From: Plazaster borealis
Taxonomy: Eukaryota > Echinodermata > Asteroidea > Forcipulatida > Labidiasteridae
DNA length: 64,000 nucleotides
Assembly (NCBI GenBank): GCA_021014325.1
Contig: CM037472.1
Span: 37,100,234 to 37,164,233, forward strand
Direction: 5' to 3'
Positions 1-64,000 of the stretch are shown here, piece after piece. The translations under genes and the position numbers were made by a program. The notes under the pieces were generated by a model. That model made no database searches, was not told the origin of the DNA, and worked only from the letters and a program-made list of their open reading frames with translations. Within the stretch, counting starts at the first letter, position 1. The number at the start of each line of letters is the position of its first letter.

Positions 1-209
1 TTCCATAGAGGAATTTTTGCGTCGGTCAAAAGGTCAAAATTCAATGCCGTTTTGATTGAATTTCATCAAAAATCAGGAATAAACTGAAAGTCTCTTTACA
101 TAAACGCACAGACCATATAATTTCAAATGTGACGTCCTCGAACGTTTTTGGATTTTGACCAAAATTGCACTTGACGGGTATCGAACACAGTGGCATTTTA
201 CACCGTTTT

Positions 210-588
210 AAAGGTATCGTACACGTTTGGTAATGACTCAAAACAAATATTAGTGTAACAACTAACTTGGTAACAAGCAACGGAGAGCTGTTGATAGTAT
301 AAAACATTGTAGGAAACGACTCCCTCTGAAGTTAAACGTAGTTTTTGAGAAAGAGGTAATTTCTCACTATAAAATAATAAAAACTTCTTGCAAGAAGTTT
401 TTATTCCTTTCTGAAAGCACACAAATTTGTAGGCCCTATAAAGGGTGTTTTTTCTTTCATCATTTTCTTGCAACTTCGATGACCAATTGAGCCCAAATTT
501 TCACAGGCTTGTTATTTTATGCATATGTTGAGATACACCAAGTGAGAACACTGGTCTTTGACAATTTCCAAACGTGTTCAGTGCCTTT
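210..588 (+). mobile_element. Family-A MITE copy (TIR AAAGGYAYYGTACACGTTTGG)
   Basis: The left end AAAGGTATCGTACACGTTTGG is mirrored by a right end reading CCAAACGTGTTCAGTGCCTTT, making an imperfect inverted repeat of about 20 bp. The interior (AGAGCTGTTGATAGTATAAA, then a long run ending TGCATATGTTGAGATACACC) recurs at 28672-29028, 39133-39506 and 42490-42876. It is non-coding and flanked by TTAA-like sequence. Confidence 0.8.
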
Positions 589-767
589 AACGTGATTTTG
601 TTTTCATCATTATAAGGACTCTGCCTATTCGAAAATGAGTGGATCACAAAACTGAATTTTCCACTGGAGCCCGTCTTTATGCTTGTTGCTATAATGACTA
701 GCTATTGCTTTTGCCGTGTAGCTTTTGCTAGGCCTATATTGACTGTTCGTATACCCTGAGACAAGCA

Positions 768-943
768 GCCATGGTGACTGAGTTCTGGCATCGATCAGTA
801 ACTCAAACATGCTGATATTTTCGTTGGATGAAATCTCTTTCTGTGCTGCCATGGTGACTGAGTTCTGGCATCGATCAGTAACTCAAACTGCATCGAGAAA
901 AAACAGCACAGAAAGAGATTTCATCCAACGAAAATATCAGCAT
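768..943. repeat. Compound repeat: 41-bp direct repeat plus 40-bp inverted repeat
   Basis: Positions 768-808 and 848-888 are an apparently identical 41-bp direct repeat starting GCCATGGTGACTGAG. The intervening 809-848 segment is the exact reverse complement of 904-943. RNA or single-stranded DNA could fold into a 40-bp stem. No repeat family was recognised. Confidence 0.85.
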
Positions 944-3429
944 AACGTTCGTCTATTATTCATTTTACAAAAACGAACACAAATCAAACAGGTCTTGATT
1001 GAGTAAGTGAGGCTATTTTTTAACCGTGTGCAAATATTGCTGTTTTCTGCCGGCTTCCGAACGAGGGGTGGGATGATGGGTACCGTATTGAGTGTAATAT
1101 TTACCTGCCACTTCATCTTTGGAAGATGCACCGAAGAAGAGACACAAGAGAGTGAGTAGAAAAAGAAACTGCATCTTGTCATTTACATCAGAGCAAGAGA
1201 TGATGCCAGTAATTCCCCAGGTTTGTTATAATCATGTGATGAATTCAACACAGTTAACCTCGCACCTTGTACCTTATGTAAAAGGTATTCTGTGTTACGA
1301 AGTACTAGTGCTCCTCAGATGGACAAAGGTCGGCAAACTATGCACACACAAAATATTAGCGAAGCAACCACAAGGCAATAAAACTGATAATGGCTCCCGA
1401 CAGTAAAGCCACTTTTCTGGAGGAGCTTTATGGGCCAAATTCAACCCGATGACCGTTATGAGTGGACGATGGACCAAGCAAGGCAAACGAACTGTGGGTT
1501 CAACGTGTGGCCGTGCAAACATGCTGAACATCAAGAACAAGGGGAAAAAGAACAAATGGATGACTTGCAATCTGTTTCCTTTATGGGTTTCTTTTTAAAG
1601 CTTTAACGTTGGCCAGTACCCATTTAATTTTGTCACTTAATGCATTGTGACATAACGAACCATTAGTGAACAATGTTGCTGGAATAAACGCAAACAATAC
1701 GATTGTGTCATTCTTTAGCTTGGGTTATGCATGCAGTTTACCAAATAGCCTACCAAACATTCTTGTGTCGTAAAAGGAAAGCACATCTTTGGTTTTAAAT
1801 TGAATTTCCACTCTCCAGTTTTCAATAGACACACCACTTTTATGTGAAAGCAAAATCTATGGTCTCATTTCAGTGAAAAATAACGAACAGCTGTTGATGT
1901 ATTGTCAGGGTTTCAGTGCATATTATAGCGGTCCTATTTTCGGTGCAGCAGGAGAAAAAACACCGGTAGTTTGTGGCGGTCTTCAAATACTAATTTGTCA
2001 AATACTAATTTGTCGAATTTTGACAATTTCTGACCGCTGATATGAACTTTGTATAATCAGTTTCAGTTTTAAAATAATTATTTTGGTATATTATAAATTA
2101 ACAATATTGTACTTTTCTTCGGTCTTTAAACAGAGAAAAACAAAATCCATCAGAAACTGTTTTTCTTCTTCTTTGTTGTTGCTGTCGAATAGCGAATCAT
2201 AGTAGTTTTTAAAATAGACTAAACATTATATTGAAGTTGAGGGAAACAACTTAAGAGAGATGTTTCATATAATTCGGAGTTTGAAGTCATGTTTCAAAAG
2301 CTCTTGTTCGGGGGCACTCTGGTGGATCAGTCCTGCGTGCACAGTCGTCAACAGTTGTAGATTATTGATTGTGGGATTCCTCTTCTTTGAACAAAAGGAA
2401 CAAAGACCGAAAAAGGAGACCTATAGCTTAATCGGACATAACAAAGCTCTCTGAAAAAACACACATCGCGTGATTGTGTGATCACGTGAAGAATAAACAA
2501 GCTTTTATGCCCTATAGTCAATCTGCGTTTTGATATTAATATAGTCTCTGATATTTTTTTTTATGATCGCTGTTTTAGTATATCATGACGGTCATAAATC
2601 AAACAAGTTTATGAATTCACACAGATTCTCGTATTTCGTCTGTCAAGTCTTTGTCTGCTAATAGGTATTAGTAATTTTGTATTAACAGGTTGTAGGCCTA
2701 CAGTATAATTGTTGACTAATTAGTGCATTGTTCTTGATGTACGGTATGCATAGACTTGAACATGTCGGCTGATCTGCCTCGTGACAGCATTCAAACGTTG
2801 GTAATGTTTGCTTTGACCACATGAATGTGATAATATAAATCCTATGTAAGTGTACGGGGTGTGGTGGAAGGGAAACCCATTGGTTAAATTACAGTAATGT
2901 AACCAGGGGGGAGCAGGAGGCAGTGGCCCCAGCTCAGAACCCCTGCACCTGGCACAAATTTGTATGGTTCGATACATTCAATAGCCCCCTAAATTATGTC
3001 TCTACCCCGCTTGCTACCCCCCCCCCCCCCATCCCAAATGAAAATGTTTGCTTACGCCACTGGTCACAGGTATTAGAGATCTAATTTTAGTGAACAACTT
3101 CCGTGAAGTCAACATGTTACAAACTTTTACTATCACTACCAGTGTTAAACGTATCAGGATTCAATCCTCAAATTATAATAACGAGATTTCTGACAAACAG
3201 TGTAACTTGATTAACTGCGGAATTTCCCCCAAAGGTTTCGATGTCTGAAAATTGTGTATAGGATGCCCCATGCATCTCTTGTAAGTATTTGCTGTTAACT
3301 CCACCGTTGATGGCATAAACATTGCCTGTTTTTAGGTTTAGACTTTGGCTATTATTATTTCGTTTACCTTCAAGTACATTGAACAAATATGATCAATAGG
3401 GCCTGTAGGCGTATGGTAAGAAATTGTAT

Positions 3430-3783
3430 AAAGGCAAGGTGTACTTTTGGTAATTACTTCACAAGTTAATTACCATAAAAACTTACTTGGTAAAGAGCAC
3501 TGGGGAGCTGTTGATATTATAATATTTTTTTAGAACTGACACCCTTTGAAGTAATGTAGTTTTAGAGAAAGAGGTAATTTTTCATCCACAAATTTGAATC
3601 TCTGGCATCTAAAAGCACACAACTCTGTGAAATAAGGGTGGGGGGGGGGTTCTTTCACTATTTTTTGCAATTTCGATGACCAATTGAGCCCATTTCACAG
3701 GTTTGTTATTTTTATGCATATGTTGAGATACACCAAGTGAGGATACTGGTCTTCGACAATTACCAAAAGTATACCCTGCCTAT
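3430..3783 (+). mobile_element. Diverged family-A MITE copy
   Basis: It begins AAAGGCAAGGTGTACTTTTGG and ends near TTACCAAAAGTATACCCTGCC. The interior carries the family landmarks GAGCTGTTGATATTATAA, AGAGAAAGAGGTAATTTTTC and TGCATATGTTGAGATACACC. It has a G-rich slippage tract in the middle and is more diverged than the copies at 0.2, 28.7, 39.1 and 42.5 kb. Confidence 0.7.
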
Positions 3784-5642
3784 TATGTCGTTTGATTTCA
3801 GCTTGACGTTCAGTGGAAGAAATTTGTATTATTTATTTATTTATTTTATTTTAAATCTTCGGACATAAAATAACTGTTTTCATTAAAAATTGTCCGGGTC
3901 AAGACAAAAGTAGAAAAAAAACTGTCACCATAAAAAATGTGTCAGACCTTTTTAGGCCTAATAAAAAGAAAGGAACGGCATCTCAACAATACTTCAGTTC
4001 AGTATGAATCTTTATTTGAAATTAATACCTTCCTGCAATAAAAGCGTCAAAAACTGGCAACAATGCGATTTGGTTTTATTATTAAGTATTTAAGTGGCCA
4101 AGTTGTAACCTGTTGTTTTCTTCCTGGAACTAAAGGGGTGTGCCAATGGGTCGAAATTTTAGAACTCTTTTTTAGCACACACAAACAGACTGTTTTGCAA
4201 AGAAAAATCGTGCTCAATAAATATAAATTTAAGTTACCAACCAAAATACAATGGAATGTGTCTTGCTAATGCCGAGCTCCCCGGTCATTTACTTAACCAG
4301 AACATAAATTTGTCAAGCGATGTTTCTTGCCATATACGTCTTTATCAAAACTATGTGACTATAGGGGGCCTATATATCTTCCATGGTGTCTTGTTTACCT
4401 TCCATTGAAAATAAATGTGACAAAACCAAGGTTGAAAGGACAAAAATGGTCCGACCACTTTATGGTTTCAAAAGAATCGGTTTTCCTAATCGCTTTACCC
4501 CACAGGGGCGACAAAGAAATGGACAGAGATACAGCATGGTTGGTTTCGGTTACCAGTATTCGCTAACCCACAACTGAGAAGGGGGAAGATTGCTTGCAAC
4601 TTTGCAAAACGCAATCCTTGTTTGCAAACGGTGTCCAAAATAGCTGATTTGTCTGGTACCGGTAAACGGCTGTTCGCATGCGCAAGATACTAGTCTTTTA
4701 ATTTAATAGCCACAGCTGGTGAGCCTAAAACCAGTATTTTACAGCCTATTATCATGTTTGGAATATTCAATAAAGTCCAACAGTGTTTATGGCTAAGTAT
4801 TGTTTGAGGTGACAAAGCATTGCAATTGTACGGGTACCCTTACATCAAGGTACGGACAAATCGAATTAACGTTTCATTTCAAACTGACGGTTCTGAACAA
4901 ATATTGGGCTATCTTAGGGCAATTTCGTTGACGTCATAGAAACCGAAAACAATGGGAATGTATAAGCTGTTAACAGATGCAACGTTTTAATGCGCACTGG
5001 ACAACTGACGTCAAGTTTTCCATTTGGGGGAAAACAACAACTGGCGATTTTCTTTATTGTTAAAGGTATTGTACACTTTTGGTAACAGCTCAAAATCAGT
5101 GTCCACATTTTTTGTGATTCAACATATGCATGAACAAACAAACCTGTGAAAGTTTGAACTTAATTGGTCATCGAAATCACGAGAAAATAGTGAAAAGAGA
5201 CCTTATGTGTTTTCTGGGGTTTTTTCAAATTGTCGCGCGTGATCAAAACTATTGTTTTACTTATTTCTCAGAAACGATAGCATTTTAGGCAGAAATATTT
5301 TAAGGTACCTTTTCTATCATTACTTACTTTAAATCATGTAAGTTATGTGTGAATCTGTGAACATTTGTGTTCAAATTACTTGATCGACCAAAAAAGAACT
5401 GATTAAACTCTTTCTGTATAGTGTAGATTGACTAAAACATTATACAGCATAAGTAAATGTCAAATTCAATTTGAAGTATTGGGGAGAAATTTTCGTTTGC
5501 AAATTAGTATGCAATGCTCATATAAACAATTTGTGCGTTTGTAAAGTTCAATTAAAAGTTGTTGCTCACTTTAGAAATGGGATTACAATGTCATGACATT
5601 AATGTGTATAGCAACTATTATTTGGTGTTTACAAAAAACCTT

Positions 5643-6004
5643 AAAAGTTTTATACATGATTGGTAGAGCTGACCAAATAGTCGCACTCATGTTGTGTGAT
5701 TAACAATAACGTGCAATAACAAATCTGTGAAAATCTGGGCTTAATCCGTTGTGTGAGTCAGGAGAAGTATAAGAAAAACACACGCACACTTTTCAGCAAG
5801 TAAACACATTGTTCTTTGGTTGTAACAACCGAAATCAGCTGTTGCGGCTTTTTAAAAGGTTTTCAAATACACTTTTCTCGATTTCACAGGAAAACATTTC
5901 ACAGAAAAAAATTATTCTAGTATGAACTTTATAATCAGTGAGCTTTCATGACTAAAATTAAACAATGATGTTTTACCTCTTTACCGATCTTGCATAATAC
6001 CTTT
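5643..6004 (+). mobile_element. Family-B MITE copy (TIR AAAGGTATTATACAGGATTGG type)
   Basis: The left end resembles AAAGTTTTATACATGATTGG and the right end reads CTTGCATAATACCTTT. The interior shares AACAACCGAAATCAGCTGTTG and GACTAAAATTAAACAATGAT with 51012-51383; the second string also occurs at 34897-35109. A related partial left end lies at about 5064. Non-coding. Confidence 0.7.
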
Positions 6005-6182
6005 AAGGTACTGTGGAATTTAACGATAGACCTATATCACAATGTGGATAGTCCAGACATTTCTGTTTCATAAAACCAATAAGTTATTTTAAAAACTATT
6101 CAGTTATTAACCGGTCAACAGTTGTATCCAAATCATAAGACGTCACCTTTCAGAGTCCGACAAGAGTGAAGTGTCTTGATTT

Positions 6183-7271
6183 TCATACTGCCGAATATCT
6201 GTCCGCAGTGACGGCACGCAAGACGTCCGTCTCGCCATGACGGTGCAGAAGATGTTTACGGAGATTCACCGGCCGCCTGAACTTTTTCTTACAGTGTTCG
6301 CACTTGTGGAACGAGTTTTTGCTGTTGGGAACCATCAAGTGGCTTGGGGTGCTGCTGTTGCTGTCGTTTCCTTCGCTCAAGTCTTCGCTGGTTACTCCTG
6401 GGGCGGGGATCACGAGGACGGAGTCCGTAGCAGGGAGGATGCTAGAAGGAAGAGGTCGGAGGCACTCTGCAGATGGTCTCGGCTTGTGCCAACGACGATG
6501 AGAAGCCAAGTTAGCATGACAGTTAAAGACTTTGTCGCATTCGGAACAGCGGAATTCAACGTGGACGATGCGAGAGCATTTGTGTTGAGAGAGAGAAAGT
6601 GGGTTGTGATAGTCCTCCCTGCACAACTTACAAACAAACAGGCCTTTTGTTTTTGCTGCACTGCACGGTGCTGACGATTCGCCTTCAATCGCATGATTGC
6701 CATTAATGCTTTCTCGTATAAAAGTCCCATTTACGGGCGACTTGGTGTCATTGTCAAAATTGAGCTTTCTTACAGCACTTGGTTTCGTACCGGACTGAAA
6801 TGGTTTGGGTATAACCATCGCCCACTGATCTCCATGAATGGGTCGCTTCTTCAATGGTAATGATCTCGTCGGAGTCGACTCGACCTTTGGCGTCGTTGGC
6901 GTTTTGCAAATCGTTTTACCACTGTCTTGAAAGTCACATTTCCCTGAAGCCTCAGAAGAGGAAAATGGATGCTTGTAAGTTGGGATGCCCACTGGTTCCT
7001 TGTAGACAAACTCGGCATACGAAGTGTCCTTGCCGAAACCGAACGCTGGACTCTGCACCGAGTAACCAGCCGGGTCGACGGGGCTGTTTCCGTAGCCTGA
7101 GTCCGGTGATTCGACATGCCTTGTCGGTGACCACTGCACCCCTACCTCCAAACCATCTCCAAAAGCTGCATGTCCGGGCTTTTGGTTGTTATCTTCCCAA
7201 TCCAGTAAACGGGAGCGATGCGACATGGTCTTCAGAGTTTGGTTTCGTTTCACCAAAAATCCTCTGGGCAT
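6183..7271 (-). CDS. INSM1: Insulinoma-associated (INSM) zinc-finger transcription repressor
   Basis: A single-exon gene of 362 aa. I start it at the ATG giving MPRGFLVKR, the SNAG motif that in INSM proteins recruits LSD1/HDAC co-repressors; the upstream frame extension lacks family features. Around residues 166-180 there is AVRKLNFDNDTKSPV, an INSM-like segment. Zinc finger 1 is atypical (C214, C217, H230, C232) and is followed by CSRIVHVEFRC; finger 2 is C242/C245/H258/H262 within NLASHRRWHKPRP, nearly diagnostic of INSM; finger 3 is C324/C327/H340/H344. Vertebrate INSM1 has five fingers and is longer, so two C-terminal fingers appear absent or lie in unseen sequence. Family knowledge: a nuclear regulator of neural and endocrine precursor differentiation, usually intronless as here. 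INSM1 versus INSM2 is not resolvable; an invertebrate single Insm is likely. Confidence 0.9.
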   Translation of the reverse strand: MPRGFLVKRNQTLKTMSHRSRLLDWEDNNQKPGHAAFGDGLEVGVQWSPTRHVESPDSGYGNSPVDPAGYSVQSPAFGFGKDTSYAEFVYKEPVGIPTYKHPFSSSEASGKCDFQDSGKTICKTPTTPKVESTPTRSLPLKKRPIHGDQWAMVIPKPFQSGTKPSAVRKLNFDNDTKSPVNGTFIRESINGNHAIEGESSAPCSAAKTKGLFVCKLCREDYHNPLSLSQHKCSRIVHVEFRCSECDKVFNCHANLASHRRWHKPRPSAECLRPLPSSILPATDSVLVIPAPGVTSEDLSEGNDSNSSTPSHLMVPNSKNSFHKCEHCKKKFRRPVNLRKHLLHRHGETDVLRAVTADRYSAV

Positions 7272-8240
7272 TTTGTCAATTTCCCTTGTGGGATCAGCAC
7301 TTAAAAAGTCGAAATAATCACAATTCGTCAGAATAAGGCGATACAAAGTACAGCTCCCGCAAAAAAAAAAATGCAATTTTTACAGCTGTATTTCGAGAAG
7401 TAATAAAAATCAATGGCGGAAAGTGCAGAGATACGTATCTTGCTCTTGACTTCGGCAATATCGGAACTCAGCTCTTTTCAAACACAGCAGATGACAAGCG
7501 CTCGGAGTCAACATGTGAAGTGGCCGAGAGCAAGCAGACAACGAGCCTAAATATGGAGTGCGGGGGAAAAACAAAAAACGTAGAAGACACTTCCGATTTG
7601 GTGCTGTGGTGGTACTCCCCCTATTAACGTACCTCGGCTTTGTTTGCGAATGTATCCGGCACGCGCCGTCTTTTGTTTTCACTCGGACGTTGTGGTTGTG
7701 ACAGCTAGCTACCTGTTGCGCACTTCACAATGTTGCCGTAATGATTGAAGAAGCACAATGACCCACCGGTCCAGTGTTGACATTAATTAGTATTCATTTA
7801 CACAAGACACCGGGGGGATTTTCCTCTTTCTATTAAACTGATAACAAAATAAACCACAGCACATTATTGTGCATCACGATATGATGTCTGTCGCCTCTGT
7901 CCCCGTAGATTCCAATTCGATTGATTTTTTATTTCACGGATTTAGTTGATTCACTCATCGGCAATTTTAAACCGGATGCATAAATAATGTCATGAGCTAT
8001 TCACATTTAATGGAGCTATTGATTAGTTTGGGCTGATTTTCTAGACCTCCTACAACAAGTCGATGTTATGATGAGCCGCTGGTGTAGAAAAAAAACACCA
8101 CATTCTTCGCTGAAACAAAAAGTCAATCTCCTATTGGTCCTTAAGTGGCGCCTGTGTGGATACCCTTTTACCTGATTGGCTAAAAGAATCCAGACAACGT
8201 CCGCAGCAAACCCCTACAAGTTACTCATGCTGTTGTCCAA
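7272..8240 (-). promoter_or_regulatory. Probable upstream and promoter region of the INSM-type gene
   Basis: The first 450 bp upstream of the start codon are visibly richer in G, C and CpG than the flanks (for example CGGCACGCGCCGTC near 7660), with stop codons in all frames and no conserved protein. A short A-tract lies at 7362-7371. I cannot pinpoint a TATA box or transcription start. The call rests on position and composition only. Confidence 0.4.
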
Positions 8241-8847
8241 TGGTCTCCTTTTGTTATTGTATTGGTATTCAGCCACGCGAGTGGCACGCGAGTAGCTTTT
8301 GATCCCTCAACAAAAGAATGTCTGATGGTCGTTTTAATAACCGGGCAAGCAACAAAACCACAATGAGGCAGTATCTCTTTGTCCACTGCAGCTGCTACAC
8401 TGTGTATAAACCGGCCGTTGTTCCGGGTCATGCTGAAGAGCCCCAACGTATACAAAGAATTCCCACAGCTTTCTGTGTTTACTCTTTTGCTTCCAATCAA
8501 CGTCCTATAAGCATAAATAAAAGAAGTACATTTGCGAACAGTTGGTTGTGTAGGTGGAATGGAACTGAAAGTAACGAATTCCATTACATATCAAGAAGAT
8601 CAAAAGAAATGAAACACAAATTACAGAGAAAATGAAGTAGGGGAAAACACCACGATGCTAACTGAAAGTATCGACTCGAGTTATTTATGTTTATACTGTA
8701 AATTAAAAAAACCCCAAAGTATGCTAAATGGATATTATCACTAAATTCATATTTGGATTGTAGGCGTGTTGTATTGTCACTCAATTTAAAAACAATATCT
8801 GTTATGCTTTTAAAATTGGGTAGGGCCTACCTATTATAATTTGCTTT

Positions 8848-9241
8848 AAAGGGTTTGTATACGTTTGGTAATCACTTTGAAAATTAATGGCAATGAAAAC
8901 TTACTTGGAAAGAAGTACAGCAGCTTTGGATAGTATGCATTTTGAGAAACTGTTCACTTCGAAGTATGGGGTTATGGAAAATATATCACTTTTTATCCCC
9001 GAAAATTGAATCTGAGAAGCGTTACTGCAGTACGGTAAAGCTTCTCAGATTGTACATTCCAATTGTAGATTACTCTTCCTGCGTGGACAAACCGCTCCAG
9101 ATTTTCGGCAATAGGCCTATCTCAAAAACGCTACCACCTTTTCAAATGAAATTTTCACAGGTTAGTTTTATGGTATATCTACAACTATATAGGGTTGAAA
9201 CAAACAGTGGGTTCCAATTACCAAACGTATACAATCCCTTT
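8848..9241 (+). mobile_element. Family-C MITE copy (TIR AAAGGGTTTGTATACGTTTGG)
   Basis: The ends AAAGGGTTTGTATACGTTTGG and CCAAACGTATACAATCCCTTT are inverted repeats. The interior includes CTTCCTGCGTGGACAAACCG and CTCCAGATTTTCGGCAATA, recurring near 37.9 and 43.2 kb. The outer TIR resembles family A, so the two probably use related transposases. Confidence 0.8.
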
Positions 9242-10136
9242 AACTTCTTTGTTTCTATATACAACCCTTATGATGTTTTTTCATTCGTCTTCTTTCATTT
9301 ATTTATTTATTTTTCTATAGCAACACTGCCCATCTGTCTTCTTTTCCTTCTAAACAAAATCAATGGGTTATATTTCCGTTCCGTATGTATATTTAGTCCC
9401 AACACCTAAAATAACCGTAGGGCTAACTTTTCGTGGAAAATCACGTAGCCAAACAAAATGTATGATTTCACTTCATAAATTTGACCACAATCTACACGGT
9501 CGATACAATTGCTACATACGCATGGGCATGGATGTCATTGGTTGGACCATTGTTTTTGTTTCATCTTGTTTGTTTTCCCCTTCTTCTTCTTTGTTAAGCC
9601 AAATTAGCCTAAATCAGATAATTCTCACAAAATATGAATATGGTAGAATAAATGGTGTTTTTCAAAGTTTAAATATTTTTACTTCCATCAATAGCTTTAA
9701 CAATCTTTTTTAAATATCAAATAATTATGTGAAACGAACAAAGAGAACTTACGCGACCAGGCTATTTATTTGAGATACCAAAAGCCAAGTGATTGAACTC
9801 TCGAGAGAGTAGAGCTTCTTTGTTTGATCATCACATAACATGCGCTCAACCAGTGTTAAGAGCGCCCTGGTATTTCGCCCACAGTACCGAAAGACAAACT
9901 TAAGCCTGCAGGGTTGGTGATTATCAACACGCGCAACAAGTAGTTTCGATCTGAAAGCACACTGATTATAAAGTTAATTCCAGATCCAATCTCCCAGATG
10001 TCAATCTGAAAGTAGGCTACTCCCAAAGTCGGCAAAGACAGTATTTTAAGACCCGCACATCTTGAGCCGTTGTTTATTACGAGACCACTGCAATCAAACA
10101 AGCTTGACTGTTTATAATGAATAATGCGTTGTAATA

Positions 10137-10257
10137 AGCCTTTTTGAGATATGGCGGACACAATGCTACAACACTATAAGGTTTGGGTAAATTTGTGTGT
10201 ATACACCCAAACCAAACAGTACACTCCTATCACGTCCGCCATACCTCAAAAAGGCTT
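10137..10257. repeat. Foldback element with about 24-bp arms
   Basis: The sequence AAGCCTTTTTGAGATATGGC on the left is matched in reverse complement by GCCATACCTCAAAAAGGCTT on the right, around a loop of about 70 bp that contains a second inverted pair (GGTTTGGGT / ACCCAAACC). Non-coding; family unknown. Confidence 0.75.
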
Positions 10258-10887
10258 ATAGTTGTTATTGTATTCAATTATTGTTGTACGAAATCTCCCC
10301 TTAAGTTGGAATGTGTTATTACGTAATTGGATGCTTTTCGCAGTAAAACCCCCTGATACTATACTCATGCTGCCACCATCTTGGTCATGTTCCCTGCATC
10401 CAATAAAAGTAATATATGCTAATATTAATTGTTCAAAAACGAACCAGACTATTTCTCCTGCCAGCCTCGGTTTGGTTACATTGATTTGGATGGGAGAAAC
10501 TCAAGATAGCTGCATCATGATAATGGTCTATTGGGCACGAACCCTCTGTCGTCCAGAGGCGTCTGTGCTGGTCATCACGGCCATGTTACTTTGTTCATAG
10601 GGTCAAATGCTTTACCGGTGAGCGCTTTGTCTCTTACATATGAGTTGAGAATCGGCAACCATTGTTCTAAATTGTAACAATGTTAATACATTAATTGAAC
10701 ACTGAGTTGTTGTGCCTGATGAACGTGTTTTCTTCAATTCAATAATCCATTTGTTTCTGTACTCACGGCAACAACAAAAGGCAGAATCGTTGGACAAGAA
10801 ACAAAATAGTATAGGCCTACAATACAAGCAAAGAGTATGCCTGCCCATTGATAGTGATGATCCCGGATGGTTGGAAAAAAAACCACC

Positions 10888-11157
10888 AGTAGTAGGAACA
10901 ATGGGGGTTCTGGACCACCTTGCTTGGGGGTATATACAAATAGAGCACATGGGGTTTGCTCCCAGCTTTATTGATAGGGCTCGCCCCGCTCTCTTAGCGG
11001 GCTGCTGGTTCTAGACCACTTTTGGGTTGGGGTATATATACAAATAGAGCACATGGGGTTCTACTAAATTTTCGTATACGAAAATTAGGTTTTAATAGGG
11101 CTCGCCCCGCTCTCTTGGCGGGCACGACCCACAGCCAGCAACTCCCAACCTTAACGC
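10888..11157 (+). repeat. Polinton left terminal inverted repeat
   Basis: Matches 25946-26214 in reverse complement over about 270 bp. Internally it is a diverged tandem repeat: a TATATACAAATAGAGCACATGGG block at about 10930 and 11033, and a GGGCTCGCCCCGCTCTCTT block at about 10977 and 11099, each pair about 100 bp apart. It also contains the palindrome AATTTTCGTATACGAAAATT at about 11068-11087. The TATATA-containing blocks look promoter-like. Confidence 0.92.
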
Positions 11158-11205
11158 CTCATTTGGTATATACAATTAGACATATATACCGCACGTGTAT
11201 ACACG

Positions 11206-11406
11206 ATGGAGTGTGATAAGTGCCACCGATTTTTTAAGAGGTACTACAACCTGAAGAGACACCTGGAGAACCGTAAGACACCTTGCTTACAAGAACCCCG
11301 GCAATACATATGTGTGGATTGTGGTGGGGAGCTGAGCTGCAGCTTCTCCTTGTGGAGGCACAAAAAGATTTGCCCGGCACAGCGCAGAACAAAGGCCGTG
11401 ATATAA
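11206..11406 (+). CDS. Small two-finger zinc-binding protein of the Polinton
   Basis: 66 aa, intact. Two Cys/His modules are visible: residues 3-27 (CDKC, then H19 and C27) and residues 36-56 (CVDCGG, then H52 and C56). Both follow the C-x2-C...H...C pattern of compact C2H2/C2HC fingers. It is the first gene inside the left TIR and starts 49 bp after the repeat ends, just downstream of TATATA-like sequence at about 11187. A segment around its start codon (ACACGATGGAGTGT) recurs inverted next to the right TIR near 25910. Likely nuclear and nucleic-acid binding, perhaps an early regulator of the element; that role is inference. No specific family was recognised. Confidence 0.65.
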   Translation: MECDKCHRFFKRYYNLKRHLENRKTPCLQEPRQYICVDCGGELSCSFSLWRHKKICPAQRRTKAVI

Positions 11407-11413
11407 CTTTCGT

Positions 11414-11821
11414 CTACAAAAGTTGAACACGAGCTAAGAGCTGTGACAACACCAACGAAAACTGTTGTTTAGCTTTTTTTTCTTGAGATAAGTACCTATG
11501 TCTTATTTTATCTCGGCCACAGTTTCGACATAGCTGTATTTCACTCTGAACCCCAGTACCACAAGATTTACAGGGTATTGAAATCTTTCTGCCTTTACGA
11601 ATCTTTACTAAGTGGTACTTACAATATTTACCGCAGCAGCTCCTATTACAGAGATCAACTTCACCAACTTTAACCCAAGCACAAACATTGTGTCCTTTCA
11701 TTTCGCAGATTGAATATCTCAGGTATGCATTTATGTCTAAATGGTTTTTTATCATTAGGGGAACCCCCAATTTATTGCGCAATATGCATGGGAAATTCCC
11801 TAAGTTTTGTAAAATGAACAC
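11414..11821 (-). CDS. Cysteine-rich zinc-ribbon-like Polinton protein
   Basis: 135 aa, uninterrupted, convergent with the small zinc-finger gene just upstream of it on the map. Cysteines cluster in pairs: CNRSCCGKYC near residues 57-66, CKSC at about 83-86 and CRNC at about 98-101, with K/R-rich linkers, consistent with one or two structural zinc ribbons. The first 40 residues are not Cys-rich. A palindrome (AACTTTCGTCTACAAAAGTT, about 11405-11424) overlaps its 3' end and separates it from the neighbouring gene. Function unknown; it could be a DNA- or RNA-binding accessory protein. Its start codon is uncertain. Confidence 0.5.
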   Translation of the reverse strand: MFILQNLGNFPCILRNKLGVPLMIKNHLDINAYLRYSICEMKGHNVCAWVKVGEVDLCNRSCCGKYCKYHLVKIRKGRKISIPCKSCGTGVQSEIQLCRNCGRDKIRHRYLSQEKKAKQQFSLVLSQLLARVQLL

Positions 11822-11943
11822 TTCAATTAGAGATATGTGTGTTGTAGGTTATGCTATCACCAGCAAACCTCATGCCCTCTACTGTTGGGTTTTGTGTGTT
11901 AATGACTCTCTATTAGAGAAATACGTCGTAGCTTATACTATAA

Positions 11944-14900
11944 ATGACGAGTACTTCAAAAACGTTTAGAACGGTACAAGACTACCAAAATGAGATTCTA
12001 GAGCAGTTTGAATATAAAGAGACGGATGAGCTAGTCTTTAGGCAGACCCCACGGGTGATCGGGAAATATCTGCGGGGTTGGCAGATGGTTGTGCCCAAAG
12101 GGCATCTCCTTAGCGCAGACCCCAGAGCCTTTCTGGACGACGTGCGCTCTCAGATTTACCAAAAACTTGAGGAAGAGCTTAAAGCTTTTAACGGTATTAA
12201 GTTTCAGCTGGCTCTCAAGCTTCAACTTCGGAAAGACAACCCTGATGAGAGTGAAGAATACACTGATCCCGTGCTCCGCCACAAACAAGAGTCTGTTTTG
12301 CAGGCTAACGATATTAATGATGCACTAGACAGGGCCTTTCCCCGCATCCAGGAGACGCTTGAAAAATTTACTCAAAGAGGCTCGGGGTGGACGGTTGACC
12401 ACGTAGAGATGCTGTGGCTTGACATTGCTCGGTACCAGCCCTTGAGAGGCGGCTCATACATTCCACTACCCGCAGCGGTGAAAAGCAAGAAGGCGGTCAT
12501 CAACGTGAAGAACAATGATGATCACTGCCTGAGATGGTCCTTACGGTCTGCTCTCTTCCCCGCCAGAGCCCACACGGATAGGCCTTCCCAATATCCCACT
12601 GATGATGGCCTAGACTTCACGGGGATCGAGGCTCCTACTCCCTACTCTCAGATCCTGAAGGTTGAAAAACAAAACAACCTAGCTATCAACATATTTGGCT
12701 GGGATAAGGGTGTTATCGTTCACGGGCTAAGCAAAAGCCCATGGACATGCCCAGGATTAACCTCTTGCTGATCGAGAAGGCAGGCAAGTTTCACTACACC
12801 TGGGTCAAAACCTAAACCGTCTTCTCTACCAAGAAAACAAGCACCGGGAGCGTACGCACTTTTGTGAGAGATGTCTCCATGGGTACTGAGAGAAGACCTC
12901 CTAGAAGCTCACAAGCCTGAATGTTGTGGGATCGGTCAGACGGCGGTGAGGGTAGAGATGCCAGAAGAGGGAAAAAATAAGCTGACCTTTCAAAACCACC
13001 ACAAGCAGTTTCCCGCCCCTTTCATCATCTACGCCGACTTTGAGGCTCTAACTACAAAGGTAGAGGGGCCCGAGCTGGACCCCACGAAGAGCAACACTCG
13101 GAAGACGCAGCACCACGAGACTTGTGGCTATTGCTATGTAGTCGTTCGCTGCGATGGACGGACAAAAACACCTGTAGAATACCGTGGACACGACGCGGCG
13201 GAGCACTTCTTAAAAGCGATCCAGTATGAGGAGCGAAAGATCAAGGAGGTGCTAGCCAACCCTAAAACAATGAAGATGACCGCCAATGACCGGCGAGCCT
13301 TTAAGGCAGCCACCACCTGCCACGTGTGTGAGAAGCCACTTGAGGGAGATACTGTCCGCGACCACTGTCATATCACTGGAAAATTCAGAGGTGCTGCACA
13401 CAACGCTTGCAACTTGAAGCTGCGCCTGAGCCCTAAAACCACAACCATACCTGTGGTCTTCCACAATTTGCGGGGCTACGATTCTCACCTCCTGATGCAG
13501 GCTATTTCCAAGGTAGAGGGTAAGATTTCTTGCATCCCGAACAACACCGAGAAATACATTAGCTTCTCCCTCGGTCAGCTCCGATTTATCGACAGCGTCC
13601 AGTTCTTGCCGTCCTCTCTTGACGAGTTAGTAGCAGCCAACCTGCCGAGGCTTTCCAAATAACGGGCCAGTACGAGCCATGTAAAGAAAGGCGCAATCTT
13701 TTGTTGCGCAAGGGCGTCTACCCGTACGAGTACATGGACTCTTGGGAAAGGTTTGCAGAGCCAGGTCTCCCTCCGAAGGAAGCCTTCTACAGCAAGCTGA
13801 AAGACGAGTACATTAGCGAGGCCGACTACGTTCATGCACAAAAGGTGTGGGAGACCTTTAGATGCCACACCATGGGAGACTACCACGACCTCTACAACCG
13901 CACAGATGTGCTCCTTTTGGCAGATGTCTTCGAGACTTTCCGGAAGACCTGCATGCGGCAGTACGGCTTGGACCCCGCACATTACTACACCAGTCCTGGC
14001 CTCTCTTGGGACGCGTTGCTCAAAAGACGGGTGTAGAACTCAAACTGCTCACAGACTATGACCAGCACCTTTTCATCGAGAAGGGGATGCGAGGTGGTAT
14101 CTCCATGGTATCTAAGCGCTTTGCGAGAGCTAACAACCCTTTGGCCTCCGAGCCGAACAGGTACATTTCTTACCTGGATGCTAACAACCTATATGGGTGG
14201 GCAATGAGCCAGTCGCTGCCTACAGGCGGCTTTGAGTGGGTGGAGGAGCTGTTGTCTACAAAAGTTTTAACGGAGCATCCGGCAGACAGCCCAGAGGGCT
14301 ACATCTTGGAGGTAGACTTAGAGTACCCTGTAGAGCTCCACGACGCACACAACGCCTATCCGTTAGCGCCAGAGCGCATGGTCGTTCAGAGAGAGTGGAT
14401 GTCCGAGTATCAGCACAACCTAATCTTTTGCAAGCAAAAGATTATTTCTACAGAAAAGTTTTCAGGCAAAAGATTAGGTTCAACAGAGGTTGAAAAGCTG
14501 GTACCCAATCTCCGTGATAAAGAACGATATGTGCTACACTATCGCAACCTACAGCTGTACCTCTCTCTCGGCATGCGCTTGAAGAAGATCCACCGGGCTC
14601 TTCGCTTTGAGCAGAGCCCTTGGATGGAACCCTACATCCGGATGAACACGGAGCACCGGAAGGAGGCAACCAGCGACTTCGAAAAGAACCTCTACAAACT
14701 CATGAACAATAGTGTATTTGGAAAAACGATGGAGAACCTACGCAAGCGGGTCGACGTTAAGCTGGTGCGCAGTGATGAAGAAGATAGGCTAAGGAAACTT
14801 ATTGCCAGCCCGGCCTTTGCTCGGGCAAACATCTTTGATGACAACCTCGCGGCGATCCAGGTTCATAAGAGCCGCCTGGTACTCAACCGGCCCGCCTACG

Positions 14901-15470
14901 TGGGTATGAGCATACTCGACCTTTCGAAGCACCTTATGTACGACTTCTACTATAATCAGATAAAGGCTCGGTATGGTGATCGGTGTCAGCTCCTTTACAC
15001 AGACACAGACTCTCTCCTCCTTGATATCCAAACCGAGGATGTGTACAAAGACATAGCTGAAGACCAGAACCTCTACGACACATCTGACTACCCCAAAGAG
15101 CACTACCTCCACAACACGGTAAACAAGAAGGTATTGGGAAAGATGAAGGACGAGTGCGCCGGGCGCCCCATCGCCGAGTATGTGGGGCTGCGGCCTAAGA
15201 TGTACTCTATCTTCGAGGCTGGCGGGAATAACATCAAAAGCCAAAGGTGTGAAAAAGTCTGTTGTGAAGAAACAAATTCGACATGAGCAGTATAAAGAGG
15301 CTCTATCACAAAAAGACCTTCCGCCACGGGATGGATGTGCTGCGTTCTGAGAGACATAGAATTTACGGTCAGCGTCTGAACAAGGTATCACTCTCCCCTT
15401 GGACACAAAGAGGTGGATAGCTGAAGACGGTGTCACCACACTAGCCTATGGGCACAAAGATATTATGCCT
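11944..15470 (+). pseudogene. POLB: Polinton protein-primed family-B DNA polymerase, frame-broken
   Basis: Replicates the element by protein priming in intact relatives. The first frame opens at the ATG at 11944. Landmarks in order: exonuclease motif I YADFEAL (about 13030); an endonuclease-VII-like zinc insertion with CHVC, HCH and NACN (13318-13410), typical of Polinton PolB; NLRGYDSH (about 13470); exonuclease-III-like RTDVLLLADVF (about 13900); palm motif A LDANNLYG (about 14175); motif B KLMNNSVFGKT (about 14695); motif C YTDTDS (about 14998). The frame changes near 12.75, 12.8-12.9, 13.66, 14.02, 15.23 and 15.40 kb, so no full-length product is possible. A palindrome cluster at 14427-14475 is read through inside the coding region. 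All motif residues listed are present, so decay is recent or partial. Confidence 0.93.
14427..14475 (+). repeat. Palindromic repeat pair inside PolB coding sequence
   Basis: AATCTTTTGCAAGCAAAAGA is followed by TCTACAGAAAAGTTTTC and then GGCAAAAGATTAG. These are the same units found in the element's intergenic regions, here read in frame between polymerase motifs A and B. A half unit (GTCTACAAAAGTTTTAAC) also lies at about 14256. Confidence 0.75.
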
Positions 15471-15558
15471 AATCTTTGCCTGCAAAGATTATCTTTTGCC
15501 TGCATAAAAACTAATCTTTTGCCTGCAAAGATTATCTTTGCTTGCAAAGATTAGTTTA
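15458..15558. repeat. Palindromic repeat cluster between PolB and integrase
   Basis: Four or more copies of the type AATCTTTTGCCTGCAAAGATT are packed into about 100 bp, some truncated. They sit exactly in the convergent gap between the polymerase 3' end (+) and the integrase 3' end (-), where a bidirectional terminator would be expected. That role is inference. Confidence 0.8.
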
Positions 15559-15563
15559 GTTTA

Positions 15564-16582
15564 TCAACGAGATTGTTTGAGCAAAAGTTTAACAGGTGGC
15601 ACCTGGGTGTTGGGAGGCACCACAAGTAGCTCTTCTCGTACAAACCCACGAGCTGGTACCCCACGATCTTTCATAAGATAATAAAGAACAGGCTCTCCGG
15701 GTTTAGTGACTGAACGCCCAAGCCGGTGCACCCGGAGGGACCATACTGGGTCAGTTGCGCGACGACGCCCACCTTCTAGCTCACCTGGCTGGTAGAGGTA
15801 CCGAACGCCCACGCCCGAGGGGAGCTTTTGCTCGTTGAGACCAACAGGGCGGTCTGCAATGGTAGAGGGCTTTGTTTTACCGATTTTGCCTTGATGGCTT
15901 CTGAGGGCTTTTTTCCGTCAATCTGGTAACCTCTGTGTTCAGAGCTAAGACAACGGCGGGAAGTCGTGCTACCCACTCAGTTGACCTCTCATCATCTGGG
16001 AGACGCAGCTCTACCGCATACTGATGCCCAAAGAGCTTTTCTGCTAGAGTTCGGTTGAATCTTTCCACGATGCCCTGCGCTCGATGCAAATCTTTTTCAC
16101 CCCGTCGGACTTTGACACCATGTTTCTCCAGAGTTTGGGATACGGAGCCCATAAACTCACGCCCAGGGTCAACCTGCAGCACCTTCGGCCACTTTAAAGG
16201 TCCCCGCTTGTAAATGCGGGACAAAGCAGTAGCCACCTCGGTGGATTCCTTTGAAGTCAGTGGTTCAGCTTCTTTGTAGCGGCTGGCAACATCAACCACA
16301 GTCAGGGCGTATTTGTAAATCTTTCTGGCCCCTGGGCAGGCGATCGTGTGGAAGAAACAGTAGGTCAGCTTGGTGGACTTCATTAGGCACTGAAATATCA
16401 AATTTTGGGCGAGGCACATGGCGAGGGGCTGGGAGATATATCTGCCATATAGCTTGTCTCTTGAGCCAATCTTTACTCACATCTTGAGTGACTTTTGCAG
16501 CCTCGGCTAGTTTTTGTATGGCCGCAAGTCCCTTCCAGTATCCTTGGGGGCTGTAGTACAATGCAGACAGTTTAGTATCCAT
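15564..16582 (-). pseudogene. INT: Polinton RVE-type integrase, frame-broken
   Basis: Retroviral-like DDE integrase responsible for insertion of Polintons. The frame opens with MDTKLSALYYSPQGYWKG at 16582, the usual Polinton integrase N-terminus. The first catalytic Asp is in HQADLL, the second in QVDPGREF and the Glu in IVERFNRTL, with 34 residues visible between the second Asp and the Glu (35 is typical). The reading frame shifts near 16.33 kb, between the first Asp and the rest of the core, and again near 15.9 kb before a C-terminal segment ending at 15564. All three acidic residues survive but not in one frame. It lies at the downstream end of the minus-strand block, tail-to-tail with the polymerase. 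Confidence 0.9.
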
Positions 16583-16587
16583 ATAAG

Positions 16588-16815
16588 TTTACGCCTGCAA
16601 AGTCTAACTAAACTTTTCTGAAGAAAGTTTTTTTACAATCAAAAGATTATCTGTAGAAAAAATCTTTTGCCTGCAAAGATTAGTTTGTGATTGCAAAAAT
16701 AACTAAACTAAACCTAATCAAACTTTTCTACAGAAAAGTTTTCAAGCAAAGATAATCTTTGCAGGCAAAAGATTAGTTTACTTAACAATCCAAACTTTCG
16801 TCTACGAAAGTTTAT
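16588..16815. repeat. Palindromic repeat cluster 5' of the integrase
   Basis: About 230 bp made largely of palindromic units: AAACTTTTCTGAAGAAAGTTT, AATCTTTTGCCTGCAAAGATT, AAACTTTTCTACAGAAAAGT, ATCTTTGCAGGCAAAAGAT and AACTTTCGTCTACGAAAGTT. It separates the integrase start from the next minus-strand gene and overlaps that gene's last codons. Confidence 0.82.
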
Positions 16816-17248
16816 AGGCTGCGAAGGAAGTAACTCCAAGCCCCATGATAACGAAAGCAATTTCGCGATCACGTTGCTCTGGGGACGGCAAGTAGAAATC
16901 TGAGAGTTTGGGTTTTGGTTCTTCTAGCGTGGGGGCCATTGAATCACTGCCAAACTTTTCTGTAGAAAAGTTTATAAGATTGTACTGGCGAATAGCTTCA
17001 TCAACATTGCGGAAAGTGTGCACGGCATGTCCTTGGCGGCGAAGCTCTTCATTAATCCAGTCTAGGCGTTCGGCCCTCTTGCGTGACCATTCAGACTGCG
17101 CAGCTTGAAGTTGTTCTACAGCCTTGTCATGTCGTTTTCGCTCTTCATCGGCACCTGGATCACGCATCATCGAGAACAGAAAATTTGACCCAGAGAACGC
17201 AAGTGCGTTCACGACCGCTCCGCCAACAAGCATTACAATAGAAGCCAT
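16802..17248 (-). CDS. Polinton coiled-coil protein with terminal membrane segments
   Basis: 148 aa from MASIVMLVGG; an upstream in-frame ATG at 17287 would add 13 residues encoded by a palindrome (TFVYKSL), so I prefer the internal start. Residues 1-20 are hydrophobic, a charged E/R/K/Q-rich helix follows (about 30-75), and the C-terminus (AFVIMGLGVTSFAAYKLS) is a second hydrophobic segment. The sequence looks like a widely conserved uncharacterised Polinton ORF. A palindrome unit at 16950-16975 is read in frame as NFSTEKF. Intact. Possible virion membrane or scaffold role is inference only. Confidence 0.6.
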   Translation of the reverse strand: MASIVMLVGGAVVNALAFSGSNFLFSMMRDPGADEERKRHDKAVEQLQAAQSEWSRKRAERLDWINEELRRQGHAVHTFRNVDEAIRQYNLINFSTEKFGSDSMAPTLEEPKPKLSDFYLPSPEQRDREIAFVIMGLGVTSFAAYKLS

Positions 17249-17249
17249 C

Positions 17250-17345
17250 AAACTTAAACTTTTGTAGACAAAAGTTTTTGTAGACAAAAGATTAGTTTAA
17301 CTTATATTTGTATAATCTTTTGTATTCAAAAGAGAAAACTTATAC
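17250..17345. repeat. Palindromic repeats between small membrane-protein genes
   Basis: AAACTTTTGTAGACAAAAGT is followed directly by a second TTTTGTAGACAAAAGA copy, then AACTTATATTTGTATAA and ATCTTTTGTATTCAAAAG. The first copy overlaps the possible upstream start of the gene ending at 16802. Confidence 0.8.
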
Positions 17346-17354
17346 ATCTTTACT

Positions 17355-17588
17355 TTAATATGTCTGCAGGGAGTATCCCTGCTTGATCAGCATGTCTTTA
17401 GTGGCCATAGCTAGGCCAACATCTAGTATGACCATGCCAACATCATACGGCGCAAAGTCTAACTTTGGCGTAACACCTTTTATGATTTTTTTACCAAGAG
17501 TAGCGTATCCCACGGCAAGTCCACTTACTACGGCGGAGTGGTACACCAAATTAGCAAGCTGTTTACCATCAGTACTGGGGGTAGTCAT
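17355..17588 (-). CDS. Small Polinton membrane protein
   Basis: 77 aa, intact. Two hydrophobic stretches are visible: about 14-30 (VYHSAVVSGLAVGYATLG) and about 49-63 (VGMVILDVGLAMATK), separated by a short basic and acidic linker. No catalytic motif. It is part of the minus-strand run of small genes between ATPase and integrase and is followed by palindromes at both ends. The likely destination is a membrane; function unknown. Confidence 0.55.
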   Translation of the reverse strand: MTTPSTDGKQLANLVYHSAVVSGLAVGYATLGKKIIKGVTPKLDFAPYDVGMVILDVGLAMATKDMLIKQGYSLQTY

Positions 17589-17612
17589 TTTTGTTATGCA
17601 AGTAGGAGATTA

Positions 17613-18116
17613 TTATTGCATATAATGAGGATTAGTTTGTTTGTCTAATATGTTTGTCTTTGATTTTTGAGATACATTTGGTAATTGTTTTGCAGGCGTA
17701 TACGAAAACTTAGCATATACCACAGCTCCAACAGCTATAACAGCCCCTGCAAGGAGCAAACTTTTGTTTACATAATCTTTTGCAGGCAAAAGATTAGTTT
17801 CTGATTGCGATGAGATTTCACTTTTATGTTCACGGTCTTTTGTAGATGAAGGATTAAGATTATCTTCAGACTTGAGACTCTGTTTGGCCTTTCGCAGCTG
17901 CTCTTTCAGCGCTTCTTGTTTTGCTTTTCTAGCTGCTGCACCTTTGCGGCCAGCCTCAACTTTTTGTGGATCTTTATTAGTTAAAACTTTTGCTGGCAAA
18001 AGTTTAGTCACTCTCTTGACTTTTAACTGCGTCGATGTCGTCTCTGGGTCTTGCGCTGCTGTCATCTCCAGAGCTTGTGCTGCTTCTGTCGATGTCGTTT
18101 CCAAGTTTTCTGTCAT
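17613..18116 (-). CDS. Polinton protein with basic coiled coil and one membrane segment
   Basis: 167 aa, intact. Thr/Glu-rich N-terminus, a strongly basic GRKGAAARKAKQE helix (about 75-100), then a single TM (LLLAGAVIAVGAVVYAKF, about 120-137) and a polar tail. The peptides LLPAKVL and NLLPAKDYVNKSL are direct translations of palindrome units at 17986-18008 and 17758-17800, so the repeats have inserted in frame here at least twice. Its 5' end overlaps the next upstream gene by about 113 bp in a different frame. Function unknown. Confidence 0.55.
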   Translation of the reverse strand: MTENLETTSTEAAQALEMTAAQDPETTSTQLKVKRVTKLLPAKVLTNKDPQKVEAGRKGAAARKAKQEALKEQLRKAKQSLKSEDNLNPSSTKDREHKSEISSQSETNLLPAKDYVNKSLLLAGAVIAVGAVVYAKFSYTPAKQLPNVSQKSKTNILDKQTNPHYMQ

Positions 18117-18456
18117 CTAAACTTTCGTGTACGAAAGTTTTACTTATACTCGTATAAGTTTTGTCTTTAAATTGACAGTGCTTAGCAGTTGTCATCGCTG
18201 CTGTAAGCGGGGCTAAGTACATACCATAGCGATAATACAGCTCGCAGCAGGCTGTCGTCAGCGCATGTCCGACAAAGGGGTCCTCCTCGAGGTCTATGAC
18301 GAGCTGAGGCTTATTTTCGGGTGGAATTGGTAGAAATGTGCTAGCCGCTAGTGCATACATCTGCAGCGCAGACGCCCTGAGAGTTTTTGTCATTGAGGCC
18401 CCTAGTCGTGCCTCATAGCGGCTATAGTGCTTAGAAATCTCGTCATCACTCATCAC
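18004..18456 (-). CDS. Uncharacterised Polinton protein with palindrome-encoded linker
   Basis: 150 aa, intact; two adjacent Met codons make the start ambiguous by one residue. The N-terminal 100 residues look globular, with a mildly hydrophobic stretch (FVGHALTTACCELYYRYGMY). The C-terminal 50 are Ser/Asp-rich and disordered-looking, and begin with KTFVHESLDDRK, which translates the palindrome at 18116-18140. That palindrome thus lies at the gene-gene overlap with 17613-18116. No recognised domain. Confidence 0.5.
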   Translation of the reverse strand: MMSDDEISKHYSRYEARLGASMTKTLRASALQMYALAASTFLPIPPENKPQLVIDLEEDPFVGHALTTACCELYYRYGMYLAPLTAAMTTAKHCQFKDKTYTSISKTFVHESLDDRKLGNDIDRSSTSSGDDSSARPRDDIDAVKSQESD

Positions 18457-18485
18457 ATCAAGTTGTGCAAGGGTTAGTCGGGTTC

Positions 18486-18713
18486 CTATGTATTTTTAGC
18501 TGTGCCGCCAGCCACAATTGCCGCCAGCCGGGTCCGTTTTTGTTCTTGCAAACGATCTAAACTTTTGTAATCTTTTGCTGGCAAATCTTTTGTAGACGAG
18601 GTGCAGCTCAAACTTTTGTCTACAAAAGTTTTGTTTAGCGTCGAGACGGTGGTATCGGTGCTTTCATCGGGAACCTCTTGCAACAATTGGTTGATCAAAT
18701 CATCACAATCCAT
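18486..18713 (-). CDS. Small acidic Polinton protein containing palindrome-derived peptides
   Basis: 75 aa from MDCDDLINQLL; an upstream ATG adds 12 residues overlapping a palindrome. More than a third of the protein is repeat-derived: NKTFVDKSL comes from the palindrome at 18610-18632 and STKDLPAKDYKSL from those at 18557-18600. The rest is an acidic N-terminus and a short basic C-terminus. Being mostly repeat translation, it may not be functional. Confidence 0.4.
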   Translation of the reverse strand: MDCDDLINQLLQEVPDESTDTTVSTLNKTFVDKSLSCTSSTKDLPAKDYKSLDRLQEQKRTRLAAIVAGGTAKNT

Positions 18714-18760
18714 AATCTTCTGTGAGCAAAAGATTACTTTTGAGATCAAACTTATACTCT

Positions 18761-18859
18761 TTATAAGTTTATGCGCATGAGTCTAACATACTTGACAAAC
18801 ATCACAAGAACTACCGCCAGATGTATAGTTTGTATGGCTAGCTGTGTTTGCTCCCACAT
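18761..18859 (-). CDS. 32-aa single-pass membrane micro-ORF
   Basis: Starts at the ATG 18859-18857 (MWEQTQLAIQ), has a hydrophobic core (TIHLAVVLVMFVKYV) and ends with a basic tail; its stop codon lies inside a CTTATAC-type palindrome. It fills the otherwise empty gap between the ATPase and the next small gene. Tiny TM proteins are common in Polinton and virus genomes, but no homolog can be named here. Confidence 0.4.
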   Translation of the reverse strand: MWEQTQLAIQTIHLAVVLVMFVKYVRLMRINL

Positions 18860-18886
18860 AGAACTTTAGTTTAGCAAGCTATTAAG

Positions 18887-19500
18887 CTATGTTAACAACT
18901 GATAAGCAACCGGCTGAGCAGTCTTTAGTATAAGCTTAGCGTGTTTAGCTTTAGATAGCTGCTGTCTAAGCGCATCTCGCTCCTCTCTCGTCGGGACAAC
19001 GTTGTTTTCTCGCAGGCAATCTTCAAAAGAGTCCCTGTCCTTGCAGTGGAAGAGCCCTATCCACTTAGTCTGCTCGCGGAGATCTTTAAGAACCGAGTTA
19101 TACTTTTGCGTCAAAACCCACACAGATTGAGAGGCGTGGCGCCCCGAGAACGCAAGCTCAGACAGCATGTCTTTCTTTTGGTCAGAGCTTTACTAGCTGA
19201 GCAGTCGTCGATGATGTACAATGTCGGCTCGCCAGCAAAAATCGAGTAAAAGCTCGCAACCACTTTTGAAGCTGATCGCCAGGGTCGACGATATAGACCT
19301 CTGGGTCTGTCCACACCCAGGATCGCTCGTGGTACGTTTTGTTCCAACGAATTGTGGGGCAGAGTATAACGATGTGCGAAAATTCGCCGCAGTAGTGATC
19401 TTCGAGAAGGTTTAAGATAAAGACTGTTTTCCCACAGCCAGTCTGGCCACAGATGATGGCCGAGTGGGGTAAAAACTTATCCTCGTATAAGTTTTTACTT
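18887..19500 (-). pseudogene. ATP: Polinton A32/FtsK-like genome-packaging ATPase, frame-broken
   Basis: P-loop ATPase that packages DNA into virions in intact relatives. Walker A GQTGCGKT is near 19430, Walker B LYIIDDC near 19210 in a second frame, and a downstream WVLTQKYNSVLKDLR segment with a sensor-like T/Q in a third frame ending at 18887. Frame changes lie near 19.26 and 19.17 kb. The N-terminus runs into the palindrome cluster at 19.47-19.58 kb (read as KTFVHESL), so the start codon is not decidable. It lies between the capsid candidate and a run of small genes on the same strand. Confidence 0.88.
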
Positions 19501-19582
19501 TTGTCTAAACTTTCGTGTACGAAAGTTTTACTTTGAACTTTCGTTGACGAAAACAATCTTTTGCCTGCAAAAGATAAGTTTG
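19465..19582. repeat. Palindromic repeat cluster between ATPase and capsid candidate
   Basis: It includes AACTTATCCTCGTATAAGTT, ACTTTCGTGTACGAAAGT, AACTTTCGTTGACGAAA and ATCTTTTGCCTGCAAAAGAT: all three unit types side by side within 120 bp. Read on the minus strand, they encode the N-terminus of the ATPase frame. Confidence 0.85.
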
Positions 19583-19584
19583 GT

Positions 19585-20890
19585 TTAGTAGAGCGCACTG
19601 ATATATCGACCATTTTCGATGTTGAGCTGAGCATCCATGATAACATACAAATACATGTTCAATGTGCCCGCCGTTTCTGCCTTTTTGGTGATCTGGACTG
19701 TGACCCTCACTTGCATTTTCTATGCGCCTGCCGCTGCCGTGCAGTGAGTCATCATCGTTGCTTCTCAAGTCCAGCCATAGGCCGTACTTTGTTGTCAAAT
19801 ACTCTCCTACCGTTACATCAGCTAATGCTAAGTCTTTGGTGACCATTGCAGACGTGGGGTGGCGCTTGGTTGAAGGGCTGCTAGCGAAGTACTTTCGAAC
19901 TTCATCCCACTGTTGGTACCCGCGCATACCCTGGGCATACAACTGGTTTGGCTTCCCCTCGACTATGACCTCAACTTTTTCGATCTTGGGGTTATAGAAC
20001 GATTCTGTATTTCGGTTAAACGCGGTCGCCGCTCCAGCATCCTCGAAGAGCATGAGTATTCCCTTAAAGCTTCGAGCTGGAATATTAAGATTGACGTTCC
20101 ACAGCGTATCACTCTTGTTGAGGGTGACCTTTCGGTGGCGCAAAATGCGGTCATACAAGATGGCAACTCGCGCAGTATACTGGTTGCGAATCATTCGGGC
20201 TAAGTTTGGCTCGCTCATAATTTCAAACTCGAGAGAGATGTTGTCGATGACGTAGCTAGCATCTGTATCACCTGTTGCCATTATAACGCGGCTGTAGTCA
20301 TTAAAGGTAAGCTCGTACTCCAATCGGTCACCAAGGCCTGACTGGAAGAACGGCATGTGGCTCTCCAACAGTTCAAAGTCTAGTGGAATGCTAAATCTGT
20401 TGCTGTATGCATCTGCAACAGCCTTGTCTTGCGCCGTAGAACTATCACCATCTCCGGCGCCCACCCTCAGTTTAAGCATGTTAGCGTCTTCCGCCACATC
20501 AATACCCTGGTAGACCTGAGACCGGCGCTCTCCCAACGTTTTCCAAAGGTCGGTGTAGCAGCCGATAACATCGCTGTCATCTATAGACATGACCTCATTA
20601 CCACTGATCCTGATTGTCTTTTTCTTCACAACGGCTTGGCCAAGGTTTTGAACCACTGTTCGATTGTCGTCGGTCGAGGTGAGGGCGATGGTAAATGCGA
20701 GGCGGGCTGTTCCAGGAACAATCACATCCTGGGCGCCAAGGTTGGGAAAGCGGACCAAGAGCTGCTGATTTTGGTCGATAGTGGAGGGGTTGTTGGTTAC
20801 AACCACGCTCTGCCGTATGCCTTTGATCCCGAGTGGATCCCGCAGGCTTCTAAGAGGATTCAGTTTGCGTCCGTACTTTGACGATGCCAT
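19585..20890 (-). pseudogene. Polinton capsid-type protein (major capsid candidate), C-terminal frameshift
   Basis: An uninterrupted frame of about 400 residues from MASSKYGRKLNPLRSLRDP at 20890, then a break near 19.7 kb; another frame carries the expected ending to a stop at 19585. Features: VPGTARLAFTIAL, GNEVMSIDDSDV, CYTDLWKTLGERRSQVYQGI, RFSIPLDFELLESHMPFFQS, NQLYAQGMRGYQQWDE. This matches a family found in many invertebrate Polintons (often labelled F54H12.2-like). Its beta-rich look and position beside the packaging ATPase make it my best candidate for the double-jelly-roll major capsid protein, but I cannot confirm the fold from sequence alone. Divergent with the plus-strand gene at 20968, sharing a short 77-bp promoter gap. 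Confidence 0.7.
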
Positions 20891-20967
20891 TCAAACCAAA
20901 CTTTATCTTTTGTCTATTAAACCTTGGCGAGTGTTCAATATAAGTAAAGCCAACCTTTGTATTCAAT

Positions 20968-22257
20968 ATGGCAGAAGGTGGCTTTGAAATAAATGATTTT
21001 GATGCACCCGAAAAACAACCAGAAGTCGAAGAAGAAACCAGTTTTATTTCACCTGAACCTCCTATCGGGGCACCCTTAGATGGGCTATCGCCTAATGAAT
21101 ACGGCGACCGCATCAACCAAGCGCGCGACGACATCCGTACAGACGAGTTGCGAGAACAGCGAGACCGTTTAGTAAATGCTTTCTATGAGGAGATAGGTCT
21201 AAACAATGGCCCTCAACCTACGATCATAGAATACAAACGGTTTCAGGTCGGCGAAGATGGTAAAACACTTTACTGGGTAGAAGGTGATAAAAAGGTTCGG
21301 ATGAGCGCTACTAAAGGCCCTTAAAAGTTTTTAGGATTGGGTACTATTGCCCAAAGTTTTGGCTCTGGGGGCTCCAGAGCTATTCGAGATTTTCTCAACC
21401 TGCCTGGGTACGACAGTACACTGCATCGTCATTCTCGACCTACCCTTCGCGAGTTAGAAAAGGTTGCTGATAAAGCACAAAATGCAACACAAGCAGATGG
21501 TGATGTACTAGATCAGACAGTTAATGTTTTAGATGATTTAGTTATTAGTATGTCATCTAAGCCGCCTACTGAGGAAGAAAATCTTTTGCCTATGAGAGAG
21601 ATTCTAGGGCTTGACAAAGCCCTGAAAACTTTGCGTGCCACAAAAGCGGTGCAAGAGAGCAAAGTAGTTTCTCTCCAGCAGCTAATCGAGGGGTATCGCG
21701 AAGAGCTTAAGCAACCCGGGACAACTGAGCGAGCGGACCAAATCGAACGTGAAATTACAAAAGCCGAAGATGATCTCGCAGCGGCTCGAGACAGCGTTGA
21801 TGTCCTCAACCAACAACTTCGGTCACAGTTCCGCCAAATTCGTGAGACCATATCTAGCGTTCTAGATAAAAACAAATCTCTGGCCGATCGGCTACGGACC
21901 CTGTTCCGCGAGCAGGGTGTGACCATAGCCACCATTATCACTGCACTGGGCTTTGCCATCAGCACTCTGGTTCTTGCCTTGACTGGTGGGCCAGCTGGCG
22001 GGGTTACACCGCCAACACCTCCCACGCCCCCCGCAAGTAAAGATGGGGTAAAAGAGTGGGCGAAAATACATTTGCAAGCTCTCGGGCGCCTTCTAGCCCA
22101 ATTAGCTGGAAAGGCTGCAGCCGCACTACCGGGCATCATCGGAGGCATTATATCGTGGCTCCTCAACCTCTTGAGTAAAACTGCTGGCTGGCTCGGGAAA
22201 CCTATGGGCAATAATTGTTGCCATTGGCGGTGTACTGTTAACTTTAATCTTTTATAA
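20968..22257 (+). pseudogene. Polinton coiled-coil/membrane protein split by an in-frame stop
   Basis: The frame opens at the ATG at 20968 (MAEGGFEINDFDAPE), reaches a TAA at 21322-21324, and continues in the same frame without further stops to 22257, so one nonsense change seems to divide a single gene. Layout: acidic N-terminus, long coiled coil (about 21470-21900; LQQLIEGYREELKQ, ERADQIEREITKAEDDL), then a hydrophobic TM (GVTIATIITALGFAISTLVLALTGG), a Pro/Thr linker (about 22000-22040) and an Ala/Gly-rich amphipathic stretch (AAALPGIIGGIISWLLNLL). Near 22.2 kb another frame is strongly hydrophobic, hinting at a second break before the C-terminus. It looks like a widespread uncharacterised Polinton ORF and a probable virion membrane protein. 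A palindrome half unit at about 21588 is read as NLLPM. Confidence 0.65.
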
Positions 22258-22259
22258 AT

Positions 22260-22405
22260 AATAAACTTTTGTAGACAAAAGTTTTTTGTAGACAAAAGTT
22301 TTAGCGTAGAGCGAGCCAACCGAGACCAAGAGCAACGCCACCAACAACAAGTGCAGTTCGCCCATCATAGTGCGCTAAACTTTCGTCTACGAAAGTTTGT
22401 CTTTC
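22260..22405. repeat. Palindromic repeats in the convergent gap
   Basis: Tandem AAACTTTTGTAGACAAAAGT units at 22262-22302 lie exactly between a plus-strand and a minus-strand gene end. A further AAACTTTCGTCTACGAAAGT lies at 22377-22398, inside the C-terminal coding part of the minus-strand gene. The first position suits a bidirectional termination hairpin. Confidence 0.8.
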
Positions 22406-23645
22406 ATCTACGTCGATATCAGGCTGTGCCAAACCGGTCCCATCAAACTAACTTCCGGAGTTTGAGCTAGGTGTGCTGGCCTTGCAGGAGGCCCCTCCAT
22501 ATCCTTTACAGGTAACAAATTCTCGACAACTGCATTTATACCGTTGTTAAAGCCCAAATTTTGCCCCTGCTCCGCGATCACAATCTCGTTGTTGTAGTCC
22601 TGAATAGTTCCAATCTGCAACTCCATGTTGCTGGGAGCCATATACAAACCAATTCCGAATACATAGTCAACCTTAGAGCGGGCGTATCGAAGCATGTCTT
22701 GGTAGCGTGCCACCGCACTCGGGAGATCTACAGGGCTTGAGACTGCATCCTCAACATTCGCTAAGAACTGTTTCTGGGTGTCAAATGCGGCACCGGTGCC
22801 AATAATACTCGAGCGAATCTGCGCCTGTGCGCCTAGGATAGCCCACACGTATGTTCGGATAGAGTCGTTGATTCTTTCAACCCCAGGTTGGGTAAAGCCC
22901 TCCGACTTGTCGAGAACAAATGTTGTCCATGCTTGGTCTCCTTCTGGCCCCTGACCGATGTAGTCGACGCTGAACGTGGCTGGTCTATCACCAAAGCTCA
23001 TGCGGTCTTTTCTATAGTCGTTCGACGAAACACCGAAGCTGGGGTTAAGACCCCACTAGCAACCAAATCGTTGCTCACTTCTTTAATAGAGAGCACTGAA
23101 CCTTTCCACCAATGATACGGCGTTCCAAGACCACTATTTTGGTCGATGCTCTGCCGCCAGTCGGTGTGCGGTGAGACACCAAACTCCGCGCAAATTTGCT
23201 CATATACCCTCTGGTTGTATGGGGTATCAAAGGCATCCCAAGTGTCATCCTGTGGGAGTGGCACCTGCATCCCTTCAAGAATCCTTCGCACCTGGTAGTA
23301 TACGTGAAAGCGGTAGACTGATCGCACCATCGGGACTTTAGAGCTAAGATGGTCTTCTGCAGAGACACCGCAACCTGTGGTAGCACACCACACTGCAAAG
23401 TTAATCTTATTTTGCCAAAATTTCATCGGGTTTGAGCTCCACGTGTCCACTACATCATCACTTTGTACGTGTGGCAGCCTATACCGCTCCGCCGACAATA
23501 TATCCGGAAAGACGGTGTCAAAGCTCGCCGCCCCCGTATCAACCTGTATTGTAACATTTTGCAATACGAGTTGAGATTTTGCGGAGTATACCCCACCTGT
23601 TTGGTAAGATGCATCTGTGTTAAAGCTATAAGCTTGGTTAGACAT
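22301..23645 (-). pseudogene. Polinton conserved structural-protein candidate, frame-broken
   Basis: The frame opens at 23645 (MSNQAYSFNTDASYQ) and runs to about 23.0 kb. A second frame continues to 22408, and a third reaches 22301 with a hydrophobic C-terminal segment preceded by a palindrome-encoded TFVDESL. Features: SAKSQLVLQNVTIQVD, FWQNKINFAVWCATTGCGVS, FGVSPHTDWRQ, DYIGQGPEGDQAWTTF, and a long helical region with VDYVFGIGLYMAP. Total length would be about 440 aa. It resembles a recurrent Polinton gene, probably virion-associated; I cannot assign capsid versus accessory role. Breaks lie near 23.0 and 22.44 kb. Confidence 0.6.
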
Positions 23646-23654
23646 AACTGCACA

Positions 23655-23712
23655 AACTTTGCTTGCAAAGTTTAAGTTATACTCGTATAAGTTCAAAAGA
23701 TTATTTGCAAAG
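23655..23712. repeat. Palindromic repeats in a divergent promoter gap
   Basis: AAACTTTGCTTGCAAAGTTT is followed by AGTTATACTCGTATAAGTT and a partial CAAAAGATTATTTGCAAAG. They fill the 73-bp space between the divergent starts at 23645 (-) and 23719 (+), so any promoter for these genes must include or abut the palindromes. Confidence 0.8.
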
Positions 23713-23718
23713 TTCGCT

Positions 23719-24408
23719 ATGTTTGTTACACAAACCAATATTCAAAAGAGAGAAGCGCCGCTCCTCCAACCCGCAATTAACAATGTAAATGGTAAACTCT
23801 GTGTTGCCCTAAGAGAGTTGCATTTTAAATAAACTAACACTCTTGATGTTGACTCTACTGTTGATCTTAAGTTTGACAGTAATAATAATCTTAGTTATAC
23901 CTCGATTAAAGTTGTTCGAGGAATGTACACCTTTGAAGATATACAACAGTTTTTCAAAGCAAATATACCCCAAATAGTACTCCAAATGAACAAAACAACG
24001 GGGTTTGTCAGTATCAATGTCAGGAGTTTTTCTATGTTTTTTAAATTTGATGATGCAATGTGTTCACTATTGGGCATTCTCTCTAATCTTTTTGACGGTC
24101 ATTGGTTCCAAGGAAGAGTAGATGGAATTAGACCCTCAAGGTTCCATACCCCTAACCTGGTTTCTATACACCTCAATCAACTTGATGCGGCTTTAAATAC
24201 TATTGATGGCGCCCCCTCGTCGCTGCTAACCATAACCCCGTTCAAATCTGAAAGCAGTGTAAACGTTAACCTTGCTTACCCTATGTACAAAAAACTTAAA
24301 ACAGGACACATATATAAACTAAACTTTCTCGTGTTAGATGAATATGGTGAAGATATGCGTGACAATCCTATCTCTATGACTGCAGTACTTGAGATTAAGC
24401 CTGTCTAG
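23719..24408 (+). pseudogene. Minor-capsid-like Polinton protein, copy 1 (in-frame stop)
   Basis: The ATG at 23719 opens MFVTQTNIQ; a TAA at 23830-23832 interrupts, and the same frame then stays open to 24408. Length would be about 229 aa. It matches the following gene block by block: MYTFEDIQQFF versus LYTFEYLQNLF, VSIHLNQLDAALN versus VYIHLDQLSTTSN, and DGAPSSLLTITP versus DGAPSTLLAITP. Genes of this length and pattern sit near capsid genes in invertebrate Polintons and may encode the single-jelly-roll minor capsid (penton) protein; that assignment is an inference from context and general resemblance. Paralog of 24487-25150. Confidence 0.6.
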
Positions 24409-24411
24409 TAG

Positions 24412-24460
24412 ATGCGTCTGTGTTGAAGCTATAAGCTTTGTTTGGTATAACTGCATTAAC
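24412..24460 (+). repeat. Relic of duplicated gene-start sequence
   Basis: GATGCGTCTGTGTTGAAGCT plus the next 25 bases match 23608-23652 (GATGCATCTGTGTTAAAGCT...), which is the 5' coding end of the minus-strand gene. The relic shows that the unit copied in tandem was about 806 bp and began inside that gene, carrying the minor-capsid-like gene with it. Confidence 0.75.
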
Positions 24461-24484
24461 AATCTTTCGTAGACAAAAGATTAG
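24461..24484. repeat. Palindromic unit upstream of minor-capsid-like copy 2
   Basis: AATCTTTCGTAGACAAAAGATTAG lies immediately before the ATG at 24487. It occupies the place held by a longer palindrome cluster upstream of copy 1, and is a hybrid of two unit types (CTTTCGT left arm, CAAAAGATT right arm). Confidence 0.75.
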
Positions 24485-24486
24485 TT

Positions 24487-25150
24487 ATGTTTGTGACACT
24501 AACCGATATTCAAAATGAAGAAGCGTCGCATCTCCAGACTGTAATCGATAATACAGATGGCAAGCTCTATGCTGCCCTCAGAGGTTTGCATTATGAGGTT
24601 AGCCATCGAAATATTGGGCATTCAGCTGGAATTTTGTGGCGTTCTAACTTGGATGATAAACCTCGAAAGATTATGATCCCTGCTGGATTATATACCTTTG
24701 AATACCTACAAAATCTGTTCACAAAAGAGCTGCCCCAAGTATCGGTCGAGATAGATAAAGCAACAAATCTAGTCATGTTCAGCATTCCAACGGGCGGAGC
24801 CTTAAAAATACCCTCTGATATACGCCGCCTGTTGGGTATCAGCGATAAAGGTTGGATTGATGGGGAATACGAGGGAGACAGACCCTCTAACTTCGATATT
24901 CACAAGTGGGTATACATACACCTCGATCAACTTTCTACAACCTCCAACATCGTTGATGGCGCTCCTTCAACACTACTAGCCATAACCCCAGCCGCACCCA
25001 AAGGTGTTATAAACATTAATCCTATTTGTCCTATGTACAAATTGAAGTTGGGCACATACATCAATTGAACCTTCGCGCGTTAGATAAACATAACCTGTTG
25101 CTACAAAACCATAGCAAACCCATAACTGTTGTGCTTGAAATTCGAGAAAA
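24487..25150 (+). pseudogene. Minor-capsid-like Polinton protein, copy 2 (C-terminal frameshift)
   Basis: The open frame from ATG 24487 to a stop at 25066-25068 gives 193 aa beginning MFVTLTDIQNEEASHLQTVIDN. The last 30 residues expected from copy 1 appear in another frame ending near 25155 (VVLEIRE, compare VLEIKPV of copy 1). The rest is uninterrupted and better preserved than copy 1. Predicted features are short beta-like segments without membrane or coiled-coil stretches, in keeping with a jelly-roll protein. Same candidate role as copy 1: minor capsid/penton. The 3' end abuts or overlaps the next gene start at 25150. Confidence 0.6.
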
Positions 25151-25786
25151 TGCCTAAGATACCAACAGCTCCTACCATCGAAACAACTGAGCGATTGTAT
25201 CCCGTTCTTGAGCCTGAGGACAACAACACAGGCTCTAATTATCGCCTGACTGAAATCCGCAACCTCGAACGCAAACTTGAAAAAGAGATAGAAGACAGAA
25301 GTAAGCTGTACAAAAGTACCGTAGATCTATCAATATCGTTGATGGTATTGACACAGTGTTGATTCTATCATGCCTTGGAATGGGAGCTACTGGTGTAGGA
25401 TTGCTCTCCACAATTATAGCTGCGCCTATTGTCATTGCACTTGAAGCAGCTGCAGGTGTTTGTGGTCTTGCCGGTATTGCCGGTAAGTTCGTCTCTCGGC
25501 GGCTCCTTGTAAAAGCTAAAAACACGATGAGATTCGTGTTCTCGCTCTATCTAAGCTCAACAGCGTTTCAGATGTGATCTCACAAGCGCTACAAGATGGG
25601 CACATCTCCCCTGAAGAGTTCAAGCTCGTAATAAACGAAATAAATAAATATCGACAAATAAAAGCTGATATTCAGAAAAAGCCGCAAAGTATACGCAGCT
25701 CAAACCAACGAGGTAGCCAAAACGAGCTGATGGCCGAAGCCCGAGCTTCAATAATGAAAGAGCTTGCGGCAACGACACTGAAATAA
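25150..25786 (+). pseudogene. Polinton two-helix membrane protein, frame-broken
   Basis: The frame opens MPKIPTAPTIETTERLYP at 25150, with a charged coiled coil (EIRNLERKLEKEIEDR). A shift near 25.34 kb leads to a long hydrophobic region (LGMGATGVGLLSTIIAAPIVIALEAAAGVCGLAGIAG), and another shift near 25.54 kb leads to a polar C-terminus (ISQALQDGHISPEEFKLVINEINKY). This coiled coil, paired-TM, SxALxDGxIS..EF order fits a Polinton ORF seen in many invertebrates; function unknown. It is the last gene before the right TIR. Confidence 0.65.
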
Positions 25787-25894
25787 AGTGCGGTTGCTTT
25801 GCCAGTTTTAAATTCAGCCGTGGTAGCAAACTTAACGAACCTCCACCCAGTTATTCACAAACGTAAACGTCTACAGTTGGGTTCACTCATTGTG

Positions 25895-25945
25895 TATACC
25901 GTGCTACACTCCATCGTGTTCAACTTTCGTAGACGAAAGTTGAAG
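25895..25945. repeat. TIR-adjacent palindrome and inverted echo of the first gene's start
   Basis: AACTTTCGTAGACGAAAGTT (about 25922-25941) directly abuts the right TIR. Just outside it (about 25906-25919), ACACTCCATCGTGT is the reverse complement of the start region of the zinc-finger gene at the other end, so TIR homology formerly extended further inward. Confidence 0.75.
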
Positions 25946-26214
25946 CGTTAAGGTTGAAAGTCGCTGGCTGTGGGTCGTGCCCGCCAAGAGAGCGGGGCGA
26001 GCCCTATTAAAACCTAATTTTCGTATACGAAAATTTAGTAGAACCCCATGTGCTCTATTTGTATATATACCCCAACCCAAAAGTGGTCTAGAACCAGCAG
26101 CCCGCTAAGAGAGCGGGGCGAGCCCTATCAATAAAGCTGGGAGCAAACCCCATGTGCTCTATTTGTATATACCCCCAAGCAAGGTGGTCCAGAACCCCCA
26201 TTGTTCCTACTACT
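25946..26214 (-). repeat. Polinton right terminal inverted repeat
   Basis: Reverse complement of 10888-11157 with few differences (for example GCTGGCTGTGGGTCGTGCCC versus its mirror at about 11120-11139). It has the same internal tandem structure and the same CGTATACG-centred palindrome (about 26018-26037), and ends CCTACTACT at 26214 next to CCACC. Confidence 0.92.
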
Positions 26215-27764
26215 CCACCCATCACAATAACGAACGCGCAAAAAACATAAACTATTGTTCATTGTTTTCACTGAAACGGTAGGCCTACGACCTAACTTGA
26301 TGGAGTTTTCCCTTGTTGGTTGGATTGTGTGTTAATTGAAAACAAGCGAATAGGAATACATTTTAAGAAAAACTATATTGTATTTCCTCTGAGAACTATA
26401 TCCATTGGTTCCTTTAAAAAAGTTCCAATAAATCAAACTTAGAGATAGTGATATCAATGGTGTAACGCGAACCCATTTCAGTATCGATCAACGATCATCT
26501 ATCTATCTAATACTTTGTCTTTATTCTCTAGATGTATAGTGTTAAACTATCTGGTGCAAAGTGCATGGATAAAGGTCTCTGTAATTTGGTTCCTTCCCTA
26601 CATGCTTCATGTTCTGGGTTTTGGGTGGGTTTTTGTGCAATAGGGGCCTACTTTAAATGAAAGCATTCTCAAATCTATAAAAAATATCTTTATAAAATTG
26701 TAATCTAAATCTTCGGGTCAAATCTGAAAAATATCAGACCTAGCATCTTTTAAGTGCAAGCTTTGTAGAACTTAGACTGTAAAATGGTGCCTCATTCGTT
26801 ACAAAAGTAGCTCTAGGCCTATACCTAATAATGCAAACTGACAAAAAATGAAACAAAAGCATTTGGCGAGTTTTTGAAGTATGACTAAAGGGGAGCGGCT
26901 TTATGTTAAAATCGTGAACTAATTTTGTGCACAAGTCTTTAGCAAAAACTGCTATTGTACATCAGAGGTGGATCGGGATGATCGGGTCACAACCTGCATG
27001 TGTTGCAGTTGTTCAAGAGACATGGGCTATCGGGGTTTTATAGCTTGCGGGCACATTATTGTATACAATTTGTTTACCCATCGCACAAAGGGCGTTATTT
27101 CTTTGTGAAAAAATTGCCTACAGTCTTGCCTTTTAGTGTCCAGTTCACAGCAGTTAAACGCGAAAATGTGATGCCTCGAAAAGGGGATCGGCGTCCTTTT
27201 AAAAAAGGATAACAATTGGTTGCTGATAACACACAAACGGGTATTTGTGCAACTGTTGCTTCTGCTCTATGCCTCACGCACAATGCTTGCCCATAGTTTC
27301 AGCTTATGAGAAAACGCGGAAAAGTATGAAGCTATAATGTAAAAAGGATGGATGGGTTTTTTCCTGATCACATCATTTGGATAAAAACTAAAATCTTATG
27401 TATAGGTCAGCTGTAAATCATCATGGGTCCACACACTACTGTGTAAGTTATGCAAATAAATGTATACACAAAACAAATTAGAAATCGATGCTATTATCTT
27501 AATTTCTGGTAATGACACCAAGGATGCCTCAAAAGTGAACGTAATTAATTTGTTTATTTTAATTCTTTTGAAAATAAAATACGAGCAGAGGCCGTCCAGG
27601 GAAGGGCAAAAGTGAAAGAAGAAAAAAAACGGTCATCAAAAAAGATGTGCCCTCCAATACCCCACAACCCACTCATTTAAAACAATAATCACCCGAAAGC
27701 CTAAATAAACCTGACAGACAAGCGTGTTTGCACATTTGGCGCTCGATATATGGCATAGGTGTAC

Positions 27765-27982
27765 CGGCTACACCCCTATGTTCCGACACCCCTATGTTCC
27801 GACAACCCTGGTGTATTTTCCTATTCCTAACCCTAACCCTAACCCTAACCCTAACCCTAACCCTATGTAAAGCCGTAAATCATGAGGGGGTTGTCGGAAC
27901 ATAGGGGTATCGGAATATAGGGGTGTCGGAATATAGAGCATTCACCCACGAAGGCTACACCCCTATGTTCCGACACCCGAAT
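27765..27982. repeat. Interstitial telomeric repeat flanked by inverted CCCCTATGTTCCGACA units
   Basis: (CCCTAA)n runs from 27826 to 27865, about 6.5 units. On the left are ACACCCCTATGTTCCGACA units at about 27768-27805; on the right their reverse complements (TGTCGGAACATAGGGGT type) at about 27890-27940, then one more forward unit at 27955-27977. The telomere-type array is therefore inside a larger inverted arrangement. Confidence 0.85.
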
Positions 27983-28016
27983 TGTGTCTTCATTGTGGTT
28001 TGGTCTGGGAATCTCT

Positions 28017-28052
28017 TTTTTTTTTTTTTTTTTTTTTTTTTGGGGGGGGGGG
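28017..28052 (+). repeat. Homopolymer pair T(n)G(n)
   Basis: A run of about 24 T is followed directly by about 10 G. This is likely slippage-prone and its length may be mis-assembled. Confidence 0.9.
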
Positions 28053-28144
28053 TACTTCTGTACAAGAGGGGAAGACTACAGAATATGGGAACTCTTCAGG
28101 GGGGGCTCCCTCTGCCACCGGACATGTTGGCAATGAACAAGAGA

Positions 28145-28362
28145 CGCTGAGGTTCACCTCTACTCTTCCACGATAAGTGTTCTGGGATGTGCACTGCCTA
28201 TCCCAGTAAACTGGGACCAACTGAAGGACAAAGCAATGCTGGTAAAGTATCTTTCTCAAGGGCACAATCATCGTGAACAGTCATGCTGGGATTCGAACCC
28301 ACACTCAGTGCTCAACAGAACTTAAATATGGTGCACTGGACCGCTTGGCCACAACGCCCCGC
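28145..28362 (-). mobile_element. tRNA-derived SINE (family S1), minus orientation
   Basis: Read on the minus strand, a B-box-like GGGTTCGAATCCCAGCATGA is followed by a body matching 32440-32640, 36209-36410 and the minus copy at 48540-48795 (for example CTTTGTCCTTC and a CACTTATC-like tail). The head carries the CGGGGCGTTGTGGCC of a Leu/Ser-like tRNA. Confidence 0.7.
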
Positions 28363-28671
28363 AATAAATTAGAGTTCAAGCGAACAATGACAACAAATAA
28401 AGCCTTTAAATAATGTTCTCTTTTTTTATATTAATTATTCATTGAATTATTTTAATCTCGAGATGGTGTGTTTCCATCAGAGTGTAAACCAAGATTTTAT
28501 AACAAAACACAATTATTTGTAAGTGCTTGAACAGAACTAACAATAATTTCCTTCAAACTGTGTTAATAGTTAATACGTCTCAACCGTATTTGTATTTTTT
28601 TTTAAATTTATATTTAATATACTAAACCTAACATACCAATACAGGTTGTACATGATCTTAATACAGGGCTT

Positions 28672-29028
28672 AAAGGCATCGTACACGTTTGGTAATTACT
28701 CAAAATATATAGAAGCATAAAAACTGACTTGGTAACGAGCAACAGAGAGCTGTTGATAGTATAAAACATTGTGAGAAACGACTCCCTCTGAAGTAACATA
28801 GTTTTTGAGAAAGAGGTAATTTCTCACTAAAATAAAAAAAGTTTTTATTCCTATCTGAAAGCACACAAACTTGTACAACATGGGTGTCTTTTTCTTTCAT
28901 CATTTTCTTGCAACTTCGATGACCAATTAAGCCCAAATTTTCACAGGCTTGTTATTTTATGCATATGTTTGGATACACCAAGCAAGCACACTGGTCTTTG
29001 ACAATTTCCAAATGTGTACGATGCCTTT
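28672..29028 (+). mobile_element. Family-A MITE copy
   Basis: The ends AAAGGCATCGTACACGTTTGG and CCAAATGTGTACGATGCCTTT form an inverted repeat. Interior as in the copies at 0.2, 39.1 and 42.5 kb. Confidence 0.85.
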
Positions 29029-30068
29029 AAAACAACAAACTTAAATAATTTACTCACAAATTTTATTTGCTAAAATTTCAGGTACTCGACCGCGATCCAC
29101 CCATCACCGATCGCAGGCCGATTGAACCCCCTGAGGTTTCGCCATTACAAACGGAATAATCTCAACAGGATTAAATTATTTATTGAAGCATTTTGTTTGT
29201 ATTACATATATTTATGACATGAGTAATTGCATTGGACTGATAATAAAAGTTGAAGGGAACTAGATCGTTTTTTATGATAGACCGTGAGGCAATCTCTGTT
29301 GCTGATAGAATGATCAAAAGTGTCACTATAAATACTAGTGCTTATGACGACGCTTCACGATCCACCGGAATTCACTACAGGGTGCACCTCACTAAATAAA
29401 CTCCAAAATGCAAAATGCAAAATGCTAAATAACCAAAAATACTGATACCAAAATACTTAGAAGTCTCACAGCTGTTTACAGTAAAGAGAAAATTATCCAT
29501 TGACTCTTTTATCCTCTGCTCAATTTGATATGGGGAGTCCCACCAAGGGCCTGGCAAGTTATTCTCCCTCCGAATAAAAACACACATATAGCAGTGAAAT
29601 TTTCCAAACGTCCGAGCATCAATCTTGAAAAATGTTCCTACACCTCTCGGCAAATAGGACCATTTTGTTCAGGGCTTATGTCATCCAAAATACCTCAAGT
29701 TGGAAGTCAACAACCCCCCAGGTCATATTGGGCACAATTTGTACACTGTACCCCTTTTATTGGGTTCTCAAATCTAGGAGATTTTCGGGGCCTACAACAT
29801 TTTAATGAGGCCGACGCTCTGTTTTCTCCCTATTTAGTGGGGTGCACCCTACACAGTTTGCGATACGTTTAGCCCTAAATTTGTCTGTATATTTGTGTCA
29901 CTCATTGAACAGTAAGGAAAACCGCTGGCAAGGTAGATTGTCATTTTAGAGGCTTACAGTTCTGCAGGTCCTAACTGAGTGTCTTTGTCAAAAAAATGGC
30001 ATGGCCGTGGAATGAAAAACAATGGTAAAAAAAATTGCTGAACCAAAACCTCATTAGCATTGTGTCTT

Positions 30069-30217
30069 GGGCTCGATTTCACAAAGAGTTAAGATTGATC
30101 GTAACTGCAAATCCATCGCAGTTGCTTAGCAAAGAGTGATGTCACAATACAAATCACTATGGTAATTACTGCTAACTCATCTTAAGATGAATCTTAGTGC
30201 TTTGTGAAATCGGCCCC
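30069..30217 (+). mobile_element. Short TIR element (GGGCTCGATTTCACAAAG)
   Basis: The ends GGGCTCGATTTCACAAAG and CTTTGTGAAATCGGCCC are inverted. A related copy lies at 39929-40062 with ATCTTAAGATGAATCTTAGTG-type interior. Non-coding. Confidence 0.75.
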
Positions 30218-30261
30218 GGTTCATGTTATTGCTGGGCACAGAGTAGCCAGTAATTATATGT

Positions 30262-31672
30262 ATGTATTCATCATTAGGTGCTCGATATGGGGCATGGTGT
30301 AACCAGGGATGCCAGTGACTCTTTCCTTCAGAGCCGGAAAAAAAATTTGCTGCGAAGGAATGGGGGTCACCACCCCCCCCCCCTCGCCGCTCAGACCAAA
30401 AAAAACAATAAAAAAAACCATAACAGCGATTTTTTTGTATAAAACATAAAGAAAAAGAAAATTTACCCGCGTTGTCGATCTTCCTCATGTAGTCTGATAA
30501 AAATAACCCCCACTGTCTTTCGACTCCAGCCACAGCCAATTAAACCTATTCTTTACCCCTCGATCAATTTGTTTTAAATTAGCTTCTCTTTCAACATCCA
30601 TAATGACTCAATGTAACGCCAAAAACTCAGTCGGTATGTCTCAATGGTAACGCCAATCGTCCGCGAAACAAAATTCTCAGAGCGATTTTATGTACGGTCC
30701 AAAGATCGTGTATGGATGTACACACAAAATACATCGATACGGCACCACGCACACATTCGACAGAAAAGTCTAGTCTTCGCTCAATACTTCCGGCATTTAT
30801 ACATGTACGAACGCTTGAGGGCGCTTTCAAAACATTATCATTAAACACGAGTCGCTCCAAACGAGCGCCGGAAATCTGTTTTCAATAAAATATCATTTCT
30901 CCGGCCTGATGAAACACGGAGCGCCGGAAAAATTTGGGGAAAATTTGAAAAAGCCGGAATTCCGGCAATAGCCGGAAAACTGGCATCCCTGTGTAACCCC
31001 TCCCCCCTCCACTATTGTTACTTCATTGTGTAGCTTGAAATCTCAGGAATTCTTTTGAGGTTTTTAGGGGGAGGGGGTACAAGAGGAAAATAGTGTCATA
31101 AAGTATGGGAACATTTTTTTTTTTTTTTGAGGGGGACATTCATTGGCTTTATTTACCAGAGTGCCATTTTAAGTCTTGCTCCGTGACTACAAAGATTTCA
31201 TGCGCATACAATCCTGTTGGTGCGGGGGGCCTCATTCTAAGTAGTGAACAGTCTGCGCATGCAGCCAATATGCACACGAATGGCACAATGACGTTCTAAT
31301 GTACTCATTCAAACCTTTTCCGTGTGAATAAAAGGAAGAAGCCGCATCTAGCTCTGTATTTTTTGCTGTAAAATATTGGCTAACTGTCAGAATATTGGAA
31401 ATGTTCACAGATGTAAGAAGCATCTTAGCAACAAAGAAAGGTAATTTATAAGGCAGACTTGCTTCGAAACCAACCATGAATAATATACCATGCCCCATAT
31501 GTGACAGAGGGTGCCCCAAAATGTTCCTATACTATCACTCTTTTCCTTTTGTACAGAGGTACCCCCCCCTTAAAATCCTCTACAGATTTCCTGAGATTCC
31601 CAGAACACAATAAAGATACAATAGGAGGGGGTACACCATGCCACATATTGAGCGCCAAATGATGAATAAGGC
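30262..31672 (+). mobile_element. 1.4-kb TIR element containing a second nested TIR element
   Basis: Outer ends: TTCATCATTAGGTGCTCGAT at 30266 versus the reverse complement of AGCGCCAAATGATGAATAAG near 31650-31670, extending through GGCATGGTGTA. Nested inside, CAGGGATGCCAGT at 30306 and ACTGGCATCCCTG at 30980 delimit a 690-bp insert rich in GCCGGAA motifs. A third inverted pair (GGTACAAGAGGAAAATAGTG at 31075, mirrored at about 31530-31560) lies in the remaining part. A left-end relative is at about 27739 (GGCGCTCGATATATGGCATA). Confidence 0.7.
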
Positions 31673-31828
31673 TAATGACAATACGATGTAGAAGAAAAAC
31701 ATTTACTTGAACTACCAGATGAAACCATAGTTTGTTCTCGAAGATGGATGGAGCGCAGAGACTTAATTTTCCTGTAGATACCCATTCCGGTCTTTCCAAT
31801 TATCTCTAAACGACCTCGTTAAGAAGGA

Positions 31829-34800
31829 CTAATGAGTCTGATCCTCTATAGTGTGGTGAATGCGAAGCACTACGTTAGCTGTTTCAACAGCAACATGTAA
31901 GGCATTTTGCTTCACAACAAAAGAGTCAAGTACGAGTCCAAGGTCTTTGTCCGCCCCTGGGCAGCCCTTTTCTGGTATATCACACTTATTCTGCTCTTTA
32001 CCAGGGAGATTTTGCTCTGCTAAGTCTCTCATCTCAATGGAATCCTCCACTCTGTGGGTTGTACCACCGCCCTTTGTTCCAAGAATCTGCCAATCACTGC
32101 TCCTGTCGAATGACTTCATTCCACATGCACACCGATTCAACCAATCGGCTGGGTTTTCACCGCGGGGGAGGGGCCATCTGTGGTGGTGGACGCTATCAGT
32201 GATTTGACTGTCTTGTCCATGCTCAGTGGCCCTTGCTACTTGCTCGATGCAACGGATGAAGTTATCAGCAGCTGTTTTGAATTGTGATCGAGTGCATCCC
32301 AAATCAATCAAGACTTCTGAATCTATCGATGCACTCTGCAATTACAATCGAAATGCAAGTAGGATTTGAAACTTGGCATGGTGGGAATACAATCTAGTTG
32401 GGTTTGCAGTAACATTACGGAAATAATCTCTCTCTCTGCAAGTTGCAGAATGTGGGTTCGAGTCCCAGTCGTGACACTTGTGTCCTTAAGCAATACACTT
32501 AACCATTATTGCTGCGTCCTTCGGATGGGACGTAAAGCCGTTGGTCCCGTGTGTTGTGTAATGCACGTACAAGAACCCAGTGCACTTATCGAAAAGAGAA
32601 GGGGTTCGCCCCGGTGTTCCTGGTTTGATCAGCAGCATATTGCGCCACAGCACCTTGTAAACCATTACATGGTGCTATGTGAAGGAATTGGTCTCAAACT
32701 TCAAAATATAGCTCCACAAAACCTTGCAGGAAAATGATGAATGTTAAAGCGCCATGAGCGCCACTGAGTGAGGGATATGAGCGCTATATAAGAAGCCACT
32801 ATTATTATTATGAGCTGTGGTGGTTCTAAAAAAAACGAAAACTGGTAGTGTAACAATTTGAAGTTTCGACCAGAATGCTCCGATTGTCTTCAGGAGAATG
32901 CTATAATATTTCAATCTCCTGAAGACAGTCAGAGCAAACTGATCGAAATGTTGAGTTGTTACACCAACGGTTCTTCTTTTCAGAACCACAACTCATAGAG
33001 AATATTTCTACGGTGTTACCGCAAACCTTACCAAATTAAATCAAAATTCAAGAATTTAGTTTCAAAAAATATCACCAGACAATTTTTTACTTTCCATTGC
33101 TTCGGAAACTATTTGCTCTGGTGTTTAAACTTTGTTCCTACAAGATAACCTTTTTATGATGCACTGATGACAACAAAACTGTTTAACTATTCCTGTAATT
33201 GAGGATTAACAAAATGAACAATAAAGACCCCTTGCACATAGGTCGAACAATAGAAACAGGCCCTTGGATAGACCAACTTGGTATGAACTATACAACTTAT
33301 GACAGGGCTCGAATTTGGGGAAAAAATCCACAAGACCGCAGGGCTTGTTGTTCAGAATTTTTACTGGACCAGAACATTTTTTACAAGACCGAAGTCATAT
33401 GAGAAGAAAAAATCCAAAACACAACAAAAACACACCAAAACTTCTTTTGCCAAAAGTTAACTTGTTTTTTCATACTTCTGCGCCTGTGCAAGTTTTTCAC
33501 TTGCAGATTGCTTAACAGGCAGTTTTGGCTTTGAAACCCCTTCGAGAAATTTCCACATACCTTCTTTTTACACGACGTTTGCTGCCATAGAAAAAATGAA
33601 ATAAGTTTTGACGATCGTTTTGACAGGACAACAACGTTTAAAATTTTAACATACGAAGCATGAAAAGACGTGTGGAAACAAGACGTTACTTTTAATCCAT
33701 GCAACACAGGGATGTGTGGTGTTGAAAGAATACAACCTATACGTCATTAATACGATTTCAACACTGTATAATTCGTTGGTGCAAGGTATCAGACTTTAAA
33801 GTGACATCATGCCATGCACATGGTCAGTGGTAAACGAACGAAGCGTTGTACTGTGGTGTTCCGCCGGGCACCTGTACAAACATCACGCATGCACCGAGGG
33901 TGCCGTTCGCTCGTCCCCCTGGGCGCCTAAAGCATGGTTTGAGCCCAGTCAGTGGTCCTGGGCATGAGCAAACTGGATAGGGAACTTTGAAGCAAGAAGA
34001 ACGGTCGGCCAGGTTACAGCCGCGTTGGATGTTCCGCGCTCGGAAATAATTTGACGACAACAAATATAACCCAAAAAAAATCAAACTGTGATTTAAATAC
34101 ATTTATTTAATGAAAGATTATTCATTTCATGTAATAATAATACTTTTAGTATGTAAAAAAACACAAGACCGCCGGACTTGTTCGGTATAAAGTTTACTGG
34201 ACCGACGCTAAAACCACTGGCCTCGGGCCTGTAGTCCAGTGTTAATTTCGAGCCCTGTATGAGCTCATGTTGTCATAAATGATTTGCAGGATTTGTCATC
34301 ACTGTCCTTGAACATCCCATTTTGAAAGGACCAATAGTTGAGACAAAGTTTTTTGCTTAGTGATTTTTTATTTGTAAGATTGAAATTTGTTATCCTTCTA
34401 GTTTCCCTAGTTACCCAGTTAAACTTTATTCCTACAAGAAACCTTTTTATTGTCTGATCTATGCGCAAGGGGTCTTTATTGTTCATTTTGTTAATCCTCA
34501 ATAACAGGAATAGTTAAACGTTTTTTTGACTCATCAGTGTATCATACATGCCATGCAAAACTCTCAGCCAATAATAGGTCTTCCTTTGGTCTCAGTGAGA
34601 GCGGTAATTGAGCTTGTTACGTCATATGCAAGGGGGTCTCTTTAGACTCTTTTCAAAACCATAGCTTAGGCTTGGGCTCTGCAGTTTAGGCTCCACCAGT
34701 TATTTTGAAAATGTGTGCTTTTAGTACCAGGCTTCACTACAGGCAGCCGGAGCCAAAGTCAGAGCCAAAGCCGAAACCGCAGTTTCGAAAAGGGCCTAAG

Positions 34801-37623
34801 ACAGTTTACAGAGTCGCCATCATGTAGTCAATATGTAGCTATATTCCCCATGTTCAGAGCTAATCATGCAAAAGTTTGCAGTATTATAAACTGTTTAAAG
34901 GTATTATACAGGAATGGTAGAAAAAAAATAGTGAAAAACCATGCACAATTTTCAGCATGTAAACAGTTTTCTCGAATGTGACTTTATTTTAGAGGGAACT
35001 ATTTCACAGAAAAAAAATGGTTCAAGGATGAACTTCATGATCGGTAAGCTTTCAGACTAAAATTAAACAATGGAGTTTTTTATCCTTACCAATCCTGTAT
35101 AATACCTTTAAATAGTCTAAACAGAATTGGTCAATAATATTGAATATCTACCTGTTGTTGAAGATGAGCAGCCAAACATGCTTCAAAGCAACCAGCGCCT
35201 GGTACAGCCATAGGATGTGACAGTGTCAACGCTAGCACATGGTTGGCTGCACTACAAGTAGCCTAAAACAAAACAGCAATACGTAGTTTACTTAAACGGT
35301 ATTTCTTAAAGAGAAAGATGAATAACTGAACAATTGGCAATGCAAAACAAACAAATTTGAAAAATATTTTCAGGGTCAAAAGAAAATCAAAAATCTGATC
35401 AAAAGTACATGTCTGACTCTTGTTGTCCTTCTCTCCGTGGAGTCCGGAGCTCCACAAAGCCCCACGGCAGCCACCAAGGCCCAATTTCATAAAGCATGTA
35501 AGCACAAAAACTTGCTAAGCACAGAAAACTCTTGATTAGGAAAAATAGGTTACCAGCCAAAACACCATACAGTTACCATTGCTGTGACTGGTACCCAACT
35601 AATTTCTTGCTTAGCAAAGGAATTTGCTAAGCAGAATTTTCTGTTAAAAAGCTTAATGAAATTGGGCCAAGGCGCTTCCCGCTACCACTCTGGCAGCCCC
35701 GGCGATGCGTTTCATGACGGATACCTCATGGTCAGGGTCCTTTTACTATTACTTTCAGGACACAACACAGCAGAGTATTCCCTGCAAGATAAAACACACT
35801 ATCTTTACCTTCAGTTCTTCCAATGAGGATTCAGTTCTATTGCATAAGACAAATGTGGAGACGGGACGGCTGGGGTTTTGGAGATGGAGATAACTCTTGC
35901 CGTGCAGTACAAGGTGGACCATCCTGTCAAGATGCCCTAGGGAACTTTCTGGGACGCAAGCCTGAAGAGTTCCAAGCATTTTCGCTCCTTGAAAATTCAC
36001 AAAGTGCATGAGAGGTGATAACATTGCTGAATTAAAGACATGGTATGGGTTGGGTTACTGATGGAAAATGTTTCATCTCAACTGACTTTAGTTAGTTATT
36101 CATTTATTACATGTCTTTTCTCAGGGTATGCCCGAATAATTAAAACTGGTTTTAATAATAAGGTTTTGTTTTTTTAAATCCCCTTTACATTTCCATCAAA
36201 AATGGACACGTCCCGGTCATGACACTTGTGTCCTGAAGCAAGACACGTAACCATTATTGCTTCTTCCTTTGGATGGGACGTAAAGCCGTAGGTCCTGTGT
36301 GTTATGTAATGCACGTTAAAAGAGCCCAGTTACACTTATCGCTAAGAGAAGGGGTTTGCCCCAGTGTGTCTGGCAGTGGTTGCTGAATGCGCAGCAGCAC
36401 CTTGTAAACCCTGCTACATAAAATTTGGTCTCATAATTTCACAAATTTCAAAAACCTGTCTTAGAATGTTTCTGTTTGTTCAAGCGCCTTGAGTACCTTA
36501 TTGGTAGATACGTGCACTATATAAGACTATTGTCTTTCTTGTCATCAGGAAGATTTACATTTCATATGAATGCAATAAGTCTTGATAAATAATTAGTACA
36601 AAGCAGAAGAAGGCATTTACCAGTGATTGTCTGGACAGCGTCAATGTGAAGAAATGACAATCTGTCTAACGTTAGCACACCATGGCTTCTTAGCAAGCGT
36701 TTCAGCTGAGGATGGACAACCTTCTGACAAGCCAACAGGTCTATCTTCTGTTGGATCAGATGCCTCCCAAGGACTAGTAGTTGATTCAGAGAGGCATCCT
36801 CGAGACTGACACCTTCCTTGGTTTCTATTGCAATATCTGGGATTCCTTCCCCATCACCTGATAGTGAGGTGTTGTAGAGAGCTACGCTGATGCTCTGTCT
36901 GTGGAGAATGTCAAGTTCCTTGCTGGCATAAGTGGGAATCTGCGGACACTCAATCAGAACTCCGTCCACAGTCGTAGACTCTGTTGGCGTCTGGCCTTCT
37001 ACCAGGACATACCTCACAGCTGGGATTCTTAAGTTCTGCTCTGTGGAGGACGGTAAGCCATTCAGAAAGGCTTGGAGGGTTAGGTTAGTGATAAAGTCAG
37101 TGTCTCTCACAGAGAGACCACAAGCTGGCTTTGTAGAGATGACCGTCCGAACGAGGCTGAGCATAGTTTGGACGTCTGATACGTTGATGCTTACACGACA
37201 AGACGGGTTGGCGTCAAGAAACTCCCCGCACATCTTGAGGAGGAGTTCATTGACCTCAATGCAGAGCACAGGATGAAGATCCAACTCCCTGCAAGACTTG
37301 ACTAAGTTTGTCGTCAACAAAGCACAGAACAGGCCCCCATCACTGCAGGCAGCTATATGACCGCTGACGGCAGCAAGTATTAGTTTCAGAATAGGTCGAG
37401 ATACAGACAGTTGTTTCACAAGCACGGACGAAGAGGAGGTGATTGTAACCTGGCCTCCACAGGAATTCTGAATAGTTTTCAAGTATCCGTCGGGACCGTA
37501 GCATGATTGTATGAGAAGTTTGAAAGCTTCTAAGGTTTGAACGACATCAGAATGAAGTGTGTCAGGAGTGGTGGAAGCTTTAATCTTCTGAGAGTGAAGT
37601 CTACCAGGGGACATGGAAGACAT
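31829..37623 (-). CDS. MKKS: McKusick-Kaufman/Bardet-Biedl syndrome 6 chaperonin-like protein
   Basis: Three coding exons join in phase: 37623-36621, 35246-35152 and 32335-31829, all with GT-AG borders, giving 534 aa (vertebrate MKKS is about 570). A group-II chaperonin relative; in vertebrates it works with BBS10, BBS12 and CCT to assemble the BBSome at the centrosome and basal body. Features: LHSDVVQTLEAFKLLIQSCYGPDGYLKTIQN (equatorial start), SDGGLFCALLTTNLV, the apical VRYVLVEGQT...VDGVLIECPQIP segment, then LTLSHPMAVPGAGCFEACLAAHL in exon 2, and LGLVLDSFVVKQNALHVAVETANVVLRI near the C-terminus, the chaperonin-type ending where the nucleotide-binding Asp region lies. The start ATG is the first codon of its exon, right after a TTTTCAG acceptor, so the 5' UTR is in separate upstream exons. 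Frame is intact. Confidence 0.93.
32420..32811 (+). mobile_element. tRNA-derived SINE (family S1), plus orientation, in MKKS intron
   Basis: GTGGGTTCGAGTCCCAGTCG (B-box) is followed by TGACACTTGTGTCC, then TTCGGATGGGACGTAAAGCC, CAGCACCTTGTAAACC and a tail ending GCGCTATATAAGAAGC with (ATT)n. The same body is at 36205-36535 and, reversed, at 48540-48795. Confidence 0.8.
32812..32997. mobile_element. Foldback element in MKKS intron
   Basis: The ends GAGCTGTGGTGGTTCTAAAA and TTTTCAGAACCACAACTCAT are inverted, with inner arms GTCTTCAGGAGA...TCTCCTGAAGAC. The middle shares CTTCAGGAGAA with the foldback at 63.6-63.9 kb, indicating a family. Confidence 0.75.
33180..34518. mobile_element. Nested inverted-repeat element in MKKS intron
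   Basis: Outer arms: GTTTAACTATTCCTG...GAGGATTAACAAAATGAACAATAAAGACC (33180-33230) mirrored at 34468-34518. Inner arms: CAGGGCTCGAATT (33303) and AATTTCGAGCCCTG (34244). The inner repeat's AAATCCACAAGACC..CAGGGCTTGTTG block recurs at about 44902 and, weaker, at 55207. A direct copy of TTCCTACAAGA..AACCTTTTTAT also flanks each arm. Confidence 0.7.
34897..35109 (+). mobile_element. Family-B MITE copy, short
   Basis: The ends AAAGGTATTATACAGGAATGG and CCAATCCTGTATAATACCTTT are inverted. Interior is shorter than in 5643-6004 and 51012-51383 but shares GACTAAAATTAAACAATG. Lies just 5' (on the map) of MKKS exon 2. Confidence 0.85.
35478..35668 (+). mobile_element. Family-D short TIR element (GGCCCAATTTCATAAAGC)
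   Basis: The ends GGCCCAATTTCATAAAGC and GCTTAATGAAATTGGGCC are inverted, with repeated GCTTAGCA/TGCTAAGC motifs inside. Relatives: 45948-46145, 50244-50435, 57220-57484, 57826-58020, 60988-61506. Confidence 0.8.
36205..36535 (+). mobile_element. tRNA-derived SINE (family S1) in MKKS intron
   Basis: TCCCGGTCATGACACTTGTG then TTTGGATGGGACGTAAAGCC, GCAGCACCTTGTAAACC, and a tail ending GTGCACTATATAAGACTATT. 5'-truncated: the tRNA head is incomplete. Confidence 0.8.
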
Positions 37624-37654
37624 CTGAAAATAAAAGAATATATTGGAGTTACTT

Positions 37655-38248
37655 AAAGGGTCTGTATATGTTTTGGCAATTACTCATAAAATGAATGGCA
37701 ATAAAAACTTACTTGGTGAGAAGTACAGCAGCTTCTGATAGTATAAAGCATTTTGAGAAACATTTCACTTTGAAGTAATGTGGTTATGGAAAAAGATATC
37801 AGTTTTTATCCAAACAAATTTGAATCTGAGAAGCGTTTCTCTCAGAAACCTCAGATTGTGTAATCCAACTGCAGATTATTCTTCCTGCGTGGACATAACC
37901 GCTCTAGATTTTCGGCAATATCTCAAAAATGCTACCACCTTTTGAAATGAAATTTTCACGGGTTAGTTTAATGGTATATATCTACAACTATATAGGATTG
38001 AAACAAACAGTGGGTTCCAATTACCAAACGTATAGACGATGTGACCTCTGACGTCACTCGAAAACCATAACATGATGTCGCGCATGTCGTCAGGCAAAAC
38101 CTTTGTGTACTTGACAGCCAGCTAAAAAGTACATGCAATCTTACCATGAGTACGCGTCTTCTTGCCCGGCGGAACATGATTTGGACAGTGTTTTGTCAAC
38201 AGAGGGCGGTTTGAATGTAAACAGAGGTCACGTCTATACAAACCCTTT
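37655..38248 (+). mobile_element. Family-C MITE carrying an inserted inverted-repeat segment
   Basis: The left end AAAGGGTCTGTATATG pairs with CTATACAAACCCTTT at 38234-38248. Between the usual right-end sequence (TTACCAAACGTATAG, about 38022-38035) and this terminus sits about 200 bp bounded by GACGATGTGACCTCTGAC and GAGGTCACGTC (an inverted repeat), apparently an insertion. AATAAA on the minus strand at 38251-38246 overlaps its end. Confidence 0.7.
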
Positions 38249-38404
38249 ATTTGAAATCAATTTGAATCAAAGTAATTTGCATTTGGCTATAAAAAACAAA
38301 TGATATAAACCAAAGATCACTAGATTATGATTGCCATTAACAACTTTTCAGGAATTAAATAATTTTCTAGTTGAACCATACCTTGATGGTGTCCTTAGTT
38401 GAGC

Positions 38405-38572
38405 TTACTTCTTCTCTGGTTCTACTGGTTCTATATCCATACCCCTTAGCCTCTTGCTAGACCTGGTAGCGAGGGCGGTTTTCTGGACAGTGTAGATTGT
38501 TAGATGTAGGGTAAGTAGGGCAACGCCAACTGAAAGCAACTTGTTCTTAGCAACCCAAGGTGGTAACTTCAT
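38405..38572 (-). CDS. Upstream micro-ORF 2 of the MKKS transcript: 55-aa membrane protein
   Basis: An exon from 38587 (after TTCTTCAG) to 38382 (before GTATGG) contains a complete ORF, MKLPPWVAKNKLLSVGVALL... ending at TAA 38405. One TM helix is visible (about 12-29), followed by a basic, then Pro/Glu-rich tail ending PEKK. Same strand as MKKS, directly upstream of its first coding exon, so in a spliced MKKS mRNA this ORF would precede the main one. Human MKKS mRNA is known to carry upstream ORFs encoding small mitochondrial membrane peptides; this and the ORF at 40096-40296 match in number, size and topology. I cannot align them from memory. Alternatively it could be a separate short gene. 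Confidence 0.7.
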   Translation of the reverse strand: MKLPPWVAKNKLLSVGVALLTLHLTIYTVQKTALATRSSKRLRGMDIEPVEPEKK

Positions 38573-39132
38573 GATAAGTGACAGTCTCTGAAGAATATTA
38601 AAGAAATAAGAAAAAAATCTGTATCAATTTATTTTATTTAGTCCGTTTTGAAAAGATAATACATGTAACTATAATTCGTCTGCTCAGGACTATAAGGTCA
38701 TTAGTGCAATTTGTATGGGTTTGATAAAATTGCTTTTGCATAATTTGGAGCTCCTGGTAAATGGGGTTTACTGGTCATGAGTGGTCTTCTAAGTATTTGT
38801 TTGGCAAAAAGAAACATTCATTTTCTAAGTAAAACATTTATTTGTTAAGTTTGATTAATTTTTTTCAAATTTATATGCATTTTTCATGTAATGACCTTTT
38901 GATCATTACGAATATGAAATTGCAATTAATGACCTTATAGCACTCAGCCGCCGAATTGTTAGTTCAATTAAATATTGAAAAAGAAATTGTGAATTATTTG
39001 CGATAATCATAACCTTTGATCCTCCTTATGGTTGATGTAGAACAGAGGGTTACAACAAACCATAGGTTAAAGTTTGGAAAATTGGTTTAACCTTTATTTC
39101 AACATTTTATATGTACCCCAATGAGTACATTT

Positions 39133-39506
39133 AAAGGCACTGTACACGTTTGGTAATTACTCAAAATATATATTAGCATAAAAACTGACTTGGTAATGAG
39201 CAACAGAGAGCTGTTGATAGTATAAAACATTGTGAGAAACGACTCCCTCTGAAGTAACGTAGTTTTTGAGAAAGAGGTAATTTCTCACTAAAGAGGTAAT
39301 TTCTCACTTCTTGCAAGAAGTTTTTATTCCTAACTGAAAGCACACAAATTTGTACAACAAGGGTGTATTTTCTTTTATCATTTTCTTGCAACTTCAATGA
39401 CCAATTTAGCCCAAATTTTCACAGGCTTGTTATTTTATGCATATGTTGGGATACACCAAGTGAGAACACTGGTCTTTGACAATTACCAAACGTGTACGAT
39501 ACCTTT
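39133..39506 (+). mobile_element. Family-A MITE copy in a presumed MKKS 5' intron
   Basis: The ends AAAGGCACTGTACACGTTTGG and CCAAACGTGTACGATACCTTT are an inverted repeat. It contains a local duplication of AAGAGGTAATTTCTCACT. Confidence 0.85.
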
Positions 39507-39928
39507 AAAATGTTGAAAACAAAATATGTCAACATGGTCTGTCGTAGCTCTTAGGTCTAAGATGTGACCAAAACTAAAGCTCCAATTATCGCAGTGATTT
39601 GTGAAGCGCATAAAATGTCAAATTGTGATGGATTTCCGTGCCTCAGTGAGACCTCTGTTTACAATTATTACAATTTTTTTTAAATAGGCCAATGCACAAG
39701 CGCCATCTTAAAAATATACAATGCATCTTGGGGAACAGAGTACACTTAAAAAATAAAATAAAGTTGCCAAGATGGACCCCATGCTGTAGTTTTCATGTAA
39801 TTATGCCGGGTTTTATAGTTGTGTACCGCATTGCTTCAAAATCAGCGCGCCATGATGGTCGCCGGTGTTGACTTGGATTCCACCCAGAATCCTTTGGGCG
39901 CCGATCATGCACATGTGGACATGCATAT

Positions 39929-40062
39929 GGGCTATTGGCTAGATTGATCTTAAGTGCAAATCCATCTTAATTGCTAAGCATAGTGTGATGTCACAATACA
40001 ACTATGGTAATACTGACAACTCATCTTAAAGATGAATCTTAGTGCTTTGTGAAATCGACCCC
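39929..40062 (+). mobile_element. Short TIR element related to 30069-30217
   Basis: Shares TGCAAATCCATC, GATGTCACAATACAA and GATGAATCTTAGTGCTTTGT with the copy at 30.1 kb; the left end is degraded. Confidence 0.65.
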
Positions 40063-40095
40063 ATGTCTGAATAATGCGGGACAAACCTTAGTCCT

Positions 40096-40296
40096 TTACT
40101 GGGACTTAGCGACACTCTCAATGGCAGCTTTCTTCTGTTTGATTTGCTTGCTTTTAAAATACTCAGGGGTGACCTGAAGGACTTTCTTTTCAGGATTGAA
40201 GACTGGATCGCTGGCTATATAGTACCAGCCAGCATGGACCATAGTAAGACCAATGGCAGCTAGTGTGAGAACCCTATAGCGGGTAAAGAAGCTCAT
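40096..40296 (-). CDS. Upstream micro-ORF 1 of the MKKS transcript: 66-aa membrane protein
   Basis: The exon runs from 40333 (after GATTTCCAG) to 40087 (before GTTTGT). I use the ATG at 40296, because the longer reading from 40374 starts in the preceding intron. MSFFTRYRV is followed by one hydrophobic helix (LTLAAIGLTMVHAGWYYIA, about 9-28), a VFNPEKK segment and a Lys-rich, Ala-rich tail. The basic start plus a TM near the N-terminus is typical of small mitochondrial inner-membrane proteins. It is the first ORF of the apparent MKKS transcript and lies next to the promoter shared with COG2. Taken with 38405-38572, it mirrors the two-peptide arrangement reported for human MKKS. Confidence 0.72.
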   Translation of the reverse strand: MSFFTRYRVLTLAAIGLTMVHAGWYYIASDPVFNPEKKVLQVTPEYFKSKQIKQKKAAIESVAKSQ

Positions 40297-40333
40297 GATG
40301 GTTGCAGGAGACGAAATAACAGTCAGTCGTTGT

Positions 40334-41189
40334 CTGGAAATCAAACGGACAGAGATCAAATCTGTGTTATTCATAATACTATATTATATTCTCAATTAAA
40401 TTATATTGATTGATCTTTGTGCTTAGCTTCTAGTTCTACTATCAATTGAATTTGAGTTTGAATTAATCCTGACAGTCCTAAACTTAAATGTGTAAAATTG
40501 GCAAACACGGATTGCATAACATTTTCAGTTGTACGCTTTAGTTAGTCACAGAAATATCATAAACCATTTAATAAATTATAAGTTAACTTCATCGTATTTT
40601 CTAATTCTAGGAGTAGTGGCCACTTATTTATTCTTCACTTTAGATCTTAAGAACTTTGCCTTTAACCATGGTAACCAGGGCCCAATTGCACAGTCTACAG
40701 ACAGCTACTTAAGCGGAAAACGGTGCTTAACACGTATACACACGTACAGGGGGACAGGAAGGCATAATTTACAATACAGGTACATTTGTAGAGCTGAATG
40801 TAAATTGTAATTGTAAATTTATCTGCTTTTGACATCGAGGATTGGTAAATAACTTCAGTAAAAATCGACCCGAGGTAAAGTTTGAGAAAAGAAGAATTGC
40901 CTTACCGTCGTCAACGTGAGTTACAAACTACAAAGATTGTTGTAAATGGTAGACGAAAAGGGCAAATTATTATTTAGAAAACCAACCGGTCGGTTTCATC
41001 GCACATTTTTGTTTATGCAATCGTTGATGATTAGCGCCCTCAAGAGACATAAGAGTGCAAGTCGAGATTAGACGTGGATTTTCATTCGTGTCCGTGCTAG
41101 CTGCAGAAAGGCTTGTTTTACTTTTATAAAATAAGCATGATTTCTTTACCTTTTATTTGAAAAATATTGTCGAAACACCTGCAGACATT
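40334..41189. promoter_or_regulatory. Probable bidirectional promoter of MKKS (-) and COG2 (+)
   Basis: The two genes start head-to-head within about 0.9 kb. On the minus strand, ACGACG|GTAAGG at about 40904 is a good splice donor, implying a non-coding first MKKS exon upstream of it, which narrows the shared promoter to roughly 40920-41180. No TATA box is obvious on either strand there. GCGCCCTCAAGAG at about 41033 is one of the few GC-rich spots. Confidence 0.5.
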
Positions 41190-44100
41190 ATGAATTGTGG
41201 TGCCAGCTTTAAGTTGGTCCCGATGCCAAGCTCAGCAACACCTCTGTGTTTTGATAAAGAGGAGTTTATGAAGGTAAGTTATATTAACTTATTGCCTTGG
41301 TTGGATGGACATGCTGATCAATTCAATGTCAAATGTTAATGTTGAATGATGGATGATGTTCTGTTGCAATCAGGTTGGCTCAGTGGTTTCTGTCCCCGCC
41401 TTTCATCTCTGTGGACCCCAGGTCGAAGACTTGTATGTGGATTGGGTTTTCAGTCCCTACTTGACGCTGCGTGGGTTTTCCCTCTTAGTCTTTGTAGTAG
41501 GTTTTTCCTCCCATTAAATGGTTAGGCATGTTCTGGGAATAGGATGATTTGCCGACTATAATATATAAAATTCAGATTCAGATCAAGATTCAGAGTTAAC
41601 AATAATCATGACGTGTGTAATTTCTTGAATAGAAGAAAGTCAACTTGTTCGCAACCATCTCTCACTCCAGTCTCAGTCTAATCTAAGTAAATATTATACC
41701 ACGGGAGAATGGACATTCTAATTAATTTCTTATTTAATGCTATTTTCTAAGAATAACCACTGATCTGAATTCTGAATCGGCACAGACATTGAGACAGACA
41801 GTTGGTGAAGTGATGTGGTGGAGCAGGAATAAGAGGCAGAGCTCAGGGAGGAAGACCCTGTTTTTCACGTTTTAAAAAAGAAGGGTTCACACAATTCAGA
41901 GATCAGTCCGGTAAAGGCAGATTTTAATGGCGACGGTGTCCGAAATGCTGTTTCACCGGCAAATCTTTATAGGGCCCTCTTTGACGCGTACACCAGGCCT
42001 TGAATTTCATCTTTGAGATGGCAAGGCCTCTCAAAGGTACAAAGGAGAGCAACAAAACTGGTTCCAACCCTACGAGATAAATCCTACCAAGAGAGAGTTG
42101 AAGAATTGAACCTGTACCCCTTGGAGGTTCAAAGAATGAGAGGCGATCTGATGGATGTCTTCAAGATTTTAAATGGCATAGAAGATCCAACGAGCTTTTC
42201 ACAATGTCACACAACACAAGCACAAGGGAACACAACTTCAAATTCTTCAAAGCTCCACAAGGGACTAATTTTGAGAAAAAACGTCTTCTCGCCCAACGAG
42301 TTGTTGAGTTATGGAATAATCTTCCCGAAAATGTTGTCAATTTGAAAAGAACAAACAAGTTCAAAGGAAATATTTTACAAGTTCTAAAAAGAAATGGGGT
42401 AGGGTAAACTGGGGTAAAAAAGACCATGGGGTGAAAACGCCCACTTGACTTGTTTCCACTGCTTGTAAAAAATGACAAGATGCATTTTTAAAGGCACTGG
42501 ACACGTTTGGTAATTACTAAAAATATATAATTTAGCATAAAAACATACCTGGTAACGAGCAACGGAGAGCTGTTGATAGTATAAAACATTGTAGGAAACG
42601 ACTCCCTCTGAAGTAACGTAGTTTTTGAGAAAGAGGTAATTTCTCACTAAAATATTTGAATTTGAAAAAGACTTCAGGCCTGAAGCCTTTTTTAGGCATC
42701 ACAAATGAAAGCACACAAATTTGTGCAACAAGGGTGTTTTTCTTTCATTATTTTCTTGCAATTTCGATGACCAATTAAGTCCAAATTTTCACAGGTTTAT
42801 TATTTTATGCATATGTTGGGATACACAAAGTGAGAATACTGGTCTTTGACAATTTCCAAACGAGTCCAGTGTCTTTAAATGAAATATATTTCTAATCAGT
42901 ACAATGTATTTAAAGTAAACATTAATAAGAATAAAAATTAAACTCATGAACACATTTTAAAGGGAGGGTATACCTTTGGTAATTATTCCAAAAATTAATG
43001 ACCATAAAAACTTACTTGGTAAGATGTAAGAAGTGCTGCAGCTGTAAAGAATAATAACATTTTTAAAAACAATTCCCTTCAAAGGAATGTGGTTTTTGGA
43101 GAGAGGGATTCAAAAACATTTCAATCTGAGAAACTTTTCTGCATGAGACGTTTCTTAGATTGTGTATTCCAATAACGAATTATTCTTCCTCCGTGGACAA
43201 AACTGCTCCAGATTTTCGGCAGTATCTCAAAAACGCTACCACCTTTTGAAATGAAATTTTCACAGGTTTGTTTTATTGTAATATCTACATTTATATAGGA
43301 TTAAAACAATCGAATGGTTCCAAAAACCAAAGACAAACTTTGCCTTTAAGGGTATGTAGGTGCTGTTGAAAGAATTGTGGCAAAAACAAGTTTTACAACA
43401 TGACCGTCAAAGGTTTAGCCTATATCACGAAAATTATCCCCATGAAATTGGGCTCTACTCTGACTAAGCTTAGCCCTGACTATTCAAGTTTTGCATGGCA
43501 ATTTCGTCATACCAATGTTTTTTATATCCATCCACTTTTCAGGATAGCTTCGATGTGGATGCCTTTGTTGCTGATTGCAGACGTCGTGTCCAGCTGGAGA
43601 CACTAAGAGAAGACCTTCATATCTACTTCAAGTCTCTGAAGAACGCCATGGTGGAGCTCATTAACAAGGACTATGCAGACTTTGTCAACTTGTCCTCTAA
43701 TCTGGTGCGTATAATTCCCATTCCTCAAAACAAACAATTTGATAATAACAACGACAAACAGACGAACAATACCAAATAGAATCTTAGGTTTTACAATTGC
43801 CTATTGTTGTTGATGTAATAATTACATTGGGGATTAGTAATATCATTTGGGTTTCAGGGTTCTCCGCAGGTTTTTTCAAAACTGGGGGGTATTCTGGGCC
43901 CAAATTTGTGGATGTTTGGCCGAAGCACGCTGAATTTAAACAAGGTCTTCGAAATGTTTTCTACTTGGTGTTTATTTTGGTTTTAAAAGCCCTAAACTGT
44001 GCTATCTGGAGCATTTTATATGGTTTTCTCTTGATGTTTTTTTGGGTGAAATTATTGAAACAAACGAAATTATTAATATTTTTTTTTGCGTTTCGGCTGA

Positions 44101-47100
44101 AAGTTGCATGTATCAGCACACAAATCGCACATATCGCCCGATACGTTAGCTTGTGCATTGGGAGAACTCTGGGTTTTATCCTTACACTGGTGTCCGGTGT
44201 AAGGGTAACTTAAGGGTAACTTTATAGCACTCCAGAAACATCAAACAATGTCCATGTGTTTTACTCTTACTATACTGTTTTTATAAATGTATATACTTGT
44301 GTTACTCTCTGCAAGAAAATAGTCCACACGACACGCCTAGCTAATTCATTCTGCTCTTGTGATTTTTGTTTGCTTCCAGGTTGGGATGGATAAAGTGATC
44401 AGCAATCTTTCCATTCCACTCGGTCAATTCAAAGAAGAAGTCTTGGTAAGTTTCTTCAAAGGTGTTTCTATGTTGTTGTTGTTTTTTTTCTTTTTTACCA
44501 GTCTGTTTTAGTTTACATTTAGTAAATTAATCATTTCTTGACCATTTTTTTATATGCATTTTTTTTAATATTTAGGCTGCTCGTAATTTGGTTAACTTCT
44601 TTTGTAATTTTAAAATTTCTATTTGTCGTGTTTTCAGTTTTTTAGTTTTGATATCGTAATTATTTTGTTCATAGTTAAGAAGTTGAGAAAGTAATTTTAG
44701 TTTTGATTCAAGGTATTCCATCATTGTTCTCATGGTTTTTCAGAGTGTCAAAATGGCAATGGATGATGCCATTCATGCAGTGGAAGAGAAGATGGTGGCA
44801 CGTGCAAGAATACGAGAGAAAAAGGTAAAAATGCTTTCATCTTTAGATTCCACACAGCTCTCTTCGTCACTTGTTGTGACCGAGCGGTCTTTGGGGGGAA
44901 ATCCACAAGACCTCAGGGCTTGTTGCTCAAAATGTTTACTGGACCAGAATTGTTTTAAACAAGACCAGAACAGTTTAACATGCGCATACTGTTTTTATTT
45001 GAACAAGCACTAAGAGTAAGACATATTCTATATAAGCTTGGGCGATACCACGATATTATCGAATACCGCGATACTAGTTCTGAAACGATTACGATATCGG
45101 GTAGATTTGTTTTGATCGTGATATCGGTAAATCGCGATATCGTCTAAGTATCGCGATGCATTTCCTAACCAAGACGATCTTGTAACAAAAAATCTCCTTG
45201 TGGATACGATCTTGCAACAACAAAGAGCTGCAAGTCACAGACCGCAACCGCAAGATTCCCCAACAGATCCGACCCAACTGGGTTTCTTCGAAAAAACCAA
45301 CGTCAAAGCCTTATTAGCGATCAGGCGGTCTCACACAGACTTACCGAAAAACTACGACATCGCGCTTCCGGGTGTTATCACGTGTTGTATCAACCTCGTC
45401 CCCATGGTTTACTTGATTTCCAACCATGTTTACAATAGTACCTCATACTGCTCGACACACCTTGGGGACGAGGTTGGTGATCTAATTAGTTATGCACACA
45501 TATAGAACAGTCTGTCATGCGCAGTAGACACATTAAATGCGTGTAAGTCATAGGCCCAGGTTTTCACCCCTTAGGTTTAGAGTAAAACCCGAAGAATAGC
45601 TCATTGGAGAAAAGTAGACATTAAACGGCTGGCTCTTTTCTACAACTAAAACTTGCACGGTGAGTTTCGTGTTGAAGATTGACGTCATCAAAAATTAATT
45701 GCGATATTATCGAATATCGCGATATATTCTTGACGATACATCGTGGATGAAAAAAAGTGATATCGCCCAAGCTTAATTCTATATGAGAACATTTATCTCA
45801 TTTGTCTTTATGGGTATACATACTTCATTATTAAGTAGAATTGAAAGGTGTTTATCAGACTCAAAGTCAACATTTCAACATCACTTGTTTTTGTTTAAAA
45901 TATTACACAGTGTGGTTTTATTATTTCAATTGAAAAACACAAGACCTGGGCTCAATTTCATAGAGCTGCTTAAAAGTAGAAAATATTACTTAAAAAGTTT
46001 CTGCTAAGCAAAAATTAGTAGGATGCCAGTCACATATTGTACATGAGAAATGGCATTTTGGCTGGTAACCATATTTTGGTAAGCATAATTTTGTTGTGCT
46101 CAGCTAGTTTTTTTGTGCTTAAGCAGCTCTATGAAACTGAACCCTGTGGTCCAGTGTAAAATTTGAGCCCTGATATAAAAATAACAGACCTTGGTTTGGG
46201 GGTTTTTTCTCAGGCTACTCTGCAGAGGTTGATTAACATCACTAAGTCAGTCGAGAAGATGGAGAGCATCTTAAAGATTGCCGGGTCAGCAGGAGCAGAG
46301 GATGAAGAAGAAGGGGATGAGGAAAGCATGTGAGTTTTTGACCACTCATTCAACCCTCCTACTTGTTGACCATTCAATATCGTCAACCTGTGGTTTTGAG
46401 TCATAGATGAAACTATGCCAACCTGCAATAGGATATCATGTGGTGAATGCATGCAGCTACACACATTGAACACAGTTAGTTCTGTGCAAAGTTTTGCCGA
46501 CATACACAGCCCTGCGCTGCTGAATGGTTTCTAATGGTTGGTCAAGAGTAGGAGGGTTAGCCATGATACACAACACTGCAACAGTGTATTGAAGTGCATA
46601 TTTTGAAGTACTCTTAAATAGCCTGATTATTAACCAATTCGGGGCGGTATTAAAAACTACCCGCGATAGTATTTTTGTTGGACTTTTGAGATTTCAGAGT
46701 AATCACTTTCTTTTTTGAAAATATCGTTGTTACGATGAAACCCTGACTTGACAAAGGAAAGACAACAAAGGTTCTCATAATATAAGCACCAGGATGTGTT
46801 GTTCTCGTGTATGCATTCACCGTGAATCGCAAAACCTTGGCCGTAAGACAGGCCAATAATCTGCCATGGTATGCTGGATACTTGGAGCACTTAGACTTAC
46901 CTCCTATTGAGCTGAATACAATGATAAACAACAGTGGCAGTCTTGTCAATTCTTGTAAGCCACTTTTTTGTAACAAAAGGACAAAAGTCTGGAATCCGCA
47001 GTTACACAATAACCCCCAGAAAATGGGAGATTACGAGCATGATTTCCAGTACCTTCTTTCCCATTTTGTATGGATGAAACGAAGCGTAGCACAATTGGTG

Positions 47101-50100
47101 CTTGCCTGTTCATGCTACACAATGGAATGTCTGGGTGAATATACACGCCAGCCATCCGACTGAAAGCAACAAATTTAGGGTGTTCCGAAGTTGTTCCAGA
47201 AGACAAAAGATTTGGCAGCAATACACGTCATCCGACTTGAAGTGGTTAAAGTATAGCCAGAGGACCAGTGAAAACGTCTGTCTGCTTAGCAATATTTTGT
47301 GTTCGTTCTTAGCAAATTTGTGTGAATGACATAAAATATGAGCCCCAAGGCTATCCTTTATAGAGTGATTCTTATATAATACGATTCTCTCAAAATATTG
47401 ATTGAATTTACAGAGAGTTGTCGGGGCAGCAGATTGAGAGAGTAGCGTCTGAATTCAACCAGCTTCAATATTACGTAACTCAGAGTAAAGGACTGCCTCT
47501 CGTTGAGACGATCAGACCAGTGAGTCTCTGTTCTTGTTCTTGGAATTATCTATTGTTTAGATTCTGTGCATTTTTTAATTTTTTTTTTTTAAGAAAAAGT
47601 GTAACATTGCTTATTTTAGGAATGGTTTAGTAATTTTGTTGGTACTCGCTCTTGTATGAAATGTTGGGCCCCTTAATATTTTGTCAATTTTTTCTTGTTG
47701 ACAAAAAGTATTTTTTTATCGCAGTGTGAATTTTCAAGGTGTGCTGAAGTTTGTTTTATGAGTTTATCCCCTCCCCCCATTCCATTCCAGCGTGTGCTCA
47801 TGGACGTTCTGTTGGACTGACGGAACGTTCCATTTGAACGTTCAAAATACTAATGCACGCATTCACTCGTGTAGGATTACTCCCGTACTTCGGCACAATG
47901 ATGCAGTCTAGCGAAACGTTCTGGCAGTCCAATGGATTAGGGGGCATGTGCCCACGGGAACGTTCTTTTGCACATGGGCGTGTACAACTTTTAGGATGCT
48001 CCTTAAGTGTCAGATTAAGTGGAAACTTGATACAGATCTTGACTGTGTCCGAACTGGTGGCTATGGCTACGACAACGGCTGGATCACCGCGTCATCATGC
48101 ATTAAAGTATACAACATCCTTAGCAACACCCTTAGCAACAGTCCTAGCCTTAGCCATAGCCACCAAATCTGATACAGCCTTATTATTTCTCATTCCAACA
48201 GAGGATAGCGGCCATTACTGTGACGTTACAACACAGCCTTGAGAAATCCTTCCAGGAGGGCTTGGAGACGGGTCAGACGGACATCTTGAAGCAGTGTCTC
48301 AGGACCTATGCTACTATTGATAAGATGAGAGATGTGGAGGCCCTGTTTAGGAAGATTGCTGTTAAGCCGTATATGGAGGAGGTGAGGTCCCAGACTAGTC
48401 TGGTGTAGATTAGGCTAAATGTAGATCTATCTCTATTACATTGTTATCATATATTTCTGGTAATGAAACCAAGAATGCCTCATAAGTGAACTTAATCACT
48501 GTAGCTCACAAGCCTGAGGAAACCTGTAAACAAGGATGCTTGCTATGTAAACAAGAAACACAGGGGTTAACCCCTACTCTTCCTGGATAAGTGTTCTGGG
48601 TACTTTTATGTGCACTACCAATCCTAGTACATGGGACCTACGGCTTAATGTCCCATCCGAAGGACAAAGCAATTATGGTAAAATATCTTGCTCAAGGACA
48701 AAAGTGCCATGACTGGGACTCGAACCCACACTCTGCTGATCAGAAACACCAGAGCTTGAGTCCAGTACTCTTAACCACTCAGCCAGGACACGCCACATTA
48801 TTGGTTTTTAGAAAAGTAAATTAATTTCCGTCCTCCAGTTTTCAATAAACACACCATACAACCAACAGATCTTTATTGACGAAAACAAATTATTAATGGC
48901 TGGAAATAAAAGTTACTTTTTGATTGAAAATAATCCTGCACTGGTTACAGGAAAACGTTTGTTTAATCCCAAAAGCAAACTGGTTAGAAATTTGTATGCC
49001 CTGCCGGCGAAGCCAAAGGGGCATATAGTGTTTGCCTTGTCCTTCCGTGTGTGTGTGGGTGTCCGTCCTTGTGTGCAATCATTGTCTGAGCGACTACTCA
49101 AGAAGGACTTGGCATATCAACTCCAAACTTGATGTGTGGATTGGTCTTGGGATCCCCCAGAAGTCTATTGTTTTAAGACCTCCCTAAGTTAATGTAAAGG
49201 TCATTATGGCTAACATAAAAGAAATGTTGTCAGAGCGATAATTCAAGATGAATGAGATTAACGTCAGCGGGGCATTTGTGTTTGTCAACACACCATTCTT
49301 GTTTTAATTTAGTTTCACTTATTATTTTTTACAAATTTGAGAAAAAACAGTTATTGTTATAGGGTCCGAAGATGGAAGCCAAGAGTGTGATCCCCATGCA
49401 ATGTTTAAACCCAACAGGTGATTCAAGAGAAATGTCTCCAGCATCATCCTCAGGGACTGAAGGGCCTCTATGCCAGAGTCTTGGATTTTATTCCGAAGCA
49501 TTGTAGGTTGATCAGAGAGGTCACGTCCCCTACTCCAAGGTAAGATATTCGAATACAAATAATAACCCTCCCACTTGCCGTAACATTACTTTTGAAAATT
49601 TACTTTTAAAAACTGTTCAAATGAACGGGTTGTGTATGGTGGAACAGAACAGGCATAGTTTATCTATCAATCAAAACTGTGGATCATATTTAATGGTCAG
49701 ACAGTAGGAGGGTTGACTATGTACTGTGTAGATGCATTCACCGCGTGATATCATATTGTAGGCTGGCATAGTTTGTCATTCAACACCAAACCTGAGATTT
49801 TACCCTAACTTTTCTGTGTTGCCCATTATCAAGAGTGGTTTTTAGCCTCCCTTGGGTGAACTTGCATGAAATTAAAAAGCAACAACAAAAAACAAACCAA
49901 CACCCCAACACCCCACCATACAAACAAACACCCCAACACACAAACACACAAATACTACTAGGCAGTCTAATTCCAAGTATCAAGGTGCCATAAAAGATCA
50001 CTTCCTCTTCTGATGATCAAATTTTAAACTTGAAGACATGTGTGAAAGCATAATGTGTTTACCCTTTTTGATTGAATTGATGTAATAATTGCATCGGGCA

Positions 50101-53100
50101 TGAAGACCAATACTATTCTGATTTCACCCCCAAACCAATGTGTGATATAAAGCAATGCATACCTTGTTTCTAAGTCCTGCAGAAAAAAATCCTTGGGCAA
50201 CTTGAGTGGGATTGGAACCCAATGACCACCTCATTCAAAAGCAGGGCCCAATTTTATAGAGCTGCTTAAGCAGTAAATATTGCTTAACAATGTTCAGCTT
50301 AGCAGAAATGAGCAGGATACCAGTCACAAATGGTATATGTGGAATTGAATTTTGGCTAGTAACCTTATTCTGTCAAGCATAATTTTGTTGTGCTTAGCCT
50401 TTTTTTGTGTTGAAGCAGCTCTATGAAATTGTGCCAAGATGTCTTTTTCCAAACTCGCCTCGTTATTCTTCATTGGCATTTTGTTATCTTTCAGTTCATC
50501 CAGTCAAGATGTCGTCAGAGGATACGACTTCCTGGTCAACGCAGTCTGGTTGGAGATTGCAAATAGTCTAGAAACAAGAATCACATCGATCTTTGCCGCT
50601 GGTAACCCGGCAACCTTCCATGAAGTAAGTATAGTCAAGTTAATGGTTGGTTTCTTTCTTCAACCAGGTCATGTTGCGAACTTTCTGACACTCAGATCTG
50701 GGACAAAAATACATTTATATCTTCTTTATTTTGCCCCAAGAAATATGTTGCAACGATGCAGTTTGTGGAGCGGTTTGAGCTTCAGTGTGGATCACAGGCT
50801 AGTGTGAAGAGACTTCGTGCTCATCCCAGCTTCAACACATTCATGACCAAATGGAGTCTTCCTGTTTACTTCCAACTCAGGTCAGATGTTTGTTACTGTA
50901 TTTTGTTTTGTTGTTGTTGTTGAAAGGATTCATCTTTTTCCTCTTGGGCTAGGGGTTGCGGTAGGGGGGATTGAAGCTGTCTTTGACCCCCTTAGAGACC
51001 AGAGCAGCCTCAAAGGTATTATACAGGATTTGTAGAGCAGACAGTGTTGATGTTTTGTGTGATCAAATAAACCATATACATGAAATAAAAAACCTTTGAA
51101 AATTTGGGCTTAATCCATTGTGTGTGTCGCGAGAAAACAGTTTAAAATAGCCCACAATTTTCAGCATGTAATCACATTGTCCTTAACTTTGGTTGTAACA
51201 ACCGAAATCAGCTGTTGTGTTTTTTAGGTTTTCAGATACATTTTTTTCCGAATATGACCTCATTTCAAAGGAAAATAGTCCACACAAAAATAGCTCTAGC
51301 ATGAACTTCATAATCATTAAGCTTTCAGACTAAAATTAAGCAATGATATTTTTTATCCTTTACTAATCTTGTATAATACCTTTACGGTACTGTGTATTTT
51401 AAAGATATATCACAATGTGGATAATGTGGCTTGAACCAAAATGCCCATAGAAGCTGCAAATGGCAGCAAGATTTGACCTACTTCCAGTCAATCAAAAGAG
51501 GTCATGGTAAAGGTCATACTGAACATACTATCTACATTTCGAAAACATAACAAAAGTTCTTTTTCATAATATTTTTTCCAAATAGTTTGACCAAAACAAA
51601 TTGACTATAATAAAAGCAGTGTCCAGTGATAATTATACAGAAAGGTCTAAATCAAAAATGGAACTAATATTTTCATTTGATAGAAAACTCTTTTATAGTA
51701 TTCAACGCTTTTTTATGTGACCAACTTGTCAAGCCTCATTTTTATTTCATTGTGAAGTTAAGTTTTACAGTAAGTATTCACTTTGATTTCATCCTGCAGG
51801 TTTCAAGACATTGCCGGCTCACTAGAAACTGCATTGATTACTCCGTTCAGCAAAGAAGAAGAAGGTTAGAGAACCAATATAAAAAACAAGTTCCAGAAAT
51901 AAAAACTTATCCTTGTTTTTACCTCCTTTCCACACCTGCCCCATATCCCAACTCCAAGAACACTGAAATATCTTAAAGGTAGATTCATAGATGATGGTAA
52001 ATACCCCAAAAATTAACGACCATAAAAACTTACATGGTGAGAAGCACTGCAGCTGTTGATAGTATAAACTATTTTGAGAAAGGATTCCCTTGGATAATTT
52101 TTCACCCCAAAAATTTGAGTCTGAGAATCGATTTACGCATTAATCATTTTTTTAGATTTGTAGGGGGTTGATGTCCGTTCGCGAATGCTGCTGCCAGAGA
52201 TGTGATTGGTACCCGCTTTCACCTCGTTATTTGTGGATGGATTTAAAGTTCTTGTGAAAATACAGTGACAGTTTTTTCCTGTTTAATCAGCAAGTAGGCC
52301 CTAGGCACTGTATTCAGCTGAAACTTCCACATGTGACTTTTATTGTATCTTTCTTTATAATTTTGCCTATAAGTAAGCATTACGTTGACAAAAACCAATC
52401 TATGGACCTACCTTTAAGTTTCTTGTCAAAACCAATATTTGTCCACAATTTTGACAACAAAAATTTCGCAGAGGTGCTTTAGCAGGAAACCAGTCACACA
52501 CTGCATGCGTGATAGGGTATTTTGGCTGGTTACCTTATTCTGGTTAAGCAACATTTTGTTGTTGCTTTTAGCTACTTTGGAAGCAACAAATGAAAACAAT
52601 TTTCTGCAGAGCAACAATAAGCAGAAAACCAGTCACTTACGGCATGTGTACTAGGGTATTTTGACTGGTAATCTTATCCCGGTAAGCGTAATTGTTTTGT
52701 GCTTAGCTATTTTGGGAGCAACAAATGAAAATAATCTATCAACAGTTAATTTGAGAGAGTGTGGAAAAACTCTTAGTTTTAAGTAGAACTTTTACAAATG
52801 TTTTTTCTTCTTCAATATTCAGGTTTGTGGATTGGCTATTTGGTCTTAGTCACCAGCTCAATGTTTAAAAATACAGCACACATGTTATTACAATTCTTAT
52901 TTGGCGCATTTTAGGGGATCAAAAAAATCGTGTACATACACAAAGTACGTGCATCAACATTGAAAACAAAATGTTGGTAAGCACGACTTTAGGGGGCAGG
53001 GGTCTTGAAAAGTTGTACCCACTGTACGACCTAGAAAATGTTGAAAACTTTGAACGACCCCTCAACCAGTAGTTACTCATAGTTTTGTTTTGTGTTCTTT

Positions 53101-56100
53101 TTAATTGAATTTTATTTATTTATTTATTTACTATGAGCAGATAACTCAGGACTGAGGCTAAATGCTCTCCACACCCTATGGCAGTGCATCCAGCGTTGCT
53201 GGCAGCAAGATGTGTATTTAGCTCCACTTTGCCATCGGTTCTGGAAGCTGACGTTGCAGCTGCTCTCTCGTGGAGCTGTGTGGATCGATGACGTTTATAT
53301 TAAAGAGGTAAGGGACAGTAGTGGGGCGAGAGGGGTGGGAGAAGTTTGGGGGCTCATTATAACTTTACAACATAAATGAGATACGGCGCCTCCAGACCAT
53401 TCAACCCCCTGGTCTGAACATCCATGAAGAAAATGACTATTAACCTTTTGTCGTTGTCTTCTCCTTTTTCCCGAAAATGTCCTCCTTTTTAGTCTGCCTT
53501 TTTTCACCAATTAATTACTTTTCTATCTCTTCCCACCTTTGATGTTGTCCTTTGTTTTTCCAACTTCTTGTGGTCAAACCAGCCCCTTCCCTCCAACCCC
53601 CACCCATTTTGTCTCCTTATTTATTGTTTACTCCTTATTCACTGATCATTGCTTTTTCCGTGTGCTTTCTGCCTCTCTCTCCCGCTATTCTTGTATTTCC
53701 ACTTGACTGCTTCTGTTACACTTTTATACCTGTTTATGTGTTGTGTTGTCATTTAGCCTTCGAGAAAGACTCTGCTAGGTTGAAACGTCAGGCAATGAAC
53801 TATTTTTTGCAACTCTTTACAACATGTCAAAAATGAGGGTGTAATTTGTCTTTCTGTGGGTTAGTCCATGTGTTCAACTATGCTCCTCAACTTTAGATCT
53901 CTTAAGCCGTCGACAAGGTTCCTGCTTCAACAAAGAGGGGCTCGCCTGCCTGCTTAAGAACTTTTTTATATATATATTTTTGTTATAGTGCCGTGTCGTG
54001 GCCGAGTGGTTAAGAGCACCGTACTCTGCTCTGGTGTTTCTGATCAGCAGAGTGTGGGTTCGAGTCCCGGTCATGACACTTATCATAATTGCTGCTCTCC
54101 ACCCAGTAGTACAAATGGTACTGGCGAGAGCTGGGGAGTAACCTGCGATGGACTGGCATCCTGTCCAGGGGGATATTCTGAGTCGTTTTATGCCAAGGAA
54201 ACTGGGTACAAAAACCAGCCTGATAAGCCATATTGGCTTGGGACAGACTTTACTTATTTTATTACGGTTACTATGACCACAGATTGCTTCTGATAAGAAC
54301 GAGTCCGATCCGTCAACATCAGAGACGAGCAAGGCAGCAGCAATGGCAGCAGAACCAAGCTCAACACCTACCGACACCACCAAGCCCACTACATCAGCTG
54401 CAGGGGGTGCAGCTGCCGCTAATCCACCTCCAATTACCCCGGCTCAGATTATCAGATTAGTCGCTGACGTGGATCATTTATGTAGCAAGGTTTGTTTTTC
54501 ATGGGCTTTTATTTTATGTGACTGTCATCTTAAGTCTTATTCCTTGAATACAATCATCATCATAATTTTAGCCGTCGCAACCGAGATCCCGTTTACAACG
54601 TTTGCAAGAAGTGTTTATCCCTCATCATGTTGGGAAGGTCCTCAATTTTAGATTCCGTGTCTCTACCAAAGAATACAAAGAATACACATAAACTCCAGAA
54701 TTGTAAAAGTAACTGCTGAACAGGTTTTAGAATGTGGCCCCTCTCTTCATACCAAAAGTAGAGAGAAATTGTATTGTGGAATTTCATTAAAATGTGAGAT
54801 TTTATGGTTTCTTTCATTCCGTGAGCTGTTTACAAATTGTGCCTGCAGGAAGTCCAGGCTAAGTGTTTTTTTGTGTGAACATGTGATTTCACAAGCTTGT
54901 AGGGTAATAACATTGCCCTGGTTTCAGAACAAAAATTTCTGTTTATTATTTACTCCCTAATTTCTAAACCCTCCATTATCTCAAGATACCAGACCCAACT
55001 TTTTTTGTTTGTTTAATATTTCAGTTGCCCGATCTTTTTGATGGTGTCATCACACCAAGACTCATTGCAATCAACTGCAAGTGTGTCGACGTCCTCTCTG
55101 GTAAGAACGATTTCATTATTGGTTTTAGTTCTTTTCACTTTTGGTTTAGTCATTTCAAATGCGGACATTTTTTCATCAAGTCTAACATTTCCAGGGCTTG
55201 AATTTCGAGGAAAAATCCACAAAACCACAGGACCACAGAAATAATTTTACAAGGCCAGAATTAAAATGAGAAAAAAACTTCGTACCACAGTTTAACATGC
55301 ATTTGACTGTATTTATTTGAACAAGTTTGATGACATGTAAGAGAAGAATTATCTCAATTGTTTTCCCGCATTGTGATTTTTTTCTTTGATCTTGCTTTTA
55401 CCTGCAAACTTCCAAGGGAAGAAATCAAAAGCTATATTGTCGTCAGCAGTGGCATTTAGCTCCCCCAGTTACTTCCTCTGCCCCCCCCCATTTCCCCCCT
55501 AATTTCCACCTCAGTTTTTCCCTGATGGCCGAAATTGAGTTTAACCCCAAACCATAGCACCCACAATGCAATTATGTTTGCATTAACCGCAGCTCAAGTA
55601 TAACGCTGGTGTAAGTCTTTCATTGTGTTAAGTCAATGATTTTTCAGCAGTACACAATTTAAGCTTGCCTCCTTTTACTCCCTCCCCCACCCCTGATTCA
55701 CAGGTCTAGCACCCCAACTTAGTCTTTAGACCTTGAGTTATTGTGGCGATTTAGAGGGTGACATCCTTGAAGTTCACCATTTAACAACTTTCAGGATTTT
55801 TTTTTCATTTTTGTTCAATCTCACCCCTGGATAAATTCCACTTTTTTAGTTTCTTTATTTAAATCTTTTGGTTTAAAGCATACATGATACATGATCGATA
55901 GTATGATGAAAATTCTCAATAGACACGCGTACAATATTACAAAATAAATAAACCTAGAAGAGTAGAAATAAAAAATAATTTATAGACCATTAAAAACTGG
56001 ACCAGCTGGTAATAAAAATAAAATTAAAAAAAAGGAAGATAAATTTTTACAAACTACCATATTTTTTCTTTTCCCTTACAAGCCAAAATGTACACTTCAC

Positions 56101-56862
56101 CCACCATTCTGTCTATAATTTTTTTGGTAATGTAGGCATCTTGTCTCCACAGCCAGAAACCCTATCAAAGTATCGAAATGTAAACCACAGAAAGACGGAA
56201 GTAATTGGTGAAAACCCATATTTTTTTTTTGATCTTTCATCAGTTGCATTTCAAGAATCCCAAGAGGATCTGTCCAAAAGACAAGAAGCATTTGGAGAGT
56301 TCATTACCCAAGGCGTCTGCAGCCAGTGCGCTGTGCATCTGAAATCAGCCAATGACATTCCTCGTCTCTACAGGAGGACCAATAGGGAGGTTCGTATCAT
56401 AAGCGTTTTGGTTTTGCTTTTGAAACATTATTGTCAGATATTGTTGCTTATTGTTAGTTTTTTTCTGGTAATTTTCTGGTAATAATAATAATGATAATAA
56501 AGACATTTGTAAAGCGCCTTATGCAAAAGCCTCTTATTGCATAAAGAGAACAATAAAATATACAATGAGTGAAAGATACTTCACAAGTAAGCAGATTACA
56601 AATAAGCAGCTTCAAACAAATTCTCTGAGTTTTTAACAGAGACTTAAAAATGTGTAAAGAACTAACCTGGCGAATATGCACAGGAAGACTATTCCAAAGA
56701 AATGGAGCTGCGTAAGAAAATGATCTATGACCAGAAAAAATGGAAGAAGCTGAAGATGAACGTAAAGTCGGAGTAGGGGAATAATGGTGAACAAGTTCAG
56801 ATAAATAAGCAGGAGATTGACATGTTTGAGCTTTAAAAGTTAACCAGGAACCCACCCCCCCC

Positions 56863-56893
<31 letters not shown>

Positions 56894-59800
56894 GTCTGGC
56901 ACTGTTACCCGTAGTCCTGAAGAAACCTGTGAAGAGAAAAATGTTCAGGAAGTTTTAGATGTGGGAGGAAAACCCCATCTGGGGAAAAACCCCATCTGGC
57001 CCATGCTAGTGTTGATCTTTTGCTGCATGTATGAACTGTTTTGATGAAAGAAAATCTTATAAACAAGATGAGACAAAGTTTATTATTTGGTTTTACCCTT
57101 GCATCGATGTGTGTAAAGCACTGTATACTCAGTACTTTCTCCGAGTCCTGTGAAAAAAAAATCCTTAGGCATATCACTCGGGTGGGATTCAAACCCATGA
57201 CCTTTGCCATTGTAGAGCAGGGTTCAATTTCATAGAGCTGCTTACTGCGTGAATTTTCATTTCATAGCGCTGCTAACCGTAAGCACACGAAGAGGCATGC
57301 TAACCTTCCGGTGCTTACTGTATGAAAATGAATGACGTAACGATGCAAATCCATGGTGAACGCGCAAGCTGTCCGCCTCATTTCCTTGCTAACCTGTGAA
57401 ATACGCTAACGTTTAAGCAAATTTTTCTGCTACAGTAAGCCTGAATATTTGCTTACCATAAAGCAGTGCTATGAGAATGGGCCCAGATAATAAAATAATA
57501 ATAATAATAAGACTTGTAATGCGCACATATCCACCCTGCTGGGTGTTCAAGGCGCAGATGTCTTACCACTAGACCACCGAGATTGCCCGGTAGCTAGAGG
57601 CTGTTTCGAATTCTATAGATAAAGTTTGTTGTATTTTCCCACAGCTCCCGAACAAACCGTCAGCTTACGTGAGTAACACACTGAAACCATTGCAGCTCTT
57701 TTTTGAAGACCACAGAGGAACACTGACTGAGGAGAGAAGACGTCTCTGGCTCATTAGTATCCTTACTAACATCTGCAAGGGGTGAGTATCGGAATGCATG
57801 GTTGGAGTAATGACCTGAATCACCTGGGCCCAATTACATAAAGCTGTTAAACAGAAAATTCTGCTTAGCAAATTTCTTTGCTGAGCAAAAATGTGAGTGC
57901 GGCACCGGTGGCAATAGTATAAACTTATTTAATGTTGGCTGGTAACCTGTTTCTGCTAAGCACGATTTTTCCGTGCTTGGCAAGTTTTTGTGCTTACAGA
58001 GGCTCTATGAAATTGGGCCCTGATGTCATCATCACAATAAACTTGGTTGTGCCATTTTGGGAGTCGGTGTCCCTGTGTTATACAGTGTAGTGCGCAGGTG
58101 TAATATTGATAGTAGCTGCATGTGATGTTTAGTGCAAGGGGTCAATAGATTGTGTGTGATTATTACGCCTACTTGCTATTATATTTGCCAGCAAGTTGAC
58201 CAACCCTTCAAAACCATTCAACTGCATGTTGGGTCGTGCATGTTGGAGCAACTGTGCAGAGAACTATCTGTGTACTGTGTAGATGCATTCACCACGTGAT
58301 ATGGTATGGTAGGCTGGCATAGTTTATTTATCATTCAAAACCACAGTGGACATATTGAATGGTTGGACAGTAGGAGGGTTGAATGTGTACTGTGTAGATG
58401 CATTCACCACATCATATTGCATGCTGGCATAGTTTATCTATCATTCAAAACCATAGTGGATGATAGTGAATGGCGAAACAGTAGGAGGGTTGACTGTGTA
58501 CTGTGTAGATGCATTCACTACGTGATACCATATTGCAGGTTGGCATAGTTAATATATCATTCAAATTCACAGTTGATGATTTTAGTGGCCAGACAGTAGG
58601 AGGGTTTACTGCGTACTGTGTAGATTCATTCATTGGCCTGGCGACCACTCTTTTTTCTTCATCTATTTCTTCCATTCTGTGTACAAACTTGATTGCAGTT
58701 TGCTATAAGAAGCATGAAAAAGTCAATTTTTTTTTTTAAAGTAGGATGTTTCAAATTGTTCTTGTAAACTTTGAACGTCACAGTTACCTGACCATCAGCA
58801 CAGAGCTCCTCTCCTCAGTCAAGAAGATGGAGGACAGCCTGAAAAGACTCAAGGCGCTGCGGAAGACAGACGCAGCAGCTGCTACCACCCAGCAGGGTAC
58901 CAGCGATGATGATAAGATTCGACTCCAGCTTTCTCTGGACGTACGCTTCTTTGGTGAACAGGTAAATGGGACGGTTTTTAATGACCAAGTGGCTATTTAG
59001 GAATCAACCCTACAAGTCTCATGCATATTCAAACATTTTGAATGCTACTGCACCCCTAACACTTTGGAACGTATTGCCCATTATGACACAAGAACTGTTC
59101 TTAATTAAACCCCAAAATCCCTGACGATTTGTAACACATTATAACAAATCATTGTTGAACTCCCACTATTTCGCTGCATCTAAGACCCCAAAGCTTCTGG
59201 GGCCCTTAAGTGGGCCCCGGACCCCACACTGTAATGGCTTTGCAATCGGCAATTGTCTTCTGGAAGAAAAAAACCCAGCACCCCCTGACAAAAACATGTT
59301 CTCTCAGGCTTGCTGAATGCCCTTCTACGTCAACTGGTTTTCAGAAAGATTACATTGACACTATTCTTAGCACAACATCAATCAATTTGAAGTCGTGCTT
59401 TTAACATTGTTGTTTTACTTCCCATTGAAACAAAAGCTTAAATTGCCTTCACCCTACCAAGTTACCAAAATATATTTATCTCGGAAACACATATTTGTTT
59501 TCATGGAAACACGAAATTCAAAGATAAAGTATCTTACACCCGGTCCAGACAAGCGCTCCAGAGTTGCGCCGAACCAAGTACATTAAGAGGGACTCTAGGT
59601 CGACCCAAATAAATTTTGGTTTCAGACAGGCAAACCTAACATAGCATTTACATTAGGTTTGGCTCATGACAAGATCTACTTCTGAAACCAAGACGCTCCA
59701 GAGTCGTTCCGAACGACTGCAACAGTCGATCTTACAACTTCCACCGCGTCCAGTCGCTCCTAACTGTTTCAGACGTCGAACTTTTCATGTACGTAATTCA

Positions 59801-59997
59801 ATAATTTGGTTCGGCGACGCTCTAGAGCACCTGTCTGAACCTGGTGTGAGAATGGTAACACTCCATTTTAAGGCAATTCCTTCTGATATTTTCTTTGTTT
59901 GCAGATCCAGTCGATGGGAGTATCTAGCGATAATATTCAACCATATCAAGAACTCCTTGAGCTTGTCTCGTCGTCAGTCAATCAGATTCTTTCGTGA
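41190..59997 (+). CDS. COG2: Conserved oligomeric Golgi complex subunit 2
   Basis: Part of lobe A of the COG tethering complex, which handles retrograde vesicle transport within the Golgi. 18 coding exons with GT-AG borders keep one frame: 41190-41273, 43543-43704, 44380-44445, 44744-44824, 46214-46329, 47414-47519, 48202-48381, 49418-49539, 50495-50624, 50741-50880, 51800-51864, 53150-53307, 54283-54489, 55025-55100, 56244-56389, 57645-57781, 58784-58961, 59905-59997. They sum to 2247 nt, 748 aa (human is 738). The N-terminal half is the COG2 coiled coil (CFDKEEF, HIYFKSLKNAMVELINKDYADFVNLS, VISNLSIPLGQFKEEV, RIREKKATLQRL). The middle has the helical-bundle region (IERVASEFNQLQYYV, YDFLVNAVWLEI, FMTKWSLPVYFQLRFQDIAG). 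Exon 13 is a Ser/Thr/Ala-rich variable linker. Introns are loaded with MITEs and SINEs but no exon is damaged. Confidence 0.95.
42013..42407 (+). mobile_element. LINE reverse-transcriptase 3' fragment in COG2 intron 1
   Basis: Translates to VQRRATKLVPTLRDKSYQERVEELNLYPLE...RGDLMDVFKIL, then after a frameshift near 42.2 kb to FFKAPQGTN and RVVELWNNLPENVVN. This Q-RRATK...YxERL..L-L..LE..R-RGDL..-YKIL...WN-LP order is the conserved C-terminus of non-LTR retrotransposon ORF2 proteins. Truncated and dead. Confidence 0.8.
42490..42876 (+). mobile_element. Family-A MITE copy in COG2 intron 1
   Basis: AAAGGCACTGGACACGTTTGG and CCAAACGAGTCCAGTGTCTTT form an inverted repeat; the covarying GGAC/GTCC shows the ends have evolved together. 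Confidence 0.85.
42959..43347 (+). mobile_element. Family-C MITE copy in COG2 intron 1
   Basis: Begins AAAGGGAGGGTATACCTTTGG, ends CCAAAGACAAACTTTGCCTTT; the interior includes CTCCAGATTTTCGGCAGTAT. The TIRs are more diverged than in the 8.8-kb copy. Confidence 0.75.
45034..45774 (+). mobile_element. 740-bp TIR element rich in GATATCG/CGATATC motifs
   Basis: The ends AAGCTTGGGCGATACCACGA and GATATCGCCCAAGCTT are inverted. Clusters of CGATATTATCGAATACCGCGATA-like sequence line both ends (45050-45160 and 45695-45770). The unrelated middle has an open frame (45200-45505) without recognisable domains. Located in COG2 intron 4. Confidence 0.8.
45948..46145 (+). mobile_element. Family-D short TIR element in COG2 intron 4
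   Basis: GGGCTCAATTTCATAGAGCT and AGCTCTATGAAACTGAACCC are inverted; the interior has AAAAATTAGTAGGATGCCAG and TTTTGGCTGGTAACC blocks shared with other family-D copies. Confidence 0.8.
46352..46558 (+). mobile_element. Family-E TIR element (AACCCTCCTACTTGTTGACC)
   Basis: The left AACCCTCCTACTTGTTGACC is mirrored by GGTCAAGAGTAGGAGGGTT. The interior contains AGATGAAACTATGCCAACCT and TGTGGTGAATGCATGCAGC, which recur near 49.7, 58.3-58.6 and 62.5 kb. COG2 intron 5. Confidence 0.8.
47815..48180 (+). repeat. Inverted-repeat-rich intron segment of COG2
   Basis: Contains a paired TGGTGGCTATGGCTA (about 48055) / TAGCCATAGCCACCA (about 48150) and GGAACGTTC repeats (about 47820, 47955). Small and of uncertain origin; probably a decayed MITE. 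Confidence 0.45.
48540..48795 (-). mobile_element. tRNA-derived SINE (family S1), minus orientation, COG2 intron 7
   Basis: On the minus strand, GGCGTGTCCTGGCTGAGTGG is the A-box-containing head, then GTGGGTTCGAGTCCCAGTCA, and the body with ACATTAAGCCGTAGGTCCC and GGTTAACCCCTGTG. It is the most complete tRNA head in this family together with 53992-54240. Confidence 0.82.
49564..49800 (+). mobile_element. Family-E TIR element relic, COG2 intron 8
   Basis: AACCCTCCCACTTGCCGTA at 49564, AGTAGGAGGGTTGACTATGT at 49703 and TGTGTAGATGCATTCACCGC at about 49724 are family-E landmarks, in a partly duplicated arrangement. Confidence 0.6.
50140..50242 (-). mobile_element. Partial SINE (family S2), minus orientation
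   Basis: GAGTGGGATTGGAACCCAATGACC and the adjacent AAGTCCTGCAGAAAAAAATCC match the SINE at 57041-57218 and, on the other strand, 61131-61290. Only the tRNA B-box side and part of the body remain. Confidence 0.6.
50244..50435 (+). mobile_element. Family-D short TIR element, COG2 intron 8
   Basis: GGGCCCAATTTTATAGAGCT and AGCTCTATGAAATTGTGCC are inverted. Ends 59 bp before exon 9. Confidence 0.8.
51012..51383 (+). mobile_element. Family-B MITE copy, COG2 intron 10
   Basis: AAAGGTATTATACAGGATTT and CTTGTATAATACCTTT are inverted; the interior shares AACAACCGAAATCAGCTGTTG with 5643-6004. Confidence 0.85.
51975..52415 (+). mobile_element. Family-A/C hybrid MITE, COG2 intron 11
   Basis: AAAGGTAGATTCATAGATGATGG starts it and TCTATGGACCTACCTTT ends it. 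The left half (ACTTACATGGTGAGAAGCAC, GCAGCTGTTGATAGTATAAA) matches families A and C; the right half is unrelated, suggesting an exchange or insertion. Confidence 0.6.
52470..52735 (+). repeat. Tandem dimer of about 135 bp, COG2 intron 11
   Basis: AAACCAGTCACACACTGCAT...AGCAACAAATGAAAACAAT (52486-52601) is followed by AAACCAGTCACTTACGGCAT...AGCAACAAATGAAAATAAT (52626-52733). The unit resembles the family-D interior. Confidence 0.75.
53992..54240 (+). mobile_element. tRNA-derived SINE (family S1), head well preserved, COG2 intron 12
   Basis: CGTGGCCGAGTGGTTAAGAG (A-box) and GTGGGTTCGAGTCCCGGTCA (B-box), 54 bp apart with a variable-arm-like stretch (CTGCTCTGGTG..), point to a Ser/Leu tRNA ancestor. 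The 3' body diverges from other S1 copies after TGACACTTATC. Ends 40 bp before exon 13. Confidence 0.85.
56481..56880 (-). mobile_element. LINE (CR1/L2-type) 3' fragment in COG2 intron 15
   Basis: On the minus strand it encodes LVHHYSPTPTLRSSSASSIF...RSFSYAAPFLWNSLPVHIRQVSSLHIFKSLLKT, the standard C-terminus of CR1/L2-like reverse transcriptases, ending in an (ATT)n-type tail (about 56481-56505). Its plus-strand end runs into an A-tract at 56863-56891. 5'-truncated. Confidence 0.85.
57041..57218 (-). mobile_element. tRNA-derived SINE (family S2), minus orientation
   Basis: CACTCGGGTGGGATTCAAACCC is the reverse complement of the B-box in the plus-strand copy at 61131-61290 (GGGTTCGAATACCACCCGAG). 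The shared body is ACTCAGTACTTTCTCC/GGGGAAAGTACCGAGT. The tail reads TTTATTATTTGGTTTTACCC. Confidence 0.75.
57220..57484 (+). mobile_element. Family-D-like TIR element, long variant
   Basis: GGGTTCAATTTCATAGAGCTG starts it, and AGCAGTGCTATGAGAATGGGCCC ends it. A second inner start (TTTCATAGCGCTGCTAACC) suggests one element inserted in another. Followed by an (ATA)n tract. Confidence 0.65.
57530..57600 (-). mobile_element. SINE head fragment (family S2)
   Basis: On the minus strand, CGGTGGTCTAGTGGTAAGACATCTG matches the A-box head of the SINE at 61131. Only about 70 bp remain, just before COG2 exon 16. Confidence 0.65.
57826..58020 (+). mobile_element. Family-D short TIR element, COG2 intron 16
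   Basis: GGGCCCAATTACATAAAGCT and CTATGAAATTGGGCCC are inverted; the interior has TTTCTGCTAAGCACGA. Confidence 0.85.
58271..58640 (+). repeat. Tandem array of about 113-bp family-E units, COG2 intron 16
   Basis: TGTACTGTGTAGATGCATTC starts at 58271, 58386, 58497 and (as CGTACTGTGTAGATTCATTC) 58612. Each unit includes GGCATAGTTTAT, ATCATTCAAAACCA and AGTAGGAGGGTT. Single copies exist near 46.4, 49.7 and 62.5 kb. Confidence 0.85.
59536..59847 (+). mobile_element. TIR element (ACACCCGGTCCAGACAAGCG), COG2 intron 17
   Basis: ACACCCGGTCCAGACAAGCG and CTGTCTGAACCTGGTGT are inverted, with inner GCTCCAGAG / CTCTAGAGC. Ends 57 bp before the last COG2 exon. Confidence 0.75.
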
Positions 59998-60784
59998 GAA
60001 TGAAGTGATCAAGGAGATTCACCAGCAGCCGGGTTTGTGCAGCCAGGAGATCCGGAACACGGAACTCTCGCAGGCAACATTTTCTTCTTCTTTCACGAAG
60101 AGACATTTGTGGCTGTTTTAAGGCAGCACGACTTTGGGTTATGGACTTTGATCGACCACGTCGCGGCAACTCAACTTGCTTTCATTAGACATTTTGGTGA
60201 AATCGAAAAACCCTGCAGGATCCATAAATATTAATTGAATATTCAATAGTTGTAAGCAATAATGTATATCATAATAATATTGCCATAATAGGCGTGGTTT
60301 TGTATTTCATGGAATGTCATGGTTGAGTGCACGGAACTCAAGTTTAACAGTTGTCAGAATTTTGATTTAGGTTGGGGTCCCGTTTGTGGCTTTTAGCAGG
60401 CCCATAACATGGGCGTTTCACAATACAGTGCACCCTGTACAGTTTACCTTGGAAAGGCCTACTTCCCAAAAACGGTCATCAAAATAATAATAATAATCAC
60501 ACACGCAACTCAATACCACAAGCAGCTTTCGGACCTTTAAATTTCTGACATGAATGTGAAAAACAATCACCAGCCCAACAAACAAAACTTTCTTGCACTG
60601 TAATTACAGAAATACAACCTTGTTGTTTTGCAAACACCAAGAATGATCTTAAACAACCAGGGTCATGCAGTTGGGGCTCTTCGACAACCAAAAACTTGTT
60701 GACCTTTTCCCATGATACAGTGCAAAACTGGCCTCTCCTGGACAAACTGTAGAGGGCGCACTGTAATTTGAAACCCTGGTATTG

Positions 60785-60870
60785 CTTTATGGGGGGTAAA
60801 GCCGTAGGTCCTGTTTGTGTAATGCAGGAACATGGACACTTGTCGTTAGAGCAGGATTTGGGGTTTGCCA
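60785..60870 (+). mobile_element. SINE (family S1) body fragment
   Basis: GGTAAAGCCGTAGGTCCTGT and GGATTTGGGGTTTGCCATGG match the middle of 36205-36535. No head or tail. Confidence 0.6.
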
Positions 60871-60987
60871 TGGTGTTTCTGGAATGGACTGGCAGAAATT
60901 TGAACCACATCCATCACCTTGTTCACTTTTAAAGTTCTTAAACTGCCTGCCTCATTTCATAAATTAATTCTTAACAATCCCTATTTG

Positions 60988-61506
60988 GGCCCAATTTCAC
61001 AGAGCTGAAAATTATTGGTCAACAAATATCTGCTAAGGGTAAACAAATAAATTATGCTCTTAATATCTATTAAATTGTTGCAGTACCCACTGCTAAAACA
61101 GGATTCCAACTGCCTCTAGCCACCAGGCTAGCTCGGTGGTCTAGTGGTAAGACATCTGCTCTAGCAATGCAAAGGTTGTGGGTTCGAATACCACCCGAGT
61201 GATTTGCCCGTGGATTTGTTCTCACAGAACTTGGGGAAAGTACCGAGTATACAGTGCTTAATACACATAGGTGTAAGGGCAAACAAACAAACTAAATATC
61301 TGCTAAGCAAATATTAGCACAAAACCAGTCGCATAGTGTACATATGAAATGTCACTTTAGCAGTTACCTTTTTAAACGCATTGTTTTTGTTATATTTTTA
61401 TTTTATTTTTACTCAGAATTTTGCACTTGCAGTACCCTGTAAAGATCGATTTCTATGGGCTGTAAGTACAAAATTTCACGGTAAGCAGAGCCATGAAAGT
61501 GGGCCC
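60988..61506 (+). mobile_element. Family-D element interrupted by a SINE
   Basis: GGGCCCAATTTCACAGAGCTG at 60988 pairs with AGCCATGAAAGTGGGCCC at 61489-61506. Between them lies the S2 SINE (about 61100-61295), and ATATCTGCTAAG occurs on both sides of it (61025 and 61296), consistent with a target duplication at SINE insertion. Confidence 0.75.
61131..61295 (+). mobile_element. tRNA-derived SINE (family S2), plus orientation
   Basis: GCTCGGTGGTCTAGTGGTAAG (A-box) and GGTTCGAATACCACCCGAG (B-box), then TTCTCACAGAACTTGGGGAAAG and a tail GGGCAAACAAACAAAC. The head resembles a tRNA with a GGTCTAGTGG A-box, but the acceptor stem does not close, so it is not a tRNA gene. Confidence 0.8.
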
Positions 61507-61664
61507 TGATATTTTGGTGCAAGGGGTGTCAATTTCGACAGACATGATGCATTTGTATAAAAGTGCACTAATATTTATTATCTGTTCATACAAACATGGC
61601 TGCAATATAAATGATTTTGGACAATACACTGCGGGACAGAGAATCTTAATGTCTAATCAATGTG

Positions 61665-62135
61665 ATCAATGAATGAATCAATGATTTGGGGTTGAACAAA
61701 GTTGGTGAAGTGCCGGCACGTTAAACCGGAGGTCGTTGGTTCAAATTCCGCTCTAGTCAATTTTTCTTTGTTCAACCCCAAATTATTTGAAATTTACCCA
61801 GTCAGTTTCCCTTGTGGTTTATAACTTGATATATGAAATCAAAAAGTCGCATCCCCTTAAGGTGATCTCCTGGCTGCCACTTCCCAGGTTGTATCGCAAA
61901 CTTTGTTGTGATCCGTGGCTATATGGCAGTTACAGGTTGAATGGCTTCTGACTGGCACCCCCGAACAAAGATATTGACAAAATAGGGAGACCGCCAACAT
62001 AGGGCTAGATAGCTCAGTTGGTAGAGCGGCAGCACATTAAACCGTAGATGGTCGTTGGTTCAAATCCCGCTCTTGTCAATTTTTCCTTGTTCAACCCAAA
62101 ATTATTTAAAATTTACCCAGTCATTTTCCCTTGTG
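61665..62135 (+). mobile_element. Two copies of a third tRNA-derived SINE (family S3)
   Basis: Copy 1: TTGGTGAAGTGCCGGCACGT...GGTCGTTGGTTCAAATTCCG (about 61700-61752), body to about 61830. Copy 2: GGGCTAGATAGCTCAGTTGG...GGTCGTTGGTTCAAATCCCG (62002-62072), body to about 62135. Both continue with TTGTTCAACCC, AAATTATTT and AAATTTACCCAGTCA. Copy 2 retains a clear A-box (TAGCTCAGTTGG). Confidence 0.8.
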
Positions 62136-63058
62136 CTTTAGGCCTATAACTCAATTAAGGAATAACGAAAAAGCAGCAGTGAGCTTGATTGACTAAACAG
62201 AGAGTCTCCAGCATGTCAGTTGAATATTTTACCCTCCAACTCATGGCGTAATTTTCCAATGAGTTGACCAACAATTTGATACTGTTTAATTGCACAGGTT
62301 GTGAATGGTGGCTAATGTGTGTACAGTACAGTGTTTTAACCCTACATACGAAGTATGGACCTGTAGGGACTTGAAACACTATGTGGACTTAAACACATCC
62401 ACACAGTGTTTTTTACATTGTTGAAGAATAGGATTTTCCTTAAGAGTACAGAACAAAGGAATGTCCACAGAGTGACTGCAACACAGAGCTGTGTGTGTCA
62501 ATGTTTGTACTGTGTAGACGCTTTAACCACATTTATCGGAGGCTGAATCATTCAAAACCACAGTGGAAAGCTGGACGGTTTAAATGTATTCTAACAGCTA
62601 TCCCCTCAGGGTTCGAAACCCACAAAGCTTTTTTTATGAAGAAATAATTCCAGTTAATGACAATACACAAATCCAAGACAAAGAAAATCACAAAGTGAGT
62701 ATTTTTTGGTAAGTTTTAAAAACTTCATAAAGTTTTTTAATTTTTTCAATTAGGATCCGACAAATGTTCAATTTGTGCAATTAAGAATGAAATAAAAATA
62801 TTCACGAAGGAACAAAATAAATGACTTGCACATATTAACAAATATATTTTTTTGGTGTAGTTTTCAGGGGTTTGACTCTTGTTGATTTAGAAAATGCATT
62901 TAGTTTTCATATTATCAATGTGCTTGGTTAATTTTCAGTTTTTAATTTGACGACACAAAAGGAACTTTAATTTAACTTTATAGCTCCATTCCAAAACCAG
63001 GCACCTCCTGACAAAACTAAAGCTGGGTTTATTTGCTTATCAAATAGATGAGAATGAG

Positions 63059-63540
63059 AGGTCGTTCAGACACAGTACTAAAGTCGGTTTTAAGCAGTTT
63101 TAAGGCAGTTTTAACTCATTCGGTTTTAACTTTGTGTGTCTGAACGCTCTTAAAACTTAACTGAATCAAGTTAAAACCAAATGAGTTAAATCGGTCGGCG
63201 AGGGTGGTTTAAGCTAAACCACTTTGGTTTTATCTTTTAGCACCCTGTATGGACAGAATAAAGTAAACCACATCCGGTTTTAAGTCCTCCCCGGTGACCG
63301 GTGACCCAGGATGTGTTGCGTAACACACCATAAATCGTGTAGGGGTTTATGTAAATGTAGCGGATGTTGATGTGTTGGGTCACGGTGCTGTTTGACCTCT
63401 TAAAACCGCCAATAAACCACATCGGGTTTAACTTCGACCTGTCTGAACGCAAGGTAGTTTTATTTTTACGACCGCCCCCCGTTGCTCGTAAAGTTAAACC
63501 AGTTCAGGTCTAACTTTAGTACGCTGTCTGAACATGCCCT
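63059..63540 (+). mobile_element. 480-bp TIR element with GTTTTAA-rich interior
   Basis: AGGTCGTTCAGACACAGTAC and GTACGCTGTCTGAACATGCCCT are inverted. The interior is dense in TTTTAA-centred words (GGTTTTAACTC, GAGTTAAA), many mutually complementary. Confidence 0.75.
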
Positions 63541-63634
63541 AAGAGCTTTTAAGTAACACCTAATTAGGGCCTATAAGCTAAACATTCTCAACATGAAGAA
63601 TAAGTGGTGTTTGAAGCTTTGCATGGTGTGAATA

Positions 63635-63925
63635 ATAAGGAGTAACTATAAATAAATAAATAGTAAACTTGCGGGTACAACCATGTGTAAAATCTCTTTT
63701 GGAGGAATGTTGGCTCTGAAAAGAACCAGTGTGGTCTGGATGTTTCGAACAGTATACTCTGCTCGTCTTCAGGAGAAAAGACAAGCAGATTATACTGTTA
63801 AAAACGTCTAGACCACACCGGCTCTTTTCAGAGCCAACAACTTTTCAGAGCCACAGTAAAAGAGATTTTACACATGGTTGTACCCGCAAGTTTACTTTTT
63901 ATTTATTTGTAGTTACTCCTCAACA
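63635..63925. mobile_element. Large foldback element
   Basis: Outer arms: AGGAGTAACTATAAATAAAT...AGTAAACTTGCGGGTACAAC (63639-63685) mirrored by GTTGTACCCGCAAGTTTACT...GTAGTTACTCCT (about 63870-63918). Inner arms include TTGGCTCTGAAAAGA / TCTTTTCAGAGCCAA. It shares CTTCAGGAGA with 32812-32997. Confidence 0.85.
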
Positions 63926-64000
63926 TATGGAATGTTAAAGAAATCACATCACATTTATTTCAACTTTGAATGCCAATTTCACTATTCTCAAGAAGTGCTT

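Follow-up and report, generated by a model that had tools for sequence, protein, structure and literature searches.

Short palindromes of related design recur throughout a Polinton (Maverick) element of Plazaster borealis, and the question arises what these units are and how they became so numerous. The initial annotation considered a miniature mobile element, terminator or operator hairpins, and recombination or packaging signals. These options are weighed here in the window (the whole stretch of 64,000 nucleotides that was analysed) and in sister copies of the element.

The palindromic units and their carrier

The Polinton, which has integrase, PolB and ATPase domains, occupies positions 10888..26213 as defined by TIR alignment, and this corrects the borders given initially. 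The left TIR (10888..11157, + strand) and the right TIR (25945..26213, - strand), both with approximate inner borders, align from 10888 and to 26213, with CCACC on either flank. This makes a 5-bp duplication; the usual Polinton target duplication is 6 bp. Domain matches identified the ORFs of PolB (13862..15286, + strand, PF03175), the rve integrase (15877..16419, - strand, PF00665) and a Pox_A32-type packaging ATPase (19182..19646, - strand, PF04665), and the PolB is putatively protein-primed. The domain search also detected an endonuclease VII domain (PF02945) in the PolB region. Small proteins with a zinc finger or a zinc ribbon are encoded as well. Similar copies number at least about 75 in the 560.6-Mb assembly, on contigs of 22-27 Mb and not in an organelle genome. 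Copies that differ in single units were 99.2-99.8% identical when the palindromes were left aside. Two divergent copies (L039 and L042) were available for polarising changes. The window and L057 are one locus, so that the window was counted twice in some row counts (38 rows correspond to 37 copies at the PolB site, and 35 rows to 34 copies at site 15576).

The element holds about 30 dyads of a fixed design, with arms of about 10 nt, a 2-nt centre and an overall length of about 22 bp, and the arm types TTGC, TCGT, TTGT, TTCT, ATAC and ATAT were distinguished. The palindromes were found where the initial annotation had placed them. Perfect dyads with 9-nt arms and a 2-nt centre occurred 18 times in the 15.0-kb element and a single time in the flanks (about 49 kb), with a mean of 0.05 in the shuffled element (20 first-order shuffles). 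The element contains 43 matches to the half-arm [AT]A[AT]CTTT[TC]G[CT] and the flanks contain 2, and the gap from AWCTT to AAGWT was 10 nt in 18 cases, with 0-4 cases for any other length between 4 and 21 nt. The relative of the palindromes noticed earlier in the TIRs, AATTTTCGTATACGAAAATT, is indeed present at both ends (11067-11086 and 26016-26035).

The arms had been described as kept while the central bases vary, which is incomplete, as the arm letters vary among units too and both arms change together, in register. Among 18 units picked without regard to their inner letters, the inner tetrads were complementary in 14 (maximum of 13 in 20,000 shuffles) and 67 of 72 inner arm positions were paired (maximum of 65). 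Pairing is kept from unit to unit, also among the alternatives found at one site, whereas point changes within integrated copies strike one arm only and are uncompensated. At the PolB site, such single-arm changes without a partner change were seen in L026/L028/L072/L073/L069, L070, L062, L065/L079, L068, L075 and L040. One possible two-arm change, the T/A runs of 4/4, 4/3 and 3/3 at 15470, concerns a homopolymer and could be a sequencing error.

Genome-wide counts covered two arm-type patterns. AACTTTYGTNNACRAAAGTT matched 758 places versus 4 for its reversed control and AATCTTTTGCNNGCAAAAGATT matched 271 versus 0, giving 1029 places versus 4. Among the matches listed (50 sites per pattern), assigned to Polintons by matching their coordinates to the copies, 48 and 50, respectively, fell in Polintons. 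Outside Polinton DNA, the units are nearly absent. The earlier remark that none occur in host DNA was nearly right, the exceptions being a flanking dyad at position 390, with 10-nt arms but other letters, and the 2 of these 100 matches lying outside Polintons. In IMG/VR, the three arm types scanned for matched 0, 0 and 2 contigs. The two contigs (L086 and L087) have 1 and 2 such dyads, respectively, and were rejected as carriers of the family and taken to hold unrelated hairpins, because the family half-arm was absent and the ORFs of L087 look like those of a filamentous phage. The loci of 15 distant Polinton relatives (14 genome contigs and one from IMG/VR) had no family unit, 0-2 half-arms each and, altogether, five 8-nt-arm dyads with a 2-nt centre, all of other letters; at 36-65% identity in PolB, these relatives are hardly informative on close kin. 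Among the titles listed in a literature search, none pointed to an account of such palindromes in Polintons, and the print record may hold one.

Units in genes and gaps and their turnover between copies

Units were located both in gene gaps and within genes, as the initial annotation had proposed, and those in PolB, the ATPase and the ORF 17613-18116 (- strand) are in frame. The PolB frame carries nested palindromes at 14421..14480, composed of a TTGC unit, a TTCT remnant and a TTGC remnant. A TTCT unit (16952..16973) lies within the ORF 16802-17248 (- strand) and is missing from the divergent copy L042. The ORF 17613-18116 contains a TTGC unit with a replaced neighbour (17758..17796) and a second TTGC unit (17977..18005), which represents an in-frame gain of 27 nt. 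TTGT/TTGC units (18557..18631) were found within the ORF 18486-18782 (- strand), and degenerate TTGC and ATAC units at 18713..18770. The packaging ATPase gene carries ATAC, TCGT, TCGT-like and TTGC units in the part that codes for the N terminus (19469..19575).

Structural alleles were in frame at all six coding sites versus none of six other sites, the sites being those examined, not a random sample, with lengths entered by hand. This count left out homopolymer changes of one or two bases (e.g., those of L027 and L030 in the ORF 17613-18116, and those of L026, L028 and L030 in the ATPase, where 1-2 bases differ besides the 27 nt), a 13-nt loss in L029 at 14254 and a centre loss in C10:9898132. 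The coding status of sites 15540 and 22283 is uncertain, and ORFs run through both. The unit-borne peptide of PolB was present in none of the 120 homologs listed and that of the ORF 17613-18116 in none of 6 homologs. Rickettsia palindromic elements, which are bacterial and roughly 100-150 bp long, are likewise in-frame palindromes in protein genes; the Polinton units work alike in this respect, and no relatedness is claimed.

In the gaps of the left part, a TCGT/TTGT hybrid unit (11405..11424) lies 3' of a zinc-finger ORF, where three other copies have 19 nt more. The convergent PolB/integrase junction holds an array of TTGC-type units (15455..15560) with 15 alleles in 34 rows (33 copies), the gap upstream of the integrase gene an array of TTCT, TTGC and TCGT units (16599..16813), and the region upstream of the ATG at 17248 TTGT units (17256..17333), the first two of which are replaced by an ATAT unit in L027. 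TCGT and ATAC units (18119..18161) stand just upstream of the ATG at 18116. Further right, TTGT units form a 15-17-nt tandem array of variable copy number (22263..22301), followed by a TCGT unit (22377..22398). One 15-nt step was seen at site 22283, and the 18-nt change of L061 falls in the same array. TTGC and ATAC units lie between divergent genes (23654..23712), with a TTCT unit at the end in other copies, and a hybrid TCGT/TTGT unit (24461..24482), in a paralogous gap, precedes the ATG at 24487 by 4 nt. A TCGT unit with 12-nt arms (25919..25944) marks the inner border of the right TIR and is not in the left TIR. A flipped centre, CT instead of AG, was seen at the right TIR of the C2 copy.

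The sister copies differ in the presence, absence, type and nesting of units. Genome-wide occupancy was counted at three sites, and at each of them single units were cleanly present or absent between near-identical copies. Site 17977 was filled in 19, empty in 55 and in another state in 1 of 75 matched places. Site 17870, empty in the window (17870..17871), was empty in 52 of 78 matched places, occupied by a TCGT unit in 20 and by a TTGC unit in 2, with 9 nt in 2 and unrelated sequence in 2; thus, two arm types occupy one site in different copies. Site 18887, also empty in the window (18887..18888), was filled in 14 of the 100 matches listed (113 in all), by a 22-nt TTGT unit flanked by duplicated TA. 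At 15576..15577 the window lacks a unit and other copies are 25 nt longer with a TCGT unit; the empty state in the window and L040 seems to be a deletion, since the divergent L042 shows a third state. An assembly artefact was rejected, since identical alleles recur in 14-20 places and keep the reading frame at coding sites.

Units also nest in older units: at four places (PolB, 15475 in L061, 15540, and 17780 in L039), the TTTT/AAAA of a TTGC arm holds a TTCT unit. Every one of the four allele combinations was found between pairs of sites; therefore, the copies recombine and the sites are reshuffled. Identical insertions in many copies are inherited, and so only about ten independent gains were seen. 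In 11 junction comparisons of 10 cases, a small and partly unpolarised sample, 5 bp were duplicated once (TTAGT at site 17977), 2 bp once (TA at site 18887) and 0 bp three times, and bases were lost six times. A constant target duplication, as in MITEs, was accordingly rejected for these cases, and the AG/ACT flanking duplication of GC clusters was not found at the junctions examined.

Explanations for the spread of the units

The option of a miniature mobile palindrome is supported because near-identical copies differ cleanly in whether an orthologous site holds a single unit or none; strict mobility, with an enzyme and a constant target duplication, is not. Operators and signals for recombination or packaging may still apply. 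At slightly better than even confidence, we think that the ~22-bp units multiply in one Polinton lineage as this lineage replicates, probably via hairpin-mediated template switching and recombination. A protein-primed, strand-displacing PolB would make a displaced single strand, in which the units could fold into hairpins. Template changes, made by the polymerase or by repair enzymes, might then occur between arms, as well as between units with common CTTT/AAAG and AAAC/GTTT, and would copy whole dyads to new places. With one arm re-copied from the other, the arms would stay perfect while the letters drift, and neither a constant target duplication nor a dedicated enzyme would be needed. The template switch is a step we infer and did not observe. 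Counting against this proposal, sites 18887, 17977 and 16955 have little homology to a unit and would be fitted more easily by a nuclease, the units, with their fixed length and exact 2-nt centre, resemble the footprint or the substrate of a protein, and the point changes in integrated copies are uncompensated.

Alternatively, one or more dimeric proteins of the element would bind the units as operators or as sites of replication or packaging, gains and losses being turnover of redundant sites under selection. The fixed 2-nt centre, the length of about 22 bp, the perfect dyad symmetry and the units between divergent genes or few bases upstream of ATGs (17248, 18116 and 24487) are in line with this. 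However, the inner letters of the arms are highly diverse and change jointly (TTGC, TCGT, TTGT, TTCT and ATAC), unlike the sites of one protein, many units lie in coding sequence and differ between near-identical copies, and the loci of the 15 relatives lack the family unit, which makes binding sites an unlikely explanation.

It is more doubtful still that the units are non-autonomous, MITE-like mini-transposons moved in trans by the rve integrase, the endonuclease VII-like domain or a host Tc1-like enzyme. Endonuclease VII-type enzymes cut branched or cruciform DNA, and the PF02945 domain in the PolB region, the clean presence/absence and the doubled TA and TTAGT would suit such a route. Against it stand the inconstant duplications, the location of 98 of the 100 matches listed in Polintons instead of host DNA, and the length of 20-22 bp, which to our knowledge is far below that of any known transposon.

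An ordinary mutational by-product, i.e., quasipalindrome correction and slippage of A/T-rich repeats without net proliferation, could account for the 15-17-nt tandem copy-number change at site 22283 and the homopolymer states at 15470, but hardly for whole units at sites empty in sister copies, two arm types at one site or 1029 places for two patterns versus 4 in the controls, and we consider it very improbable. RNA hairpins ending transcripts, as in the mimivirus hairpin rule, have scarcely any likelihood and were rejected as the only role of the units: many units do lie in gene gaps, one of them convergent, but their positions are not restricted to transcript 3' ends, since units are also in frame within PolB, the ATPase and the ORF 17613-18116 and directly upstream of ATGs, and the stems are short, AT-rich and turn over between copies.

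Returning to multiplication by template switching, the units look like very small selfish DNA within a virus-like element. A wider reading, which we put forward tentatively and hold to be possible without being probable, is that a self-propagating 22-bp palindrome parasitises a virus-like transposon via the strand-displacement replication of its carrier, with hairpin-templated copying keeping the arms identical, the letters drifting into new types and in-frame peptides being supplied. We know of no transposable element as small as 22 bp.

Relation to known palindromic elements

The closest known kind is the mobile hairpin elements of mitochondrial genomes (GC42, RHE and DHE), with which the units share a short palindrome in many dispersed copies and orthologous sites that hold or lack single units; organelle location is not shared. 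The GC clusters (GC42) of yeast mitochondrial DNA are 42 nt long, GC-rich, mostly intergenic and flanked by AG/ACT repeats, and resemble the Polinton units in presence/absence between close genomes, unit-unit merging at a homologous site, shuffling and conserved stems (PMC4478555). Unlike them, the Polinton units are on contigs of nuclear size, about 22 nt long, AT-rich, without a constant flank and often in frame in genes. The repetitive hairpin-forming elements of sponge mtDNA and the double-hairpin elements of Allomyces are likewise dispersed and uneven among relatives, those of Allomyces without flanking duplications, and the repeats are mostly intergenic, with some in genes; these elements are organellar, and interchangeable, co-changing arm types are not described in the sections at hand, and the word 'compensatory' is absent from the text (PMC2800124). 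Volvox has, in organelle as well as nuclear DNA, short palindromic repeats that also form related classes and are regarded as selfish, with the mechanism left open, but are tied in the portion consulted to intergenic and intronic DNA and not to one virus-like element (PMC2670323). The hairpins of Mimiviridae are intergenic palindromes too, in large DNA viruses; they are termination signals at transcript ends, whereas the Polinton units also occur in genes and turn over (PMC4402537).

Proliferating palindromes have long been a puzzle in organelle genomes. The many near-identical, recombining Polinton copies in one genome are a natural record, at base resolution, of where palindromes are present or absent, how they nest and how their type changes. 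The fixed 22-bp design, the co-changing arms and the in-frame filter make the rival mechanisms (template switching, nuclease and binding site) directly testable. Moreover, this route may provide a virus-like element with new protein segments.

The carrier Polinton and its copies

The ORFs with domain matches to PF03175 (PolB; 13862–15286, plus strand), PF00665 (15877–16419, minus strand) and PF04665 (19182–19646, minus strand) identified the carrier of the palindromes as a Polinton. The alignment of the two element ends placed the start of the terminal inverted repeats (TIRs) at 10888 and their end at 26213, with CCACC on either flank. The window (G000:C18:37100234-37164233) belongs to an assembly of 560.6 Mb in 717 contigs. 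A 601-bp PolB piece had 112 candidate places in this genome (40 scored, 99–100% identity) and other sites had 75, 78 and 113 exact places, the last number including tandem repeats, so the copy number is at least about 75.

The PolB reading frame was split into several ORFs in the window copy (12771–14036), and one-base homopolymer differences were common between copies. An endonuclease VII-type domain (PF02945) was detected in the PolB region (12871–13662) and was also precomputed for several PolB homologs. Two tandem paralogous genes (23607–25068) have paralogous upstream gaps, which bear different palindrome units. An 85-bp tandem duplication of variable copy number adjoins the ATPase gene around window position 18887 (w18887), e.g. 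at C6:23937573-23937765 and C21:3391519-3391733, and in one copy (L040, C4:254500-264499) about 4.7 kb had been inserted near w17640. The few PolB homologs with names among the 120 listed came from sea slugs (Elysia), a nemertean, a coral and bins of Candidatus Thiodiazotropha, symbionts of lucinid clams, which suggests that a mollusc or some other marine invertebrate is probably the host. The bacterial/archaeal MAG contigs bearing Polinton-like PolB genes (L001–L014) are probably eukaryotic contamination. In the flank, inverted and direct ACACCCCTATGTTCCG repeats surround a short telomere-like (CCCTAA)n stretch (27770–27991), and the minus-strand ORF 36562–37623, matching TCP-1/cpn60 chaperonins, is probably a host exon.

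Design and confinement of the palindromic units

Dyads with a 2-nt centre and perfect 9-nt arms are strongly over-represented in the element, with 18 cases versus one in about 49 kb of flanks and a mean of 0.05 in 20 shuffles. The distance from AWCTT to AAGWT was 10 nt in 18 cases and each other spacing between 4 and 21 nt in 0–4 cases, which fixes the unit length at about 22 bp. The arm types, named by their inner tetrads, were TTGC, TCGT, TTGT, TTCT and ATAC in the window, and additionally ATAT in the copies L027 and L039.

Genome-wide, two arm-type patterns gave 758 and 271 places and their reversed controls 4 and 0. Among the first 50 sites listed per pattern, 48 and 50 lay in Polinton sequence, some matched to copies via fetched loci and others via the distance from known Polinton sites (the PolB piece, w17977, w17870 and w18887). 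The two remaining sites (C1:21725047 and C4:16348902) are compatible with chance, as the control rate predicts about 0.8 in the listed stretch. The observation of the initial annotation that host DNA was free of these motifs was nearly right, 98 of the 100 listed sites being in Polinton sequence. Nothing similar to the units was found in IMG/VR viral contigs scanned with three arm-type patterns or in the loci of 15 distant Polinton relatives. The IMG/VR contig L087, with phage-like ORFs, carried two AACTTTTCTnnAGAAAAGTT dyads (302–321 and 2416–2435) along with a pair of inverted TTTTTTGCAAAAAA-type stems that may be its terminators.

Presence, exchange and pairing of units in Polinton copies

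Six copies compared in 15 pairs were 99.24–99.76% identical over about 5 kb outside the palindrome zones (12–39 SNPs). Indels of at least 7 nt numbered 0–8 per pair in these zones (1071 of 7387 alignment columns), and gaps of at least 7 nt outside them 1–4 per pair, alignment ends counted in. The proposed mobility of single units agreed with their clean presence or absence at orthologous sites of near-identical copies. The w17977 site carried a unit in 19 of 75 matched places and w18887 in 14 of 100 places listed (113 in all); in some copies the latter region formed the 85-bp tandem repeat, and a single repeat then bore the unit in C21 and C7. For w17870, 52 of 78 places were empty, 20 carried TCGT (one without centre), and a TTGC unit, a 9-nt state and unrelated sequence occurred in two places each. 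At w17256, L027 had an ATAT unit and the other copies TTGT units. A TTCT unit was located at w23700 in L031, L034 and L035 and none in the window or L033; L032, unmatched in the site comparison, had the same gap as the latter two in another alignment.

Units were also nested. The PolB site consisted of one TTGC unit in the divergent copy L042, of a TTCT unit inside the left arm of this unit in L027, L029 and L040, and of an additional TTGC unit replacing the left part in the window and the other copies read; the order of these events is one that we infer. A TTCT unit in the TTTT/AAAA of a TTGC arm was also present at w15475 (L061), w15540 (many copies) and w17780 (divergent copy L039).

All four filled/empty combinations of two sites about 70 bp apart occurred among 33 distinct copies, and likewise for w17977/w17870, w17977/w18887 and w17870/w18887, the double-filled state of the first pair being represented by a single copy (C22:20718xxx) that has a one-letter variant. 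These combinations point to an exchange of units between copies, repeated entry of identical units at one site being the less likely alternative. The junctions (11 comparisons, ten cases) revealed a 5-bp duplication (TTAGT) once, a 2-bp one (TA) once, no duplication in three and, in six comparisons, the loss of 1–14 empty-site bases, some losses being enlarged by nearby SNPs. This small set gives no support to a transposon that makes a constant duplication.

In 18 sites picked without regard to inner letters, pairing held at 67 of 72 inner positions and 14 tetrads were complementary throughout (shuffled tetrads averaged 4.1 and never exceeded 13 in 20,000 shuffles); the outer A/T letter matched between the arms in 18/18. 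Integrated copies of the PolB site had single-arm changes without a compensating change. In the suggested test for compensatory changes, pairing therefore holds across units but not at this site; units seem to gain it as they are made or copied and to lose it after integration, which speaks against selection on pairing in resident copies.

Proposed origin of units and their entry into genes

Polinton replication is expected to proceed by protein priming and strand displacement. Displaced strands could fold, and hairpin-templated copying widens the identity between the two arms, as in quasipalindrome mutation according to the accessible parts of PMC7202029 and PMC3820800. A growing end may also pair with another unit via CTTT/AAAC, whereby the whole dyad would be copied elsewhere, often into an older unit. 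Such copying and template switching predict arms that remain perfect despite changing letters, the exchange of types, nesting, a centre flip and no constant duplication, all of which were seen, the flip in the right-TIR border palindrome of the C2 copy (L051, C2:14903928), whose centre is CT and not AG. The model fits gains at unrelated sites less well; speculatively, a nuclease such as the endonuclease VII-like domain of the PolB region could open these.

The accessible parts of the literature describe presence/absence, merging and shuffling for yeast GC42 (PMC4478555), dispersed hairpins in sponges and Allomyces, the latter without flanking duplication (PMC2800124), and related classes of short palindromes in Volvox, nuclear DNA included, with the mechanism left open (PMC2670323). 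Judged by these parts, the Polinton units work similarly to the mitochondrial mobile hairpins (GC42, sponge, Allomyces), but they are half the length of GC42 and AT-rich, and they differ from all four in being housed in a Polinton, often inside genes. They are not members of these groups.

The inserted PolB peptide was absent from all 120 best PolB homologs, one of which (P0053) had a different insertion at the unit position, and the LLPAKVLT peptide of ORF 17613–18116 occurred in 0/6 homologs. The ATPase has 66 residues ahead of the P-loop (55 counted from the next Met) versus a median of 22 across 109 homologs; three of these, with other sequence, were near or above that length (43, 48 and 87). 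Unit-typical peptides sought in 246 homologs gave only a three-residue chance match. With lengths taken by hand from earlier comparisons and some alleles excluded, structural alleles differed by multiples of 3 (9, 12, 18, 24, 27 and 30) at six coding sites, and by lengths that were not multiples of 3 at six other sites; L039 and L040 fitted the in-frame pattern in ORF 17613–18116 and the ATPase. Because of these in-frame alleles, the units seem to have entered genes while those genes were in use.
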